A model generated the notes under the pieces. That model saw nothing but the letters and a program-made list of their open reading frames with translations, was not told the origin of the DNA and did no database searches. A stretch of DNA of 64,000 nucleotides from positions 1-64,000 of the forward strand of contig JAILOV010000034.1 of assembly GCA_024690605.1 (NCBI GenBank), given 5' to 3'. The translations under genes were made by a program, and so were the position numbers. Source of the DNA: Lachnospiraceae bacterium. GTDB lineage: Bacteria > Bacillota > Clostridia > Lachnospirales > Lachnospiraceae. Of the stretch, positions 1-64,000 are shown in pieces. Every line of letters starts with the position of its first letter. The stretch's first letter is position 1.

Positions 1-1
1 C

Positions 2-1570
2 GAGATCGTCCACAAGCCCTCGTATGAGCAGCTCTTCAAAGACGAGATCGTTCCCTCGCTGGAGGGCTTTGACAAAGGCCAGCTGACCGAGCTGGGCGCC
101 GTGAAGGTCATGACCGGCGTGTACACGGGCCGCTCGCCCAAGGACAAATACATCGTCATGGACGAGAACTCCAAAAACACCGTGTGGTGGACCACGCCCG
201 AATACAAGAACGACAACCATCCCATGAGCCAGGAGACCTGGGAGATCGTCCGGAAGCTGGCCAAGGACCAGCTCTGCAATAAAAAGCTCTATGTCGTGGA
301 CGCTTTCTGCGGCGCGAACAAAGACACCCGCATGGCGATCCGGTTCATCATGGAAGTCGCGTGGCAGGCCCACTTTGTTGAAAACATGTTCATCAAGCCC
401 AGTGCCGAAGAGCTCGAAAGCTTTGAGCCGGACTTTGTGGTCTACACGGCTTCGAAGGCCAAATGCGAGAATTACAAAGAACTCGGCCTGAATTCCGAGA
501 CCGTGGTCGCTTTTAACGTGACGAGCAGGGAGCAGGTCATCGTCAACACCTGGTACGGCGGCGAAATGAAAAAAGGCATGTTCTCCATGATGAATTACTA
601 TCTGCCGCTCAAGGGCATCGCCGCGATGCACTGCTCCGCCAACACGGACATGAACGGCGAGAACACCGCGATCTTCTTCGGTCTGTCCGGCACCGGCAAG
701 ACCACGCTGTCCACGGATCCCAAGCGTCTGCTGATCGGCGACGACGAGCACGGCTGGGACGACAACGGCGTCTTCAATTTCGAGGGCGGCTGCTATGCCA
801 AGGTCATCAACCTCGACAAGGATTCCGAGCCCGACATCTACAACGCCATCAAGCGCAATGCGCTGCTTGAGAACGTCACGGTGGACGCGTCCGGCAAGAT
901 CGATTTCGCCGACAAGTCCGTCACGGAGAACACGCGTGTGTCCTATCCGATCAACCACATCAAGAACATCGTGCTGAATGTGAACCCGGTTTCCGCCGGC
1001 CCGCAGGCCGACAATGTCATCTTCCTGTCTGCGGATGCGTTCGGCGTGCTTCCTCCGGTTTCCATCCTGACACCGGAGCAGACGCAGTACTATTTCCTTT
1101 CCGGTTTCACGGCAAAGCTCGCGGGCACGGAGCGCGGCATCACGGAGCCTACCCCGACCTTCTCCGCCTGCTTCGGTCAGGCGTTTCTGGAGCTTCATCC
1201 GACCAAGTACGGTCAGGAGCTGGTGAAGCGCATGAAGAAGTCCGGGGCCAAGGCCTATCTTGTGAACACGGGCTGGAACGGCACGGGCAAGCGCATCTCC
1301 ATCAAGGATACGCGCGGCATCATCGACGCGATCTTAAACGGCGATGTCGGCAAGGCTCCCACCAAGAAGATCCCGATCTTCGATTTTGAGGTTCCCACGG
1401 AGCTTCCGGGTGTGGACACGGGCATCCTCGACCCGAGAGACACCTATGCCAACGCTTCCGAGTGGGAAGAGAAGGCCAAGGATCTCGCGGGACGCTTCAT
1501 CAAGAACTTCAAGAAGTATGAGGGCAACGAGGCGGGTAAGGCACTCGTCGCAGCAGGCCCGAAGCTGTGA
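2..1570 (+). CDS. pckA: Phosphoenolpyruvate carboxykinase (ATP), 5' truncated by window
   Basis: Interconverts oxaloacetate + ATP and phosphoenolpyruvate + CO2 + ADP in the cytoplasm. In rumen- or gut-type fermenters it often runs in the CO2-fixing direction. The frame is open from base 2, so the track start at base 101 is only an internal Met; about 522 residues are visible and probably 10-20 N-terminal residues are missing. Seen: the P-loop GLSGTGKTT, the kinase-2/metal stretch [25 protein letters not shown], and the substrate-side YTGRSPKDK motif. These identify the ATP-dependent family rather than the GTP family. It is followed by a hairpin-rich 3' region and a terminator placed just before the next gene. 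Confidence 0.97.
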
Positions 1571-1675
1571 CCTGACCTGAAGACTTAGCGGGGTACTGTC
1601 GAGCCTGGTCTGAAGGTCGTTCCGGCGAGCGTTTTGCGCGAGGCGGAACATCCATTAGGTCAGCAACAGATACGG
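1571..1675 (+). other. Structured 3' region of pckA
   Basis: This gap contains nested inverted repeats: CTGACCT (1572-1578) with AGGTCAG (1657-1663), enclosing GTTCCG (1619-1624) with CGGAAC (1644-1649). It would fold as a 3' UTR structure ahead of the terminator. No ORF or promoter is evident. The function is unknown. Confidence 0.35.
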
Positions 1676-1708
1676 GGCCGTCACGGTGAATACTGTGGCG
1701 GCCTTTTT
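1676..1708 (+). terminator. Rho-independent terminator between pckA and the FGGY kinase
   Basis: GGCCGTCAC pairs with GTGGCGGCC (one G-U pair) around a 10-nt loop and is followed by five T. The hairpin ends 12 nt before the GGAGAG Shine-Dalgarno of the next gene and covers the track's upstream ATG at 1686. Readthrough or attenuation could therefore set kinase/araD expression. Confidence 0.8.
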
Positions 1709-1727
1709 CAAAAGAAAGGAGAGAGAC

Positions 1728-3323
1728 ATGGCAGACGCAAAGGCGCTCATCGCGGCCGGAAAAGCGATCCTCGGTATTGAATTCGGTTCGACCCGAATCA
1801 AGGCAGTGCTGATCGACGAAGAACACAGACCCATCGCGCAGGGCGCGCATGACTGGGAAAACCGTCTGGAAAACGGGGTGTGGACCTATTCTCTGGATGA
1901 CATCTGGGACGGACTCACGGATTGCTATGCAAAGCTCGCCGCCGACGTGGAGAAGCAGTATGGTGAAAAACTCACACGCGTCGCGGCCATGGGTGTGTCC
2001 GCCATGATGCACGGCTACATGGCCTTTGATGAAAAAGAGGAGCTGCTCGTGCCGTTCCGCACCTGGCGTAACACGATCACCGGCGAGGCCGCGAAAAAGC
2101 TGACGGACCTTTTCGGGTTCAATGTGCCGGAGCGCTGGAGCATCTCTCACCTGTATCAGGCGATCCTGAACAAAGAGCCGCATGTTCCGCAGATCAAAAG
2201 CTTCACGACGCTGGCGGGCTACATCCACTGGCAGCTGACCGGCGAGCGGGTGCTGGGGCTGGATGACGCGTCGGGCATGTTCCCCGTTGATCCGGCGACA
2301 AAGGATTATAACAGGGGCATGATGGAGAAGTTTGACGCGCTCCCCGAGGTGCAGGCACACGGATTTAAGCTCGCCCAGCTTCTTCCGAAGGCGCTGCCGG
2401 CCGGAGAACAGGCGGGGATGCTGACCGCGGAAGGAGCGAAAAAACTCGATCCAACGGGCACGCTGCAGGCGGGGATCCCGCTCTGTCCGCCGGAGGGGGA
2501 TGCCGGGACAGGCATGGCCGCGACCAATTCCGTGGCGCAGCGCACCGGCAACATTTCCGCCGGAACCAGCGTGTTTTCCATGGTGGTGCTGGAGAGACCG
2601 CTGAAGGCCGTTCATCCCGAGATCGATGTGGTGACGACACCGGACGGCGCCGAGGTTGCCATGGTACACTGCAACAACTGCACGTCCGACCTGAACGCCT
2701 GGGTCGGCCTGATCAAAGAGGCATTGGCGCTCTTCGGTGAGACGCCCTCTGCCGATGATCTGTACGGAAAACTCTATCTGAATGCCATGAAGGGTGACGC
2801 GGACTGCGGCGGGCTGCTTGCCTACAACTATTTTTCGGGCGAGTCCATTACGGGCTTTACCGAGGGAAGGCCTCTCTTCGTGCGCCGTCCGGACGCGAAG
2901 ATGAGTCTGGCGAATTTCATGCGTACGCACCTGTACACGGCGCTCGGCGCGCTGAAGGCCGGCAACGATATCCTGCGTAAGGAGGAAGGCGTGAGCGCGG
3001 ACTTTTTCTACGGGGCAGGCGGATTCTTCAAGGTGCGCGGCGCCGGCGACCGGGTCATGGCGGCAGCGCTGGATACGGAGATCCGTCTCATGGAGACCGC
3101 AGGCGAAGGCGGCCCCTGGGGACAGGCGCTTCTGGCGGCCTATATGATGAATAAGGCGGAAGGAGAGAGCCTTGGCGATTATCTGAACAACCGAGTTTTC
3201 GCCGATGGAAAGACGGAGGCCTGCAAACCGGATGCGGCGGATGTCGCCGGGTTTGACAGGTTCATGGAGGATTACCGCGCGGGATACGCGATCGAGAGAG
3301 CGGCCGTGGATTCGCTGAAATGA
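1728..3323 (+). CDS. FGGY-family carbohydrate kinase, probable L-ribulokinase (AraK-like)
   Basis: Predicted to phosphorylate L-ribulose (or a related ketopentose) with ATP, feeding the epimerase encoded next. The 531-aa protein has the FGGY N-terminal phosphate motif [15 protein letters not shown] (about residues 16-30), the substrate-side MHGYMAFDE segment, the second-domain GTSVFSMVV segment and the late adenosine-site stretch [15 protein letters not shown]. The start at 1728 is chosen because AAAGGAGAGAGAC precedes it, whereas the track start at 1686 lies inside the upstream terminator. Pairing with araD 25 bp downstream supports ribulokinase. It resembles the alternative clostridial kinase AraK more than classical AraB, but xylulokinase activity cannot be excluded from sequence alone. 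Confidence 0.8.
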
Positions 3324-3348
3324 CGGATCGTTAAGGAGGGCAAGTACA

Positions 3349-4044
3349 ATGTTGGAAGAACTGAAGAAAGAAGTCTGTGAAGCGAACCTCCTCCTGCCGA
3401 AATACGGTCTGGTCACCTTTACCTGGGGCAATGTGAGTGCGATCGACCGCGCATCCGGGTTGTTTGTGATCAAGCCGTCCGGGGTGGAATATGACGGCAT
3501 GAAACCGGAGGATATGGTGGTCATGGATCTGGAGGGCAACCGGGTCGAGGGGAAATACAAACCTTCCTCCGATACCCCCACCCATCTGGAACTATACAGA
3601 GCATTTCCGGAGATCGGCGGCGTGGTGCACACACACAGTTCCTATGCGACCAGCTGGGCGCAGGCGGGGCGTGATATCCCCTGCTACGGAACAACCCATG
3701 CGGACTATTTCTACGGAGCGATCCCCTGTCTCAGGTGTCTGAACAAAGAGGAGATCGCGGAGGCCTATGAGGCGAACACCGGACATCTGATCGTGGATGA
3801 ATTCCGGCGTCTGAACAAGGACGTGGTGGCAGTCCCCGGGACTCTGTGCAAGAACCACGGTGTTTTTTCCTGGGGGAAGGACGCGCATGACGCGGTGCAT
3901 AACGCGGTGGTGATCGAGGAGGTCGCGAAGATGGCCTACCGTACCGAGCTGATCAACCCGGATGTGAAGCCTGCGCCGCAGGAACTGCAGGATAAGCACT
4001 ATTTCCGCAAGCACGGCGCGAACGCCTATTACGGGCAGAACTGA
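3349..4044 (+). CDS. araD: L-ribulose-5-phosphate 4-epimerase
   Basis: Epimerises L-ribulose 5-phosphate to D-xylulose 5-phosphate, linking arabinose use to the pentose phosphate genes 2 kb away. At 231 aa it is the same length as the E. coli enzyme and matches it closely along its length: N-terminal [14 protein letters not shown], phosphate-binding [27 protein letters not shown], zinc-binding [49 protein letters not shown], and the C-terminal [22 protein letters not shown] lies about 12 nt before the ATG. It is co-directional with the kinase and converges within 5 bp on the next, minus-strand gene, with no terminator visible between them. Confidence 0.95.
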
Positions 4045-4048
4045 GCAC

Positions 4049-5806
4049 TTACCTCATGCCAAAGCCGTCGCGGATATCATCGCCCAACGGCACGACGTCC
4101 GTTGCCTGCCAGCGCGTAGCCGGGAAGTCGTAATAGCCTGTGTAGACAAAATCGGTCGGATAGTAGAAAGAAAAATCGCCGATCGAATAGACGGCTGTCG
4201 GATACCGGTCATAATCCTGCTGCAGAAGAGGATGGGAGAGTCGCAGATCGCCTCTGCGGACAGTAATGAAAAGCAGCAGACAGGCAAAGAGCGCCGGCAG
4301 CGGAACAACCCCCTTCCTCAGAACGGAAACGGAACCCGCCGGGAGCAGCCGGAGAAGACCTTCCGCGACGCTGCCGCAGACAGAAGCGCATAAAAGCAGC
4401 AGATACCCCTCGCCGAAGCGCATCTGCGGGGTGGAAAAGAACCAGAAGACCGTGCAGACGGCGATCACCAGTTCCATAAACAGAGCATCTCCGGAAGCTG
4501 TGAGAACACATCTCCGGAGATGTGTTTTTTTGTGCGAAACGATGTCCCTGCCTGTCTGCAGCAGGAAGAGGCACAGCTGAAGCAGGAACAGGAAAAGTGC
4601 GCCGAGCGAAACGAGAAGCAGCAGCTGTGCCGGGCGATGCTGCCTCCGGAACCACGGGATAACATAGGCGAGCGGAGCGTCACTCATTGACGCGACGATC
4701 TCCGATGCATCAAAGATCATGCGGCCGTTTGCGGCGATCTCCTCGCGCTCGTAAATTCCCGCGCCGTCCGGGATCTGCCACGGGAGATCAATGAGATGCT
4801 GCGGCAGAACGGGGTACAGCAGCCAGCCGGAGAGGATAAAACCGCGCACGAAGAACGGCAGGCAGATCGCCAGAGCGCCGAGAACGGATGCCCGAAGCAG
4901 ATGCCGTCTGTCGTGCTTTTCTTCGCGGCAGATCATCACGAGGGGCTTGATACACAGAAGAACGAGCGGCGCTGCGGCAAGCTTGACGGTGACCGTGAAG
5001 ATCGCCAGCATGCAGACACAGACATAGGGCAGGGCGGAAGCTTCCTTTCGGGCGGAGAGTTCAGACCAGAACAGGAAGACGGCGCTGCAGAGCAGGAGAA
5101 AGCAGGTGTCCGAAGAGGGAGAGGTCAGCTCGTCGAAAAGAAAGAAGATGCCCAGCAGTGAAGCAAGACGGATCGCTGTACGGGTCAAAGAATGCGAAGA
5201 GGCGTCTTCTCCGTTCTCCGCGGGAGAAAACAGGCAGAGCGAGACGACCAGAAGTGCGATAAATCCGGGGATCGCGTGAAAGGACTGCCCGGTCAGCCAG
5301 ACAAAGCTGAACAGCGCATACAGCGAAAAGCAGGCGTTGTTATAGGCAAAATGGCTTTGCAGATTACCGAGCCCCGGCACGACGCCGTAGCGTTCGATCC
5401 AGTGGACGGACTGTGCATGGTAGAGCGGTGTGTCGATGTGCCAGTTGCCGGCAGAGGAGCCTGCGGCAAAGAGCAGGATGAGCAGGGTGCCGGTGAGGAG
5501 AAGGCGTGCGGTTCGCCGCCGGTCGGCGCGCAGGAAGCGGCCCGCGGACCGAAGCTGAGAGAGCAGTGACTTGCGGCAGATGAGCGCCGCCGCGAGGCAG
5601 AGAAGATGAAAAAGGAGAATGGCGGTGAGACCGACGCCGGCAAACAGGCTGAAGATCTCCGCATAGACCGATGCCAAAACAAGACCGGCGAAAAGGCAGG
5701 CGGTCTGCCGGTGCGGGATCAGTCCAAGCCCCCTGCGGAGCAGGAAAAATCCGAGGATATAACAGGTCAGGGCAGCATCCGCCCATATCAGACATACGGA
5801 AAGCAT
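4049..5806 (-). CDS. Large polytopic membrane protein, LIC_10190-like
   Basis: 585 aa, rich in hydrophobic segments (at least ten likely membrane spans) with a short soluble C-terminal tail that may face the outside. A loop after the first few spans reads WHIDTPLYHAQSVHWIERYGVVPGLGNLQSHFAYNNACF. From memory this is typical of the poorly characterised LIC_10190-type membrane proteins and similar to GT-C glycosyltransferase or surface-polymer proteins. No catalytic role can be assigned. It is an isolated gene, divergent from tktN and convergent with araD. Large plus-strand ORFs in this interval are antisense shadows. Confidence 0.75.
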   Translation of the reverse strand: MLSVCLIWADAALTCYILGFFLLRRGLGLIPHRQTACLFAGLVLASVYAEIFSLFAGVGLTAILLFHLLCLAAALICRKSLLSQLRSAGRFLRADRRRTARLLLTGTLLILLFAAGSSAGNWHIDTPLYHAQSVHWIERYGVVPGLGNLQSHFAYNNACFSLYALFSFVWLTGQSFHAIPGFIALLVVSLCLFSPAENGEDASSHSLTRTAIRLASLLGIFFLFDELTSPSSDTCFLLLCSAVFLFWSELSARKEASALPYVCVCMLAIFTVTVKLAAAPLVLLCIKPLVMICREEKHDRRHLLRASVLGALAICLPFFVRGFILSGWLLYPVLPQHLIDLPWQIPDGAGIYEREEIAANGRMIFDASEIVASMSDAPLAYVIPWFRRQHRPAQLLLLVSLGALFLFLLQLCLFLLQTGRDIVSHKKTHLRRCVLTASGDALFMELVIAVCTVFWFFSTPQMRFGEGYLLLLCASVCGSVAEGLLRLLPAGSVSVLRKGVVPLPALFACLLLFITVRRGDLRLSHPLLQQDYDRYPTAVYSIGDFSFYYPTDFVYTGYYDFPATRWQATDVVPLGDDIRDGFGMR

Positions 5807-5843
5807 GAAATCTCCACAAAAATAGTGCGTTTTTGCCTGAATT

Positions 5844-5893
5844 ATGGTAACATAGAGAAGTCCGTTTTGTCATTATCATTATTCGATCGGAGG
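5844..5893 (+). promoter_or_regulatory. Probable promoter (extended -10) and RBS for tktN
   Basis: TGGTAACAT (5845-5853) fits an extended -10. No convincing -35 is seen at 17 bp. CGGAGG at 5888-5893 is the ribosome-binding site and supports the ATG at 5902. Weak assignment for the promoter part. Confidence 0.35.
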
Positions 5894-5901
5894 AAATGTC
5901 G

Positions 5902-6732
5902 ATGACTAACAAAGAACTTCAGAAAACTGCCAATGAGGTTCGCAAGGGGATCCTGACGGCCGTGCATGCGGCGAAGGCGGGGCATCCCGGCGGATCGCTC
6001 TCCAGCGCGGATCTGATGACCTATCTCTATTTCGAGGAGATGAACATCGATCCGAAGCATGTGGACAATCCTGACCGCGACCGGTTCGTGCTCTCCAAAG
6101 GGCACTGTGCGCCGGGACTTTATTCCACGATGGCGAACCGCGGCTATTTCCCGGTGGAGGAGCTGAAGACGCTCCGTCATCTCGGTTCCCGTCTGCAGGG
6201 ACATCCCTCCATGCAGTATCTTCCGGGACTGGACATGTCGAGCGGGTCGCTCGGACAGGGCATTTCCGCCGCCTGCGGTATGGCTCTCGCGGGCAAGATG
6301 GACGGTAAGGATTACCGCGTATATACCATGCTCGGAGACGGCGAACTGGAGGAAGGTCAGGTATGGGAGGCGGCGATGTTCGCCGGTTTCCGCAAGCTGG
6401 ACAACCTGACGGTCATCGTCGACAACAACAATCTGCAGATCGACGGTCCGATCGATACGGTCTGCTCTCCCTATCCGATCGATAAGAAGTTCGAGGCCTT
6501 CAACTTCCACGTGATCAATATCGACGCGCATGATTTTGACCAGATTCGCGCGGCATTCGAGGAAGCAAAGAAGACAAAGGGAATGCCCACGGCGATCGTC
6601 GCGAAGAGTGTGAAGGGTAAGGGCGTGTCGTTCATGGAAAATCAGGTCGGCTGGCACGGCAAGGCACCGAACGACGAGGAATACGCAAAGGCGATGGCTG
6701 ATCTTGAGGCCATTGACAAGGCGCTGGCGTAA
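5902..6732 (+). CDS. tkt: Transketolase, N-terminal (TPP-binding) subunit
   Basis: First half of a split transketolase, which transfers two-carbon units between ketose and aldose phosphates using thiamine diphosphate. Seen: HAAKAGHPGGSLSSADL near the N terminus, LSKGHCAPGLYS, and the TPP motif GDGELEEGQVWEAAMFAGFRKLDNLTVIVDNNN. At about 276 aa it is the normal length for the separate N subunit. ATG 5902 is preferred over the track ATG at 5896 because CGGAGG lies 8 nt before it, against only 2 nt for 5896. The partner subunit follows after 14 bp. Confidence 0.95.
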   Translation: MTNKELQKTANEVRKGILTAVHAAKAGHPGGSLSSADLMTYLYFEEMNIDPKHVDNPDRDRFVLSKGHCAPGLYSTMANRGYFPVEELKTLRHLGSRLQGHPSMQYLPGLDMSSGSLGQGISAACGMALAGKMDGKDYRVYTMLGDGELEEGQVWEAAMFAGFRKLDNLTVIVDNNNLQIDGPIDTVCSPYPIDKKFEAFNFHVINIDAHDFDQIRAAFEEAKKTKGMPTAIVAKSVKGKGVSFMENQVGWHGKAPNDEEYAKAMADLEAIDKALA

Positions 6733-6746
6733 CGGAGGGCGAGAGA

Positions 6747-7688
6747 ATGAGCGATGTGAAGAAGATTGCAACCAGAGTGAGTTACGGCGAGGCGCTGAAG
6801 GCCATGGGTGCGGAGTATCCGAACCTGGTGGTGCTCGACGCCGACGTCGCGGCGTCAACAATGACCGCCACTTTTAAAAAGGAATTCCCGGACAGGCATA
6901 TCGACTGCGGTATCGCCGAGGCCAACATGATGGATATCGCAGCGGGACTCGCAACCTGCGGGAAGATCCCGTTTGTCAGCGCTTTCGCGATGTTTGCCGC
7001 GGGCCGCGCTTTTGAACAGGTGCGCAACTCCGTCGGCTATCCGAAGCTTAACGTCAAGATCGGCGGCACGCACGCCGGCATCACGGTCGGCGAGGACGGC
7101 GCGAGCCATCAGTGCAACGAGGATTTCGCCCTGATGCGCGTGATCCCCGGGATGGTCGTCATGTGCCCGGCCGATGATATTGAGGCCAAGGCCTGTGTCC
7201 GCGCGGCGATCAAGCATCAGGGGCCGGTATACATCCGTTTCGGCCGAGCGGCATGCACGGTGATCAATGACCGGCCTGATTACAAATTCGAACTCGGCAA
7301 GGGGACCGTGGTGCGCGAGGGCAAGGATGTGTCGATCATCGCGACCGGGATCTGCGTGGATTCCGCGCTCGAAGCGGCCAAAACGCTGGAAGCGGAGGGC
7401 ATAGATGCCGAGGTCATCAACATCTGCACCATCAAGCCGCTGGATGCGGAGCTGATCGCAAAGAGCGCGAAGAAAACCGGCAAGGTCATCACGGTGGAGG
7501 AGCATTCCGTGATCGGCGGCCTCGGAAGCGCCGTTTGCGACGCGCTTGCCGAGCTCTGCCCCACACCGGTGAAAAAACTGGGCATGCAGGACGTCTACGG
7601 TGAATCGGGAACTGCGGCGGAGCTGGTGCACAAGTTCGGTCTTGACGGCGAGGGTGTCGCCAATGCCGTTCGCGGATTCGTGAAATAA
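6747..7688 (+). CDS. tkt: Transketolase, C-terminal (pyrimidine-binding) subunit
   Basis: Second half of the split transketolase. It contributes the aminopyrimidine side of the TPP site, seen as HIDCGIAEANMMDIAAGLATCGKIPFVSAFAMFAAGRAFEQVRN with its conserved Glu, followed by the C-terminal transketolase domain (VREGKDVSIIATG...VINICTIKPLDAE...VTVEEHSVIGGLGSAV). 313 aa, usual for the family. It must assemble with the gene-adjacent N subunit. Same operon as rpe, which starts 4 bp after its stop. Confidence 0.95.
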   Translation: MSDVKKIATRVSYGEALKAMGAEYPNLVVLDADVAASTMTATFKKEFPDRHIDCGIAEANMMDIAAGLATCGKIPFVSAFAMFAAGRAFEQVRNSVGYPKLNVKIGGTHAGITVGEDGASHQCNEDFALMRVIPGMVVMCPADDIEAKACVRAAIKHQGPVYIRFGRAACTVINDRPDYKFELGKGTVVREGKDVSIIATGICVDSALEAAKTLEAEGIDAEVINICTIKPLDAELIAKSAKKTGKVITVEEHSVIGGLGSAVCDALAELCPTPVKKLGMQDVYGESGTAAELVHKFGLDGEGVANAVRGFVK

Positions 7689-7692
7689 GGCG

Positions 7693-8364
7693 ATGAAAAA
7701 GCGGATCCTTTCCCCCTCCATCCTCTCGGCGGATTTTACCAGACTGGGCGAGCAGGTTAAGGAGGCAGAGAAAGCGGGAGCGGAATATCTGCACATTGAT
7801 GTGATGGACGGTGTCTTTGTCCCGTCCATCACATTTGGTATGCCGATCATCAAGTCGCTCAGACCTCATACGGATCTGGTCTTCGATGTCCACCTGATGA
7901 TCCTTGATCCGATCCGCTATATCGACCGCTTCATCGATCTCGGTGCCGAAGTGCTCACCTTTCACGAGGAAGTCGCGCGAGAGCCCAAGGAGTTGACGGC
8001 CCTGATCGACAAGATCCACGCGCGCGGCAAGAAAGCGGGCATGGCGATCAAGCCGGAGACGGACATTTCCGTTTTCAAGCCCTTTCTGCACGAACTGGAG
8101 CAGTTTCTGGTCATGACCGTCCGTCCGGGCTACGGCGGACAGGCCTATATTCCGGAGACCACGGAAAAGATCTGGCAGACAAGAAAAATGCTGGATGCCG
8201 CCGGGATCGATGCCGACATCCAGGTGGACGGCGGTATCACCGATGAAACGCTGCCGATCGTGCTGGAAGCGGGTGCCAACGTGATCGTGGCCGGTTCCGC
8301 TCTCTTTAAGGGAGATATTGCCGATAACTGCGGGCGTTTTCTTGCAAAGATGAACAAAGGATGA
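7693..8364 (+). CDS. rpe: Ribulose-phosphate 3-epimerase
   Basis: Interconverts D-ribulose 5-phosphate and D-xylulose 5-phosphate, a substrate for the transketolase encoded just upstream. The 223-aa TIM barrel shows ILSPSILSADFTRL, the metal-binding HIDVMDGVFVPSITFG, FDVHLMI, MTVRPGYGGQ and QVDGGI, all family hallmarks. Last gene of the tktN-tktC-rpe operon. The promoter of the next operon overlaps its last codons. Confidence 0.96.
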   Translation: MKKRILSPSILSADFTRLGEQVKEAEKAGAEYLHIDVMDGVFVPSITFGMPIIKSLRPHTDLVFDVHLMILDPIRYIDRFIDLGAEVLTFHEEVAREPKELTALIDKIHARGKKAGMAIKPETDISVFKPFLHELEQFLVMTVRPGYGGQAYIPETTEKIWQTRKMLDAAGIDADIQVDGGITDETLPIVLEAGANVIVAGSALFKGDIADNCGRFLAKMNKG

Positions 8365-8370
8365 TAAAAT
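8342..8370 (+). promoter_or_regulatory. Promoter of the map-metG-...-diguanylate cyclase operon
   Basis: TTGCAA (8342-8347), 17-bp spacer, TAAAAT (8365-8370) preceded by TGA, giving an extended -10. Its -35 lies inside the end of rpe. The start point should be near 8377. Confidence 0.75.
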
Positions 8371-8447
8371 AACAACAGATATTATCGGATAACGGGATGG
8401 CACTGAAACGAGCAACGGGCGGGGCACCTGCCTTTACCTGGAAGAAA

Positions 8448-9311
8448 ATGAACCGCAATGACCCCTGCTGGTGCGGCAGCGGTAAAAAATACAAGGCCTG
8501 TCATGAGAGTTTTGATGACAGGATCATTCGCTGTGAGCGGCAGGGAATGATCGTCCCGAAGCGGGAATCGATCAAGATGCCCGCGGATATCGAGGGGATT
8601 AAAGCGAGCGCAAGGATCAATGTCGCAGCACTCGATGCGGTTGCGGAAAAGATCCGTGTCGGCATGTCCACAGGGGAGATCGACCGGATCGTTGAGGAGA
8701 CGACCCGGAAAATGGGCGGGATCCCGGCTCCGCTGAATTATGAGGGTTTCCCGAAGAACTGCTGCACTTCGATCAACGATCAGGTGTGTCACGGGATCCC
8801 CTCGGAGGAGGATATCCTCAAAGACGGCGATATCGTCAATGTCGACTGTTCGACGATCTACAATGGGTATTTTTCCGACTCCTCGCGGATGTTTCTTCTT
8901 GGCGATGTGTCGCCGGAGAAAAAACGTCTGGTGGAAGTGACGAAGGAATGCATGGAGATCGGCATTCAGGCCGTACACCCATGGGAGCCTTTGGGGAACA
9001 TGGGTGACGCGGTACATCAGCATGCGCTGAAAAACGGCTACAGCGTTGTGCGGGAGATCGGCGGACACGGCTGCGGGTTTTCGTTTCATGAGGAACCCTT
9101 CGTGAGTTACGTGTCAAAGCCGGGCACCGAAATGCTCATGGTGCCGGGGTTTGTGTTCACGATCGAGCCGATGATCAACGCGGGCGGTGAGGAGATCTTT
9201 GTAGACGATACCAACGACTGGACGGTCTACACGGAGGATCATTCCCCTTCCGCGCAGTGGGAGGTTGAGGTGGTTGTTACAGAGGACGGATGCGAGGTGC
9301 TCTCATGGTAA
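8448..9311 (+). CDS. map: Type I methionine aminopeptidase with N-terminal SEC-C zinc motif
   Basis: Removes the initiator Met from nascent proteins. The protein begins NRNDPCWCGSGKKYKACH, a SEC-C zinc knuckle fused before the pita-bread peptidase domain. Metal ligands are visible in VNVDCSTIYNGYFSDSSRMF (two Asp), GGHGCGFSFHEEPF (His), FTIEPMINAGG (Glu) and WEVEVVVTEDG (Glu). Met 8448 is chosen because SEC-C-containing homologues start there. The track's 8397 ATG adds 17 unrelated residues and has no better RBS, although the weak GGAAG before 8448 leaves some doubt. First gene of a six-gene operon; its stop overlaps metG. Confidence 0.92.
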   Translation: MNRNDPCWCGSGKKYKACHESFDDRIIRCERQGMIVPKRESIKMPADIEGIKASARINVAALDAVAEKIRVGMSTGEIDRIVEETTRKMGGIPAPLNYEGFPKNCCTSINDQVCHGIPSEEDILKDGDIVNVDCSTIYNGYFSDSSRMFLLGDVSPEKKRLVEVTKECMEIGIQAVHPWEPLGNMGDAVHQHALKNGYSVVREIGGHGCGFSFHEEPFVSYVSKPGTEMLMVPGFVFTIEPMINAGGEEIFVDDTNDWTVYTEDHSPSAQWEVEVVVTEDGCEVLSW

Positions 9312-10960
9312 ACAAAGGGAAATACTATATCACGACGGCGATCGCCTATACATCGGGGAAGCCGCATATCGGCAACAACTACGAGATCGTGCTCGCGGAT
9401 GCGATCGCGCGTTACAGGCGTGCGGACGGCTATGATGTTCACTTCCTGACGGGCTCCGATGAGCACGGACAGAAGATCGAGACGCGTGCGATCGAGGCGG
9501 GTTGCGCCTCTCCCAAGGAATTCGTTGACAGAACAGCGGGGGAGATCCGGCGTCTCTGGGATCTGATGAACACGAGCTATGACCGTTTCATCCGGACGAC
9601 GGATGAGGATCATGAGCGGCAGGTTCAGAAAATCTTTAAAAAGCTTTACGAGCAGGGCGATATCTATAAGGGCAGTTATGACGGCCTGTACTGCACGGAA
9701 TGCGAGGCCTATTACACGAAGAGTCAGCTGGTCGAAGGCAAATGCCCCGTCTGCGGAGGCGATGTGCATCCGATGGCGGAGGAGGCCTATTTCTTCCGGA
9801 TGAGCAAATATGCCGATCGCCTGATCGACTATATCAACACGCACCCTGAATTCATCCAGCCGGTGGCCAGAAAAAATGAGATGATGAACAATTTCCTGCT
9901 TCCCGGCCTGCAGGATCTCTGTGTGTCCCGCACCTCTTTCAAGTGGGGGATCCCGGTTGATTTTGATCCCGGACATGTGGTCTACGTGTGGCTGGATGCG
10001 CTTACCAATTACATCACGGGCGTCGGCTATGATGCGGACGGGAACAGCGGCGAGCTCTACAACAAATACTGGCCGGCGGATCTGCATCTGATCGGCAAGG
10101 ACATTGTCCGTTTCCACACGATCTACTGGCCGATCTTCCTGATGGCACTGGATGTGCCGCTGCCGAAGCAGATCTTCGGACACCCCTGGCTGCTGCAGGG
10201 CGGCGAGAAGATGTCCAAATCCAAGGGGAATGTGATCTACGCAGATGATCTGGCAGGCATCTTCGGCGTTGATGCGGTGCGGTATTTTGTGCTCCATGAA
10301 ATGCCCTATGACAATGACGGCGTGATCACATGGGAGCTGATGGTCGAGCGCTACAACTCCGATCTGGCCAACACGCTGGGCAATCTGGTGTCCCGTACGG
10401 TCGCGATGAGCAATAAGTACTTCGGCGGCATCGTCGAGGATACGGGCGCGTCGGAGCCGGTGGACGCCGATCTGAAGAATCTGGTCCGGGGCACCTATGA
10501 GACGGTGGAAAAGAAGATGGAGGAGCTTCGTGTCGCGGAAGCGCTGACGGAGATCTTCCAGATCTTTAAGCGCAGCAACAAATATATTGATGAGACGGAG
10601 CCGTGGGTTTTGGCCAAGGATGAGGCCAGACAGGACAGACTGAAGACGGTTCTCTATAATCTCACGGAGTCGATCGCGATCGGCGCGTCGCTTCTTGCGC
10701 CGTTCATGCCCGAGAGCGCGCAGCAGATCGCCGAAGCGATCGGCATGACATCAGGGCTCCGCGAATTCGACACGCTGACGACCTTCGGTCTTTATCCGAA
10801 CGGAAACAAGGTCCGGGAGGGAAGTGCGGTCCTGTTCGCACGCAAGGATCTGAAAGAGGTGCTGGAGAAGGCGGCACAGATCACGGAGAAGCAGAAAGCG
10901 GAATACGATGAGGCCAAACGACTCGCCGAGGAGAACCTGAAAAAGGCGGGCAAGCTGTAG
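9305..10960 (+). CDS. metG: Methionyl-tRNA synthetase
   Basis: Charges tRNA-Met. Class I motifs are seen as KPHIGNNYEIV (HIGH) and GEKMSKSKGNVIYADDL (KMSKS). The zinc knuckle CTECEAYYTKSQLVEGKCPVCGGD lies in the connective insert. It starts at ATG 9305, inside the end of map (7-bp overlap, GAGGTG RBS within map). At 551 aa it ends in a short charged helix and lacks the C-terminal EMAP/Trbp111 tRNA-binding dimerisation domain that many Bacillota MetG carry. It shares translation-related context with map. Confidence 0.96.
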   Translation: MVNKGKYYITTAIAYTSGKPHIGNNYEIVLADAIARYRRADGYDVHFLTGSDEHGQKIETRAIEAGCASPKEFVDRTAGEIRRLWDLMNTSYDRFIRTTDEDHERQVQKIFKKLYEQGDIYKGSYDGLYCTECEAYYTKSQLVEGKCPVCGGDVHPMAEEAYFFRMSKYADRLIDYINTHPEFIQPVARKNEMMNNFLLPGLQDLCVSRTSFKWGIPVDFDPGHVVYVWLDALTNYITGVGYDADGNSGELYNKYWPADLHLIGKDIVRFHTIYWPIFLMALDVPLPKQIFGHPWLLQGGEKMSKSKGNVIYADDLAGIFGVDAVRYFVLHEMPYDNDGVITWELMVERYNSDLANTLGNLVSRTVAMSNKYFGGIVEDTGASEPVDADLKNLVRGTYETVEKKMEELRVAEALTEIFQIFKRSNKYIDETEPWVLAKDEARQDRLKTVLYNLTESIAIGASLLAPFMPESAQQIAEAIGMTSGLREFDTLTTFGLYPNGNKVREGSAVLFARKDLKEVLEKAAQITEKQKAEYDEAKRLAEENLKKAGKL

Positions 10961-10985
10961 ACCGCGAAGAAAGGAGCTGATCGTT

Positions 10986-11927
10986 ATGGCAGTCCGTACG
11001 GAAGAGATGCGCTATGATTCCCGTGACCGGGAAACCAAGCTGTACGCGAAAAAATGGATCCCGGAGGGAGAACCGAAAGCGATCCTGCAGATCGTGCACG
11101 GCATGAGCGAGGCGATCGAACGCTATGACGAATACGCGACCTGGATGGCCGAGCGCGGCATCATGGTGATCGGTAACGATCATCTGGGGCACGGGAAATC
11201 CAAAACGGAAAACGGCACGTGGGGATATTTCTGCAAACGGGATCCCGCGACCGTTTTGGTACGCGATGTGCACCGGTTAAAAAAGATCGTTCAGGAGGAG
11301 CACCCGGGTGTGCCGATCGTTATCATGGGACACAGTATGGGGGCGATCATTGCGCGGGAGTACATCAGCCGCTATGGCACCGGGATCTCCGGCGCGATCC
11401 TGCAGGCAACCGGTATGCAGAACATGAATACCGTGCGGACGGCCAAAGTGCTTGCAAAGATCATCGGCACCTTCTGCGGGGACAGGCATCGTTCCGCGCT
11501 GATCAACGGGATCGTCTTCGGACATTATAATGACCGGATCCCCAAGCCCTGCGCGGCTTCAGCGTGGCTGTCGCACAATGAGGAAAACATCAAAAAATAC
11601 GAGAACGATCCTGCCTATGGTTTCACCTTCACGATCAACGGATTCCTGACACTGGGAGAACTGATCCGACGCACGCAGGATGAGGATGATATGTACAACA
11701 TCCCCAAGCGTCTGCCGATCCTGTTAGCCTGCGGAAAGGAGGATCCGACCGGCGGCTATGGCAAGGGGATCGAGGAATTGTATGAGAATTACAAAAATGT
11801 CTGCCACATCGAGGATGTGACATTGAAGCTTTATGACGGCATGCGGCACGAGATCCACAATGAGACGGACAGGCAGCAGGTATATGAGGATGAATATGCC
11901 TTTATCATGCGCGTCATCGGACAGTGA
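10986..11927 (+). CDS. Alpha/beta hydrolase, monoacylglycerol lipase/lysophospholipase-like
   Basis: Cytoplasmic serine hydrolase of the Hydrolase_4 (S33-like) group. Seen: an oxyanion region LQIVHGMSEAIERYDEYA, the family motif GNDHLGHGKS, nucleophile elbow GHSMG (Ser117), an acid candidate in ACGKEDPTGG, and a late His in MRHEIHNE. 313 aa with no signal peptide. AAAGGAG precedes the ATG and there are 25 bp from metG, so it is co-transcribed. Likely substrates are lysophospholipids or monoglycerides by family, not proven. The next gene follows after 6 bp. Confidence 0.85.
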   Translation: MAVRTEEMRYDSRDRETKLYAKKWIPEGEPKAILQIVHGMSEAIERYDEYATWMAERGIMVIGNDHLGHGKSKTENGTWGYFCKRDPATVLVRDVHRLKKIVQEEHPGVPIVIMGHSMGAIIAREYISRYGTGISGAILQATGMQNMNTVRTAKVLAKIIGTFCGDRHRSALINGIVFGHYNDRIPKPCAASAWLSHNEENIKKYENDPAYGFTFTINGFLTLGELIRRTQDEDDMYNIPKRLPILLACGKEDPTGGYGKGIEELYENYKNVCHIEDVTLKLYDGMRHEIHNETDRQQVYEDEYAFIMRVIGQ

Positions 11928-11933
11928 TCTCCG

Positions 11934-12413
11934 GTGATACGGATAAAGGGCGTCATTGTCCGCGAAGGAACGCGGGATGACTGGGAGCCGGCAAAGAGGC
12001 TTGCCTGGCGGGTGTTCAACACCTATGACGCGGCGGATTATACGGAACAGGGAATAGAGACGTTCCGGGAATTCCTCGAAGACGGATCTCTTTATCAGAT
12101 GTTTCTCGTCGGGAGTTACCGGCTGTTTGTCGCAACACTGTACGGAAGAATGGTCGGCATGCTGGGATTGCGGGAACGTGCGCACATATCCCTCCTGTTT
12201 GTTGACGGTCAGTGTCATCGCAACGGAATCGGCAGTGCGCTCGTGGAGCTCGCGGCGGAGACGGTGGCAAAGGAAGCGAGAGGAAACGCGCTTTCCGTGC
12301 ACGCATCGCCCTATGCGGTGGAGTTTTACAGAAAGCTTGGTTTTTCGGCAACGGAAACGGAGCGGAAACAGGACGGCATCCGTTTCACGCCGATGATCCT
12401 GGAATTGGAGTAG
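11934..12413 (+). CDS. GNAT-family N-acetyltransferase
   Basis: 159 aa. Seen: a C-terminal GNAT core with SLLFVDGQCHRNGIGSALVELAAE (acetyl-CoA pyrophosphate loop of the R/Q-x-x-G-x-G/A type), LSVHASPYAVEFYRKLGFS and a final beta strand FTPMILELE. The acceptor is unknown. The start is GTG, placed 6 bp after the hydrolase stop with no clear Shine-Dalgarno, so it is probably translationally coupled. Confidence 0.85.
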   Translation: MIRIKGVIVREGTRDDWEPAKRLAWRVFNTYDAADYTEQGIETFREFLEDGSLYQMFLVGSYRLFVATLYGRMVGMLGLRERAHISLLFVDGQCHRNGIGSALVELAAETVAKEARGNALSVHASPYAVEFYRKLGFSATETERKQDGIRFTPMILELE

Positions 12414-12418
12414 CGGAA

Positions 12419-13240
12419 TTGGGGAAGGTTTTTGATCTGGACAGCCCGTTGATGCGGGGATTATCGCGGATGGCAGATATCATCTGGCTGAATCTGCTGA
12501 CGCTCATATTCTTTATGCCGGCGATCGGACTGTTTACCCTTACCGTGTCCGCAGGACTGCCGGTGCCGCTCATCATCCTGATTACCTGGGCGGCATCGCT
12601 TCTGGTCGGACCGGCTTATACGGGACTTCATTATGTGCTTTTGAAGATGGTGCGTGACGAGGAAGGGTATATCACAAAGGGATTTTTCAAGTCCTTCCGG
12701 GAGAATTTCCGTCAGTCGATCGCACTGGCTGCCGTTGTTGCTTTTGTCACGGCGGTGCTGGCGGCGGATCTGTGGCTTCTTACGGTGCCGCAGGCCGGTT
12801 CGTTTCCCGTCATGCTGCGTATCCCGATCCTGGTGGTGACGGTCTATCTTTTTATGGTCTCTTTGTGGATCTTTCCGCTGGAGGCAAGGTTTGTCAACAA
12901 GGTATCGAAAACACTGAAAAACGCGTTTTTCATGTCGATCCTCGCGTTTCCCAGAACCCTCGGCATGGCGGTGATGACGCTGTTACCCGTGCTGCTCTTC
13001 TGGTTTTTCGGCCTGCGGCTGGTCCCGTTCCTGATCATGTTCGGGATCTCCGGTCCGGCATTTGTGAGTGCGCTGCTTTATAACAAGATCTTTAAACGAT
13101 TTGAGCCCGAGGAGGAGGCGACCTCATCGGATGAGGAATTTGTCCTTGCGGAAGACGCCGAAAAGTCCGATAATACGGCAGAGGAGATCGGAGAAGATAA
13201 CGTGAAGTCTGAGGAAGGCGGTAACGGGGAAGATGACTAA
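12419..13240 (+). CDS. YesL-family (DUF624) membrane protein
   Basis: 273 aa beginning GKVFDLDSPLMRGLSRMADIIWLNLLTL, the classic YesL/DUF624 opening, followed by about five membrane segments and a strongly acidic 40-residue C-terminal tail. The start is TTG 12419, with GGAG 8 nt upstream. The track extends the frame to 12212 inside the acetyltransferase gene, but that part has no family similarity. YesL proteins usually sit beside sugar ABC transporters and their role is not established. Here the gene overlaps a diguanylate cyclase by 8 bp, which is unusual. Confidence 0.85.
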   Translation: MGKVFDLDSPLMRGLSRMADIIWLNLLTLIFFMPAIGLFTLTVSAGLPVPLIILITWAASLLVGPAYTGLHYVLLKMVRDEEGYITKGFFKSFRENFRQSIALAAVVAFVTAVLAADLWLLTVPQAGSFPVMLRIPILVVTVYLFMVSLWIFPLEARFVNKVSKTLKNAFFMSILAFPRTLGMAVMTLLPVLLFWFFGLRLVPFLIMFGISGPAFVSALLYNKIFKRFEPEEEATSSDEEFVLAEDAEKSDNTAEEIGEDNVKSEEGGNGEDD

Positions 13241-14711
13241 TCGGATAAAGGGATTGATCAAACAGTACTCTCAATGGTTCGCGCCGATCATTGTGTTTGT
13301 GATCGCGGTTTTTATCATTCTGGCCTTTTTCCTCGATCACACGATCCTGGATTCTCATGACCGTGCGCGGGCAGAGATCGTTGCGGAGGCCCTGCTTCTG
13401 GAGCGCAAGGTGGAAAGCAAGCTTGTGGATGACCGCGCGATCGTCAGGTCTATGCAGCAGACTTTTGCTAACGTCTCGTCGGAGTCGATGACGCAGGAGG
13501 AAGATGACGGGACGTTCGCCGGGATCCTGAACAATGCACTCCGCGCGGGAGAAGGCTATCTCGCTCTGGTGGTCGATCAAAAGGGAAATGCGGTCGATGC
13601 CGCCGGTGAACGGGTGTCTGTCGCGGATCTTCCCTGGTATACGGAGATCGCCGAGATGGCAGCCGGTGATGTGAAGTCTTTTCATGTCACGGATGACGGT
13701 CTGAAGGGCAATGACGCAGTGGTGAGCGCCGGCGCATTCAACTTTTCGGGCGGCAGCAGCGGTGTCTGCCTGTATTTCAATAACACATGGATCCCGGTCC
13801 TCGCCGTGACCGGAAAGGGAAAAGCGCTGATGACGATCGTCGGTGATGACGGCACCATCCTCATGCGCAGCGATGTTTCGGATTACTTTATCCGCGGCAA
13901 CAATTACTGGCAGCTGATCGGCGGAGATGCGCCGTCTTCGGCGAAGAATCATATCCGGCGCAAGGACAGCTATGCGATCTATCTGGCACAGAACAACTAT
14001 ACGGTCATCGAAGTTCCGATGCAGACGGATGTGCCCTGGGCGGCCTGTGTGAGTGTGAGCGGCAATTACATCGATTCGATCGCGTCGGCTTATTTCCAGA
14101 GTACGAAGACACTGGTGATCGAGCTGCTGATCGCTGTGGTCGGTTTCTTCGCTCTGCTGATCATCCTCAATGTGATCTCCAAGATCAGGCGCCTCAAAGA
14201 GAGTCAGGCGCTCGGCGAGAAGGCCGATCACGACCAGCTGACGGGGTTGCGCAACAAGGCGGCGACCGAGCGGGATATTCAAGAGTTCATGGATGCGAAT
14301 CCGAATACGCAGTCGATCCTGTTCATTCTGGATATCGATGATTTCAAAAGTGTTAACGACACCATGGGTCATTCCTTCGGGGATGATGTGCTCCATGAAT
14401 TCGGTTTCCGTCTGGGTTCGATGTTCCGGGCCACCGATATCGCAGGCCGTATCGGCGGTGATGAGTTTATGGTGTTTGTCAAGAACATCCCGGATGAAGC
14501 GACGATCGAAAAGGAAGCGAAGAAGATCCGGGAATTCATCAGCTCTTTCCGCGCGGGCGAAGGTGTCAAACGCGAGATCACGGCCAGTTCCGGCGCGGCG
14601 GTCTTCCCCGCGGACGGCAGCAGTTTCGAAACGCTCTACAAATCCGCCGATAAGGCGCTTTACGAATCCAAGCGCAGCGGAAAGCGGCAGTTGTCGTTCT
14701 TCCGGCACTGA
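13233..14711 (+). CDS. Membrane diguanylate cyclase with extracytoplasmic sensor domain
   Basis: Predicted to make cyclic di-GMP from two GTP. Order: membrane segment about 17-36, a roughly 250-residue extracytoplasmic region (Cache-like by layout, containing YLALVVDQKGNAVDAAGERV), second membrane segment about 291-313, then a GGDEF domain from about 328 to the end. The catalytic signature is intact (GRIGGDEFMVF, about residue 407) and an RATD motif five residues before it is a complete RxxD product-inhibition site. It is the last gene of the map operon and overlaps yesL. The ligand sensed is unknown. Confidence 0.92.
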   Translation: MTNRIKGLIKQYSQWFAPIIVFVIAVFIILAFFLDHTILDSHDRARAEIVAEALLLERKVESKLVDDRAIVRSMQQTFANVSSESMTQEEDDGTFAGILNNALRAGEGYLALVVDQKGNAVDAAGERVSVADLPWYTEIAEMAAGDVKSFHVTDDGLKGNDAVVSAGAFNFSGGSSGVCLYFNNTWIPVLAVTGKGKALMTIVGDDGTILMRSDVSDYFIRGNNYWQLIGGDAPSSAKNHIRRKDSYAIYLAQNNYTVIEVPMQTDVPWAACVSVSGNYIDSIASAYFQSTKTLVIELLIAVVGFFALLIILNVISKIRRLKESQALGEKADHDQLTGLRNKAATERDIQEFMDANPNTQSILFILDIDDFKSVNDTMGHSFGDDVLHEFGFRLGSMFRATDIAGRIGGDEFMVFVKNIPDEATIEKEAKKIREFISSFRAGEGVKREITASSGAAVFPADGSSFETLYKSADKALYESKRSGKRQLSFFRH

Positions 14712-14739
14712 ATAGGTGAAAGGCACTGTTTTTCGTCAA

Positions 14740-14773
14740 ATTGCACAATAAAACAGGGAAATCTTTGTGCAAT
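14740..14773. promoter_or_regulatory. Inverted pair ATTGCACAA-N16-TTGTGCAAT upstream of msmK (candidate operator)
   Basis: A perfect 9-bp inverted repeat, arms 14740-14748 and 14765-14773. Its centre is about 59 bp upstream of the start point predicted from the -10 at 14804. The same 10-mer ATTGCACAAT occurs at 41124-41133 between the sugar ABC operon and the esterase gene. The position suits an activator. The binding protein is not identifiable here. Confidence 0.5.
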
Positions 14774-14803
14774 AACACCATAGGCAAGGCCCCGGATTTC
14801 GGG

Positions 14804-14809
14804 TAAAAT
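14804..14809 (+). promoter_or_regulatory. Probable -10 element for msmK
   Basis: TAAAAT at 14804-14809. The hexamer 17 bp upstream (TAGGCA) is a poor -35, consistent with a promoter needing an activator at the upstream inverted repeat. Confidence 0.45.
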
Positions 14810-14862
14810 ATTTGTGTTTGGCAACTATTGGCATTGTTTCACTTCAAATGCAGGAGGAAAAA

Positions 14863-15972
14863 ATGGCAAGTTTATCACTCGAAAACATTACCAAGGTTTA
14901 TCCCAATGGATTTGAGGCGGTCAAGAGCTTCAATCTGGAGATCCAGGACAAGGAGTTCATCATCTTCGTCGGTCCTTCCGGATGCGGCAAGTCCACGACC
15001 CTTCGTATGATCGCAGGTCTGGAGGATATCTCCGGCGGCACGCTCAAGATCGGTGACCGCGTGGTCAATGATGTGGAGCCCAAGGATCGTGACATCGCGA
15101 TGGTCTTCCAGAACTACGCTCTGTATCCGCACATGTCCGTTTATGATAATATGGCATTCGGCTTAAAGCTCCGCAAGGTGCCGAAGCAGGATATCGACAA
15201 GATGGTCAAGGATGCGGCCAAGATCCTCGATCTGACCCAGCTTCTCGACAGAAAACCGAAGGCTCTGTCCGGCGGTCAGAGACAGCGTGTGGCCATGGGC
15301 CGTGCGATCGTCCGTAACCCCAAGGTTTTCCTGATGGACGAGCCGCTGTCCAACCTGGATGCCAAGCTCCGTGTCCAGATGCGTACCGAGATCGCGAAGC
15401 TCCACCAGAGACTGGGCACCACGATCATCTATGTTACGCATGACCAGACCGAGGCTATGACGCTCGGTACCCGTATCGTCGTCATGAAGGACGGCGTCAT
15501 CCAGCAGGTCGATACGCCTCAGAACCTCTATGACAAGCCGCAGAACCTGTTCGTCGCCGGCTTCATGGGATCTCCGCAGATGAACTTCCTCGATGCCGAG
15601 GTTGCCGTCAACGGTGACAAGGCTGCTCTCAAGTTCGCAGGTCAGGCCATCGAGCTTCCGCCGGCCAAGTCCAAGAAGCTGATCGACGGCAATTATGCAG
15701 GCAAGACCGTCACCTTCGGTATCCGTCCCGAGAACGTCTACGATGACGAGGCGCGTGTCTCCATGGCACAGGCAACCTTTGAAGCCACGATCAACGTCTA
15801 CGAGCTTCTTGGTGCCGAAGTTTACCTGTACTTCGATCTCGCCGGCTTCCCGGTCACTGCCCGTGTCAATCCGCGCACGACCGCTCGTCCGGGCGACAAG
15901 GTCAAGTTCGCGTTCGACGTCGAGAAGATCCACGTCTTCGACAAAGAGACCGAGAGCGTGATCACAAACTGA
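14863..15972 (+). CDS. msmK: Sugar ABC transporter ATP-binding protein, MsmK/UgpC type
   Basis: Energises carbohydrate importers of the CUT1 class. 369 aa: Walker A GPSGCGKST (residues 37-45), Q-loop VFQNYALYPH, signature LSGGQRQR, Walker B VFLMDEPLSNLDAKL, H-loop VTHDQTEAMT, then a C-terminal OB/TOBE-type regulatory region. ATG 14863 has AGGAGG 5 nt upstream; the longer track ORF is not supported. It has no neighbouring permease or binding protein, whereas the CUT1 permeases at 29-38 kb have no ATPase, so it probably serves them and others, as shared MsmK proteins do. Confidence 0.93.
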   Translation: MASLSLENITKVYPNGFEAVKSFNLEIQDKEFIIFVGPSGCGKSTTLRMIAGLEDISGGTLKIGDRVVNDVEPKDRDIAMVFQNYALYPHMSVYDNMAFGLKLRKVPKQDIDKMVKDAAKILDLTQLLDRKPKALSGGQRQRVAMGRAIVRNPKVFLMDEPLSNLDAKLRVQMRTEIAKLHQRLGTTIIYVTHDQTEAMTLGTRIVVMKDGVIQQVDTPQNLYDKPQNLFVAGFMGSPQMNFLDAEVAVNGDKAALKFAGQAIELPPAKSKKLIDGNYAGKTVTFGIRPENVYDDEARVSMAQATFEATINVYELLGAEVYLYFDLAGFPVTARVNPRTTARPGDKVKFAFDVEKIHVFDKETESVITN

Positions 15973-15979
15973 CGCGTTA

Positions 15980-16122
15980 GCTACGAGCCACGCGACAAGG
16001 ACAACGAAAAGCCGGGGCAAGCTTGCTTGCACCCGGTTTTTTGGTGGACTTGGCATGCGGCGAATGCCGCGCAGCGAGATGGAGCGCGAAGCGCGAAATC
16101 GAGCTGACGCGTGGCTCGTAGC
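15980..16122. repeat. 143-bp element bounded by a perfect 15-bp inverted repeat
   Basis: GCTACGAGCCACGCG (15980-15994) and CGCGTGGCTCGTAGC (16108-16122) are exact reverse complements. Inside are the msmK terminator and two more small GC-rich hairpins (GCGGC-GAAT-GCCGC and GCGCGAAGCGCG). Only one copy is seen in this window. It could be a REP-like or MITE-like insertion, or a structured 3' UTR. No ORF is inside. Confidence 0.6.
16011..16042 (+). terminator. Rho-independent terminator of msmK
   Basis: GCCGGGGCAAGC pairs with GCTTGCACCCGG (one bulge) around TT and is followed by six T. It lies within the inverted-repeat-bounded element. Confidence 0.85.
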
Positions 16123-16129
16123 CCCCGTA

Positions 16130-16158
16130 TTGAAATCCCCTGTCCTTAATGCTAGAAT
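16130..16158 (+). promoter_or_regulatory. Promoter of pgi
   Basis: TTGAAA (16130-16135), 17 bp, TAGAAT (16153-16158) with TGC before it (extended -10). It lies 8 bp beyond the inverted-repeat element. Confidence 0.85.
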
Positions 16159-16199
16159 GATGAAAGCATCTGATATGGCCTGTGCCTAAGGAGGGAAAC

Positions 16200-17555
16200 A
16201 TGAGTACAAAAGTAACCTTTGACTATTCCAAAGCAACGCCCTTTGTCCGCTCGGACGAAATCGCCATGATGGAGAATCAGGTCGGATCGGCCGCGAAGAT
16301 CCTCAAGGACAGAAGCGGCGCCGGCAACGATTTCCTTGGCTGGATCGATCTGCCTGTCGCCTATGACAAGGAGGAATTTGCCCGGATCAAAGAAGCTGCG
16401 AAGCAGATCCAGTCCGACTCCGAGGTGCTCATTGTCATCGGCATCGGCGGCTCCTATCTCGGCGCGAGGGCGGCGATCGAATTCCTGCGGCATAGTTTCT
16501 ACAATGTGGTTGACCGGTCCGTGCGCAAAACACCGGAGATCTATTTCTGCGGCAATTCCATCAGCTCCACCTATCTGCAGGATCTGCTCGATGTTGTCGG
16601 TGACCGTGATTTTTCGGTCAACATGATCTCGAAGTCGGGAACGACCACGGAGCCGGGCATCGCTTTCCGTGTGTTCAAGGAAAAACTGATCGGCAAATAC
16701 GGCAAAGAGGGTGCCGCAAAACGCATCTACGCGACGACGGACAAGGCAAAGGGTGCCCTTAAGCAGGAGGCGGATGCCGCGAAATATGCGGAGTTCGTTG
16801 TGCCGGATGATGTCGGCGGTCGCTTCAGTGTGCTGACGGCAGTCGGTCTTCTTCCTATCGCGGTTTCCGGCGCGGATATCGACGAACTGATGAAGGGCGC
16901 CGCAGAAGGCAGAAAGCTTGCTCTCGAAACGCCTTATGCACAAAATGACGCGCTTCTTTATGCCGCGTTGCGCAACATTTTGTACCGCAAAGGAAAATCC
17001 GTAGAGGTGCTTGCCAACTATGAGCCTTCCGTCCACTATGTTTCCGAGTGGTGGAAACAGCTCTACGGTGAATCTGAGGGGAAGGATCAGAAGGGGATCT
17101 TCCCGGCGAGCGTTGATCTGACCACCGATCTCCATTCCATGGGTCAGTTCATTCAGGACGGCGCCCGCATCATGTTCGAGACGGTGATCCATGTAGAAAA
17201 GAGTCGTCACAGTCTGACGATCCCTTCGGAGGAATCCAATCTTGACGGCCTGGGATATCTGGCAGGCAAGACGGTCTCCTTTGCCAATGATGCCGCCATG
17301 AACGGCACGATCCTCGCCCACACTGACGGACAGGTACCGAATCTCATGGTCCATGTGCCGGAAATGAATGAATTCTATCTTGGAGAGCTTTTCTATTTCT
17401 TTGAGTTTGCCTGCGGAGTCAGCGGCTATCTGCTGGGCGTCAACCCGTTCAATCAGCCGGGGGTCGAGAGCTATAAGAAGAACATGTTTGCGCTCCTTGG
17501 CAAACCCGGCTACGAGGATATGACGGATGCGCTGAAGAAGAGGCTGGAAGGCTGA
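16200..17555 (+). CDS. pgi: Glucose-6-phosphate isomerase
   Basis: Interconverts glucose 6-phosphate and fructose 6-phosphate. 451 aa, the short Bacillota form. Seen: [37 protein letters not shown], the SIS-type signature [39 protein letters not shown], and the C-terminal [30 protein letters not shown] 16200 has AAGGAGG upstream; the track's 16182 start lies over that RBS. Monocistronic, with its own promoter and terminator. Confidence 0.97.
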
Positions 17556-17579
17556 GCATCCAAAGGTGATCCCGGAAAT

Positions 17580-17616
17580 AAAGAAACGGTCCGGTTTCCG
17601 TCCGGGCCGTTTCTTT
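17580..17616. terminator. Bidirectional terminator between pgi and the 59-aa ORF
   Basis: AAAGAAACGGTCCGG pairs with TCCGGGCCGTTTCTTT (one G-U) around a short loop. A-rich and T-rich flanks suit termination of both the plus-strand pgi and the minus-strand small ORF. Confidence 0.85.
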
Positions 17617-17617
17617 G

Positions 17618-17797
17618 TCACACCACCTTCTTCATGTCAGAAGCTTTGATGCTGATGTTGTAATGTGTTCCGAAGGTGAACAGACTGGATACCTCGCGGA
17701 TATCATATTCCACTTTGGATCTTTCCAGTCGCTCCAGCATGTCATCCTTCTGGCTTTCGGAAAACAGTACGATCTTTGCTTTTTTACCGATGTTCAT
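17618..17797 (-). CDS. Small protein, 59 aa, unrecognised (ferredoxin-like beta-alpha-beta pattern)
   Basis: Absent from the ORF track because it falls under 60 codons. It reads MNIGKKAKIVLFSESQKDDM at the start and ends KASDMKKVV, stopping against the pgi terminator. GGGGGA lies 7 nt before the ATG on the minus strand, a good Shine-Dalgarno. The predicted layout is strand (KIVLFS), amphipathic helix (KDDMLERLERSK), then strands (VEYDIREV and HYNISIKAS), like small DUF2007-type domains. No cysteines, signal peptide or membrane segment. It lies downstream of the exporter operon but is separated from it by a terminator. No clear promoter was found. Confidence 0.65.
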   Translation of the reverse strand: MNIGKKAKIVLFSESQKDDMLERLERSKVEYDIREVSSLFTFGTHYNISIKASDMKKVV

Positions 17798-17922
17798 GAC
17801 AGTTCCCCCTTTTGGTCCCCTTGCGCCGTTTCCGACGTGTTTATTGTTTACATATGCAATATACGGGGGTTCCTGTCTTGCTGCTTATCGTATTTTGAAC
17901 AGAGATGGATCAGAATTTGATG
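17798..17922. other. Non-coding gap upstream of the 59-aa ORF
   Basis: Between the small ORF and the exporter-operon terminator. It holds the small ORF's RBS and an AT-rich stretch around TTTACATATGCAATATAC that may carry its promoter, but no convincing -35/-10 pair could be assigned. Confidence 0.3.
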
Positions 17923-17958
17923 AAAACTGCCGGTGTATTTCTGTACCCGGCAGTTTTT
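17923..17958. terminator. Terminator at the 3' end of the exporter operon (bidirectional hairpin)
   Basis: AAAACTGCCGG (17923-17933) pairs with CCGGCAGTTTTT (17947-17958). On the minus strand the stem is followed by a T-rich run. It lies 6 bp past the stop of the last operon gene. Confidence 0.85.
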
Positions 17959-17963
17959 CGAAA

Positions 17964-18878
17964 TCAGGTCATAGCCTGTTTGATCTTTCCGGCGATGAAA
18001 TCGCGGTGATCGTCCTTAACCAGATAATAGAGCAGTGAATCCCGCACCAGAGCGGGCGGGAGACCGCGGCCGACCAGCTTGAAGTTGACAAAGCCGCGCG
18101 TGATATAGCCGGGCAGTTCTTCTCTGGAGACAAATCCGGAGCGTTTTCTGCACTCGGCAAAGGAAGGACGGATCGAACTGCCGATCCGGTTCGGACAGGG
18201 GAAGCGGGAGCCGGTATCGCCGGCCAGCTGCGCGCGCCCCTCATCAAGATAATGCTGTGTTCGTTTCGGACAATGCGGGAAGCAGATCTCGTCCACGAGG
18301 ATCTCAATGCGGCCGGCATCCGGTTCCAGCGCGCGGAGCACGGTCTCATCATGGTTCATGTCATAGTCGAGCACCAGGAGCGTGTAGTCTCCGGCAAGCT
18401 CCGCCTGCATTCCGCTCAGATCCGTGATCCGCTTTGTTGTGGAGGAGATCAGCGGAAATCGCGGAAATTTTCTGCGGATGTAATCCTCCAGAACTGGGGA
18501 GTTGACAAGCACCTGGTTGCGTCCGTTATCGGCGAGCTCCATGATCCGGTTGCAGAAAGGATCCGAAAGATGCTCTTCTCCGATCAGCGGATTGGTCCAG
18601 GTGAAACGGACGGGGATCTGTTCCTGATCGAAGTAGCCGAGGATCTTTTTCATGGTGTCCTCGGGAACGGAACCGAAGACAGCGCGTCCGCCGTTCCAGA
18701 TCGCCCCCGGGAAGGTGCCGTAGACGCTGCCGATCCGGTAGCCGTCCTCAAAGCAGTCGGGATATTCGCGCATCAGATCGATCAGTGCGTAGAACAGGTA
18801 GAAATGAACGCAGAAACCCGGCAGATGCCAGTAGACAGGGACAGGCTGCACAGATGATACTGAGTTTTCGGTGTTCAT
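17964..18878 (-). CDS. Unrecognised TIM-barrel-like protein A (possible U32-like), paralogue of the gene at 26691-27662
   Basis: 304 aa, soluble, no signal peptide. It shares ordered blocks with the protein at the other end of the operon: HLPG, GSVYGTFPGAIWNGGR, IPVRFTWTNPL, FCN, SPVLEDYIRRKFPRF, SSTTKRITD, VLDYDMN, EICFPHCPKRTQHY and RGFVNFKLVGRG. The CxxxCP(K/R)R..HY block plus further Cys suggests a metal or Fe-S site, and the strand-helix periodicity suggests a barrel. A U32-type link is inference only; the U32 signature itself is not present. ATG 18878 is preferred over 18881 for its 5-nt spacing from GGAGG. It starts 21 bp after the ATPase gene, as the last operon gene. Confidence 0.75.
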   Translation of the reverse strand: MNTENSVSSVQPVPVYWHLPGFCVHFYLFYALIDLMREYPDCFEDGYRIGSVYGTFPGAIWNGGRAVFGSVPEDTMKKILGYFDQEQIPVRFTWTNPLIGEEHLSDPFCNRIMELADNGRNQVLVNSPVLEDYIRRKFPRFPLISSTTKRITDLSGMQAELAGDYTLLVLDYDMNHDETVLRALEPDAGRIEILVDEICFPHCPKRTQHYLDEGRAQLAGDTGSRFPCPNRIGSSIRPSFAECRKRSGFVSREELPGYITRGFVNFKLVGRGLPPALVRDSLLYYLVKDDHRDFIAGKIKQAMT

Positions 18879-18899
18879 CATATCCTCCGTTTCGTTGTA

Positions 18900-19826
18900 T
18901 CAGGAATTGTCTTCATGTGGTTTTCCGGTGATCTCGATCCGTCCGTCGCGGAAGGAAACCTTGACTTTGTTGTCGGTCAGCTTCAGCTCATCCAGAAGCT
19001 CCTGTGGGACCTGCAACCGGTTGGCGCGATCCAGGACCACATATTCATCCTGCGTCTGTTCGTCACGCCAGTCGATATCGCTCTCCCGCACACGATCCGC
19101 GAATTCCTCCCGGAGCACGCGCTCGGAACTGATCTTGCCGTCCCGGATCGCGACGACGCGTTTCACTTTTTTTGAGAGCGCCATGTCATGTGTGACGATC
19201 AGGATCGTCTGTCCGTCTTTATTCAACTCCGTAAACAGATCAAAGATATAGTCGGCTGTTGCGGAATCCACGGACCCGGTCGGTTCATCCGCGAGAAGCA
19301 GCTTCGGCCGGTTGGCCAGCGCGATGGCAATGGCGATCCGCTGCTGTTCTCCGCCGGAGAGCATGTTCATCTTGCTGTTCTTCTTGTCGGCAAGTCCCAC
19401 CATTTCCAACAGTTCCATGGCTCTCTCTCTTCTGTGCCGCGAGCCGGACAGATTCATGGGCAGCATGATGTTCTCCAGCGCAGTGAGATAGGGCAGCATG
19501 TTGCGGCCGTTGTTCTGCCAGACAAAGCCGACGGTATCCCGCTTGTATCGGACGAGTTCCCGTTCCGTCATGGCGAAGAGATTTCTGCCGTCAACCCAAA
19601 GGGAACCGGCACTCGGCCGATCCAGACCGCCGATCATGTTCAAAAAGGTGGATTTTCCGCTGCCGCTGTTCCCGATCAGCGCGGTAAGTTCTCCCTTCTG
19701 CACGGTAAGATCCAGGCCTTGAAGAGCCAGAACCTCGGTGGTCTTTGTTTTGTAGATCTTGACAAGACCGTCCGCTTCCACCATGATATTAGATTTTTCC
19801 GTAACCGGCGCTTGTTCCTGTGGCAT
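18900..19826 (-). CDS. MacB/LolD-type ABC ATPase with C-terminal AbrB-like tail
   Basis: 308 aa. Walker [10 protein letters not shown] (52-60), signature LSGGEQQR (156-163), Walker B LLLADEP (176-182), H-loop VTHD. After the ATPase core a 40-residue tail, about 262-300, reads [20 protein letters not shown] and ends [13 protein letters not shown]. This matches the swapped-hairpin pattern of AbrB/MazE domains rather than any usual ABC tail. It probably drives the FtsX-type permease upstream in the operon. The tail could dimerise or bind DNA; neither is shown. A second ATPase precedes it by 26 bp. Confidence 0.9.
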
Positions 19827-19852
19827 GAGAACCTCATTTACATAGAATCGCG

Positions 19853-20533
19853 TTACATCTGTTCTCCGTTCTGCAGTTCGATCGTCATATCCGCCGCGCC
19901 CATGAGGCCGACATCATGTGTTGTCATGAGCACCGTAATGCCTTCCCTGCGGGTCATTTCCTTAAAGATCTCCGTCACATGCGCTGCCATGGCGGAATCC
20001 AGCTCCGCGGTGGGTTCATCCGCGAAGATGATCGCCGGGTGATGGGCAAAGGCGCGCGCAATGGCCACACGCTGCTGTTCGCCGCCGGACATCTCGGCAC
20101 TCATGTGGGTCATGCGGTTGGCGAGCCCCACGAGCTTCAGGCATTCCTCCACGCGCGCCTGCGAGTCCCGGCCGATCTTCTGACCGGCCATACGAATGGA
20201 GAACTCCACATTCTGAAACGCGTTGAGCGACGGGATGAGAGAGACGGACTGGAAGACAAAGCCCATCTCCCGGCGCCGCAGGTTTTCCCGTTCGCGATCG
20301 GACAGTTCTGTGAGCGGCTGTCCGCGGAAGAACACCTCCCCTTCGGTCGGGTCATCCAGTGAGTTCAGGATGTTCATGAGCGTTGTTTTGCCCGAGCCGG
20401 ACCGGCCCTTCAGGATCGCAAAGGTACCTGCCGGGATGGCGATGTCGATCCCTTTGAGTGCCCAGAACTTACCCGCGGGTGTGTCAAAGGCCCGCTTCAC
20501 ACCGTTTGTTTGTATAATGAGATCCTGTGTCAT
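19853..20533 (-). CDS. MacB/LolD-type ABC ATPase (second of the exporter)
   Basis: 226 aa, the compact length of LolD/MacB-type ATPases. Walker A GRSGSGKTT (43-51), Q-loop FVFQSVSLIPSL, signature MSGGEQQR (148-155), Walker B AIIFADEPTAELDS (167-180), H-loop TTHD. No C-terminal extension, unlike its neighbour. It follows the permease gene by 15 bp. Two different ATPases beside one double-FtsX permease suggest a heterodimeric motor. Confidence 0.92.
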   Translation of the reverse strand: MTQDLIIQTNGVKRAFDTPAGKFWALKGIDIAIPAGTFAILKGRSGSGKTTLMNILNSLDDPTEGEVFFRGQPLTELSDRERENLRRREMGFVFQSVSLIPSLNAFQNVEFSIRMAGQKIGRDSQARVEECLKLVGLANRMTHMSAEMSGGEQQRVAIARAFAHHPAIIFADEPTAELDSAMAAHVTEIFKEMTRREGITVLMTTHDVGLMGAADMTIELQNGEQM

Positions 20534-20548
20534 ATATTCTCCTGTCAG

Positions 20549-23347
20549 CTATTCCTCTCCCAATTTCAGCGCCTTCGTTACGTTCATGCCAAACAGCAGG
20601 AAGATCAGCACGAAGACGCACAGAAGCATGACGCCGCCGACAATGCCGTAGAGTTTGTAAAGATCCGAGGCGCGCGTGATCAGCTTCATCGGGAGCACCT
20701 GATCGGAGGTGGCATAGGAAGCCTGCAGCATCGGGACGAACATCATCGAAGTCAGTTTGCCGATACCGATGCCGGCAAGCACAGAGAAAACGCCGGAGAA
20801 GAGCTGCTCCATGAGCAGCATACGGACGATCTCTCCTTTATGAAAGCCGCAGGCTCTAAGAACGCCGAAGACGAGTTCCCGTTCCTTGATGGACATGATC
20901 CAGTAGATCAGATATCCGACCGCGCACAGAAGCAGCGTGACGGCAAAGCCCATGGTGAGGATCCCGTTGGTGCCCTGCAGGAGCGGATCCGTCATGGTGT
21001 GTTCCACATCGGTCTCCCGGTTGATGTATTTGCGTACCGTCATGTCGTGACCGGTGATGAAATCATAAACATCCCCCGGCGTCGCATCCTCTGTCAGGGA
21101 GATCCATTCTTCATAAGGCTGTAAGCCGAGCTTCTTGCGGATATCCGCGTAGTTGGCAACGATCAGATAGTTCTCTTCCGTCACGGCACTTCCGTCCGGG
21201 TTGATGACGGTCACGGAGGGCCGATAGGAAGGAAAATAGTCGACAAAATCGACCACGGTTCCCTTTAACGCCTTGCCGTCGCCATTGAAAAAGCTGATCG
21301 TGTCGCCGATCGCGACATCCTGAACGGTTTCGAAATTGCGCGACACGAGAAGCCCCTGCTCGGTGACAGCCAGCTCGTTCAGGTAGGTGTGCCAGGATTT
21401 TTCGTTGATCCCGGCGGGAAGAGAGGTCATCTCGCCGAATTCACGCGTGTGAACAGCCATGAACGTGAGCGGTACCCGGGCGTTCTTTTTTTGCTTCATA
21501 TAGGCCTTGTCATCGTAGAGCACACGGGTGTGGCTGTCCGCGAAATCCATGGACAGATATCTGGTCGGATCGGGTTCCAGATAGGTGCCGGTGGGCGTTC
21601 CGTTTTCATCCTGCAGCATGGGCCAGTTTTCTTTGATGATCACATCGGTCCCGTCGAGATACGTGGTGTTTTCGACCGCGTTTTCCAGGATCGTGCGCGC
21701 GACCGTGGCATGGAACATGCCGAGGGAGATGGTCATGATAAGGAACAGCATGATGAGCTGCAGCTTGTGTCCGTTTTTTGTGTTTTCCATAAAGGAAATA
21801 TACCCTGCGGGACCGCAGATCTTTCTGACACACAGGTAGATCAGCTTCACGATGAGCGGCTGAATGCGCAGGAAAAAGAGACCCGTGCCCACAATGAACA
21901 GGGAGGAACTGATGTAGAGAAGCGGATCCAGGCGTTCGCCGGAGAGGACGGTCTCGGAGATGGATCCCATGCTCCGGCGAAAGGTGTAGAAACCGTACAG
22001 AGCCACGCCGATAAAGACGATATCGATGAAAAGCTTCTGCCAGAGCGGCTTTCTGCCCACCGCTTTCTGTTGTTTCAGATTCACGATCGTGACCCTGCTG
22101 TGGCGGATCGCCGGCAGGGAAATGCTGAGGAGTGTGACCAGAACAGCCGCCGCCGCGTAGAGCGCGGAAGACAGGGAGTAATGCACGGGCAGGGAAACGT
22201 CCGGGTGGAATTCCAGGAAATTCCTGGTGGAGCTCAACAGTCTGGCGAACAGCGCTGCGAGAGGAACGCCGAGCACGGCACCCAGAAGGGAGAGAAAAGC
22301 ACCCTGATAGAGATACAGGAGCAGGATCTGTCCGCGGGAACTGCCGCGGCTTTTGATGACAGAGATCTCATTCCGCTCCATCTCATACATCTGCCCGGAG
22401 ATCATGAGCAGAAAGGCTGCTAACAGAACCAGAACGGGGATCTGCAGGATCATGAGGGTGGCGGAGATCCGCATCTGCTTTTGGGCATATTCCTCAAGAA
22501 TACTGCGATATTCCGGTTCCTTCAGCACACTCTGGAACGCACTGTCCCTGCACAGCCAGGCGGTGGTCTCTCGGATCCGTCTGACATCGGAGGAGGAAAC
22601 GGAGCGGTAATCGGGAAGATCATAGAAGGAGATCATGATCGTATAGAGAGATGCGTGTTCTCCCGTGAACAGGGACCGGAACAGTGCGGGTTCCATAAAG
22701 CAGTGGGAAAGCCACGTGTCCGGGTCATCCTGAAAGTAGAAATCTTCGTTATCCCCGCCGGTGAAAACGCCGATGATGTGGATCCGGACCGGCTTGCCGT
22801 CGGGGGTCGTGAGGTCATCAAAGGTCAGTGTCTCATCGGGGAGAAGCCCCTTCTGTACCAGTGTGGCCTGGGGGATAATGACTTCAATGGCGCCGGTGTC
22901 GTCCAGTCCGTCCTCGGAATACAGAGAGCCGCTCGAAAGGACCGCGTGCTCCGAAAGGCCGGTCATGGCCGAAAGGGAAAGATCCAGCGTACCGGTATCT
23001 TCCCTTTTGATATCGGAGGTGACGGTTTCGCGCTGCATGGTGTAGCTGAGAATAGTCATGTAGGGCGGAACATCCAGAAGATCATAGATCTCATCGGTAA
23101 AGCGTTCCATTTTGCCGATGGTGTCCCGGTCGTCTTTTCTGCAGGAGGCGCTCATTTTGAGGACCAGCGGCCATTTTCCGTTGTTCCGGATATACAGGGA
23201 CAGTTCATCCTGCAGCATGCGGTCATAGGCGGTCTTCTGGTACAGCGGGAAGCTCACGGCCGTTGCCACAAAGAGCACGCAGCCGAGCAGAAGACTCAGA
23301 TTCATCCATTTTTTCTGCCACAGCTTCTGCAGCATTATTCGGAACAT
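20549..23347 (-). CDS. Large FtsX/MacB-family ABC permease
   Basis: 932 aa. One N-terminal membrane segment (about 15-35), an extracytoplasmic domain of about 260 residues, then a block of six membrane segments between about 296 and 550, a second extracytoplasmic domain, and three C-terminal segments (about 785, 835, 900). This is a duplicated FtsX core in one chain, so it may act as a full permease. The cytoplasmic loop NEISVIKSRGSSRGQILLLYLYQG and the repeat ELVFGVLRACGFHKGEIVRMLLMEQ are typical coupling regions. It overlaps the upstream lipoprotein gene by 13 bp. Such permeases perform mechanotransmission or export; the substrate is unknown. Confidence 0.9.
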   Translation of the reverse strand: MFRIMLQKLWQKKWMNLSLLLGCVLFVATAVSFPLYQKTAYDRMLQDELSLYIRNNGKWPLVLKMSASCRKDDRDTIGKMERFTDEIYDLLDVPPYMTILSYTMQRETVTSDIKREDTGTLDLSLSAMTGLSEHAVLSSGSLYSEDGLDDTGAIEVIIPQATLVQKGLLPDETLTFDDLTTPDGKPVRIHIIGVFTGGDNEDFYFQDDPDTWLSHCFMEPALFRSLFTGEHASLYTIMISFYDLPDYRSVSSSDVRRIRETTAWLCRDSAFQSVLKEPEYRSILEEYAQKQMRISATLMILQIPVLVLLAAFLLMISGQMYEMERNEISVIKSRGSSRGQILLLYLYQGAFLSLLGAVLGVPLAALFARLLSSTRNFLEFHPDVSLPVHYSLSSALYAAAAVLVTLLSISLPAIRHSRVTIVNLKQQKAVGRKPLWQKLFIDIVFIGVALYGFYTFRRSMGSISETVLSGERLDPLLYISSSLFIVGTGLFFLRIQPLIVKLIYLCVRKICGPAGYISFMENTKNGHKLQLIMLFLIMTISLGMFHATVARTILENAVENTTYLDGTDVIIKENWPMLQDENGTPTGTYLEPDPTRYLSMDFADSHTRVLYDDKAYMKQKKNARVPLTFMAVHTREFGEMTSLPAGINEKSWHTYLNELAVTEQGLLVSRNFETVQDVAIGDTISFFNGDGKALKGTVVDFVDYFPSYRPSVTVINPDGSAVTEENYLIVANYADIRKKLGLQPYEEWISLTEDATPGDVYDFITGHDMTVRKYINRETDVEHTMTDPLLQGTNGILTMGFAVTLLLCAVGYLIYWIMSIKERELVFGVLRACGFHKGEIVRMLLMEQLFSGVFSVLAGIGIGKLTSMMFVPMLQASYATSDQVLPMKLITRASDLYKLYGIVGGVMLLCVFVLIFLLFGMNVTKALKLGEE

Positions 23348-25560
23348 ATTTCCATGCCTTCCTCGACATCGCCGTAGGCGACCCAGTAATTTGACGGATC
23401 GGAACCGCCGGCCGTGAAACGGACCAGCCGGGTCGTACCGTCTTCCCGTTTTGTTATCACAAAGGTGTCCCCGTTATCGGTCGTATAAACGGCTTTTCGG
23501 GGAATCAGGAGCACCTCTCCCGTGCGGCCGGTCGTGATCTCGACACCGAAACGTTTTCTGCTCCAGTAGCCGTTATCCATGCTTGCGCCCGCCTCATCGG
23601 CGATGATACCCATATCCTCCTGCGGGATCTTGATGAGCGCATAGCCGGAGCGCATTTCCTTGGAGAGTCCCCGGGGACTGATCGTGACAACCCTGCCCGC
23701 AACAGCTTCTTCCGGAGCAGAGAGGCTGCGCACGGTGATCCCGGCCTCGTCTCCGCAGGAGAGCCTGCCATTTTCATCTTCAACGATGATATAGCTGGAG
23801 TCGTCGCGGGAGAGTTGGACGAGCCGCTCTCTGTAGTCGATCAGTTCTCCTGCTTTTCGTTCGGTGATCGCCGTGACGATGCCGTTTTCCGGTGCGGTCA
23901 CTTCATAGACCCCCGTGTAGCGGGTGAGCTTCTCCAACTGTTTTTGCAGGCTTTCGATCGAGCGGTTTCGATCCCTGACCGCACGGTCGATGGCGTCCAG
24001 CTCATCCTTGTTATAGGTCTTCCCGCGCTTCTTCTGCAGATCCGCCAGGCGTTCGTTCTGTCTGTCGATCTTGCGCCGGATCCGTGCGGCTTCGATGTCA
24101 TCCCCCATGATCTCGATCGTTGCCAGAACCTGTCCTTTTTCGACCAGTTCGTAGCGCTTTACAAGAAGCTCCTTGAGATAGCAGGTTCCGGTTTTTGCCG
24201 GATTCACCAGCCATTCCGCGGAAGGGTAGAACAGAAATCCGTCCGTGGAGAGATCCGTGCTCATTTCTCCTTTTTCCAGCCGCAGGGTCTTGTTCCCGAC
24301 GGAATATGGCACGTCGTAGACGACAGGATCCCCTTCCTGCAGGCCCCCGGTGATCTCGATGAAGGTGGCATCATACACACCGGTCCGTACCGGCGTGTAG
24401 ACCGTCTCCCCGTCTTTATAGAGAAACACATAGGCTCCCCGCTCATCCCTGTTCACGGCATCTCTGGGAACGCTCAGCACGTTGGTCTTTCGTTCCTCAA
24501 CGATGACGACTACCGCGGACTGACCGGGCGCGACTTCGCCGGAAGGATCCGCCAGATGAAAGGAGGTGAACACCTCGCCGTCCCGCTGTTTGATCCTGCG
24601 GTATTCATCCGGTTCCATGACCTCATACTGTACCTCGAAGCGCTGTCCGCCGATCATGGCATAGATCTCCGCCGCTCTGTTTACGGCGGCCTTGCTCACA
24701 TAATCACAGAGGATCTCTTTGTTGTCGGGATCTCCGACGGCAAGGATGTGAGAGCCCTCCGGCACCTGATCTCCCGGAAGATAATAGGACGAAGCGACCA
24801 CGACACCGTCGGAAGAAGCGGCGACACCGGCTTCCGCGAGTTCCGTCTGCAGTCTTTCCACGCGCTTTTCGTTGTAGGCATACTGCAGATCGAACTGTTC
24901 GCGCTTCTCCTTCAGAGACTGTTCCAGCTTTTCCCGTGCGAGTTTTGTCTGTTTGGCTCGTTTTTCCGCCGGCATCGCTCCCTTTGCCCAGCCGGCGTAT
25001 CCGGGCGAGTCCTCGGCGGGTGCTTTGTTGTAGAGTTCCTGAAAGGCCAGGGCGGCTTCATATTCCTCTTTGACTGCTTTGGCGATGTCTGCGGCAAGAT
25101 CGGCGGAGGCTGCCGCGTATTCTTCAAGAAGAGCGGCGTTTTCTTCTTCGATCGCTTCGATCTCGTCGCTGACGGATTCCGCGGCGCCGTAGAACAAGAC
25201 GTCGCCGGCATGCACTTCCTCTCCCGGCAGAGCACCGTAGTTGCCGAAAGCCCGGGAGGATTCATAGGCGTATTCCACGGTATCGGGACACACCACACCG
25301 GGCCAGACGCTCACACGGGAAATCTCGCGGTACTCCGCGGGCATGAAGCGAACGACGCTTCCCACGGGTTCCACCAGTTCCGGTTCGTCTGTCCCGTCCT
25401 GTACAGAGAAACTATTCGCAGTGTTTCCGGTCGATCCCGTTCCGTCAGCGGATGCTTTTCCGTCGGCCGATGCCGCAGAGGAACAACCCGCCGTCAGAGT
25501 CAGGCAGAGAAGAACGGAAAGGAGCCTGCCGATTTTCTGTTTTTGAAACGGGACATTCAT
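23335..25560 (-). CDS. Double-length HlyD/MacA-like periplasmic adaptor lipoprotein
   Basis: 741 aa, about twice the usual adaptor length. Signal peptide with lipobox LTAGC (Cys26), so membrane-anchored outside the cell. The first half (to about 410) has biotinyl-like/coiled-coil parts (ALPGEEVHAGDVLFYG, a long EALAFQ...KREQ helix) and ends NVLSVPRDAVNRDERGAYVFL. The second half repeats the pattern: LVEKGQVLATIEIMGDD, a coiled coil, VYEVTAPENGIVTAI, and EVLLIPRKAVYTTDNGDTFVIT. It reads as two fused membrane-fusion protein modules. It overlaps both flanking genes by a few bases, implying translational coupling. Confidence 0.88.
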   Translation of the reverse strand: MNVPFQKQKIGRLLSVLLCLTLTAGCSSAASADGKASADGTGSTGNTANSFSVQDGTDEPELVEPVGSVVRFMPAEYREISRVSVWPGVVCPDTVEYAYESSRAFGNYGALPGEEVHAGDVLFYGAAESVSDEIEAIEEENAALLEEYAAASADLAADIAKAVKEEYEAALAFQELYNKAPAEDSPGYAGWAKGAMPAEKRAKQTKLAREKLEQSLKEKREQFDLQYAYNEKRVERLQTELAEAGVAASSDGVVVASSYYLPGDQVPEGSHILAVGDPDNKEILCDYVSKAAVNRAAEIYAMIGGQRFEVQYEVMEPDEYRRIKQRDGEVFTSFHLADPSGEVAPGQSAVVVIVEERKTNVLSVPRDAVNRDERGAYVFLYKDGETVYTPVRTGVYDATFIEITGGLQEGDPVVYDVPYSVGNKTLRLEKGEMSTDLSTDGFLFYPSAEWLVNPAKTGTCYLKELLVKRYELVEKGQVLATIEIMGDDIEAARIRRKIDRQNERLADLQKKRGKTYNKDELDAIDRAVRDRNRSIESLQKQLEKLTRYTGVYEVTAPENGIVTAITERKAGELIDYRERLVQLSRDDSSYIIVEDENGRLSCGDEAGITVRSLSAPEEAVAGRVVTISPRGLSKEMRSGYALIKIPQEDMGIIADEAGASMDNGYWSRKRFGVEITTGRTGEVLLIPRKAVYTTDNGDTFVITKREDGTTRLVRFTAGGSDPSNYWVAYGDVEEGMEICSE

Positions 25561-26663
25561 TGTTTAACGACCTGATCCCCTTCCTCCAGACCCTGCAGGA
25601 TCTCTATCCGGTCATCTCCGACAAGACCGGTCTCGATCCAGGCGATCTGTCGGAAGCCGTTATCATCCAGCGTATACACATAGGGCTTTCCGTCGGCGTG
25701 AAAGACGGTTCCGAGGGGGAGCGACAGAACCTGATCCCGCCGGTCGAGCGTGATCCGGATGGTTGCCGAGGTTCCCACATCAATACCGTCGTTGTCAGGT
25801 CCCGAGAGGATCTCAAAACGCTGTACATCATCCCAGTCTTCCATCTGCCAGGGCACAACCTCATAGCTGCCGGCAGCGTTGCCGTACACGATGTCCAAAG
25901 GGACCGCTTCTCCTTCGCGGAAGCAGGAACTGACATCGGGCTCCTTCATCTCAAAATGACCGGTGGAGCTGTCAACGATGGTCATGACGACTTCGTCTTT
26001 GCGGGAGGTGGAGCCTTCCAGGTCCGACGTCACGGAAAAGACGGTTCCGGACATGGTGGAAAAGATGCGGCTGGCGGAAAGCTCGGACCGCAGATGAGAG
26101 AGCTTCTTCCGGTCGAATTCGATCTCATCGTTCAGATCTTCCCGCTTGTAGCGATAGCTTTCGGAAATCGAGGCTTCGTTTTTTTCGTATTTCTCCACGT
26201 CCTCGTCTTTGATCTCGGGCGTGTTATAGACAAAACCGTTATAGGTGTCCGCCCGGTCAAATCCCTCGGCGGCATCAAGATACGACAGATCCAGCTCGTT
26301 TTTCTTGATCCGGTATTCCAGCTCATCGATCTCTGCCTGCAGATTGTCGGCGGAGAGTTCAACGAGCAGATCGCCGGGCTTCACACTGTCACCCTGACGG
26401 ACATGCACCTTGGACACGCGCTTTCCGCCGACCGGAAAGGAAACTTCCTGTTCCTTGTTCTGCACCCAGGTGGCTGTCAGGGCTCTGGTGAGGACGACAT
26501 CCTCTCTGGTGACGGATATCAGACTGTACAGCGGTTCTTCGGAGGAATTGTCCACAACGACCATCGGCTCCTCCCCGGTTTTGCCGCAGCCGGCGGCAAG
26601 CGGGAGAAGCATGCAGATGCATAACAGATATGAGATTGATCGACGGATTCTTCCTGTGGGCAT
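25557..26663 (-). CDS. HlyD/MacA-like adaptor lipoprotein
   Basis: 368 aa. Signal peptide with lipobox LAAGC (Cys26). Order: lipoyl-like half GGKRVSKVHVRQGDSVKPGDLLVEL, coiled-coil hairpin about 105-205, second lipoyl half STMSGTVFSVTSDLEGS, beta-barrel, and C-terminal VLSLPLGTVFHADGKPYVYTL. A conventional single-module membrane-fusion protein. Its stop overlaps the start of the double-length adaptor (4 bp). Together the two genes give three adaptor modules for one permease. Confidence 0.88.
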   Translation of the reverse strand: MPTGRIRRSISYLLCICMLLPLAAGCGKTGEEPMVVVDNSSEEPLYSLISVTREDVVLTRALTATWVQNKEQEVSFPVGGKRVSKVHVRQGDSVKPGDLLVELSADNLQAEIDELEYRIKKNELDLSYLDAAEGFDRADTYNGFVYNTPEIKDEDVEKYEKNEASISESYRYKREDLNDEIEFDRKKLSHLRSELSASRIFSTMSGTVFSVTSDLEGSTSRKDEVVMTIVDSSTGHFEMKEPDVSSCFREGEAVPLDIVYGNAAGSYEVVPWQMEDWDDVQRFEILSGPDNDGIDVGTSATIRITLDRRDQVLSLPLGTVFHADGKPYVYTLDDNGFRQIAWIETGLVGDDRIEILQGLEEGDQVVKQ

Positions 26664-26690
26664 CTGTCAGTCCGATCTGTATCGCGGGAT

Positions 26691-27662
26691 TCAGTTTTTT
26701 CCCGGCGGGGTAAAAGGCTGGGGTCTGGGTCTGCGAACGGCGACAACACCGCTCTGCTCAAGATTTCGCAGGACCTGAAAACGCACTTCGGCGGCGTGCT
26801 CCGGACGGATCATATAGAAACAATAGGTGTCGATCAGACCGAACAGATTAGCAGTCCGGCCCTCGATCTTGAAATTCGTGATCCCGCGGGGGATATATTC
26901 CTCCCAGATCTCATCGGGCTTCACGACCGTCGGATAACTCTGGATACTGTAGACCGTGTTTTCTATGCCGTATTTGCAGTTCCATTCGGGGAGCGGCTTT
27001 CTTCTCTCGGGCGGCAGCTTTCTGTTTTTGAGGACGATCCGCTGGCGTCTCGCGATCTCGCGGTAATGCTCGCCGCGTCGGGGACAGTTCGGCGTGCAGG
27101 TCGCGTTCACGAGCACCTCCAGTTTGTCGGGATGCCGCAGCTTCTCGATGAATTCCCAGTTCCCGTTAAGATTGTAGTCGAGGACCACATATTTATAATC
27201 CTTTTCCATTTCCGCGTTCAGCGCATCGACATCTTTGATCTCCTTGCAGGTCGTGCTGTTGATCACGAAGGAAGGATAGTTTTTCCGGATGTATTCTTCC
27301 AGAAGAGGTGAAAAGACGAGCACTTCGTTTCTGTAGCCGGAGGCCGCCTGCAGGCAGAAGTTGCAGAATTCGTCCTTCAGATCCTCTTCCGTGAGGAGGG
27401 GGTTGGTAAACGTATAGCGGATGGGGATACCGGCCTCATTGATCGCGCGGATCGTGGCCAGGATAAAACCGGCGTCACACTGATCGTTGGGATCAATCTC
27501 CCGGCCGCCGTTCCAGAGCGCAAAGGGGAAACAGCCGAAAAAGGAGCCGATCTCGACTCCTTCGCGAAAGAGTTCCGGGTGCTGTCTGTTCAGACTTACC
27601 CAGATCATATTGAGCGGGAAATTGTAACGGAGTCCCGGCAGGTGAAATCTTGCAGAAGACAT
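26691..27662 (-). CDS. Unrecognised TIM-barrel-like protein B (possible U32-like), first gene of the exporter operon
   Basis: 323 aa, soluble. Divergent paralogue of the protein at 17964-18878 with the same block order: HLPGLRYNF, GSFFGCFPFALWNGGR, IPIRYTFTNPLL, FCNFCLQAA, SPLLEEYIRKNYPSF, NSTTCKEIKD, VLDYNLN, VLVNATCTPNCPRRGEHY, and RGITNFKIEGR. The conserved CxxxCP motif and extra Cys hint at metal or Fe-S binding. ATG 27662 has GAGGGA just upstream; the track's TTG start at 27677 is part of the preceding hairpin tail. No strong promoter was found immediately upstream, so transcription may come through the hairpin from the binding-protein gene. Confidence 0.75.
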   Translation of the reverse strand: MSSARFHLPGLRYNFPLNMIWVSLNRQHPELFREGVEIGSFFGCFPFALWNGGREIDPNDQCDAGFILATIRAINEAGIPIRYTFTNPLLTEEDLKDEFCNFCLQAASGYRNEVLVFSPLLEEYIRKNYPSFVINSTTCKEIKDVDALNAEMEKDYKYVVLDYNLNGNWEFIEKLRHPDKLEVLVNATCTPNCPRRGEHYREIARRQRIVLKNRKLPPERRKPLPEWNCKYGIENTVYSIQSYPTVVKPDEIWEEYIPRGITNFKIEGRTANLFGLIDTYCFYMIRPEHAAEVRFQVLRNLEQSGVVAVRRPRPQPFTPPGKN

Positions 27663-27677
27663 GGTTCCCTCTTTCAA

Positions 27678-27714
27678 AGAACCCCGCAGAGCCTTGCGAC
27701 CCTGCGGGGGTTCT
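27678..27714. terminator. Hairpin between the binding-protein gene and the exporter operon (terminator or attenuator)
   Basis: AGAACCCCGCAG (27678-27689) pairs with CTGCGGGGGTTCT (27702-27714), one extra G. On the minus strand the tail is TTCTTTG, a modest U-tract, and the next gene's RBS begins a few bases later. Partial readthrough is plausible. Confidence 0.7.
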
Positions 27715-27737
27715 GTTTGTGACGGTTTTACAGGAAA

Positions 27738-29195
27738 TCAAATCCCGTCAAGCGCCGTGTTGGTGCTGTCCAGGATGCCTGCCCACTTGTCGCGCACCTT
27801 GTCGTTGATCTCGGAGACCGTGGCGGTTCCGTTGAACATGGAGAAGTACACGTTGTCCCAGGTCGCGCCGTCCAGAGGGCTGGAAACTTCGAGCTCCGGA
27901 ACCCAGCCGGCATAGGTGGGCTTGATCTTGTTGATATCCTGCAGGCTGAAGTTGGTCTGGATACCCTTCTCATCGAGGTTGTAGTTGTTGAACTCGGAAC
28001 CTCTGGAGTTGTAGTCCTCATAGCCGGCAGGGAGCGTCTCCCATGCGTCATAGGCGAAAGCGATCAGACGGGCCTTCTCCGCGTCGTAGCAGCCGGGCAT
28101 CATGATGATGTTGCCGTGCACGGTGGAGATCAGGTTCTTGCCGTCCTTGGTCGGGAACGGAACAAAGCCGTTCGTGTCTGCGCAGCTGCCGACGAAGGAA
28201 CCTGCCTGTCCGGCATAGCCGTCCTCGATCAGGAACGCGATCTTGCCGTCGGTGTAGTTGGTGCGATAATCATCCCACACAGCCGGATCGTGCCAGGTCA
28301 TGTAGTAGTCCTTGGTGATCTTGTAAGCAAACTCCATTGCCTCAAGAGAAGCGGCATCTTCGACCTTGCTGACGAAATGGCCGTTGGAATCCTTGGCAAT
28401 GATGTCACCGCCGTTTCCGAGGACCGCGACCGTCAGGGTCTGGCCGATGCCGTTGGAGCCGAGCGCGAAGTAGTCGGACTGTCCGTCACCGTCCTTGTCC
28501 ACCGCGGCAACCTTCTTCAGCATGTCTTCGAAGGCACTCCAAGTCCACGTGCCGCCGTCAACCATGTCATAGATGCTGTTGGGGTCGATACCGCAGTCTT
28601 CAAGGATGCGGTGGTTGAAGAAGAGGCCGGCACCGATCTCGGGATCACCGGCGAGGATACCGAAGGTCTTGTTGCCGATGGTGTCATAGGCTGTGATGGC
28701 GTTCTTGGTGTACTTGGAATCCTTGAGATCGATGGTGTCGATCGTTGCCCAGTCATAGGCGAGACCCTGCAGGATTGAAGGACCCTGGAAGCCGTCCGGA
28801 AGGGTGAACAGGAGAGCCTGATCATCGCCGCCGGATGCGCAGTAGTTCTGGAACTCCTCGGTGATGCCGGCGCCCCAGCCAAGGCCGCCCTGATACTTGA
28901 AGGTGAAGTTATAGGTCTTCTCGAGCCACTCACGATAGGCGAGACGATCCTCTTCGAACTGGGTCGTGGGATCGCTGACGGAACCGTCTTCGGGGCTCCA
29001 CCAGTCACGGACGACAACTTCCATTCCGCCGAGATCGAAAGGCTTGCCGGTCTTGGGATCCTTTGTCACGGTGTAGGGAGCCACATCGTCACCGGACTTG
29101 CCGGCATCTCCTGCGCCGCCGCAGGCCGTGAGGCTCATTGTCATCGCTGCAGCCGTAACTGCCGCAACAACCTGTTTGGACATGGGCTTTTTCAT
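27738..29195 (-). CDS. Sugar ABC transporter substrate-binding lipoprotein
   Basis: 485 aa. Signal peptide with lipobox LTACGG (Cys25), then a CUT1-type binding-protein fold (GKIAFLIEDGYAGQAGSF, FVPFPTKDGKNLISTVHGN, LIAFAYDAWE). An EF-hand-like loop DKDGDGQSDYFAL is present, as in several extracellular binding proteins. Met 29195 with AAGGAGG upstream is the start; the track's longer version reads through the promoter. Last gene of the carbohydrate locus, with its own promoter, which suggests higher expression than the permeases. The ligand is unknown. Confidence 0.92.
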   Translation of the reverse strand: MKKPMSKQVVAAVTAAAMTMSLTACGGAGDAGKSGDDVAPYTVTKDPKTGKPFDLGGMEVVVRDWWSPEDGSVSDPTTQFEEDRLAYREWLEKTYNFTFKYQGGLGWGAGITEEFQNYCASGGDDQALLFTLPDGFQGPSILQGLAYDWATIDTIDLKDSKYTKNAITAYDTIGNKTFGILAGDPEIGAGLFFNHRILEDCGIDPNSIYDMVDGGTWTWSAFEDMLKKVAAVDKDGDGQSDYFALGSNGIGQTLTVAVLGNGGDIIAKDSNGHFVSKVEDAASLEAMEFAYKITKDYYMTWHDPAVWDDYRTNYTDGKIAFLIEDGYAGQAGSFVGSCADTNGFVPFPTKDGKNLISTVHGNIIMMPGCYDAEKARLIAFAYDAWETLPAGYEDYNSRGSEFNNYNLDEKGIQTNFSLQDINKIKPTYAGWVPELEVSSPLDGATWDNVYFSMFNGTATVSEINDKVRDKWAGILDSTNTALDGI

Positions 29196-29229
29196 TCTTT
29201 TTCCTCCTTTGATGATAGATTTTATATGA

Positions 29230-29246
29230 TGTCCGAAGATCGGACA
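29230..29246 (-). other. 5'-terminal stem-loop in the binding-protein mRNA leader
   Basis: TGTCCGA-TCT-TCGGACA, a perfect 7-bp stem, begins about 3 nt from the predicted start point. It is placed as an mRNA-stabilising 5' hairpin would be. Confidence 0.5.
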
Positions 29247-29255
29247 ACCGCGCAT

Positions 29256-29284
29256 ATTGTACCACGAAAATCGCAGTTTTTCAA
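29256..29284 (-). promoter_or_regulatory. Promoter of the 485-aa binding-protein gene
   Basis: Minus strand TTGAAA (29279-29284), 17 bp, TACAAT (29256-29261) with TGG before it. Near-consensus with extended -10. It lies between the last permease gene and the binding protein. Confidence 0.85.
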
Positions 29285-29291
29285 TCAATTA

Positions 29292-30305
29292 TCACATTTT
29301 GATGCCCGTACTGCTGATGCTCTCCACGAAAGCTCTCTGTGCAAAAAGATACAGGATGATGAGCGGTGCGATGACCAGCAGGATCGCCGTCGACAGAAGC
29401 TGATTGACCTGTGCGGGCGGCAGCTGTACCGGCTGTCCGGCACCCGAGGCGTTGCCGACATAGGAACCGATCCCGTCCGCGAAACCGCTCAATGAGGTGC
29501 TCAGGAACACCTTACCGCCGAGGAACATCCTCGTGTAGAACACATCCGTCCACTGCCAGACAAAGGCAAACAGAAAGCAGCTGGTAAGGATCGGCTTCGC
29601 TTCGGGAAGCATGATCCGGATAAAGGTCTGGAAGGTACCCAGTCCGTCAACATAGGCGGCCTCTTCAAGATCGCCGGGAATGTTGCGGAAGAACTGTCGG
29701 ATCAGGAAGATGTAAAGGCCGTTCTTGAGCCCCGTACAGCCGATGCTCATCAGGTAATACGGCAGCGTCGAATTGCGCAGATTGATGCTCTCTCCGGTGA
29801 TCAGCTGATGGAGCCCGAGGATATCAAAGAAACGGAAATGCAGGTAAAGCGATGTCGATATCGTCTGGGGAGGCACGAGGATCACCACCATGACGCAGGC
29901 AAACCAGAATTTCTTGAAGGGAAACTCGAACCGCGCGAAGCCGTAGCCGACGAGCGTGCACATGGCGACCTGCACGAGAGCGACGGTCAGCGACACGATG
30001 AGCGTGTTGAAAAAGCCCTGTCCGTAGCGCATGCCGCCATAGGCGATCTTGTAGTTTTCGGTGATGACCCTGGTCGGGATCGAGATGACGACCGGGTTGT
30101 AGATGTCATCCAGAGACATGAGGCTCACCGAGATCTTCTCGAGGATCGGCTGCAGGATCATGAAGCACATGCCGAAAAGCAGGATGAAACGCGCAAAGGA
30201 CGCGCCGGCGGAGACCAGCCGGGATCGGAGAAGATAACCGCCGGACAGCCTGTTACGCTCGCGGAATTCATGCCAGCTCATTTTTCCGGCCCTGATCTTA
30301 CTCAT
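29292..30305 (-). CDS. Carbohydrate ABC permease, MalG type (second pair)
   Basis: 337 aa with about six membrane segments. The EAA loop LEEAAYVDGLGTFQTFIRIMLPEAKP, which contacts the ATPase, is intact. An N-terminal cytoplasmic extension of about 40 residues and an inserted loop rich in Gly/Ala/Pro (GNASGAGQPVQLPPAQ) before the last segment are longer than in MalG itself. It overlaps the MalF-type gene by 8 bp. No ATPase gene is adjacent. Confidence 0.93.
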   Translation of the reverse strand: MSKIRAGKMSWHEFRERNRLSGGYLLRSRLVSAGASFARFILLFGMCFMILQPILEKISVSLMSLDDIYNPVVISIPTRVITENYKIAYGGMRYGQGFFNTLIVSLTVALVQVAMCTLVGYGFARFEFPFKKFWFACVMVVILVPPQTISTSLYLHFRFFDILGLHQLITGESINLRNSTLPYYLMSIGCTGLKNGLYIFLIRQFFRNIPGDLEEAAYVDGLGTFQTFIRIMLPEAKPILTSCFLFAFVWQWTDVFYTRMFLGGKVFLSTSLSGFADGIGSYVGNASGAGQPVQLPPAQVNQLLSTAILLVIAPLIILYLFAQRAFVESISSTGIKM

Positions 30306-31209
30306 AGTAATAAACTCCTCTTGATATGAGCGCCGATGTGATCCCCACGAAGATCAGCACGACGACGAAGTAGATCCACGACATGGCGGAGGTCAGACCG
30401 TAATTGAGCTGCAGGATCATCACGCCCTGGATCTTTTTCATGATCGCGCTGTCGCTGCGCATGCAGTAGTCGACGACCGTATAGAACCAGTTGACGAGGA
30501 AGATGGAGGAGATCATCGGGAAGGTGATCTTCCACAGACTCTCCCAGGCCGTGCAGCCCTCGATCTCGGCGGCCTCATACATGCTCTGCGGGATGGTCTG
30601 CAGTCCCGAGAGGAAGATGATGATCTGTATGCCGGAGGCCACGGCGACATCGTAGATGTTATCGATGATCTCAAAGACCGTTTCAAAGGCTCTGACGCCG
30701 ACACCGGCTGTCCGGAGCACGATCTGGATCGTCTCGGTGATGCTCACGTTGGAGGTGCTCGCCTGGATCGCTGCCTGCATGCTGTCCATGACGGCATTGT
30801 CCGTCTCGACACCGAGCATGACGCCGGAGGAGAGGATAACAGGCAGGAAGAAGATCGCCCGGACCAGAGCCCTGCCGTGGAACTTCTGATTCAGGATCAG
30901 TGCGACAAAGAAGGAGAACACCATGATCGCCAGCGTGTAAACAAACATGTTGAGTGCTCCCTCGGTCAGAAGCTGCGGGAAACTCGCATCCTGCCGGAAC
31001 GCGAAATAGTAGTTCTTGATGCCGATCCATGTCTGGTCGAACCGTCCGGCGCCGACCTTGACATCACAGAAGCTCATGTAGAGCGACTGGATAAGAGGCT
31101 TGATCATGAAGACAAGGAAACCGATGATGAACGGGGAGATGAACAGATACCCCGAGACGGCTTTTCTTTTCTGCAGTCCGACATATTTCTTTTTCTTCAG
31201 TTTTGCCAT
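30298..31209 (-). CDS. Carbohydrate ABC permease, MalF type (second pair)
   Basis: 303 aa, about six membrane segments after a lysine-rich start (MAKLKKKKYVGLQKRK). EAA loop YEAAEIEGCTAWESLWKITFPMISS. The periplasmic region contains a long Ser/Thr-rich insert (AAIQASTSNVSITETIQIV) unusual for a minimal MalF. It pairs with the overlapping MalG-type gene and follows the DUF5696-type gene by 13 bp. Confidence 0.93.
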   Translation of the reverse strand: MAKLKKKKYVGLQKRKAVSGYLFISPFIIGFLVFMIKPLIQSLYMSFCDVKVGAGRFDQTWIGIKNYYFAFRQDASFPQLLTEGALNMFVYTLAIMVFSFFVALILNQKFHGRALVRAIFFLPVILSSGVMLGVETDNAVMDSMQAAIQASTSNVSITETIQIVLRTAGVGVRAFETVFEIIDNIYDVAVASGIQIIIFLSGLQTIPQSMYEAAEIEGCTAWESLWKITFPMISSIFLVNWFYTVVDYCMRSDSAIMKKIQGVMILQLNYGLTSAMSWIYFVVVLIFVGITSALISRGVYYYE

Positions 31210-31222
31210 CTGATCCTGCTCC

Positions 31223-33841
31223 TTACCTGACCACTACATAGTCGCGGGCAGGCACGAGAACACCCTCCGCGTCATAATCGTTGAAACCGGTGTTGACATA
31301 AACCTTTGTTCCGTCCTCATAGACCGTCACGGAGACCTCATCGGACAGATTGTCATAGTCTGTCATTTCCATGCGGAATACATGGCCCATTTCCTTGTTA
31401 TAGCGGTTATAGGTCGCGATCGCCCGCTCCCGCCAGGAATCGTAGCTTGCGCCGTAAAGCTCGCTGTACATCGTTTTCTGTGTCACAAACGCATCCGCTT
31501 TCATGAACGCATAGGAGAGACCCGCTCCGTACCGCGCGCAGAGCAGCAGCTCCTCCTCTGCGTTTCCGCAGAGATTGATGGGATCGCCGGTGTAATCGAC
31601 ATAGCCGTGGATCGCGAGCTCATAGAAGGGAATGTATGCATCCAGAATGGTATATTCGCTTCCCTTGAGATCCATGCCCATGACGATATCGCTGTAGAGG
31701 GCGGCATATTCGTTGCCCATCTGCGTCAGGAAAGGCGTCCGGTTTTCCTGGAGGGCCTTGAAGCGCTGCATCTGATCCTCGAGCGCGACCTGTCTGGAGC
31801 GCATGTTCTTCCGGTAGTAGTCGGCGGCAAGATCCTTGCCGATGTCGGCAAAGGACACGCCTGCCCCGTTCTTTACGGCGTAAGTCTGCAGGTTGTCCGC
31901 CATTCGATCGGCGAGGTCCGCGTGCAGGAGATAATAGGATTCGGCAAATTCCCGTGAGGCATAGGTGATATGACTGAACTGGTGCTGCTCTGCCCGCTCC
32001 TTGGTGATAAACCGCGCCGCGTCCCGGAAGGAGAAGAAGCCGTTGAAAATGTTGCTGTCGTATTCGTACATCGTCGCGCCGTCAAGATACAGCGTGGCGT
32101 TTGCCGATCCCGCGCCGGCAATGAGCTTCTTCAGACCGCCTGCTCCGCCGAGACTGCGGATGGGCCGGATGTGTTTCAGGATCTTCTGCTTCAATCCGCC
32201 GTTGCACCAGCCGGTCAGACGCACGGAAAGGTTTTTCAGACCGCCCTCGGAAAGGTCGGAGATGATCGTCCCGGCTTCCGCATAGGTCGTGAGCGGCAGC
32301 GGTCTGGATACGGGGACGCCGAGGATCTGTTTGACCTTGTCGATCGCACCGACGATCTCTATGGCAACGGGAGCATCGGTATCATCGCGCAATGACATCA
32401 CTTCCCCATAGGTGTCTTTGAGATAGGAGGCATAGGACTTGGCCATGTCCGTGTAATCGCCGGAGGCGATGAAGCGGTAGCGCTGGGAGACAGTCTCGTC
32501 CGGGAGCTCCCAGAGATAGGAGTAGACTTCGCCCTGGGAAAGCCCGGTCACATCATACTGCTCGCGGGCGAGCATCGTATAGGTCGCATCGATATAGTTG
32601 TAACTGTTCGTCTTGCCGGCGACATCGGCACGGACGGCGGCATAGGCGCGGCCTCCCTCCAGAATGCACAGGAAGGAGTCATCGCCTTCCGACAGGCCGA
32701 AGGTGTTGTAGAAGACACGTGTGTCATGAACCAGATCCTTGCGGGAGATGCCGTAATCCCAGCCGTAGAGATTGGCATAGTAGCCGTTCAGGGAGGTTTT
32801 GTTGTTGTTGAAGCGGATCAATGCGCCACTGCCCTCAGGCACGAACAGGAAGCCTTCCGCATCCGTCCCGGTCGCGCCGAAGTAAGGAAGCGGCGAGAGG
32901 GAATACAGGGGGTAGTCCTTGCGGTGTTCGATCTCCGAGAGCGGGACCTCGACCACGAGTTCGTCACCCTCCAGGCGGTAGCGGATCGTCACGTTAAAGA
33001 CCGGCTTGTCCGAGGTCTTTTCGGCGTTATCGAGCGACTTGGATTCGAGATAATCGTCATAGGTGAAGCCGGCGGCACCGAAGTAGCCCTCCAGCTTCTT
33101 GCGCTGCGTCTCCTTGGTCTCCGAACGGAAGGCGTAGATCACTTCCTTCGACATGATCGGATATCTGGCCAGAAGCGCGTCCTTGTCATCCTTCTTGCTG
33201 AGATTGTCGATGTCATATTTTTTGTAGTACTGGCTGACAAGTTCCTTTTCACTCGCGCTCATCGCGCCGACAAACCGGTCATAGACCTCTTTGGTCATCA
33301 CCGCGGGGATGATATAGTCCTTTTCGATATCGCCGATGCTGTAGCGCACGGTGATCGAGGAGGCGTCGGATTCGATCTCGTAGTTCTTATTCTTCGTGGA
33401 GTGTGCATAGGAATTGATCGCCGTATCGACACCGCTCGCGTCGGAATAAGTGAGCGCGATCGTGGAATTCAGCCGGTCCTTTTCCGCGCCGAGAGCGATG
33501 CTGTCCTTTTCGGTGTCCTGCGCGTTGGAATACCAGACCTTGCCGGTCTGCTTGACCAGGAGTGAAAACTGTGTGGTCACGGGATCCATCGTGAGCTTCA
33601 GGGCGTCATTTTCCAGAATGATCTCCGTCTCGTCTCCGGTATACTCATGGATCTCGGAAATGCTCGCGTCATTGTCCGTCTTCTGGAAGAAGATGATGAG
33701 GAAGATGGCGAGCGCGACCACACCGATGAAGGCAAGAGGGACGAGGATGTCCTTCAGCGCCTGCTTTACAGCGTTGCGCCGCTCCACCTGCTTCTCGGTC
33801 AGCTCTTTTTTCGGTTTTGTCTTTGCTGTGTCTTTGCTCAT
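31223..33841 (-). CDS. DUF5696-type membrane-anchored extracytoplasmic protein
   Basis: 872 aa. A charged cytoplasmic start, one membrane segment (about 33-53), then a large extracytoplasmic part: a beta-rich N half (DALKLTMDPVTTQFSLLVKQTGKVWYSN, FLFVPEGSGALIRFNNNKTSLNGYYANLYGWDY) and a C half with barrel-like spacing (LKNLSVRLTGWCNGGLKQKI, ANATLYLDGATMYEYD, TQMGNEYAALYSDIVMGMD). This matches my recollection of DUF5696 proteins, found with YIP1 and ABC genes in Paenibacillus-type loci. A glycoside-hydrolase-like role is possible but no catalytic pair can be named. A bacterial cell-surface location is expected. Confidence 0.82.
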   Translation of the reverse strand: MSKDTAKTKPKKELTEKQVERRNAVKQALKDILVPLAFIGVVALAIFLIIFFQKTDNDASISEIHEYTGDETEIILENDALKLTMDPVTTQFSLLVKQTGKVWYSNAQDTEKDSIALGAEKDRLNSTIALTYSDASGVDTAINSYAHSTKNKNYEIESDASSITVRYSIGDIEKDYIIPAVMTKEVYDRFVGAMSASEKELVSQYYKKYDIDNLSKKDDKDALLARYPIMSKEVIYAFRSETKETQRKKLEGYFGAAGFTYDDYLESKSLDNAEKTSDKPVFNVTIRYRLEGDELVVEVPLSEIEHRKDYPLYSLSPLPYFGATGTDAEGFLFVPEGSGALIRFNNNKTSLNGYYANLYGWDYGISRKDLVHDTRVFYNTFGLSEGDDSFLCILEGGRAYAAVRADVAGKTNSYNYIDATYTMLAREQYDVTGLSQGEVYSYLWELPDETVSQRYRFIASGDYTDMAKSYASYLKDTYGEVMSLRDDTDAPVAIEIVGAIDKVKQILGVPVSRPLPLTTYAEAGTIISDLSEGGLKNLSVRLTGWCNGGLKQKILKHIRPIRSLGGAGGLKKLIAGAGSANATLYLDGATMYEYDSNIFNGFFSFRDAARFITKERAEQHQFSHITYASREFAESYYLLHADLADRMADNLQTYAVKNGAGVSFADIGKDLAADYYRKNMRSRQVALEDQMQRFKALQENRTPFLTQMGNEYAALYSDIVMGMDLKGSEYTILDAYIPFYELAIHGYVDYTGDPINLCGNAEEELLLCARYGAGLSYAFMKADAFVTQKTMYSELYGASYDSWRERAIATYNRYNKEMGHVFRMEMTDYDNLSDEVSVTVYEDGTKVYVNTGFNDYDAEGVLVPARDYVVVR

Positions 33842-33869
33842 TCCCGCTCCAATATGTGTATCCGATGTG

Positions 33870-34532
33870 CTACATGCGGAACAGCATTTCTCTGACCAGT
33901 GAAACGATATAGGAGACCCCCTCGGTGATCATGCTGAAAAAGAGCAGCAGGAGAAACACCATCACGAGCATCGCGAAGAGCGATGCGATCGTGAACAGGA
34001 GGTTCTTGGCGCCGGAGAACTCGTGGATCTGTCCCATGGCGGCGATGATCAGGATACCGGCATAGATGAGGCTCAGGGCGCTGATGACCGTATAGAATTC
34101 GCGCTCGTCCACAGTGACGCCGTTGGAGAGCAGCATCAGCGGCAGCTGCACCACGGGATAGGGCAGCAGGCCATAGCAGGTCGCCATATAGACCTGTCCG
34201 AGGCGGCCTTTGCCGTCAAAGAGCGTTGTGAGCGCCCAGTTGCCAACCACCCAGAGTGCAAGAGGAAAGAGAACGCTTGCCAGATAGAGGAAGATGTTAA
34301 GTTCCTCCCAGTAGACCGTGATGAAGATAAAGCTGGTAAAGCGCAGCTTCATGATACGCACGATGAGCGTCACGATCAGGATCGTGTTGGCGGCGGCCAT
34401 GGTGCCGCGCTTCTCGTGGGTGAGATCCCAGAAGCCGTCCAGCGGATGCGTCATGCAGTAGAAGGCGAATTTCAGGGAATCCCAGTATTTCGCCCACCAT
34501 GCCTTATCCTTCCATGTCAATGCCTGTTCCAT
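33870..34532 (-). CDS. YIP1-family membrane protein
   Basis: 220 aa. A cytoplasmic N terminus containing YCMTHPLDGFWDLTHEKRGTMAAA, the opening usual for bacterial YIP1-domain proteins, followed by about five membrane segments (FPLALWVVGNWALTTLFDGKGRLGQVYMATCYGLLPYPVVQLP is the diagnostic stretch). No enzymatic motif. It sits between the NHL and DUF5696 genes with gaps of 10 and 28 bp, an arrangement that suggests a membrane partner of those surface proteins. Confidence 0.88.
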   Translation of the reverse strand: MEQALTWKDKAWWAKYWDSLKFAFYCMTHPLDGFWDLTHEKRGTMAAANTILIVTLIVRIMKLRFTSFIFITVYWEELNIFLYLASVLFPLALWVVGNWALTTLFDGKGRLGQVYMATCYGLLPYPVVQLPLMLLSNGVTVDEREFYTVISALSLIYAGILIIAAMGQIHEFSGAKNLLFTIASLFAMLVMVFLLLLFFSMITEGVSYIVSLVREMLFRM

Positions 34533-34542
34533 GCAGTGCCCC

Positions 34543-36105
34543 TTATTGATCTATGAGAAAAATGTCTGCGGTAGCGATGTCGTGCCGGATCTTCCTGTAA
34601 CGTCCGATCCCCAGCGGGATGAGGAACAGGGCAAGGATGACGACAACGATCCACACGATGTGCTCCTCCACCCATTCCTTGCGGTACTGCTTAAAGGCCT
34701 TGGAATAGTTCTCATCGTCATACTTGATCTCGAAATAGTCCATGGCTTCCCGGTAGCGCTCCTGACGCAGAAGCGAGCGGCCGATCCCGATATAGGCCAG
34801 ATCATAGTTGCCGTTGAGCCGCATGACCTCCTCCCAGGTTGCCCCGGAGGCACTGTAGTCGCCATGGTCGAATTCCTCGATCGCGCGGAACACGAGCTGG
34901 CCGAATTCCGTGAGAGAGAAGGCAGTCAGTGTCGCGGTCTGCTGATCGAGGATGAAGAGATCGGTCCCGATATGGTCGATGCCGATCGCCCAGTTGAAGT
35001 AGCCGTCTTCGTTGCCGTTGCCGCCGAAGGCAAACATCAGGCGTCCCTGGTCGTCATAGCCGAACGCTCTGCCGCGGTTCCGGTCGAGGCAGACATAGGT
35101 GTCGTTGTCAAAGACGGTCACATCGGAGAAGAGCGAAGGTCCCTGATGTCCGCCGCCGTCACCCATGTAGAGATCGCCGTAGTTGTCGTAGTCTCCGTTC
35201 CGGACAAGGATATCGTTGCCGATGAGATTAAGCTTGCGGACCGCGGTGACCTGACCGTTTTCCAGATCCTCCTCTTTGACATTGCCTGTCACGGCGTAGA
35301 TGAACCCCTCATAGTCCATGTAAAGATTGTCATACTCTGTCGGCACAAAGGAATTCATCCGGGCGAGCTGTTCCTGGGAGGCCACCTTTTTCCAGAGATA
35401 GTCCCACAGGTTATAGGTCGCGGGCAGGGCGCCGACAAAGCCGGAAAAACTGCCGTCCGCCTCGTATTTGCACAGGCCCTTGTTGATGCCGCGGGCGACG
35501 CAGTAGACGCGTTCCGCGGTATCGACCGCGATCTTGTAGGGCTGGAACACGATGCCCTGATCCAGAGCGGAATCATCGGGTTTCCCGTACTCCATGATAT
35601 AGTCGAGATCGGCGGTGAGTTTCAGCACGCGCGCATTGCCCTGGTCCGCGATAAAGACATTGCCCGCATCGGATATCGCGATATCCGTTGGCTCCACAAA
35701 GGTATTCACGCCGTTCCCGCCCCGGAAGGAACTGATGATCCGCGTCACGGACAGCTGCTTCGTCTCATCCCGCACAAGCTCGATGATCCGGTTGTTGCCG
35801 GTGTCGCAGATATAGAGGTTATCCCCGTGGGCATAGAGTCCCTGCGGATTTTTCATCTTCAGATCGAGGGCCAGATCCGCAGAAGTGTAACTGGCGGTCA
35901 CGGCGAACACATCGGGAGAATCCTGAACATCCTCCCAGTAATCATAGCGGTAGGTGTAACCGTGTTCGTGCATCGCGGCGTGACTTGTCGTGCCGGATAC
36001 CGTTATGAGGGAAAGGGACAGGATCAGACCTGCGGTCGCGAGAGCCGTCCCTCTCACCGCTTTTGCCCTTCTTTTTTGTGTCTGTTGCAACGCGAGAAAC
36101 TTCAT
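34543..36105 (-). CDS. Exported NHL-repeat propeller protein with C-terminal membrane anchor
   Basis: About 520 aa. N-terminal signal sequence (GTALATAGLILSLSLITVSGTTSHAA), then NHL-type repeats including MKNPQGLYAHGDNLYICDTGNNRIIEL, VEPTDIAISDAGNVFIADQGNARVLKL and FQPYKIAVDTAERVYCVAR, predicted to form a six-bladed propeller. A TPR-like helical pair near 440-485 (GIGRSLLRQERYREAMDYFEIKY) leads to a membrane segment about 490-507. ATG 36105 is preferred over 36111 because GAGGGA then lies 6 nt away. Likely a surface scaffold for glycan or protein contacts; no catalysis inferred. Confidence 0.85.
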   Translation of the reverse strand: MKFLALQQTQKRRAKAVRGTALATAGLILSLSLITVSGTTSHAAMHEHGYTYRYDYWEDVQDSPDVFAVTASYTSADLALDLKMKNPQGLYAHGDNLYICDTGNNRIIELVRDETKQLSVTRIISSFRGGNGVNTFVEPTDIAISDAGNVFIADQGNARVLKLTADLDYIMEYGKPDDSALDQGIVFQPYKIAVDTAERVYCVARGINKGLCKYEADGSFSGFVGALPATYNLWDYLWKKVASQEQLARMNSFVPTEYDNLYMDYEGFIYAVTGNVKEEDLENGQVTAVRKLNLIGNDILVRNGDYDNYGDLYMGDGGGHQGPSLFSDVTVFDNDTYVCLDRNRGRAFGYDDQGRLMFAFGGNGNEDGYFNWAIGIDHIGTDLFILDQQTATLTAFSLTEFGQLVFRAIEEFDHGDYSASGATWEEVMRLNGNYDLAYIGIGRSLLRQERYREAMDYFEIKYDDENYSKAFKQYRKEWVEEHIVWIVVVILALFLIPLGIGRYRKIRHDIATADIFLIDQ

Positions 36106-36115
36106 ATACATTCCC

Positions 36116-37018
36116 TCAGTCCTTCAGACCGGAGCTGGCCATGGTCTCGAGGATCTGGCTCTCCGAGAAGACGAAGATCAGGATCGGGACGACCATGACG
36201 ACCACCAGCACTGCCGCGCCCTGACCGGTGCGGGCAATGCCGCCGGCCTGGATCTGCTGCAGCGCATAGACCAGCGTCTTGCGCTCCTCGGAGTAGATAT
36301 AGGTCGATGCCTTGTTGTTCCACAGCGCCTGCACCGAGAAGATGATGAGCGTCATCCACGCGGGCTTGACGTTGGGCATGACGATCTGGTAGAAGACGCG
36401 CCATTCATTGGCACCGTCGATCTTCGCAGCCTCGATCAGCGAGGTCGGCAGTCCCTCCATGAACTGTTTCATGAGGAAGAGTCCCATCGGAGAAGCAAAG
36501 GCCGGAATGATGATCGACCAGTAGGTGTCGATCCAGCCGAGTTTGTTGAGGATCAGATAGTTCGGGATCTGTGTGACATAGCCGGTGAACATCATGGCGA
36601 CCGTGACCAGTTTAAAGAAGGCCGCATTGCCGGGAAACTCGTATTTTGCCAGCACAAAGGCGCCCATGGAGGCGATGATCAGATGGCCAAAGGTGCCGAC
36701 AAAGGTGATGAACACCGTGTTGAACAGGTAGCGCGAAAACGTCACCCAGCTCTTCCCCATCGTCACGAACAGATCGGAGAAGTTGTCCAGTGTCGGATGC
36801 TGCGCAAAAATGCGCGGCGGGAACTTGAACAGCTCATCCAGAGGCTTTAAGGCGCTCGAAACCGCATAGATGATCGGGAATGCCATAATGAACGCTACGA
36901 TCACCAGGAAGAGATAGAGGAAGAAATCGCCCGCGATGGAGCGGTTGGGCTTTCTCTTCTTGATGAGCGGCTTCTTATAAGGCTTTTCTTCGACCTGTTT
37001 TTTCTGCTTTTTTGCCAT
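36116..37018 (-). CDS. Carbohydrate ABC permease, MalG type (first pair)
   Basis: 300 aa. A lysine-rich cytoplasmic start, six membrane segments, and EAA loop LIEAAKIDGANEWRVFYQIVMPNVKP. Ends SQILETMASSGLKD, the usual MalG-type tail. It precedes the NHL gene by about 10 bp and follows its MalF-type partner by 64 bp; that gap shows no hairpin or promoter. Confidence 0.94.
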   Translation of the reverse strand: MAKKQKKQVEEKPYKKPLIKKRKPNRSIAGDFFLYLFLVIVAFIMAFPIIYAVSSALKPLDELFKFPPRIFAQHPTLDNFSDLFVTMGKSWVTFSRYLFNTVFITFVGTFGHLIIASMGAFVLAKYEFPGNAAFFKLVTVAMMFTGYVTQIPNYLILNKLGWIDTYWSIIIPAFASPMGLFLMKQFMEGLPTSLIEAAKIDGANEWRVFYQIVMPNVKPAWMTLIIFSVQALWNNKASTYIYSEERKTLVYALQQIQAGGIARTGQGAAVLVVVMVVPILIFVFSESQILETMASSGLKD

Positions 37019-37082
37019 TTCGGATCTTGTTCTCCTTACCGTTCGCTTCTGGCCGGATGATCTTTTCCCGTTAGCACCGCGA

Positions 37083-38036
37083 TCAGGTGCCCACTCTCCT
37101 GAGCAGGCTCTGGATCGCCTTGTTGCACAGGATCATGATGAGGAACAGGATCGTTGCGATCGCGCAGGCGTATCCCATCTCGAATCTCGAAAAACCGTAG
37201 TCGAACAGGTGGGTGACAATGGTTCGCGCGGCATAGTCCGTGGAAGGGTAGCCGCAGAGCGCCATGGTGACATCGCAGACACCGAAGGCCTGCGTGATCG
37301 ACATGACCGCACCGAACATCAGCATCGGCTTCATGTTGGGAAGCGTGATATACCATAGCTCCTGCCAGCGGTTCTTGACACCGTCCATGTAACCGGCCTC
37401 AAACTGGCTGCGGTCAACACCCTGCAGACCGGCGACAAAGGAGAGGAAACCGGTTCCCAGACTCATCCACAGGATGACCAGCATACAGATCGGCAGCATA
37501 TAGTCCGGATTGATGAGCCACAGGATCGGCTTGTCGATCAGGCCGATGTTCATAAGGAACGCGTTGACATAGCCGTAGGCATCACCGCGGAAGAACACGG
37601 AGAAGATGACATAGCAGTTGCCGGCGATGGACGGCGCGTAGAAGACGATGACCGCCACGGATCGCACCCAGCGCGGCAGTTCGTTGATGAGCCACGCGAA
37701 GAGGAACGAAAGGATGTAACCCAGCGGTCCCGTGATGATCGCGATCATAAAGGTGTTCTTGATGCCGATCAGGAAGATGTCATCCTCCAGGATGAGACTG
37801 ATGTAGTTGGAGAGCCCGATAAAGCGCGGGGGTTCCAGGATGTTGTAATAGGTGAAGCTGTAGTAGATCGACGCCACCACCGGAAAAACATAGAACATCG
37901 TGAACAGGATCGCGTAGGGTGCGAGGAAGAGGTAGCACATTTTCCGTGCCTTCGCCTTTTTCCATGCGACACCCGCTTCATGCCTGCGCAGCGTGACATA
38001 TTTCCGGAACATGTTCATGTTTTCGGTTTTTTCCAT
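37083..38036 (-). CDS. Carbohydrate ABC permease, MalF type (first pair)
   Basis: 317 aa, six membrane segments after a basic N terminus (RRHEAGVAWKKAKARKMCYLF). EAA-like loop FEAGYMDGVKNRWQELWYITLPNMKP has Gly where EAA loops usually have the second Ala, a mild divergence. It is 28 bp downstream of the large binding protein gene and completes the first importer with it and the MalG-type gene. Confidence 0.93.
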   Translation of the reverse strand: MEKTENMNMFRKYVTLRRHEAGVAWKKAKARKMCYLFLAPYAILFTMFYVFPVVASIYYSFTYYNILEPPRFIGLSNYISLILEDDIFLIGIKNTFMIAIITGPLGYILSFLFAWLINELPRWVRSVAVIVFYAPSIAGNCYVIFSVFFRGDAYGYVNAFLMNIGLIDKPILWLINPDYMLPICMLVILWMSLGTGFLSFVAGLQGVDRSQFEAGYMDGVKNRWQELWYITLPNMKPMLMFGAVMSITQAFGVCDVTMALCGYPSTDYAARTIVTHLFDYGFSRFEMGYACAIATILFLIMILCNKAIQSLLRRVGT

Positions 38037-38064
38037 CGATGGTTCCTCTGCTGAGAGCTTGTAC

Positions 38065-41022
38065 TTATTCCGTACTCATCCCGAATTCACGTCTCTTCTT
38101 TTCAATCTCCTCGTCGATCATGATCGAATAGTCGATGATCGTCTCGCGGGAGTCAACCTTTTCATTGATGACCTTACGGATGGCGTTGGAGATGTGCCGG
38201 CCGGTGAAGTAGCCGCCGGGCACTTCGCGGATGCCGCGGGTCTCGTCCCACTGTGCGTTCAGCACGGCGATGTCATCCATGGACCAGGAAAGATTGGAAA
38301 ACGCGTCGCGGTTGGCGGTGGCGTAACGGGCACTGGATCCGAGGAGCGCCTCGATCTCCCGTCCGAAACGGATCTGCGTATCCGGCTGCGCCCACCATTT
38401 CATGAATTCCCATGCGTTCTTCTTCAGCTGTTCATCCTCGGTCGTGCACATCATCGTCGCGCTGCCCGTGATGAAATCGGAGCGGTCGATGTAGGTCGAA
38501 CCGTCCGCGGCCGTGCGCTCCGTTCCGGGGATCACCGTGAAGTCCCAAAGTCCGCGGATCTCCGGTGCGGAGACCATCAGCGTGTTATAGGTCGAGTAGG
38601 CGGAAATACCGAGCGGCATCTCGCCGGAACGGAAGCGGCTTACGAAGTCATAGACCGTCGGGATGCCGTAGTCGTTGAAGTAGCGTACATAGTCGTCGAA
38701 GGCGCGGATCCCGGCCTCGTCGTTGACAACGGTTTTCGTGCCCGCCTCGTTGTACATGTCGCCGCCATACTGGAACAGGAGCGAGAAATACAGGGACAGA
38801 TCCGGGATGTTGCTCATGATCTGCGTGGAAGCGGTCGCCGCACTGGAGGAACCCGCCGCGGTCGGGATGCCGACGGACAGGTTGTTCCCCTGGATCGTCG
38901 GAAATTCCTCGATGAGTTCCTGCCAGGTCTGCGGGATGGGGAGTCCCAGCTCCTCCATGACATCCTTGCGATAGAACATGACGTTAAAGGTCTGCGTCTC
39001 CGGAATGCCGTAGATGTGCTCATCCAGACGATACTGCTCATAAGAGCTTTCGGAGTAGTGCGAGAGCACCTCTTTCCAATCGTCAAACTGCGTGATGTCT
39101 TCCGCCGCGTTGCGCAGCGCGTAGTTGACCGGCTGATCGGCGCCGATGGAAAGCACGACATTGGGACCGCGGCCCGCCATGACGGCATTGAGCACCGCGG
39201 AGGGATCGACGATCTCAACATTGACCTTGACGCCGGTGTTCGGAACAAAGGTGTCGTCGACCATGGTCTTTAAGATCGTGCCCTGGTCGCGGCCGGTCAG
39301 CACCCAGACCTTGACGAGCTTTTCGTCACTGTCGTCTTCGTAGACATCGCCGACCGAGTTGTAGTCGACCACAAAGGAAGCCACAAAGCTCCGCGCCTCG
39401 TGCGCGAGTTTCATGAAGGGATTTGCCTTGCGCTTGGCCGGCTGCACATCCGTGCCGGTGACAACCAGATAATCAACATCCAGCTTGGTGTCGCTCATGT
39501 TCAGCGACGCCGTGCCGAGCGCGGTGATGTTGTCCTTGAAGGTGACGAACTCGGTGGTGATATTCTGGGGCTTTCTGCAGAAGCGCTCCAGCTGCTGGGC
39601 GACGGTCTGCGCCGTGGCGATGTTGTCGGCTTTCTGGCCGCTGTAGAGCGTCATCTCATCGACGATCTTATACAGGCGCTTGGATTCGAGATCCATGGCT
39701 TTCATGATCTCCGGGTAGGTCGTGTTGATCCGGTAATCGCGGTACTGATCGGGTGTCGCGCCGGTATAGACGAGGATCTTGCGATAGATCTGGTTCAGGC
39801 GGAAGGTGGAATCCTCCAGTTCGGAGAGGATCGGCCCCACGCCGCCGAGCGTCGCTTCCAGACGGATGGTGTGTGTTCCCGCTGTCAGATAGAAATTGTA
39901 GGGCGTTCCGCTTTCGTCGGCGAGATCCTTGTATTCCCAGTCATTCTTGTAGGCAAAGGAGACATTCTCCAGTTCCTTAAACGGCATTTCGCCGTCGATG
40001 AGAACTTTTCTGGTGGAGACGCTGCCGCGGGAATAGTTCTGCCGCCCCTTGATCGTGATGTTGTAGAAGCCGTCCGCGGGGACCTCGAATTCCCACTCGA
40101 TCCACTGTCCGCAGTGACGCCAGGTCTCTCCGCCGACATAGTTGAGGATCGTTTTGGTGACGCTGTTGGGGACCGTGGTGGGACTGGAGCGGTCATATTT
40201 GGCATAAAGGGAGGATTCCGAACGTCGTGAGGATTTCTCGCCCTGAATGATCGAAGAGAAACGGAGATCAGCGGCGCCGTCCGCTGTCGGCTGTGCGGAG
40301 AGGTAGTCCGTGTATGCCGGCGGATCCGAGACGCCTTCCAGCGAGAGCGAGGCCAGCACCATCGGCTCGTTTTCGGCATAGAGAGAAAGGGTGTTGCTTC
40401 CTTTTTCGAAATAGAACAGGTAGGGATCCACGGTATAGCCCATATCATCCCGAAAATAAGCATCCTGCCAGTCAAAAAGCTCGATCTGGGAAGGTCGGAT
40501 CTCGTTGCCGCGGTTGTCGGTGCGGACAGGACCGCCGTCCTGCCAGATCCGGGAGAAGGAGATGTTCCTCGCGCGCTCGAAGGGGATCTCGCCGTTTACG
40601 GAAACGGAACGCTCCGCAGCGACACCTCGGGATTCGGGGAGCAGATATTCCGTGTGAAGACGGTACAGACCGGCATTGGGGACATCAACGGTCCAGGTCA
40701 CGGTGGAACCGGTCTCCGTGAAGAGTGCATGGGACACACCTTCATAATCATCGACCGGATGTACATCGCCCTCGGCCGTGAAACGATCGAGCTCCACCGA
40801 TATCACATCCGAAGAGCCGGCGACGGGATCGGCGGCGTGATCGTTGAGATATCCCGCGTAAGTTCCGGCGCGCTCCATGCCGCTCACATCCTTTGTCAGA
40901 TCGACGCCGGCGTATTTGTTTTCAAAGGTTTCCACCCGCCGCATGGAAAGAAGAACGCACAGAAGGACAAAGGCGGCGATGACGATAAGGACCAGGATGA
41001 TCTTTTTGGATGTCTTCTGCAT
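38065..41022 (-). CDS. Membrane-anchored substrate-binding protein with CBM-like N-terminal modules
   Basis: 985 aa, about twice a normal binding protein. A signal-anchor helix (about 7-26, no lipobox) is followed by two carbohydrate-binding-module-like beta domains, roughly 70-230 (TVTWTVDVPNAGLYRLHTEYL) and 280-400 (WIEWEFEVPADGFYNITIKGRQ, AGTHTIRLEATLGG), a helical linker, and a C-terminal solute-binding domain from about 560 (EQYRLDEHIYGIPETQTFNVMFYRKDVMEELGLPIPQTWQELIE, EQLKKNAWEFMKWWAQPDTQIRFG). First gene of the locus. ATG 41022 (10 nt from GGAGG) is favoured; 41031 is almost on top of the RBS. Confidence 0.88.
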   Translation of the reverse strand: MQKTSKKIILVLIVIAAFVLLCVLLSMRRVETFENKYAGVDLTKDVSGMERAGTYAGYLNDHAADPVAGSSDVISVELDRFTAEGDVHPVDDYEGVSHALFTETGSTVTWTVDVPNAGLYRLHTEYLLPESRGVAAERSVSVNGEIPFERARNISFSRIWQDGGPVRTDNRGNEIRPSQIELFDWQDAYFRDDMGYTVDPYLFYFEKGSNTLSLYAENEPMVLASLSLEGVSDPPAYTDYLSAQPTADGAADLRFSSIIQGEKSSRRSESSLYAKYDRSSPTTVPNSVTKTILNYVGGETWRHCGQWIEWEFEVPADGFYNITIKGRQNYSRGSVSTRKVLIDGEMPFKELENVSFAYKNDWEYKDLADESGTPYNFYLTAGTHTIRLEATLGGVGPILSELEDSTFRLNQIYRKILVYTGATPDQYRDYRINTTYPEIMKAMDLESKRLYKIVDEMTLYSGQKADNIATAQTVAQQLERFCRKPQNITTEFVTFKDNITALGTASLNMSDTKLDVDYLVVTGTDVQPAKRKANPFMKLAHEARSFVASFVVDYNSVGDVYEDDSDEKLVKVWVLTGRDQGTILKTMVDDTFVPNTGVKVNVEIVDPSAVLNAVMAGRGPNVVLSIGADQPVNYALRNAAEDITQFDDWKEVLSHYSESSYEQYRLDEHIYGIPETQTFNVMFYRKDVMEELGLPIPQTWQELIEEFPTIQGNNLSVGIPTAAGSSSAATASTQIMSNIPDLSLYFSLLFQYGGDMYNEAGTKTVVNDEAGIRAFDDYVRYFNDYGIPTVYDFVSRFRSGEMPLGISAYSTYNTLMVSAPEIRGLWDFTVIPGTERTAADGSTYIDRSDFITGSATMMCTTEDEQLKKNAWEFMKWWAQPDTQIRFGREIEALLGSSARYATANRDAFSNLSWSMDDIAVLNAQWDETRGIREVPGGYFTGRHISNAIRKVINEKVDSRETIIDYSIMIDEEIEKKRREFGMSTE

Positions 41023-41057
41023 GCAGGGCATTCCTCCGTCGGTGACAGAACACGGAT

Positions 41058-41086
41058 AGTTTAGCAGATTAAAGTAAAAAGTGCAA
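41058..41086 (-). promoter_or_regulatory. Promoter of the carbohydrate-uptake locus
   Basis: Minus strand TTGCAC (41081-41086), 17 bp, TAAACT (41058-41063) with TGC before it. Start point expected near 41051. Confidence 0.8.
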
Positions 41087-41115
41087 GATGGTAAAACGAT
41101 TTACACACATTTCTT

Positions 41116-41132
41116 TTGTGCACATTGCACAA
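41116..41132. promoter_or_regulatory. Candidate operator TTGTGCA-CAT-TGCACAA between divergent promoters
   Basis: A 7-bp inverted repeat with a 3-bp centre, midway between the -35 elements of the uptake locus (41081-41086) and the esterase (41146-41151). It is about 73 and 57 bp from the predicted start points, positions used by activators. It contains the 10-mer ATTGCACAAT also found before msmK. Confidence 0.55.
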
Positions 41133-41145
41133 TGCGAACCGTCGG

Positions 41146-41174
41146 TTTACAAAACGTCGATGAATGCATACAAT
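41146..41174 (+). promoter_or_regulatory. Promoter of the esterase gene
   Basis: TTTACA (41146-41151), 17 bp, TACAAT (41169-41174). Divergent from the uptake-locus promoter; the two share the central palindrome. Confidence 0.7.
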
Positions 41175-41217
41175 TCAGGTGATGCCACAATATCTGATCT
41201 GCAGGGAGGGCGGGATC

Positions 41218-42093
41218 ATGATCTATCAGGAATACGAAGTAACGACGGATGAGCGGCGCGGACAGAGCGCCCGCGTTTTTTTCTATATTCAGGCGTATAC
41301 GGAGAGCATCGCCGTGGACAAAAGGCCGCTGGTGCTGATCTGTCCCGGCGGCGCCTATGCCTACACAAGCGACCGGGAAGCGGAACCCATCGCACTGGCA
41401 TTCCTCGCCCAGGGATTTCATGCCGCCGTGCTGCGCTATGACTGCGCGGACTACGATGAGAGCGCGGAGGAGACAGCGGGTGATGCTTATGAAGTGGAGC
41501 CCGCGGCGCGCATCGGGGTGGCCCGGGCGGTGGCACTTGTCTATCAGCACGCGGAGGAATGGCATGTGGACACATCGAAGATCGTCCTGTGGGGGGCTTC
41601 GGCCGGAGGACATCTTGCCGCGCACTATGCCTGCACCTGGTATGACGAAATGCCGGCGCTGACCGGTCTTTCCCGGGAGTCACTGCGGATCGGCGGTCTG
41701 ATGCTCGCCTATCCGGTCATTACTTCCGGTGAAAAGACGCACCGGGATTCCATAAAAAATCTGCTGCGGGAAAAGCGAAACGATCCGGAGGAACGGAAAC
41801 GTGTATCATTGGAAAACCGCGTGAACGGACATGTGCCGCCGACTTTTCTCTGGCACACCTGGACGGACGGGAGCGTGCCGGTGGAGAACAGTCTGCTGTT
41901 CGCACAGGCGCTTAAGGAACATGATGTTCAAACGGAGCTGCACATCTTTCCTGCCGGCGGTCACGGCCTCTCTCTCGCAGACGAGCGGACCGTCAGCAGT
42001 TTCAGTCTGGAGATCGAGCCCTGCTGTCAGATCTGGATCGATCTGGCCTGTGCGTGGCTGAAACGGCTTGCCGGAAAGGCTGAGGCACGGTAG
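41218..42093 (+). CDS. Alpha/beta hydrolase, BD-FAE/acetyl-xylan-esterase-like
   Basis: 291 aa, no signal peptide, so cytoplasmic. Seen: oxyanion motif VLICPGGAYAYTSDREAEPIALAF, nucleophile WGASAGGHLAAHYA (Ser128), acid candidate in HTWTDGSVPVENSLLFA, and His in FPAGGHGLSL. This pattern matches the small carbohydrate esterases that deacetylate or deferuloylate imported oligosaccharides. ATG 41218 follows GGGAGGG; the track's 41164 start overlaps the promoter. Divergence from the uptake locus with a shared palindrome suggests it acts on that locus's imported glycan. Its end is 13 bp from the convergent dacA. Confidence 0.85.
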   Translation: MIYQEYEVTTDERRGQSARVFFYIQAYTESIAVDKRPLVLICPGGAYAYTSDREAEPIALAFLAQGFHAAVLRYDCADYDESAEETAGDAYEVEPAARIGVARAVALVYQHAEEWHVDTSKIVLWGASAGGHLAAHYACTWYDEMPALTGLSRESLRIGGLMLAYPVITSGEKTHRDSIKNLLREKRNDPEERKRVSLENRVNGHVPPTFLWHTWTDGSVPVENSLLFAQALKEHDVQTELHIFPAGGHGLSLADERTVSSFSLEIEPCCQIWIDLACAWLKRLAGKAEAR

Positions 42094-42106
42094 CGGCACC
42101 GAAGGT

Positions 42107-43504
42107 CTATCCGCCGAGGTGCAGGCCTTCTTTGCTCCGCTTCTTTCTTTCTCTGCGGTAGCGCCTGCGCTCCGCGAGCGTCAGACCGCCGAAATGCCAC
42201 GAACGGACGAAGGATACAAGGAAAGCGATCAGACAAAAAGTGCCCGCGACGCCGTAGACACGGGGGATGATCTCAAACAGGCGCAGCGTGACCGTTTTCG
42301 GATAGGCGCTCTGCGACAGAGATGTCTGAGGGTCTTCCCGTTCGATCACGGCACTGCCGAGCGGCACATCATGCCAGGAATAGTCGATCCGGGCAAAACC
42401 GTCACTGCCATAGGAGATGACAGTCTCGGTGTCCTCGATGGCGATCCCTCCGGGAAGCAGAACGGATCCTTTTCCGAAGGACAGGACGGATGCGGCGCTG
42501 CCGAAAATATCAAACGGGGAGGACGCAAACGCCGGATCGGTCGGCAGGAAGCGGGTCTCCTCCGCGGCTGCTTCGGCGAGCCGGAAATTGTTGAAGCCGT
42601 AATCGAAGAGTGCGGCCGTATCGGTGAACTGTGCGGGACTCTCTTCTTTGAGCACGACACAGATGAGCTTCATGCCGTTTCTCTCCGCACAGGTTACGAG
42701 CGTCTCTCTGGCCAGATCGGTATACCCGGTCTTGCCGCCGATGATCCCCTCGCAGGGGAGTTCCCCGTTGACCAGCTTGTGCTTGTTGCGTATGACGAAA
42801 TCATCCTTCTGCTTTTCCGTCGCGGAAAAATGAAAGGAGGGTGTACCCGAGATGCGGGAAAGCAGCGGGTTTTTAAAAAACGCACGCGCGATCATCGCCA
42901 GATCATGCGCACTGGTGACGTGCGTTTCGTCCGGCAGGCCGTTCGTGTTGGCGAAATGGGACTCCGTGCAGCCAAGCTCTGTCGCACGCGCATTCATCAT
43001 GTCCACGAAGCCGTCGATGCTGCCGCCGATATGTTCGCCGACGGCGTTGGAGACCTCGTTGGCGCTGCCCACGAGAATACCGAAAAGCGCCTGTTCCAGT
43101 GTCAGTGACTCCCCGGGGTCGATACCGATGTTGGAACTTCCGGGAGGAAGAGAGAAAACGGCATTCTGGGAAAAGGTGATCTCATCCGAAAGCTTTCCGT
43201 TCTCCACCGCCAGAAGGCAGGTCAGGATCTTGGTCGTGCTTGCGGGAAAGAGCTGTTCGTGTATGTTTTTGGCATAGAGGATCGTGCCGTTCTCCGCCTC
43301 CATCAGGATCGCGGCTTCGGCGGTGATCGCAGGGCCCGTCGGCCACCCCGGCGTGTCATTGGACTCGATGTGCAGAAAGCGGCGCGCATTGGCTTGCTCG
43401 GCGAGCGAATCCGAAACCTCGGCCGCACGGACAGGCTGCGTGCAGAACAGCACGGTGGATGTTAAGAGACCGAAAAATCTAAAAATCGACACAAATTTCC
43501 TCAT
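42107..43504 (-). CDS. dacA: D-alanyl-D-alanine carboxypeptidase (PBP5/DacF family)
   Basis: Trims the terminal D-Ala from peptidoglycan pentapeptides outside the membrane. 465 aa: signal peptide ending near PVRAAE, SxxK motif STTK (89-92), SxN as SAN (147-149), KTG (258-260), PBP5-type C domain, then an unusual C-terminal true membrane segment (about 418-440) and basic tail RRRYRRERKKRSKEG instead of the amphipathic helix typical of PBP5. No Shine-Dalgarno precedes the ATG and a TGATAAACT extended -10 ends 7 nt before it, so the mRNA may be leaderless. Confidence 0.93.
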   Translation of the reverse strand: MRKFVSIFRFFGLLTSTVLFCTQPVRAAEVSDSLAEQANARRFLHIESNDTPGWPTGPAITAEAAILMEAENGTILYAKNIHEQLFPASTTKILTCLLAVENGKLSDEITFSQNAVFSLPPGSSNIGIDPGESLTLEQALFGILVGSANEVSNAVGEHIGGSIDGFVDMMNARATELGCTESHFANTNGLPDETHVTSAHDLAMIARAFFKNPLLSRISGTPSFHFSATEKQKDDFVIRNKHKLVNGELPCEGIIGGKTGYTDLARETLVTCAERNGMKLICVVLKEESPAQFTDTAALFDYGFNNFRLAEAAAEETRFLPTDPAFASSPFDIFGSAASVLSFGKGSVLLPGGIAIEDTETVISYGSDGFARIDYSWHDVPLGSAVIEREDPQTSLSQSAYPKTVTLRLFEIIPRVYGVAGTFCLIAFLVSFVRSWHFGGLTLAERRRYRRERKKRSKEGLHLGG

Positions 43505-43716
43505 GGCATGTAGTTTATCATCATTGTAAAAGAAATATAAGACTGCCTCCTGATTTCTGTTATTTTTCCCGTATTTCGTAGCATTGTCCGCATGATTGTT
43601 TTGTGCACAGAGCCATTGCTCACGATCAGCAAACTTACAAATTTGTGTATCATCTCCCGCACAGCATGTGGACGGTTGTAGTTCACTTTTTGGCGAATAT
43701 GGTGTAAACTGAACCC
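43505..43716. promoter_or_regulatory. Divergent dacA/trmB control region
   Basis: 212 bp. For dacA (minus): TGATAAACT at 43512-43520, with no good -35. For trmB (plus): see the next entry. Between them TTTTGTGCACA (43599-43609) repeats 11 bp of the palindrome at 41114-41124, followed by a degenerate second arm. No ORF is seen. Confidence 0.5.
43682..43710 (+). promoter_or_regulatory. Promoter of trmB (possible leaderless transcript)
   Basis: TTCACT (43682-43687), 17 bp, TAAACT (43705-43710). The ATG begins at 43717, only 6 nt after the -10, so transcription should start at or next to the start codon. No Shine-Dalgarno. Confidence 0.6.
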
Positions 43717-44415
43717 ATGCGACTCAGAAATGTCAAAGGTGCGAAGGAAGCGGTCGAGGCGAGTCCGTTCTGTGAGAACACGCCGGAGATCAGAAGGGGT
43801 CACTGGCAGGAATTTTTTGGGCGCAGAGGCCCGCTGCATCTGGAGATCGGCTGCGGAAAGGGAAGGTTTCTCGCCGAGATGGCAGAGAGATATCCGGAGA
43901 TCGATTTCCTGGGGATCGAGAAATACACGAGTGTCCTGTACCGCGCCCTGCAGAAACAGGAGGAGCGGCAGCTCCCGAACCTGCGGTTTGCGCGAATGGA
44001 TGCGGAGATCCTGCCGTTAGTGTTCGCGCCCGGGGAAGTGTCGCATATCTATCTGAATTTCTCCGATCCGTGGCCCAAGGAACGGCATGCCGGCAAGCGT
44101 CTGCCGTCGGCGGATTTCCTCAGACGCTATGAGGAGGTCCTTGTGCCGTACGGGCAGGTGGCGTTTAAGACCGACAACGAAGCGCTGTTTGATTTCGCGC
44201 TGTCAGAGCTCGTGAGCGCGGGATGGGAAGCGGGGATCATCAGCCGGGATCTGCACGCGGATGAGGAACTCATGCGGGATAACTGCATGACGGAATATGA
44301 GGAACGCTTTTCGGCGAAGGGCAATCCGATCTTTTATGCGCTGATTCACAAAAAGAAGGGAGAGCAGAGATGGAACATGTGTTTACAACCGCCAATTTCG
44401 AGGAGGAGGTCTTAA
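43717..44415 (+). CDS. trmB: tRNA (guanine-N7)-methyltransferase
   Basis: Methylates G46 of tRNAs using S-adenosylmethionine. Seen: SAM motif LHLEIGCGKGRFLAEMAERYPEIDFLGIEKY, the TrmB signature YLNFSDPWPKERHAGKRL, LVPYGQVAFKTDNEALFDFAL, and the late TEYEERFSAKGNPIFYALIHKKKG. The family normally ends there, but this frame runs 13-15 residues further and overlaps trxA by 46 bp. First gene of trmB-trxA-SH3-murI. Confidence 0.94.
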   Translation: MRLRNVKGAKEAVEASPFCENTPEIRRGHWQEFFGRRGPLHLEIGCGKGRFLAEMAERYPEIDFLGIEKYTSVLYRALQKQEERQLPNLRFARMDAEILPLVFAPGEVSHIYLNFSDPWPKERHAGKRLPSADFLRRYEEVLVPYGQVAFKTDNEALFDFALSELVSAGWEAGIISRDLHADEELMRDNCMTEYEERFSAKGNPIFYALIHKKKGEQRWNMCLQPPISRRRS

Positions 44416-44690
44416 AGAGCGAACTGCCTGTTCTTGTGGACTTTTATGCCGACTGGTGCGGCCCCTGCAAGATGATGTCGCCGGTGGTGACCGAGGTAGC
44501 CAGGGACTATGACGGCGAACTCAAGGTCGGCAAATGCAACGTGGATGAGAACCCGGATATCGCGCAGAAATACGGCGTGATGTCGATCCCGAATTTCATT
44601 TTCTTCAAAAAAGGTGAGGTGGCGGATTCCCTTCTCGGCGCGGTGCCGAAAGGCAAGTTTACGGCGGCGATCGATCGGGTGCTGGCCTGA
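44370..44690 (+). CDS. trxA: Thioredoxin
   Basis: Disulfide reductase, 106 aa, cytoplasmic. Active site WCGPC (Cys30, Cys33), followed by the usual VDENPDIAQKYGVMSIPNFIFFKKGE with the cis-Pro. GGAGAG lies upstream of ATG 44370 inside the end of trmB, so translation is coupled to it. Electrons would come from a thioredoxin reductase not in this window. Confidence 0.96.
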   Translation: MEHVFTTANFEEEVLKSELPVLVDFYADWCGPCKMMSPVVTEVARDYDGELKVGKCNVDENPDIAQKYGVMSIPNFIFFKKGEVADSLLGAVPKGKFTAAIDRVLA

Positions 44691-44710
44691 GGGATTCCGG
44701 GCAACAGGGT

Positions 44711-45580
44711 ATGGCAGAAAAGATCTACAACATCGGTGATTATCGGAAAGGGGATTCCGGTGTGAGCGGCGACACGGTCGACCGTATCACGATCGAGGAT
44801 CCTCTGGATTTCCTTGACGCGTCCGAGAAGGAGGCCTATATCCGGCAGCGTCACAAGGAGGAGGATGACAGGATCCGGCGCCGGGAGGCGGCGGAAAAGG
44901 AGTCCTCCGCGGCGGCAAGGGAGCTTTCCGACGGCGAGCGCAGGAGGATCAAGCGCGAGACAGACGACCCGCTGGAGGAGCGGCCGGCGCGCAGGCACCG
45001 GAAGGATCCCTACGAGGAAGAGGACCGCAGAGAGCGGGAAGAGCGAAGGCGCCGCCGCAGGGAAGACTACGACGAAGATCCCGACGAGGATGAGGACATC
45101 GAGGAGGACGACGAGGAAGAGGATGATGAGGATGACGGCAGCCGCGGCATTCTGATCGCAGCGGGGATCCTGGGCATCCTGATCGTGCTCGTCGTTGTGT
45201 TCATGCTCTGGATGCGTTTTTTCATGCCGGTTCCCGAGGAGCCGGAGGCGGAGGAGCGTGCGATCCAGGCGGCGCAGACAGAAGAGCAGCAGGCGCCGGC
45301 AAATGAGATCGATGAGACGGCGGATCTGGCGGATCTCTACGCGATGCTTCCGGACGGCTATGAAAAGACCGATGAAACGGTGATCGTGACGGCAGAGCGG
45401 GGACTGAACCTCCGGTCGACGCCGGACAGCACCTCCAACGATAATGTTGTCACGCAGGCGGCCAAAGATTCCCGCCTGACCCGTATCGCGGAGAATCCTT
45501 CCCAGGGCTGGTCGGTTGTCCTTGTGCAGGGGCAGTCGCAGCCGCTGTACTGCTACAGCAAATATGTGAGAGCGGAATAA
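44711..45580 (+). CDS. Single-pass membrane protein with highly charged cytoplasmic region and C-terminal SH3b-like domain
   Basis: 289 aa. Residues about 40-145 are almost entirely charged: a mixed KR/E block, then RREERRRRRRE, then an unbroken acidic run (DEDPDEDEDIEEDDEEEDDEDD). Membrane helix about 146-170. Outside, about 225-289, a bacterial SH3-like domain (VTAERGLNLRSTPDSTSNDNVV...GWSVVLVQ...YCYSKYV) of the kind that binds cell-wall material. It lies next to murI (stop immediately before its ATG), suggesting an envelope role. Product and partner unknown. Confidence 0.85.
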   Translation: MAEKIYNIGDYRKGDSGVSGDTVDRITIEDPLDFLDASEKEAYIRQRHKEEDDRIRRREAAEKESSAAARELSDGERRRIKRETDDPLEERPARRHRKDPYEEEDRREREERRRRRREDYDEDPDEDEDIEEDDEEEDDEDDGSRGILIAAGILGILIVLVVVFMLWMRFFMPVPEEPEAEERAIQAAQTEEQQAPANEIDETADLADLYAMLPDGYEKTDETVIVTAERGLNLRSTPDSTSNDNVVTQAAKDSRLTRIAENPSQGWSVVLVQGQSQPLYCYSKYVRAE

Positions 45581-46402
45581 ATGAAGATCGGGTTCTTTGA
45601 TTCCGGCATCGGCGGTGTGAGCGTGCTGGCGGAGGCGATGGAAATGCTTCCGGATCAGGACTATCTGTTCTATGCCGATGTCGATCATGTGCCCTACGGG
45701 GAAAAAACGGAGGAGGAGATCGCGCATTACGCCACGGAAAATGCGCGTTTTTTGTTATCCGAAGGCGCGCAGGCGATCGTGGTCGCGTGCAATACGGCGA
45801 CGGCTGTAGCGATCCGGGCGCTCCGGGAGGAGATGCCGGTGCCGGTGATCGGCATGGAACCGGCGGTAAAGCCTGCAGTGGAACTGGTCGAGCACAGCGG
45901 GGATACCGGAGAGAGCAGAAAGCGGGTGCTGGTTGCCGCGACCCCCGTGACGCTGCGGGAATCGAAGCTCAGGGATCTGATCGACCGCGTGGACAGAATG
46001 CACCGCGTGGATCTCATCCCGCTTCCGGGACTGGTCATGCTGGCGGAAAAAGAGCAGTTTGATGATGCGGAGACAGACAGATATCTGACGGAGGCGCTGT
46101 CGGATGTGGATCCTTCGGCGTATTCCGCTTTTGTCATGGGATGCACCCATTTCACCTATTTCCGGCCGCTGTTTCGCAGGCATTTCGGCGAAGCGGTCAG
46201 TCTGATCGACGGTAATGCGGGGACCGTCAGGCGTCTGGCGGATGTGCTGGGACTGCGGCCTGCCGCCCCGGAACGGAGCGCGGACAGCATGAAGGTGGGA
46301 TCCGTTTCCTGGTATCTGTCGGGACGCAGGGTGACGGATGAAGAGAAGATCGCGTATTTCGGGCGTCTGCTGCGACGGACGCAGGAGATCAGAAATATTT
46401 GA
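45581..46402 (+). CDS. murI: Glutamate racemase
   Basis: Makes D-glutamate for peptidoglycan. 273 aa. Two catalytic cysteines are visible, in IVVACNTAT (Cys70) and FVMGCTHF (Cys188), with the N-terminal IGFFDSGIGGVSVL and DVDHVPYGEKT motifs. Its ATG directly follows the stop of the SH3 protein gene. No terminator is seen before the nrdD promoter. Confidence 0.95.
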   Translation: MKIGFFDSGIGGVSVLAEAMEMLPDQDYLFYADVDHVPYGEKTEEEIAHYATENARFLLSEGAQAIVVACNTATAVAIRALREEMPVPVIGMEPAVKPAVELVEHSGDTGESRKRVLVAATPVTLRESKLRDLIDRVDRMHRVDLIPLPGLVMLAEKEQFDDAETDRYLTEALSDVDPSAYSAFVMGCTHFTYFRPLFRRHFGEAVSLIDGNAGTVRRLADVLGLRPAAPERSADSMKVGSVSWYLSGRRVTDEEKIAYFGRLLRRTQEIRNI

Positions 46403-46411
46403 AATTCATGC

Positions 46412-46440
46412 TTGCAATTCTTTTCTCTCTGCTGTAAACT
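46412..46440 (+). promoter_or_regulatory. Promoter of nrdDG
   Basis: TTGCAA (46412-46417), 17 bp, TAAACT (46435-46440). Start point near 46447. Confidence 0.75.
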
Positions 46441-46451
46441 CATGAATCAAG

Positions 46452-46498
46452 ACACAATATATTGTGGTCGAGAAAAAGAAACACACATGATATGGTTG
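46452..46498. promoter_or_regulatory. Tandem NrdR-box-like sites
   Basis: ACACAATATATTGTGG (46452-46467) fits the NrdR consensus ACACWATATATWGTGT at 15 of 16 positions. A weaker copy, ACACATGATATGGTTG (46483-46498, 11 of 16), lies exactly 31 bp on, the spacing usual for paired NrdR boxes. Both are downstream of the predicted start point, suited to repression. Confidence 0.8.
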
Positions 46499-46567
46499 AA
46501 ATGATTGTCTGATGCGGCTTTGCGCAAACACAGACGCGGGAAGACGGCGTAACACGGGGAGGTTGTT

Positions 46568-48739
46568 TTGAAGATCATTAAGAGAAGCGGCAAAGAGGTA
46601 CCTTTTGACGGCGAAAAGATCGTCGCCGCCATCGTGAAGGCGAACCGGGAGGTCACGGATGACAAGCAGCTTTCCGACGCGCAGATCCGCGGCGTCGCGG
46701 AGCAGGTCGAGGGGAACTGCCGGAATCTGACGCGCGCGGCCAATGTCGAGGAGATCCAGGACATGGTGGAAAACGGACTGATGCAGTCCGGGCATTTTGA
46801 TGTCGCGCGCAAATACATCACCTACCGCTATCAGCACAACCAGAACCGTCAGAACAACACGACCGACAAGCAGATCATGGCGATCATCGAGCGCAGCAAC
46901 GAGGAGGTCCGTCAGGAGAATTCCAACAAGAATCCCACCGTCAACAGCGTGCAGCGCGATTACATGGCCGGCGAGGTGAGCAAGGACATCACGCGCCGTT
47001 TCCTCCTGCCGCCGGATATCGTGCGCGCGCACGAGGAGGGTGTCATCCATTTCCATGACAGCGATTATTTCGCGCAGCACATGCACAACTGCTGTCTGGT
47101 CAATCTCGAGGATATGCTGCAGAACGGCACGGTCATCAGCGAGACGATGATCGAACGCCCCAGGAGCTTCTACACGGCCTGTAACATCGCCACGCAGGCG
47201 ATCGCGCAGATCGCGAGCTCGCAGTATGGCGGGCAGAGCATCACGCTCTCGCATCTGGTGCCGTTTGTCGACGTGAGCAGACAGAAGCTCCGGGAAGAAG
47301 TGCGACAGGAATTTGTCGCTGCCGGCATCGCGGCGAGCAGTGATCAGATCCGCGAGGTCGCGGAACTGCGCCTCAGGGAAGAGGTCCGGCACGGCGTGCA
47401 GGTCATCCAGTATCAGGTGATCACACTGATGACGACCAACGGACAGGCCCCCTTTATCACGGTCTACATGTATCTGGATGAGGTGCCGGAGGGCCAGACG
47501 AGAGAGGATCTGGCGATGGTGATCGAGGAAATGCTGCATCAGCGGATCCTCGGCGTCAAGAACGAGAAGGGCGTCTATATCACACCCGCGTTCCCGAAAC
47601 TGATCTATGTGCTCGACGAAGATAACATCCGGCCGGACAGCAAATACTGGTATCTGACGCGCCTGGCCGCCAAGTGCACGGCTAAGCGCATGGTGCCGGA
47701 TTATATCTCCGCGAAGAAGATGCGCGAATACAAGCACGGGGATGTCTATCCGTGCATGGGCTGCCGCTCCTTCCTCACGCCCGATACCGAGGGTCTGGGC
47801 GAGCACGGCGAGCACAAGTACTACGGCCGCTTCAATCAGGGTGTGGTGACGATCAATCTGGTCGACGTCGCCTGCTCGTCGGGCAGGGATGAAAAGAAAT
47901 TCTGGGAGCTGATGGATGAGCGGACGGAGCTGTGCCGCCGCGCGCTGATGGCCAGGCACAAGAGACTTCTCGGCACGCCTTCCGATGTGGCACCGGTTCT
48001 CTGGCAGTTCGGTGCGCTTGCACGCCTGAAGAAGGGCGAGGTGATCGACAAGCTGCTGTTCAACAACTATTCGACGATCTCTCTGGGCTATGCCGGTCTG
48101 TGTGAATGCACGAAATACATGAAGGGCGTCACCCACACCGATCCGGAAGGCAAGGGGTTTGCGCTCAGTGTCATGCAGTATCTCAATGACAAGTGCGCGG
48201 CCTGGCGTGCGGAGACCAACATCTCCTTCAGTCTGTACGGGACGCCGCTGGAATCCACGACCTACAAATTCGCGAAGTGCCTGCAGAAGCGTTTCGGGAT
48301 CATTGAGGGCGTGACCGACAAGAACTACATCACCAACAGTTATCATGTACATGTGACCGAGAAGATCGACGCCTTCACCAAACTGAAATTCGAATCGGAG
48401 TTCCAGGCGCTCTCGCCCGGCGGCGCGATCAGCTATGTCGAGGTGCCGGACATGTCGGACAACATTGACGCGGTCCTCTCCGTCATCCAGTACATCTATG
48501 ACAACATCATGTACGCGGAGCTCAATACCAAATCGGATTTCTGCCAGAAATGCGGCTATGAAGGTGAGATCAGCATCGTCAACGACAAGGACGGGAAGCT
48601 CGTCTGGGAATGCCCCAACTGCGGGAATCACGATCAGAACACGATGAACGTCGCCAGACGCACCTGCGGCTACATCGGTACGCAGTACTGGAACCAGGGG
48701 CGGACACAGGAAATCAAGGAGAGAGTGCTGCATCTGTGA
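46568..48739 (+). CDS. nrdD: Anaerobic (class III) ribonucleoside-triphosphate reductase
   Basis: Reduces NTPs to dNTPs with a glycyl radical, so active only without oxygen. 723 aa. ATP-cone regulatory domain at about 1-92 (IIKRSGKEVPFDGEKIVAAI), the large barrel, a C-terminal zinc site (CQKCGY...CPNCGN), and the radical loop RRTCGYIG with Gly701. The start is TTG 46568, 5 nt after GGGGAGG. Activated by the NrdG encoded next. The opposite-strand 775-aa ORF is a shadow. Confidence 0.97.
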   Translation: MKIIKRSGKEVPFDGEKIVAAIVKANREVTDDKQLSDAQIRGVAEQVEGNCRNLTRAANVEEIQDMVENGLMQSGHFDVARKYITYRYQHNQNRQNNTTDKQIMAIIERSNEEVRQENSNKNPTVNSVQRDYMAGEVSKDITRRFLLPPDIVRAHEEGVIHFHDSDYFAQHMHNCCLVNLEDMLQNGTVISETMIERPRSFYTACNIATQAIAQIASSQYGGQSITLSHLVPFVDVSRQKLREEVRQEFVAAGIAASSDQIREVAELRLREEVRHGVQVIQYQVITLMTTNGQAPFITVYMYLDEVPEGQTREDLAMVIEEMLHQRILGVKNEKGVYITPAFPKLIYVLDEDNIRPDSKYWYLTRLAAKCTAKRMVPDYISAKKMREYKHGDVYPCMGCRSFLTPDTEGLGEHGEHKYYGRFNQGVVTINLVDVACSSGRDEKKFWELMDERTELCRRALMARHKRLLGTPSDVAPVLWQFGALARLKKGEVIDKLLFNNYSTISLGYAGLCECTKYMKGVTHTDPEGKGFALSVMQYLNDKCAAWRAETNISFSLYGTPLESTTYKFAKCLQKRFGIIEGVTDKNYITNSYHVHVTEKIDAFTKLKFESEFQALSPGGAISYVEVPDMSDNIDAVLSVIQYIYDNIMYAELNTKSDFCQKCGYEGEISIVNDKDGKLVWECPNCGNHDQNTMNVARRTCGYIGTQYWNQGRTQEIKERVLHL

Positions 48740-49263
48740 ATGTTGCGGAGATCAAATACAATGACATCGCAAACGGGCTGGGCGTACGCACCAGCCTTTT
48801 TGTGAGCGGCTGTACGCATTGCTGCAAAGGCTGCTTCAATGAGATCGCGTGGGATTTTGCCTACGGGGAACCTTTTTCCGACGAGATCGCGGATCGGCTG
48901 ATCGAGGCGACGCGCCCCGGATACATACGGGGACTGTCGCTCCTCGGCGGCGAACCGATGGAACCGGTCAATCAGGAAGCGCTTCTGCCGTTTCTTCAAC
49001 GGTTTCACGCACAACTCCCGGACAAGGACATCTGGTGCTACACGGGCTACACGCTGGAGACGGATCTGCTCGCGGCGGACGGCCGGGCGAGATGCGCATC
49101 CACGGACGGGATGCTCGCCCTGATCGATGTGCTGGTCGACGGGGAGTTTGTGCTCGAACAGAAGAGTCTGATGCTCAAGTTCCGTGGTTCGGCGAACCAG
49201 CGGCTGATCGACCTGAAGGCTACCCTTGCGGCCGGGAGTGTGGTAGACTACCAGTACCAGTAA
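48736..49263 (+). CDS. nrdG: Anaerobic ribonucleotide reductase activating protein (radical SAM)
   Basis: Installs the glycyl radical on NrdD using S-adenosylmethionine and a 4Fe-4S cluster. 175 aa. The cluster motif is C26-x3-C30-x2-C33 in SGCTHCCKGCFN, followed by LSLLGGEPMEP and WCYTGYTLE. GTG 48736 overlaps the nrdD stop (GTGA), giving translational coupling. The longer track ORF (48610) runs through nrdD and is rejected. Confidence 0.95.
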   Translation: MNVAEIKYNDIANGLGVRTSLFVSGCTHCCKGCFNEIAWDFAYGEPFSDEIADRLIEATRPGYIRGLSLLGGEPMEPVNQEALLPFLQRFHAQLPDKDIWCYTGYTLETDLLAADGRARCASTDGMLALIDVLVDGEFVLEQKSLMLKFRGSANQRLIDLKATLAAGSVVDYQYQ

Positions 49264-49282
49264 ACAAGGGGAGGCACTCTTT

Positions 49283-50332
49283 ATGCCGCAACATATCATC
49301 CGCAGGGATCTTTCCACATTGGGCTTTTTTCTTATCCTCGCCATTGTGATCGCGAATCTTGCGTCCATATTGTTTTACGCGATCGCCGGGATTGTTGTCG
49401 ATCGGGAATTGGGCGTCCTGGATTTTCTGATCATCAATGCCGCGTCGAACTATGCGGTCGCGCTGCCGTCGGCGGGATGGCTGATCAGAAGATCAATCCC
49501 CACGATCGCGGTGCGGCAGGGACAGCCGGGCTGGTATGAGCAGAGTGCCGCATCCCCTTCCGATCCCCCGTCCGCAGGCGAGATCCCGTTCCGTGTCCGC
49601 GATATCATTGCTTTCATACCGATGATCGCGTTTTTCATGATCAGCGGTGATCTGATCGGCACCGGCATCGCGATCCTGCTCGGGGATACGGCGGGGGTTG
49701 ATGCCATCAATTCGCAGGTGATGGAACTGCTGTCCGGAAATATCTGGATGACGATCCTGTTTGTCGTGATCATCGCACCGGTCGCCGAGGAACTGTTTTT
49801 CCGCAAGCTCCTGATCGATCAGCTGTCCCCGCTGGGGAGAGCAGGTGCGGTGTTTGTTTCGGCGTTCACCTTTGCTCTGTTTCATCAGAATTTTTTTCAG
49901 TTTTTCTACGTGCTGTTCATCGGCGCGCTGTTCGCACAGATTTATATCAGAACGGAAAAGATCCGTTACACGATCCTGCTGCACATGGGGATCAATCTTT
50001 ACGGAGGCGTTTTTCTGCCGCGTGTCACCGGGGATCTCGCCGAGGCGATCCCTTCCGGATTCTCCGCGGATGATCCGGCGGCCGTCCTGCGCTTTGCGCA
50101 GGAGCATGCGGGGGGAATGCTCTTTGTCCTGTGCTTCTATCTGGTCGGACTGATCGGGATGATCCTTTTTTTTATCTATCTCGCACAGGGAAGATTCCGG
50201 CTGTCCGAGAGACCCGGCACCGCCTCCCGCGGGGACTTTCTGAGTGCCTGTTTCACTGCGCCCGGGCAGATCGTTTATTTTGTCATCTGTCTGGGCGTTG
50301 CGATCTATCTGCTTATCACCGGCAGTCTGTAA
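49283..50332 (+). CDS. CPBP-family intramembrane metalloprotease (CAAX-like)
   Basis: 349 aa with about eight membrane segments. The Abi/CPBP motifs are present: EELFFRKLL (EExxxR), FALFHQNFFQFFYVLFIGALFA (FxxxH) and LLHMGIN (HxxxN). Such proteins are glutamate-type membrane proteases linked to bacteriocin self-immunity or protein processing; the substrate here is unknown. It follows nrdG by 19 bp and precedes a LysR regulator by 15 bp. Confidence 0.88.
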   Translation: MPQHIIRRDLSTLGFFLILAIVIANLASILFYAIAGIVVDRELGVLDFLIINAASNYAVALPSAGWLIRRSIPTIAVRQGQPGWYEQSAASPSDPPSAGEIPFRVRDIIAFIPMIAFFMISGDLIGTGIAILLGDTAGVDAINSQVMELLSGNIWMTILFVVIIAPVAEELFFRKLLIDQLSPLGRAGAVFVSAFTFALFHQNFFQFFYVLFIGALFAQIYIRTEKIRYTILLHMGINLYGGVFLPRVTGDLAEAIPSGFSADDPAAVLRFAQEHAGGMLFVLCFYLVGLIGMILFFIYLAQGRFRLSERPGTASRGDFLSACFTAPGQIVYFVICLGVAIYLLITGSL

Positions 50333-50347
50333 AAGAGGAGATGTGAC

Positions 50348-51253
50348 ATGACGCTGCAGCAGCTCAGATATGCGATCGCGGTCGCGGACAACCGGTCGAT
50401 CAACAAGGCGGCCAAGGACTATTATCTTTCGCAGCCGGCACTTTCCGGTGCCCTGCATGAGCTGGAGAAGGAACTCTCCATGACGCTCTTCACGCGCACA
50501 AACCGCGGCGCGGAACCGACGCCCGAGGGGGCGGAATTTCTGGCCTATGCCAGACAGCTTCTCGACGAGGCCGATCTGATCGAGGACCGCTTCATCCGCG
50601 GCAAAGCGCGGGAAAAGTTCAGCGTATCGACCCAGCACTACACGTTTGCCGTCAGATCTTTTATGGATCTGATCCGGAGTGAGGGAACGGAGCTTTATGA
50701 TTTCGCGATCTCGGAGACCCGCACGGCCGATGTGCTCATGGATGTGAAGACCCTGAAGAGTGAGCTCGGGATCCTCTATCTGGACTCCTTTAACCGCGAG
50801 ATCCTGCTTCGCCGCATGAAGGAGGATCAGCTGGTCTTCTCTCCGCTGTTCTCCTGTCACGTCTATGTCTATCTCTCCGCCGGTCATCCGCTGGCGAAGA
50901 AGAAACGCGTGAAAGCCGGAGATCTGGCACCCTACACCTTTCTCACCTTTGACCAGGGGGCGAACAGTCTGCTCTACTATTCCGAGGAGGTGCACACGGA
51001 CACGACGAGCGATCGTATCATCCGCGTCAACGACCGGGCGACGATGCTCAACATGATGATCGGTATCAACGGCTACACGCTCTGTTCCGGCATTATCTGC
51101 GAGGATCTGAACGGCGATCATTACCGGGCGGTTCCGCTGGACACAAAAGAACTCATGACGATCGGCGTGGTGCAGCGGGCGCACGCGGCCCCGTCGAAGC
51201 TGGCACAGCGCTATGTCGAGATCCTCAAAGACTATGAAAACATGGTGCTTTGA
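50348..51253 (+). CDS. LysR-family transcriptional regulator
   Basis: 301 aa. N-terminal winged helix-turn-helix about 1-60 (MTLQQLRYAIAVADNRSINKAAKDYYLSQPALSGALHELEKEL) and a C-terminal periplasmic-binding-like effector domain. GAGGAG precedes the ATG. Unlike most LysR genes it is not divergent from a target but sits at the end of the nrdDG-CPBP run, so its target cannot be inferred. Confidence 0.93.
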   Translation: MTLQQLRYAIAVADNRSINKAAKDYYLSQPALSGALHELEKELSMTLFTRTNRGAEPTPEGAEFLAYARQLLDEADLIEDRFIRGKAREKFSVSTQHYTFAVRSFMDLIRSEGTELYDFAISETRTADVLMDVKTLKSELGILYLDSFNREILLRRMKEDQLVFSPLFSCHVYVYLSAGHPLAKKKRVKAGDLAPYTFLTFDQGANSLLYYSEEVHTDTTSDRIIRVNDRATMLNMMIGINGYTLCSGIICEDLNGDHYRAVPLDTKELMTIGVVQRAHAAPSKLAQRYVEILKDYENMVL

Positions 51254-51261
51254 GGTTGTTG

Positions 51262-51290
51262 TTGTGGAAGAGCGGCGAAAGGGTTATAAT
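51262..51290 (+). promoter_or_regulatory. Promoter of proS
   Basis: TTGTGG (51262-51267), 17 bp, consensus TATAAT (51285-51290). It lies just after the LysR stop. Confidence 0.8.
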
Positions 51291-51327
51291 TCTTTTGCCG
51301 AAAATCCGGCGGAGGGAGTGAAGAAAC

Positions 51328-52770
51328 ATGGCAGATAAAGAAAAGAAACTGGTGGAGGCGATCACCTCACGGGATGAGGATTTTGCGCAGTGGTACACCG
51401 ATGTGGTCGTCAAGGCCGGTCTGGTGAGTTATTCCAACATTAAGGGCTTTATCATCCTGAAGCCGGCGGGCTATGCGCTTTGGGAAAACATCCAGCGGTT
51501 GCTGGATCAGCGGTTTAAGGCGACCGGCGTGGAAAATGTCTATCTCCCGCTGCTGATCCCGGAGAGCCTCCTGCAAAAGGAAAAGGATCATGTCGAGGGT
51601 TTTGCGCCCGAGGTCGCGTGGGTGACGCAGGGTGGCGGCGAGGAACTGACCGAGCGCTACTGTGTGCGGCCGACTTCGGAGACGCTCTTCTGCGATTTTT
51701 ACAAGAATGAGATCCATTCCTACAAGGATCTGCCGATGGTCTACAATCAGTGGTGTTCGGTGGTCCGCTGGGAAAAAGAGACGAGACCGTTCCTCCGTTC
51801 GCGCGAGTTCCTCTGGCAGGAGGGACACACGATGCACGCGACGCGGGAAGACGCCGAGAAGCGCACGCAGCAGATGCTGGATGTCTATGCGCAGTTTCTG
51901 GAAGAGGATCTTGCGATCCCGGTCATCAAGGGACGCAAGACCGACAAGGAGAAGTTTGCGGGCGCCGAGGCGACCTATACCATTGAGGCGATGATGCATG
52001 ACGGACGGGCCCTGCAGTCCGGTACGAGCCATCATTTCGGGGACGGCTTCGCGCGTGCCTTTGACATCACCTTTACCGGACAGGACAACAAGCAGCACTA
52101 TCCGTTCCAGACTTCCTGGGGGCTGTCTACCAGACTCATCGGTGCGATGATCATGGTGCACGGCGATGACTCGGGACTGGTCGTGCCGCCGCGGATTGCA
52201 CCGGTGCAGGTCATGGTGATCCCGATCCAGCAGAAAAAGGAAGGCGTGCTGGAGGCGGCGGATCGTCTCTGTCTGTCTCTCAAGGCTGCCGGGATCGCCG
52301 CAAGGCTGGATGATTCGGACAAGAGTCCGGGCTTCAAATTCTCCGAGCAGGAGATGCGGGGCGTGCCGCTTCGCGTGGAGATCGGCCCCAAGGATCTTGA
52401 AGCGGGCAAGTGCGTGTTCGTGCGCAGAGACACGAGAGAAAAGGTGGAATGCGCGCTGAATGAGGCACCGGAGAAGGCGGGGATGCTGCTGGAGGACATC
52501 CAGACAGCACTTCTTGCTTCGGCAAGAGAGCATCTGCGCACCTGCACCTTTACCGCGAAGAACTGGGAGGAGTTCACGGAAGCCTTCCGGGAAACCAGGG
52601 GATTCGTGAAGGCTATGTGGTGCGGCGATGTCGCCTGTGAAGAGAAGATCAAAGAGGAACTGTCTGTCACGAGCCGCTGCATGCCGTTCGAACAGGAGCA
52701 GCTCGCGGAGACCTGCGTATGCTGCGGGCGCCCCGCGAAGAAGATGGTGGTCTGGGGGCGGTCATACTAG
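51328..52770 (+). CDS. proS: Prolyl-tRNA synthetase, short (archaeal/eukaryal-like) type
   Basis: Charges tRNA-Pro. 480 aa, class II. It lacks the roughly 180-residue editing insertion of the long bacterial form and carries the C-terminal extension with a cysteine pair (TCVCCGRPAKKMVVWGRSY) of the archaeal-type enzyme. Motif 2 region RWEKETRPFLRSREFLWQEGHTMH and motif 3 GDDSGLVVPPRIAPVQV are clear. GGAGGGAG precedes the ATG. Followed after 30 bp by cca. Confidence 0.96.
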   Translation: MADKEKKLVEAITSRDEDFAQWYTDVVVKAGLVSYSNIKGFIILKPAGYALWENIQRLLDQRFKATGVENVYLPLLIPESLLQKEKDHVEGFAPEVAWVTQGGGEELTERYCVRPTSETLFCDFYKNEIHSYKDLPMVYNQWCSVVRWEKETRPFLRSREFLWQEGHTMHATREDAEKRTQQMLDVYAQFLEEDLAIPVIKGRKTDKEKFAGAEATYTIEAMMHDGRALQSGTSHHFGDGFARAFDITFTGQDNKQHYPFQTSWGLSTRLIGAMIMVHGDDSGLVVPPRIAPVQVMVIPIQQKKEGVLEAADRLCLSLKAAGIAARLDDSDKSPGFKFSEQEMRGVPLRVEIGPKDLEAGKCVFVRRDTREKVECALNEAPEKAGMLLEDIQTALLASAREHLRTCTFTAKNWEEFTEAFRETRGFVKAMWCGDVACEEKIKEELSVTSRCMPFEQEQLAETCVCCGRPAKKMVVWGRSY

Positions 52771-52800
52771 TTCCCCGCGTGCGCATGGAGACGGAGTTTT

Positions 52801-54207
52801 TTGAATAAACAAGATATAAAAATCCATCTCCCCTCCGGTGCCGCAAAGATCCTGGCATCTCTGACAGATGCCGGCTATGAGGCCTATATCGTGGGCGGCT
52901 GCGTCCGCGACAGCCTGATGGGCAGGACGCCCTCGGACTGGGATATCACAACGAGCGCCAGACCCGACGAGGTCAAGGCGCTCTTTCCAAAAACGATCGA
53001 TACGGGGATCCGCCACGGAACGTTGACCGTGCGCCGGGACGGGGAAAGCTATGAGGTGACTACCTTTCGCGTGGACGGCGATTATGCCGATCACCGGCAT
53101 CCGGACGGCGTCACCTTTACCGGGCAGCTGGCGGAGGATCTTAAGCGGCGGGACTTCACGATCAACGCCATGGCCTACAATGACGAACGGGGCGTGATCG
53201 ATCTTTTCGGCGGACAGACGGATCTCAGGGACGGCATTGTCCGTGCGGTGGGCGATCCGGGTGAGCGCTTCCGCGAGGACGCGTTGCGCATGATGCGGGC
53301 GGTGCGCTTTTCTGCCCAGCTCGGTTTTGAGATGGAAGACGCGACGCGTGATGCCGTCAGAGAACAGGCGTCCACGCTTTCGGCGGTATCCGGCGAGCGG
53401 ATCCGGGATGAGCTGGAAAAGCTCCTGCTCTCGGCGCATCCGGAACGCGTGCGCGATCTCTGGTCACTGGGGCTGACCGCCGTGTTCTTTCCGGAATTTG
53501 ACGCGATGATGGCGACCGCACAGAACAATCCGCATCATTGCTACTCGGTCGGAGAACACACGATCGCGGCACTGATGGCCGGTGTCCGTGTGGACGGTGC
53601 GCAGACATCGAGAGACTGCGGGATGTCGCCGGAAGAGACCGCGCGTCTGCTCCGGCTGACCGTGCTTTTGCATGACTGTGCCAAGCCGCTCACCAAAACG
53701 ACGGACGCGGAGGGGATCGATCACTTTAAGGGGCATCCCCAAAAGGGAGCAGATCTCGCAGGGGAGATCCTCAGGCGCTGGAAGGAAGACAACCGGACGA
53801 TCGCAAGGGTGAAGAATCTGATCCGGTGGCATGATCAGCGGCCGGAGAGCGATGCGGTCACTGTCCGGGAGACGGCCGCGCGCGTGGGCCGGCCGGATTT
53901 TCCGCTGCTGCTTGATGTGATGGAAGCCGATGTACACGGGCAGAGCAGTTTTCTGCAGCAGGAAAAGCTCACCAGACTGGCGGAGATCCGCACGGTATGG
54001 CGCAGGATCGTGGAAACGGGCGAGCCGGTCGCGCTGTCTGATCTGGCGGTCACGGGGCAGGATCTGATCGGCGCCGGGATGAAGCCCGGTCCCGGGATCG
54101 GAGAACTGCTGGACGTGATGTTTCGTGATGTGCTGAAGCATCCGGAGCATAACAACAGGGAATGGATGATGGAACACTACGCGGGAAGGATGCGGCATGA
54201 GGACTGA
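52801..54207 (+). CDS. cca: CCA tRNA nucleotidyltransferase
   Basis: Adds or repairs the 3' CCA end of tRNAs. 468 aa. Pol-beta-like head YIVGGCVRDSLMGRTPSDWDITTSARP with the catalytic DWD, RRDFTINAMAYN, the tRNA-binding neck, and a C-terminal HD domain (VLLHDCAKP...FKGHPQKGADLA). The start is TTG 52801, after GACGGAG. The stop overlaps the PEGA gene by 11 bp. Confidence 0.94.
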   Translation: MNKQDIKIHLPSGAAKILASLTDAGYEAYIVGGCVRDSLMGRTPSDWDITTSARPDEVKALFPKTIDTGIRHGTLTVRRDGESYEVTTFRVDGDYADHRHPDGVTFTGQLAEDLKRRDFTINAMAYNDERGVIDLFGGQTDLRDGIVRAVGDPGERFREDALRMMRAVRFSAQLGFEMEDATRDAVREQASTLSAVSGERIRDELEKLLLSAHPERVRDLWSLGLTAVFFPEFDAMMATAQNNPHHCYSVGEHTIAALMAGVRVDGAQTSRDCGMSPEETARLLRLTVLLHDCAKPLTKTTDAEGIDHFKGHPQKGADLAGEILRRWKEDNRTIARVKNLIRWHDQRPESDAVTVRETAARVGRPDFPLLLDVMEADVHGQSSFLQQEKLTRLAEIRTVWRRIVETGEPVALSDLAVTGQDLIGAGMKPGPGIGELLDVMFRDVLKHPEHNNREWMMEHYAGRMRHED

Positions 54208-55750
54208 ATCCTCCGGAAAACAGAAGAGAACGGCAGCAGGGCGGACAGCCGCGGCGGTCATCGCGGCGGTGCTTCTTGCGTTACCGGTGACAGCCACCGT
54301 TGCCGCGGCGCAGGAGCAGGCCGCAGATGATGGGACGACCGCCGGGGCGCAGAAGCAGACGATCTCTCTGCTCTACAAATATGACTCGACGGACACGGCG
54401 GTCGTGCGCAGCGTCAATATGGCGGAGGGGACGGTGACGCTCTGTCAACATGAACTGGGCCGCTATTACACGCTGCGGGTGGACAACACGTCGATGATCT
54501 ATGACCGCTACGGGCGTCCGATCTCCGCGTCTCTTCTGGAACCGGGCGATGTGGCGGATGTGACCTTTCTCCATCAGTCAAAGCATCTGAATTCTTTGGT
54601 CGTTTCCAATGCGGTCTGGGTCAGGGAGAATGTGAAAACCTATCGCATCGATACGGACCGAGAGCTCCTGAGTTTTGACGGACAGAATTATCATCTGCCG
54701 GCGACAGCCCTTCTGCTGAACCGGGAAAACGGTGTCGGGGAGAGGATCATCGCCGAGGAACTGCTGGAAGGAGACGTGCTCACGGTCTACGGCATCGACA
54801 AGGAGATCTACAGCGTGGTCGTGACCAGCGGACACGGTTATCTCCGCCTGACCTCGACGGAAGTCGGAGACAGGGATATCGAAGGCGCCTGGGTGAATCT
54901 CGGGAACAAGGTCATCCAGCGTGTGAATGCCCGGACGCTGATCGCGGCACCGGAGGGAGATTACACGCTGCAGATCATCGGACAGGGCGCGAACGACTCC
55001 CGTCCTGTCCGGATCGAGCGCGGCAAGGAGACCGTGATCGATACCTCGACGATCCGCATGGAAACCCCCGATGTCACGGAGGTCACGTTTATCGTCGAGC
55101 CGGAGGATGTCCAGGCGGAGCTTAAGGTTGACGGAGATCCCGTCGCGATCGGTCTGCCGGTCTATCTGACACAGGGGGTGCATCAGTTCAAGGTCAGGGC
55201 GGAGGGTTACCTCACGATCACACAGCATCTTAAAGTGGGAGAGAAGAAGGCCAAGGTGGAACTGACACTGGAAAAGGATCCGGATGCCGCGGCGGCAGCC
55301 AGCACGGCGGCGGCAGCCGATACCGCCGGCACAGCGGACACGGCTTACACGGCAGCCACGGCAGGGACATCGGACTGGTGGAATTCCTCATCTGGTTATG
55401 CCGGAACGGGCGCGACCGAAGGGGCCGCGGGAATGGGAGATACGAGCAATGCCGGTGCTTCCAGCGGGGCAACGGTCACAACCGTCACGACCGTGGATGT
55501 TTCCGGCAACGAAACGACCCGGACGACGCTCACGGGCTATGAGGTGCGCGTGGAATCCCCGACCGGCGTGGAATTCTATCTGGACGGCAGTTATATGGGC
55601 ATCACGCCGACTTCCTTTGTCAAGGTTTCCGGACAGCATACCGTCACGCTTTCCCGTGACGGGTACGAGACAAAGAGCTATAATATCTTTATTGACGACG
55701 CCCAGTCGAACAAAACCTACGCGTTTCCTGAGCTCGTGAAGAGCGAATGA
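54197..55750 (+). CDS. Secreted PEGA-domain protein
   Basis: 517 aa. Signal peptide (VIAAVLLALPVTATVAAAQ), a beta-rich N region, then a first PEGA-like domain about 295-355 (DVQAELKVDGDPVAIGLPVYLTQGVHQFKVRAEGY), a low-complexity Ala/Thr/Ser/Gly linker about 365-435, and a second PEGA domain at the C terminus (GVEFYLDGSYMGITPTSFVKVSGQHTVTLSRDGY). PEGA domains are surface beta-sandwiches of unclear role. ATG 54197 overlaps the cca end, so it is translationally coupled. Confidence 0.85.
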   Translation: MRTESSGKQKRTAAGRTAAAVIAAVLLALPVTATVAAAQEQAADDGTTAGAQKQTISLLYKYDSTDTAVVRSVNMAEGTVTLCQHELGRYYTLRVDNTSMIYDRYGRPISASLLEPGDVADVTFLHQSKHLNSLVVSNAVWVRENVKTYRIDTDRELLSFDGQNYHLPATALLLNRENGVGERIIAEELLEGDVLTVYGIDKEIYSVVVTSGHGYLRLTSTEVGDRDIEGAWVNLGNKVIQRVNARTLIAAPEGDYTLQIIGQGANDSRPVRIERGKETVIDTSTIRMETPDVTEVTFIVEPEDVQAELKVDGDPVAIGLPVYLTQGVHQFKVRAEGYLTITQHLKVGEKKAKVELTLEKDPDAAAAASTAAAADTAGTADTAYTAATAGTSDWWNSSSGYAGTGATEGAAGMGDTSNAGASSGATVTTVTTVDVSGNETTRTTLTGYEVRVESPTGVEFYLDGSYMGITPTSFVKVSGQHTVTLSRDGYETKSYNIFIDDAQSNKTYAFPELVKSE

Positions 55751-55811
55751 CGCGAACACCGCGAAATATGCAACTTTTTTGTAAAAATAGGAATAAATAG
55801 GGCGAGAACCC

Positions 55812-55840
55812 TTGACAAATATGGGTGAAATCGCTATAAA
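55812..55840 (+). promoter_or_regulatory. Promoter of hup
   Basis: Consensus TTGACA (55812-55817), 17 bp, TATAAA (55835-55840). The leader then carries CATGATT and AATCATG arms that could pair just upstream of the AAGGAGG ribosome-binding site. Confidence 0.88.
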
Positions 55841-55905
55841 GGTTAAGGATACCATGATTTATCGGGGGATCTGAAACAGTCAATCATGAACAAGGAGGAT
55901 TTCAA

Positions 55906-56184
55906 ATGAACAAGACAGAGTTAGTTGCTGCGATCGCGAAGGAAGCGAGCCTTTCCAAGAAGGACGCTGAGAAGGCCCTCAAGGCTTTCACGGATACGGT
56001 TGCCAAGGAGCTGAAGAAGAAGAACAAGGTTCAGCTGATCGGCTTCGGCACCTTTGAGGTTGCGAAGAGAGCTGCTCGTGAGGGCAGAAACCCTCAGACC
56101 GGCAAGGCTATGAAGATCCCGGCATCCTTTGCGCCGAAGTTCAAGGCCGGCAAGGCTCTGAAGGATATTGTCAACAAGAAGTAA
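55906..56184 (+). CDS. hup: DNA-binding protein HU
   Basis: Histone-like nucleoid protein, 92 aa. Seen: MNKTELVAAIAKEASLSKKDAEKALKAF dimerisation helices, the IGFGTFEVAKRAAREGRNPQTGK signature and the DNA arm with Pro (KAMKIPASFAPKFKAGKALKD). Codon use is strongly biased, and promoter and RBS are near consensus, in keeping with an abundant protein. Monocistronic, with terminator. Confidence 0.98.
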   Translation: MNKTELVAAIAKEASLSKKDAEKALKAFTDTVAKELKKKNKVQLIGFGTFEVAKRAAREGRNPQTGKAMKIPASFAPKFKAGKALKDIVNKK

Positions 56185-56208
56185 GACAGATCCGCAGATT
56201 TAACACAG

Positions 56209-56246
56209 ACGACCGGCAGATGCGTGCATCTGACCGGTCGTTTTTT
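56209..56246 (+). terminator. Terminator of hup
   Basis: ACGACCGGCAGATGC pairs with GCATCTGACCGGTCGT (one bulge) and is followed by six T. It ends about 25 bp before the rqcP start codon. Confidence 0.9.
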
Positions 56247-56270
56247 CACGAACGGACAGGGAGAGGAAGC

Positions 56271-56522
56271 ATGCGTCTGGATAAGTTCTTAAAGGTTTCC
56301 CGTCTGATCAAGCGGCGCACGGTGGCCAACGAGGCCTGCGACGCAGGACGGGTGGAGATCAACAAAAAAACGGCCAAAGCAGGAAGCGAAGTCCGGGTGG
56401 GAGACGAGATCACGATCCACTTCGGGGAAAAAGAGGTGCGCGTCGAGGTGCTCGCGGTGGAGGACAATGTCCGCAAGGAGGCTGCACGGGAGATGGTCCG
56501 CTACCTTGATGACGCTAGATGA
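56271..56522 (+). CDS. rqcP: RqcP (YabO-like) S4-domain protein of ribosome quality control
   Basis: 83-aa S4 RNA-binding protein that supports poly-alanine tailing by RqcH on stalled 50S subunits. The S4 fold MRLDKFLKVSRLIKRRTVANEACDAGRVEINKKTAKAGSEVRVGDEI covers most of it. ATG 56271 follows GGGAGAGG; the track's 56220 start lies inside the hup terminator. Expression may rely on readthrough, as no separate promoter is seen. Confidence 0.93.
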   Translation: MRLDKFLKVSRLIKRRTVANEACDAGRVEINKKTAKAGSEVRVGDEITIHFGEKEVRVEVLAVEDNVRKEAAREMVRYLDDAR

Positions 56523-56581
56523 TGTGTCTGCTCTATATCATAACACAAGATATTGAATGTGAAAAATATGCGGGAAATCGA

Positions 56582-56610
56582 TTGACAAGAGTCAAAAATT
56601 CGTTTATGAT
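56582..56610 (+). promoter_or_regulatory. Promoter of divIC
   Basis: TTGACA (56582-56587), 17 bp, TATGAT (56605-56610), between rqcP and divIC. Confidence 0.85.
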
Positions 56611-56648
56611 TGACATGTTTCCGTTTAATTTTTCACGAAGGAATGACA

Positions 56649-56960
56649 ATGACGGGTAAGCCGGGCAAGGCACGGTACAGACGTGACAACAAGATGCGTT
56701 TTTCCCTGTTTCTGGCGGGGTTTGTTGTTGCACTCCTCGTGATCGTCGTTTCCGTCAGGAGCATCGGTTTCGCACGGCAGCTGGAGCAGAAACAGGCCTA
56801 TATCGTGGAACTGGAAACGCAGATCGAAGCGGAAAGGGAACGGGCCGAAGAGATCGAGGAATACAAGAAATACACGCAGACCCGCGGCTATATGGAAAAG
56901 GTCGCCAAGGAGAAACTGGGTCTGATCTATGAAGGAGAGATCGTGTTCAAGCACGAGTAA
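56649..56960 (+). CDS. divIC: Septum formation initiator (DivIC/FtsL family)
   Basis: 103 aa bitopic division protein: short basic cytoplasmic start, membrane helix about 17-37, coiled coil about 43-75 (QLEQKQAYIVELETQIEAERERAEEIEEYK), then the family tail TRGYMEKVAKEKLGLIYEGEIVFK. ATG 56649 sits 6 nt after AAGGA; the ATG at 56643 is too close and the track start at 56610 overlaps the -10. The hup-rqcP-divIC order is normal for Bacillota. Confidence 0.92.
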   Translation: MTGKPGKARYRRDNKMRFSLFLAGFVVALLVIVVSVRSIGFARQLEQKQAYIVELETQIEAERERAEEIEEYKKYTQTRGYMEKVAKEKLGLIYEGEIVFKHE

Positions 56961-56981
56961 AGCCAGGAGAGGATGCGCAGG

Positions 56982-57006
56982 GGCGCGGCACAAAGCCGCG
57001 CCTTTT
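56982..57006 (+). terminator. Terminator between divIC and tilS
   Basis: GGCGCGGC-ACAAA-GCCGCGCC followed by TTTT. It lies just upstream of the tilS ribosome-binding site, so some readthrough or an unseen promoter must feed tilS. Confidence 0.85.
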
Positions 57007-57031
57007 GCGTTTTTGTATACCGGGAGAACAC

Positions 57032-58438
57032 ATGGACGGACTGGAAGAACGGGTTTATGAGGTCATCCGCAAAGAGCATATGATCGAGCCGGGCGAACGG
57101 GTGCTGGTCGGTGTGTCCGGCGGTGCGGATTCGGTCTGTCTTTTTTCGGTACTGCTTGCATTGAAACAGAGACTGTCCTGTTCCCTGACTGTTGTTCATG
57201 TCAATCACGGCATGCGCCCGGCAGCGGCAGCCGAGGAGATGTTTGTCGAACGGCTGGCCGCGGAACGCGGGGTGCCGTTTCTTGCCGCACATATCGATGT
57301 GCCCGCCCGCCGGAAAAGGGAGAAACGCTCACCGGAGGATGCGGCCAGACAGGGTCGTTATGAGGCTTTCGCGCGCATCATGCGCGAGACCGGCGCAGAC
57401 AGACTGGCGCTTGCCCACAATCGGGAGGATCAGGCCGAAACCGTTCTGTTTAAACTGTTCCGCGGTACCGGTCTGCGCGGATTTGCCGGCATGGAAGCCG
57501 TGCGGCCTGCCGGAGAAGAAGGGGACCCCTTTGCGCTCCCGCTGATCCGGCCGCTCCTGTACACGTCGCGCCGGGAGATCGAGGCATATCTGTCCCGAAA
57601 GGGTCTGGAACACATGGAGGACGATTCCAACGCGAGTGATGCCTATGCGAGAAACCGCATCCGCAGACATCTGCTTCCCTATGCCGAGGAGGAGATCCAT
57701 GCACAGGCGGCCGGACATCTGGCCGCAGCCGCGGCGCATGCGCGGGAGGCACTGGTCTATATCGAAGGGGAAGCGGAGAAACGATACAGGGAGATCCTTT
57801 GCGGGAAGGAACTGGATGTGACGGCTCTGAACGGAGAACCGGCGGTGATAAAAAAGGAGATCCTGTTCCGTGCGCTCCGGGATGCGGGTGTGCACGGTGA
57901 GATCGGACAGGCGCATACGGAAGCGCTCCTGAAGCTGATCTCCTCGACGGAAGGTTCCCGGCGGATCGCTCTGCCGGGCGGGTTTGCCGCCGAAAGGACC
58001 TATGACCGGCTGCGGATCATCAGGGAAGAGAAGGAGGTGCAGTCTGCAGAGCGGATCACGCTGACCGACGGGGCACAGACCGTTGCACTCCCGGGTGTGG
58101 GACGTGTGATCGTCACGCTTTCGGATCGCGGGGACGGGCAGGAAATTCCCGCGGATTTCTATACAAAATGGTTTGATTCTGATAAAATAAAACAGTCTTT
58201 GTGCTTCAGGAGGAGACGGCAGGGCGACTGGATCGACGTCGGAAACGGCCGGAAATCGCTGAAAAAGGAGATGATCGACCGGAAGATCCCCGCGGCCCGC
58301 AGGGACGGTCTGTGGCTTTTGGCAGCGGGCGATGAGATCCTGTGGATCGTGGGCGATCGTCGGTGCGAAGCATACAGGATCACGGACAGCACGCAGCACA
58401 TCCTGAAAATGACATTTATCGGGGATCAGACGGTATAG
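57032..58438 (+). CDS. tilS: tRNA(Ile)-lysidine synthase
   Basis: Converts C34 of the CAU-anticodon tRNA-Ile to lysidine. 468 aa. PP-loop ATPase motif SGGADS (29-34), VVHVNHGMRP, LALAHNREDQAETVLFKLFRGTGLRGFAGM, IRPLLYTSRREIEAYL, the EDDSNASDAYARNRIRRHLLP stretch, and the C-terminal TilS domain (RRRQGDWIDVGNGRKSLKKEMIDRKIP). ATG 57032 follows GGGAGA. Head of tilS-hpt-ftsH. Confidence 0.95.
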   Translation: MDGLEERVYEVIRKEHMIEPGERVLVGVSGGADSVCLFSVLLALKQRLSCSLTVVHVNHGMRPAAAAEEMFVERLAAERGVPFLAAHIDVPARRKREKRSPEDAARQGRYEAFARIMRETGADRLALAHNREDQAETVLFKLFRGTGLRGFAGMEAVRPAGEEGDPFALPLIRPLLYTSRREIEAYLSRKGLEHMEDDSNASDAYARNRIRRHLLPYAEEEIHAQAAGHLAAAAAHAREALVYIEGEAEKRYREILCGKELDVTALNGEPAVIKKEILFRALRDAGVHGEIGQAHTEALLKLISSTEGSRRIALPGGFAAERTYDRLRIIREEKEVQSAERITLTDGAQTVALPGVGRVIVTLSDRGDGQEIPADFYTKWFDSDKIKQSLCFRRRRQGDWIDVGNGRKSLKKEMIDRKIPAARRDGLWLLAAGDEILWIVGDRRCEAYRITDSTQHILKMTFIGDQTV

Positions 58439-58462
58439 CGCGCAGGCAGAGGAGGTTATCAT

Positions 58463-58987
58463 ATGGCAGAACGAGTGGCGGTCATGTTTACCGAGGAGCA
58501 GGTCGATGCCCGCATCCGCGAGCTGGGAGCGCAGATCAGCCGGGATTATGAGGGGAAGACGATCCACCTGATCTGCGTGCTGAAGGGCGGCAGTTTTTAT
58601 CTCTGCGAGCTGGCCAAGAGGATCACGGTTCCCGTGACGCTCGATTTCATGTCGGTCTCCAGTTACGGTTCGAGCACAAAATCGAGCGGTGTCGTGCGCA
58701 TCGTCAAGGATCTGGATCAGTCGATCGAGGGTCGTGACGTGCTGGTGGTCGAGGATATCGTCGATTCCGGGCGCACGCTTTCCTATCTGCTCCCGCTGAT
58801 GAAGGACAGAGGTCCGGCCAGTGTGAAACTGACGACACTTCTGGACAAGCCGGACCGGAGAGAGACGGATGTGCACGTGGATTATACGGGGTTTGCCATT
58901 CCGGACAAATTCGTGGTGGGCTACGGTCTGGATTATGATCAGAAATACCGGAATCTCCCTTTTATCGGCGAGATGATCTTTGAGTAG
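58463..58987 (+). CDS. hpt: Hypoxanthine phosphoribosyltransferase
   Basis: Salvages hypoxanthine/guanine with PRPP. 174 aa. PRPP-binding motif VLVVEDIVDSGRTLSYLL (about 93-110), N-terminal LICVLKGGSFYLCELAKRI, DFMSVSSYG, and the C-terminal DKFVVGYGLDYDQKYRNLPFIG. Between tilS and ftsH, the standard Bacillota order. Confidence 0.97.
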   Translation: MAERVAVMFTEEQVDARIRELGAQISRDYEGKTIHLICVLKGGSFYLCELAKRITVPVTLDFMSVSSYGSSTKSSGVVRIVKDLDQSIEGRDVLVVEDIVDSGRTLSYLLPLMKDRGPASVKLTTLLDKPDRRETDVHVDYTGFAIPDKFVVGYGLDYDQKYRNLPFIGEMIFE

Positions 58988-58996
58988 AGGTAATCC

Positions 58997-60844
58997 GTGA
59001 ACAATAACAATCGCGAACGCAGTTTTTCATTCTATTTCTGGATCGTACTGATCTTTGTCGTGCTGGTTGTCTTTCTGGAGTATAACCGCGGCAGATCGGC
59101 GACGGCGGATGCGGAAGCCTATACGATCGGTGCGATGACGGAGGATCTTGAGCAGGGACTGGTCGCCGGAGCGGTGATCATACCGAACCGGGAGACGCCG
59201 ACCGGATCCGTGCGCGTGGCGCTGCGCGGAGGCACACAGCGGACACTTTATGTCACCGATGTGGCTGAGGCGGAACGGATCCTGCGCGAGCACTATGTGG
59301 ATCCCGAAGTGCGCGATGTCGCACCGGAAGGGTTCAACCTGATGACCTGGCTTCCCGTGCTCCTGATGATCATTTTCTGTGTCTTTTTCTTCGTGATGAT
59401 GAACAATGCCCAGTCGATGGGCGGCGGCGGTGCCCGGATGATGAATTTCGGACGCAGCAGAGCCAAACGTTCCGGACCGGAGGACAACAAGACGACGATG
59501 AAGGATGTCGCCGGCCTCAGGGAAGAAAAGGAACAGATGGAGGAGATCGTCACCTTCCTGAAGGATCCGGAGCGATTCACCAGAGTCGGTGCCAGGATCC
59601 CCAAGGGCATCCTGCTGGAGGGAGCACCCGGTACCGGCAAGACGCTGCTTGCCAAGGCGATCGCGGGCGAAGCCGGTGTGCCGTTCTTTTCGATCTCCGG
59701 TTCCGATTTTGTCGAGATGTTCGTCGGTGTCGGTGCATCCCGTGTGCGGGATCTCTTTGCCGAGGCCAAGATGAGCGCACCCTGCATCGTGTTCATCGAT
59801 GAGATCGATGCCGTCGCGAGAAGGCGCGGCACCGGTATGGGCGGCGGACATGATGAGCGCGAGCAGACACTGAATCAGCTGCTTGTCGAGATGGACGGTT
59901 TTGCCACGAATGAGGGCATCATCGTGATGGCGGCGACCAACCGCGTGGACATCCTGGATCCCGCGATCCTGCGTCCCGGCCGTTTTGACCGCAAGATCAC
60001 CGTTTCGCGTCCGGATATCGGCGGCCGCGAAGAGATCCTCAAGGTACACGCGGACGGCAAGCCCCTGGCGGAGGATGTCGATCTGAAGCAGATCGCGCAG
60101 ACGACGGCGGGATTTACCGGCGCGGATCTGGAAAACCTGCTCAATGAATCGGCGATCCGCGCCGCCATGAAGGATCGGACATTCATCAATCAGACGGATA
60201 TCAAGGAGGCGTTCGTGCAGGTCGGGATCGGCACGGAGAAGCACAGCCGCGTGATCTCGGACGAGGAAAAGAGGATCACGGCCTATCACGAGTCGGGACA
60301 TGCGATCCTGTTCCATGTGCTGCCGCATGTGGGACCGGTCTATACGGTTTCGGTGATCCCCACGGGAGCCGGCGCCGCGGGCTACACGATGCCGCTGCCG
60401 GAAAAGGATGAGATGTTCCTGACCAAACAGAAGATGCTGGAGGAGATCATGGTGTCTCTGGGCGGACGCATTGCGGAGGAACTGATCTTCGGCAGCGACG
60501 ATATCACGACGGGCGCGAGTGCCGATATCAAAAAGGCCACATCGGAAGCCAGGCGGATGGTCACCCGTTACGGCATGAGCGAGAACATCGGTGTCATCAG
60601 CTACGAAGAGGAAGAAGACGACGTCTTTATCGGCTATGATCTGGGACACCGCCACAAGCACAGCGAGCAGATGGCGGGTGAGATCGACAGAGAGGTCAAG
60701 GAGATCATCGATTCCTGCTACCAGAAGGCCAGAGAGATCATCCAGAAGAACATCGATGTGCTGCACGCGGCCGCAGGGCTGCTGATGGAAAAAGAAAAGA
60801 TCTCCAGAGAAGAGTTTGAAGCGCTGTTCCCCGCAGGGACGTGA
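58997..60844 (+). CDS. ftsH: ATP-dependent membrane zinc protease FtsH
   Basis: Degrades membrane and regulatory proteins. 615 aa. Two N-terminal membrane helices around an extracytoplasmic domain ([15 protein letters not shown] and [17 protein letters not shown]), AAA+ domain with Walker A GAPGTGKT (about 209), Walker [11 protein letters not shown] and the SRH, then the protease site HESGH (about 431; most homologues have HEAGH). GTG start 10 bp after hpt. Followed after 18 bp by a GH13 enzyme. Confidence 0.97.
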
Positions 60845-60862
60845 CGACAGGAGAGAACAGGG

Positions 60863-63001
60863 ATGTTTGATATCAGGGAGATCTTCCATGATATGACCGC
60901 GCAGTTCCTCGAACCGGCTCAGGCCGATCCCGGGGAAACGGTGGAGATCACCCTTCGGACGGGGGAGGATCTGGAATCGGGGTCGGTCGACCTGATCCGG
61001 TGTGTCACGGAAAACGCGGATGAAGGCGATGTGATCTATGTCCGCAAATCCATGCGGCGGGAAAGGGAAGCGGTCAACGGCTTTTATCTCTGGCACGCCG
61101 CATTGCAGCTTTCGGAAGAACCGGTCTTCTATTTCTTTGAAATACGGACATCAATGCAGAAGATCGTTTATGACCGGCTGGGTGCCTCCTTCGGAGAGAG
61201 ACCGCCGGTCTTTTTCCGTATGATCCCCGGTTTCCGCACACCCGCCTGGGCGGAGGGTGCCGTGATGTATCAGATCTTTACCGACCGCTTCTGCAACGGT
61301 GATCATTCCAACGATGTGCTCTCCGACGAATACAGCTATAACGGGGCACATTCGGTTCGGATCACCGACTGGTCAAGAGTTCCGTCGGCGGATGGCGGTG
61401 ACATCCGCGAGTTTTACGGGGGTGATCTGCAGGGGATCATCGACAGGCTGGATTATCTTAAGGAGCTGGGGATCGAAGCGATCTATCTGAATCCGATCTT
61501 CTGCTCTCCGTCGACACACAAGTATGACACGCAGGACTATGAGCATATCGATCCGCATTTCGGACGGCTGGTCGCCGATCACGGCGCGCTTCTTGCCCGG
61601 GAGAATCAGGATAACGCCGGGGCGGAGCGCTATATCACGCGCATCTCCTCCGTGGAGAACCTGGAGGCGAGCGACGCGCTGTTTGCGCTCCTCGTGAAAA
61701 AGGCGCATGAGCACGGTATCCGCGTGATCATTGACGGCGTGTTCAACCACTGCGGCTCGTTTAACAAGTGGATGGACCGCGAGCGGATCTATGAGCGCGC
61801 GGAAGGCTATGAAAAGGGCGCCTATGTGGATGAGAAGAGCCCTTATCACGATTATTTCACCTTCCGGGACGGAAGCTGGCCGTATAATGCGCACTACGAC
61901 GGCTGGTGGAACTATGACACACTGCCGAAACTGAATTATGAAGGCTCCGAGGAACTCGTCAAACGGATCCTCGCGATCGCGAAGAAGTGGGTGTCGGCGC
62001 CTTATCATGCGGACGGCTGGCGTCTCGATGTGGCGGCGGATCTGGGACACAGCGCGGCGTTCAATCACGATTTCTGGAGGCGGTTCCGCAAGGCCGTCAA
62101 AGAAGCCAATCCGGAGGCGGTGATCATCGCGGAACACTATGGCGATGCCGGTCCGTGGCTTTCCGGCGGGGAATGGGATTCCGTGATGAACTACGACGCC
62201 TTTATGGAGCCGGTCAGCTGGTTCTTTACCGGGATGGAGAAGCACAGCGATGCCTTCGAACCGGGCGCCATCGGCAATGAAGAGCGCTTCTGGGAGATGA
62301 TCGACGGCAATGCCGCGCGCAATTTTCCGCAGGGCTCTCTGTTCATGGCGATGAATGAGCTGTCCAATCATGATCATTCCCGTTTTCTCACCAGGACGAA
62401 CGGCAAGGTCGGCCGGAGTGCGGTGCTTGGTGCTGCGGCCGCGTCCGAGGATATCAATCCGGCCGTATTCCGTGAGGCGGTGCTCCTGCAGATGACCTGG
62501 CCGGGGGCACCGACGGTGTACTATGGCGATGAGGCGGGTGTCTGCGGGTTTACCGATCCGGATAACCGGCGCACCTATCCCTGGGGAGCGGAGGACGCAG
62601 GTCTGCTTGCTTTTCACAGGGACGTGATCCGGCTGCACAGGGAGAATGCGGAGCTGCGGCACGGGTCCCTTCTCCGGCTCGGTTCGCAGCGAGGTGTGAT
62701 CGCCTACGGGCGGTTCCTTAAGGATCAGGCCTGTGTGGTGCTCATCAACCGCAATGATTACACCGTGACGGATGATTATGATGTGCATCTGCTGGGGATA
62801 CCGGTCAATGCCGTGGTCAGGCAGCTGATCATGACCGGATCGTCCGGGTATCACACTTCCGCGGAGGAACGCTTTGTCAAGAGCGGGATACTCACCGTGA
62901 CTCTGGCACACAACACGGGTATGGTCTTCAAGTACGCAGGCGGCATGAAACGGGACGCGGAAAACTTCCGCGCACACGCACGGTTTTTGGCTTTTGAATG
63001 A
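60863..63001 (+). CDS. GH13 alpha-glucanase, cyclomaltodextrinase/neopullulanase-like
   Basis: Predicted to hydrolyse maltodextrins or cyclodextrins in the cytoplasm (no signal peptide). 712 aa: an N-terminal beta domain about 1-125 (CBM34-like by position), a barrel with MYQIFTDRFCNGD, the catalytic triad Asp389 (DGWRLDVAAD), Glu424 (IIAEHYGD) and Asp504 (SNHDHS), and a C-terminal beta domain. It follows ftsH by 18 bp, an unusual place for a glycosidase, and precedes the fba promoter. Confidence 0.92.
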   Translation: MFDIREIFHDMTAQFLEPAQADPGETVEITLRTGEDLESGSVDLIRCVTENADEGDVIYVRKSMRREREAVNGFYLWHAALQLSEEPVFYFFEIRTSMQKIVYDRLGASFGERPPVFFRMIPGFRTPAWAEGAVMYQIFTDRFCNGDHSNDVLSDEYSYNGAHSVRITDWSRVPSADGGDIREFYGGDLQGIIDRLDYLKELGIEAIYLNPIFCSPSTHKYDTQDYEHIDPHFGRLVADHGALLARENQDNAGAERYITRISSVENLEASDALFALLVKKAHEHGIRVIIDGVFNHCGSFNKWMDRERIYERAEGYEKGAYVDEKSPYHDYFTFRDGSWPYNAHYDGWWNYDTLPKLNYEGSEELVKRILAIAKKWVSAPYHADGWRLDVAADLGHSAAFNHDFWRRFRKAVKEANPEAVIIAEHYGDAGPWLSGGEWDSVMNYDAFMEPVSWFFTGMEKHSDAFEPGAIGNEERFWEMIDGNAARNFPQGSLFMAMNELSNHDHSRFLTRTNGKVGRSAVLGAAAASEDINPAVFREAVLLQMTWPGAPTVYYGDEAGVCGFTDPDNRRTYPWGAEDAGLLAFHRDVIRLHRENAELRHGSLLRLGSQRGVIAYGRFLKDQACVVLINRNDYTVTDDYDVHLLGIPVNAVVRQLIMTGSSGYHTSAEERFVKSGILTVTLAHNTGMVFKYAGGMKRDAENFRAHARFLAFE

Positions 63002-63009
63002 AATAATGG

Positions 63010-63038
63010 TTGTTGCCCGGTGATAACCGGAGTATAAT
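63010..63038 (+). promoter_or_regulatory. Promoter of fba
   Basis: TTGTTG (63010-63015), 17 bp, TATAAT (63033-63038). The spacer contains the small palindrome CCGGT-GATA-ACCGG, which could be an operator. Confidence 0.75.
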
Positions 63039-63085
63039 AGAACACGTTCAATATTGTTTTGTTTCAAAGAAAGGACGGTATCATT

Positions 63086-64000
63086 ATGGCGTTAGTAACC
63101 ACAAAGGACATGTTCGCCAAGGCCTATGACGGCGGATACGCGATCGGCGCATTCAATGTCAACAACATGGAGATCGTGCAGGGGATCACGGAAGCCGCTT
63201 CCGAGCTCAAGAGCCCGGTTATCCTTCAGGTGTCCAAGGGTGCGAGAGCCTATGCGAATCATAAATATCTGGTGGCCATGGTGAATGCGGCGGTGGAGCT
63301 CTATCCGGAGATCCCGATCGCGCTGCATCTGGATCACGGTGACACCTTTGAACTCTGCAAGGACTGCATTGACGGCGGGTTCACTTCGGTCATGATTGAT
63401 GCTTCCTCCAAGAGCTTTGAGGACAACATCGCTCTGACGAAGCAGGTCGTGGAATATGCGCACGATCACGGCGTTGTGGTTGAGGCCGAGCTGGGCACGC
63501 TCGCAGGAATCGAGGACGAGGTCGTCGTTGAGGCCGGCAAGGAGAGCTACACCCGCCCGGAAGAGGTCGAGGAGTTCGTGTCCAGGACCGGCTGCGATTC
63601 CCTGGCGATCGCCATCGGCACCTCTCACGGCGCATACAAGTTCACCGCGGCACAGTGCACGAGAAACGCTGACGGCGTGCTGGTGCCCCCGCCGCTCCGC
63701 TTTGATGTGCTCGAGGAGTGCATCAAGCGCCTGCCGGGCTTCCCGATCGTGCTTCACGGTTCTTCTTCCGTTCCGCAGGAGTTTGTCAAGATGGTCAACC
63801 AGTACGGCGGCAACATGCCCGATGCGGTCGGCATTCCGGAAGAGCAGCTCCGCAAGGCCGCGACACTGGCGGTCTGCAAGATCAACATCGATTCCGACAT
63901 CCGTCTGGCGATGACCGGCAACATCCGCAAGTATTTCGCGGAGCATCCGGATCACTTCGATCCCAGACAGTATCTGAAGCCCGCCCGTCAGGCGGTCAAG
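63086..64000 (+). CDS. fba: Class II fructose-bisphosphate aldolase, 3' truncated by window
   Basis: Cleaves fructose 1,6-bisphosphate to two triose phosphates. 305 codons are open to the window end, so it is missing from the ORF track. It starts MALVTTKDMFAKAYDGGYAIGAFNVNNMEIVQG. Zinc/active-site segments: IALHLDHGDTFELC, VVVEAELGTLAGIEDE, IAIGTSHGAYKF, IVLHGSSSVP and VCKINIDSDIRLAMTG. AAAGGACGG precedes ATG 63086. Only the last few residues appear to be missing. Confidence 0.96.
   Translation, partial: MALVTTKDMFAKAYDGGYAIGAFNVNNMEIVQGITEAASELKSPVILQVSKGARAYANHKYLVAMVNAAVELYPEIPIALHLDHGDTFELCKDCIDGGFTSVMIDASSKSFEDNIALTKQVVEYAHDHGVVVEAELGTLAGIEDEVVVEAGKESYTRPEEVEEFVSRTGCDSLAIAIGTSHGAYKFTAAQCTRNADGVLVPPPLRFDVLEECIKRLPGFPIVLHGSSSVPQEFVKMVNQYGGNMPDAVGIPEEQLRKAATLAVCKINIDSDIRLAMTGNIRKYFAEHPDHFDPRQYLKPARQAVK

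Follow-up and report, generated by a model that had tools for sequence, protein, structure and literature searches.

How Gram-positive bacteria of the gut and soil, which have no outer membrane, capture long fragments of plant fibers is poorly understood compared with the SusCD systems of Bacteroidota. A nine-gene locus in the Lachnospiraceae contig studied here (64,000 nucleotides were analyzed, hereafter the window) bears on this question: it supplies a tangible, broadly conserved inventory of components, and neighboring genes allow its paralogs to be linked to xylan, mannan, arabinan, or pectin. A first-pass annotation had read the locus as a dedicated surface-capture and import machine for a specific glycan. 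Do these genes make up a conserved machine, which glycan would it serve, and does its most unusual component, a DUF5696 protein, cut that glycan or hold it?

Components of the cassette

The nine genes, in the order SBP1, P1A, P1B, NHL/TPR, YIP1, DUF5696, P2A, P2B, and SBP2, occupy positions 27738-41031 of the window, all on the minus strand, with short or overlapping gaps between them, as in an operon. The gene set named in the first-pass annotation was recovered in full at this place, with Pfam matches for four permeases (BPD_transp_1), DUF5696 (1.3e-179), Yip1 (1.8e-10), and NHL (6.3e-9, with a weak TPR match); SBP1 starts at 41031 versus the 41022 given originally. Both permease pairs, P1A (37083-38036) with P1B (36116-37018) and P2A (30298-31209) with P2B (29292-30305), carry the BPD_transp_1 domain and the EAA loop that characterize CUT1 importers, and SBP1 (38065-41031) qualifies as the solute-binding protein of such an importer. 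It is a 988-aa protein with an N-terminal membrane anchor (residues 5-36), an N-terminal region with weak CBM35/CBM6-like matches, and a C-terminal SBP_bac_8/1 domain. SBP2 (27738-29288), a 516-aa lipoprotein with the lipobox LTAC that probably starts near 29195, has no match in Pfam or the PDB and is presumed from its lipobox and synteny to be a second solute-binding protein.

The three genes between the permease pairs encode less familiar proteins. The NHL protein (34543-36111) has an N-terminal hydrophobic segment and a beta-propeller (about residues 66-400), for which NHL propellers of the PDB gave matches, and then TPR-like helices and a C-terminal transmembrane segment. Its predicted structure (mean confidence only 58) shows the propeller blades with confidence, along with the TPR-like helices and, at the C-terminus, a helix at the place of a hydrophobic segment. 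YIP1 (33870-34532) is a multi-pass membrane protein of the YIP1 family, and DUF5696 (31223-33841) has an N-terminal transmembrane segment (residues 27-57) followed by regions homologous to the beta-sandwich, TIM barrel, and C-terminal domain of GH129-type enzymes. This topology agrees with the earlier view that the NHL and DUF5696 proteins lie on the outside.

No ABC ATPase was found by Pfam among the nine genes, which bears out the initial impression that the set lacks one. A MalK-type ATPase with OB and TOBE domains is encoded outside the operon, about 12 kb from the cassette (14812-15972, plus strand), and the genome has two further OB_MalK matches elsewhere. The cassette is probably powered by a common MsmX-type protein, for which the product of 14812-15972 is the candidate. 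In Caldicellulosiruptor bescii, deletion of the common ATPase MsmK severely impaired growth on oligo- and polysaccharides, including xylan, cellulose, and pectin (PMC8579813). Importers of the CUT1 type that use a common MsmX/MsmK ATPase resemble the cassette in their permease families, EAA loops, and want of an ATPase of their own; the cassette differs from them in having two permease pairs with NHL, YIP1, and DUF5696 as near-obligate companions.

Conservation of the gene set and the proposed platform

We looked for DUF5696 in 200 Lachnospiraceae genomes and in 399 genomes from across the phylum, retrieved the neighborhoods of about 100 copies from many families, and called their genes with codon-usage scoring. 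Among the resulting 104 loci, which were picked via DUF5696 so that gene-order counts are conditional on it and refer to loci with enough sequence present, the 5' neighbor of DUF5696 is YIP1 or an NHL-YIP1 fusion in 99/99, the two genes that follow are P2A and P2B in 96/97, and SBP1-P1A-P1B lies in the same locus in 77/82. Searches that began from other components gave the same picture. Within the 200 Lachnospiraceae genomes, the NHL profile detected its protein in exactly the 43 genomes that have a cassette-type DUF5696, and 70 of the 74 NHL copies adjoin DUF5696 (the other four lie at contig ends or in genomes whose copies outnumber those that the search scores); a search with the SBP1 sequence listed the same 43. 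The co-occurrence test proposed with the first-pass annotation was therefore passed: this set goes far beyond chance, and the nine genes are a conserved machine rather than a loose neighborhood. We also considered whether cassettes without SBP1 in the locus lack it altogether, and rejected this, as SBP1 is found elsewhere in those genomes. Two SBP1 homologs (G173:C65 and G335:C93) contain one internal TAG stop, and DUF624 membrane proteins recur alongside cassettes (L040:2561-3250 and like proteins in other loci).

The set is built of two modules. Pairwise distances between components correlate at 0.86-0.95 over 83 loci, with the highest values within {NHL, DUF5696, P2} and within {SBP1, P1}, and the same blocks move as units, being swapped in order or unlinked in some families. 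A second cassette in the window's genome (L110, on contig C23), which a contig end cuts inside DUF5696, is 95-97% identical to the window cassette in P1, 84% in SBP1 and NHL, and 74% in DUF5696, and SBP2 of the window shares only 35% identity with that of a relative in the same genus (L113). SBP2 is the most divergent part of the cassette, and by these identities the outside parts DUF5696 and SBP2 change fastest.

NHL and YIP1 are fused in 40 other loci, where all 40 long NHL proteins carry a YIP1 domain. Given the fusion and the topology, the NHL protein is most likely a scaffold, and the role of membrane organizer first suggested for YIP1 is plausible. Our literature search on YIP1 or NHL proteins with ABC transporters returned nothing relevant apart from a study of YknWXYZ, in which the Yip1-family protein YknW is reportedly part of an ABC exporter system.

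The reading that we favor, and hold to be somewhat probable, is that the products of the locus form a single platform on the outer side of the cytoplasmic membrane, specific for one polysaccharide, which captures glycan and imports it. Its two modules, which are inherited together, would include a pseudo-glycosidase and a scaffold and would draw on a common ATPase. Module 1 would comprise the membrane-anchored SBP1, with its CBM-like domains, and permeases P1A/P1B; module 2 would comprise NHL, YIP1, and DUF5696 with the lipoprotein SBP2 and permeases P2A/P2B. DUF5696 would be kept next to the P2 importer by a scaffold of the NHL propeller/TPR protein and YIP1, and would bind or guide oligosaccharide chains rather than cut them; each binding protein would feed its own permease pair, and one MsmX-type ATPase would power both. 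For this cassette we infer complex formation, the binding role, the substrate, and the ATPase partner, and co-inheritance does not prove a physical complex.

It is possible, albeit unlikely, that there is no joint machine and that the operon simply co-regulates two CUT1 importers of the ordinary kind, one for short and one for long oligosaccharides (or one for plain and one for branched ones), with NHL, YIP1, and DUF5696 as accessories for sensing or assembly. All four permeases keep their EAA loops, so that each pair can function by itself; the modules can lie apart or in exchanged order, and in C. bescii the two importers are named separately. Set against this, the near-absolute co-occurrence of SBP1, NHL, and DUF5696 together with the NHL-YIP1 fusions exceeds what co-regulation needs, and a block as tight as NHL-DUF5696-P2 suggests that at least one unit is physical. 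Equally doubtful is a stronger form of the platform, in which SBP1, SBP2, the four permeases, NHL, YIP1, and the dead GH129-fold protein would make one stable membrane complex, a functional counterpart of SusCD in Gram-positive bacteria, whose pseudo-glycosidase would guide long oligosaccharides to the two importers and help set polysaccharide specificity. The likeness to SusCD is an analogy only, namely a conserved core in paralogs that each have their own enzymes; the cassette is a single-membrane ABC import system, and we claim no sequence relation.

Substrates of the cassette and its paralogs

One form of the cassette has been described already. The xylan degradation locus of C. bescii has the form xloEFG-X-GH129-axoFGE, with xylanases after it; xylan induces this locus, which is part of the XynR and AraR regulons (PMC8579813). 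The corresponding transporters of Caldicellulosiruptor saccharolyticus (Csac_2412 and Csac_2417-2419) are responsive to biomass that is rich in xylan or reduced in lignin (PMC5658599). Four of our loci (L145-L147 and L151) have all of these parts in the same order, and a 1347-aa protein in L147 stands at the place of XynF, which in C. saccharolyticus is 1347 aa long (PMC5658599). We infer from this XynF-like GH43 protein that the four loci are the Caldicellulosiruptor xylan operon. The window shares with the C. bescii locus the succession of a solute-binding protein with two permeases, X, a GH129-like protein, and two permeases with a solute-binding protein; loci of the C. bescii type have an NHL-YIP1 fusion and continue with xylanolytic enzymes in the same operon, whereas in the window NHL and YIP1 are separate and no xylanase adjoins. 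The C. bescii locus is thus the same cassette, known in one genus as two importers, X, and "GH129," and in the open-access literature we found no description of a phylum-wide module, substrate clades, NHL-YIP1 fusions, or the loss of catalytic residues. Co-conservation, plant-polysaccharide enzymes as neighbors, and the published induction of the cassette by xylan in C. bescii together strongly support the original proposal of a machine for glycan capture and import.

In many relatives a glycoside hydrolase is clustered with the cassette transporter, and the enzymes fall into classes: GH26, GH130, and CBM65 lipoproteins (mannan type); GH10, GH67, GH3, and GH5 (xylan type); GH43 and GH51 (arabinan type); and GH106 with GH28/pectate-lyase-like proteins (pectin type). 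Mapped on the DUF5696 tree, these labels require 6 changes versus a mean of 29 (minimum 24) when shuffled, or 5 changes over 51 rows when four xylan labels assigned by hand to Caldicellulosiruptor-type loci are left out. Six of the seven genomes that have two or more labeled cassettes hold different classes, and the pattern therefore does not reflect species ancestry. The different versions of the cassette appear to be adapted each to its own polysaccharide (xylan, mannan, arabinan, or pectin). The "specific glycan" of the first-pass annotation holds for each cassette but not for the cassette kind, which serves several polysaccharides. Lipoprotein-like proteins with three CBM65 domains that follow mannan-type cassettes (L040:4856-6763 and like proteins elsewhere) are possible surface glycan-binding proteins.

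For the window cassette, the most likely substrate, judged from its relatives, is xylan-derived oligosaccharides. Its DUF5696 falls in a 15-member clade whose labeled members carry GH10, GH67, GH3, GH5, or GDSL esterases. The window's genome has GH10 and GH67, while GH26 was not found in it, and a divergent BD-FAE esterase lies next to the cassette at 41164-42093, of a family that we take to be named for acetylxylan/feruloyl esterases. Xylanases in the same operon are found in the sister loci; the flanks of the window contain no glycoside hydrolase, and hence not the clustered enzymes by which a Gram-positive polysaccharide utilization locus is recognized. On the other side of the cassette is a MacAB-like exporter operon (17964-27677; two HlyD-type proteins, an FtsX permease, and two ABC ATPases) flanked by two related proteins of 305-328 aa that have no Pfam match, the 328-aa one also lacking a match in the PDB.

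The missing xylanase, the 328-aa protein and exporter downstream, and the presence of relatives of that protein beside the cassette in L003, L043, L047, and L054 lend something to the idea that the window cassette imports another glycan, such as a pectic or host-derived one, or works with the MacAB-like operon in another role. We regard this as distinctly unlikely in view of the GH10, GH10-GH5, GH3, and GH67 enzymes of the sister cassettes, the GH10 and GH67 of the genome itself, and the BD-FAE esterase.

DUF5696 as a putative pseudo-glycosidase

Solved enzymes of the GH129-like kind are matched by a profile built from 47 DUF5696 members, with E values of about 1e-9 to 1e-11, and in profile-profile comparison with Lachnospiraceae GH129-like proteins most of the length is covered, with a probability of 99.3 in local and 99.9 in global mode. 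By these profiles, DUF5696 is a full-length remote homolog of GH129 (GH129/GH101 clan). The statement that the locus has no glycoside hydrolase of a known family thus stands by Pfam but not at the level of remote homology. To the solved enzymes NagBb (5WZN, a GH129 alpha-N-acetylgalactosaminidase) and DagB (5OPQ, a 3,6-anhydro-D-galactosidase), the profile homology extends over the barrel and its flanking domains; cassette DUF5696 differs from them in its membrane anchor and in having no conserved catalytic acids. A literature search on DUF5696 returned nothing relevant.

We take Glu478 and Asp330 (NagBb numbering) to be catalytic positions of GH129. Asp435/Asp486 is a catalytic residue in GH129 (PMC5698469). 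The comparison of these positions rests on the profile alignment, an AlphaFold2 model of DUF5696 built from four sequences having been discarded (pLDDT 33). In this alignment the overall homology is evident, while neither the catalytic Asp435 nor an acid in the place of Glu478 is conserved: the nucleophile Asp435 corresponds to D666 of the window, with Asp in 46/104 cassette members; Glu478 corresponds to 707/708, mostly not Glu and with no dominant acid; and Asp330 corresponds to K551, most often Tyr, Lys, or Asn. Other positions are near-invariant in the same 104 proteins, including D362 and the acidic position 770 (Glu in 99/104). The DUF5696 members of the Caldicellulosiruptor-type xylan loci have no nucleophile Asp (ISISSISKMLYSDFG). 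We consider DUF5696 most likely to be a pseudo-glycosidase, anchored in the membrane, whose part is to bind or guide glycan; the cleaving role that the first-pass annotation had allowed for it finds no backing in these positions. A subset could nevertheless be active, because 20/104 members have, by alignment, acids at both the nucleophile and the acid/base positions.

That DUF5696 is in general an active membrane-anchored glycosidase, trimming side chains from oligosaccharides right before import, is improbable, for although it has full-length GH129 homology, a published "GH129" annotation in the C. bescii xylan locus, D666 of the window and the 20 members just mentioned, and free-standing relatives that look active on its side, the equivalents of D330, D435, and E478 vary where structural positions are nearly invariant, and the nucleophile is absent even from members of the Caldicellulosiruptor-type loci. 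On the pseudo-glycosidase reading, "GH129" as an annotation of cassette DUF5696 proteins may refer to enzymes without cleaving activity.

The simplest reading of the family as a whole would be that cassette DUF5696 lost catalysis and a free-standing family kept the catalytic residues. Free-standing DUF5696-like proteins of 560-584 aa (L108:1176-2858 and L109:1227-2981) keep the GH129-type catalytic motifs GHDG, YIDV, and SEG intact and are candidates for an active, uncharacterized glycosidase family.
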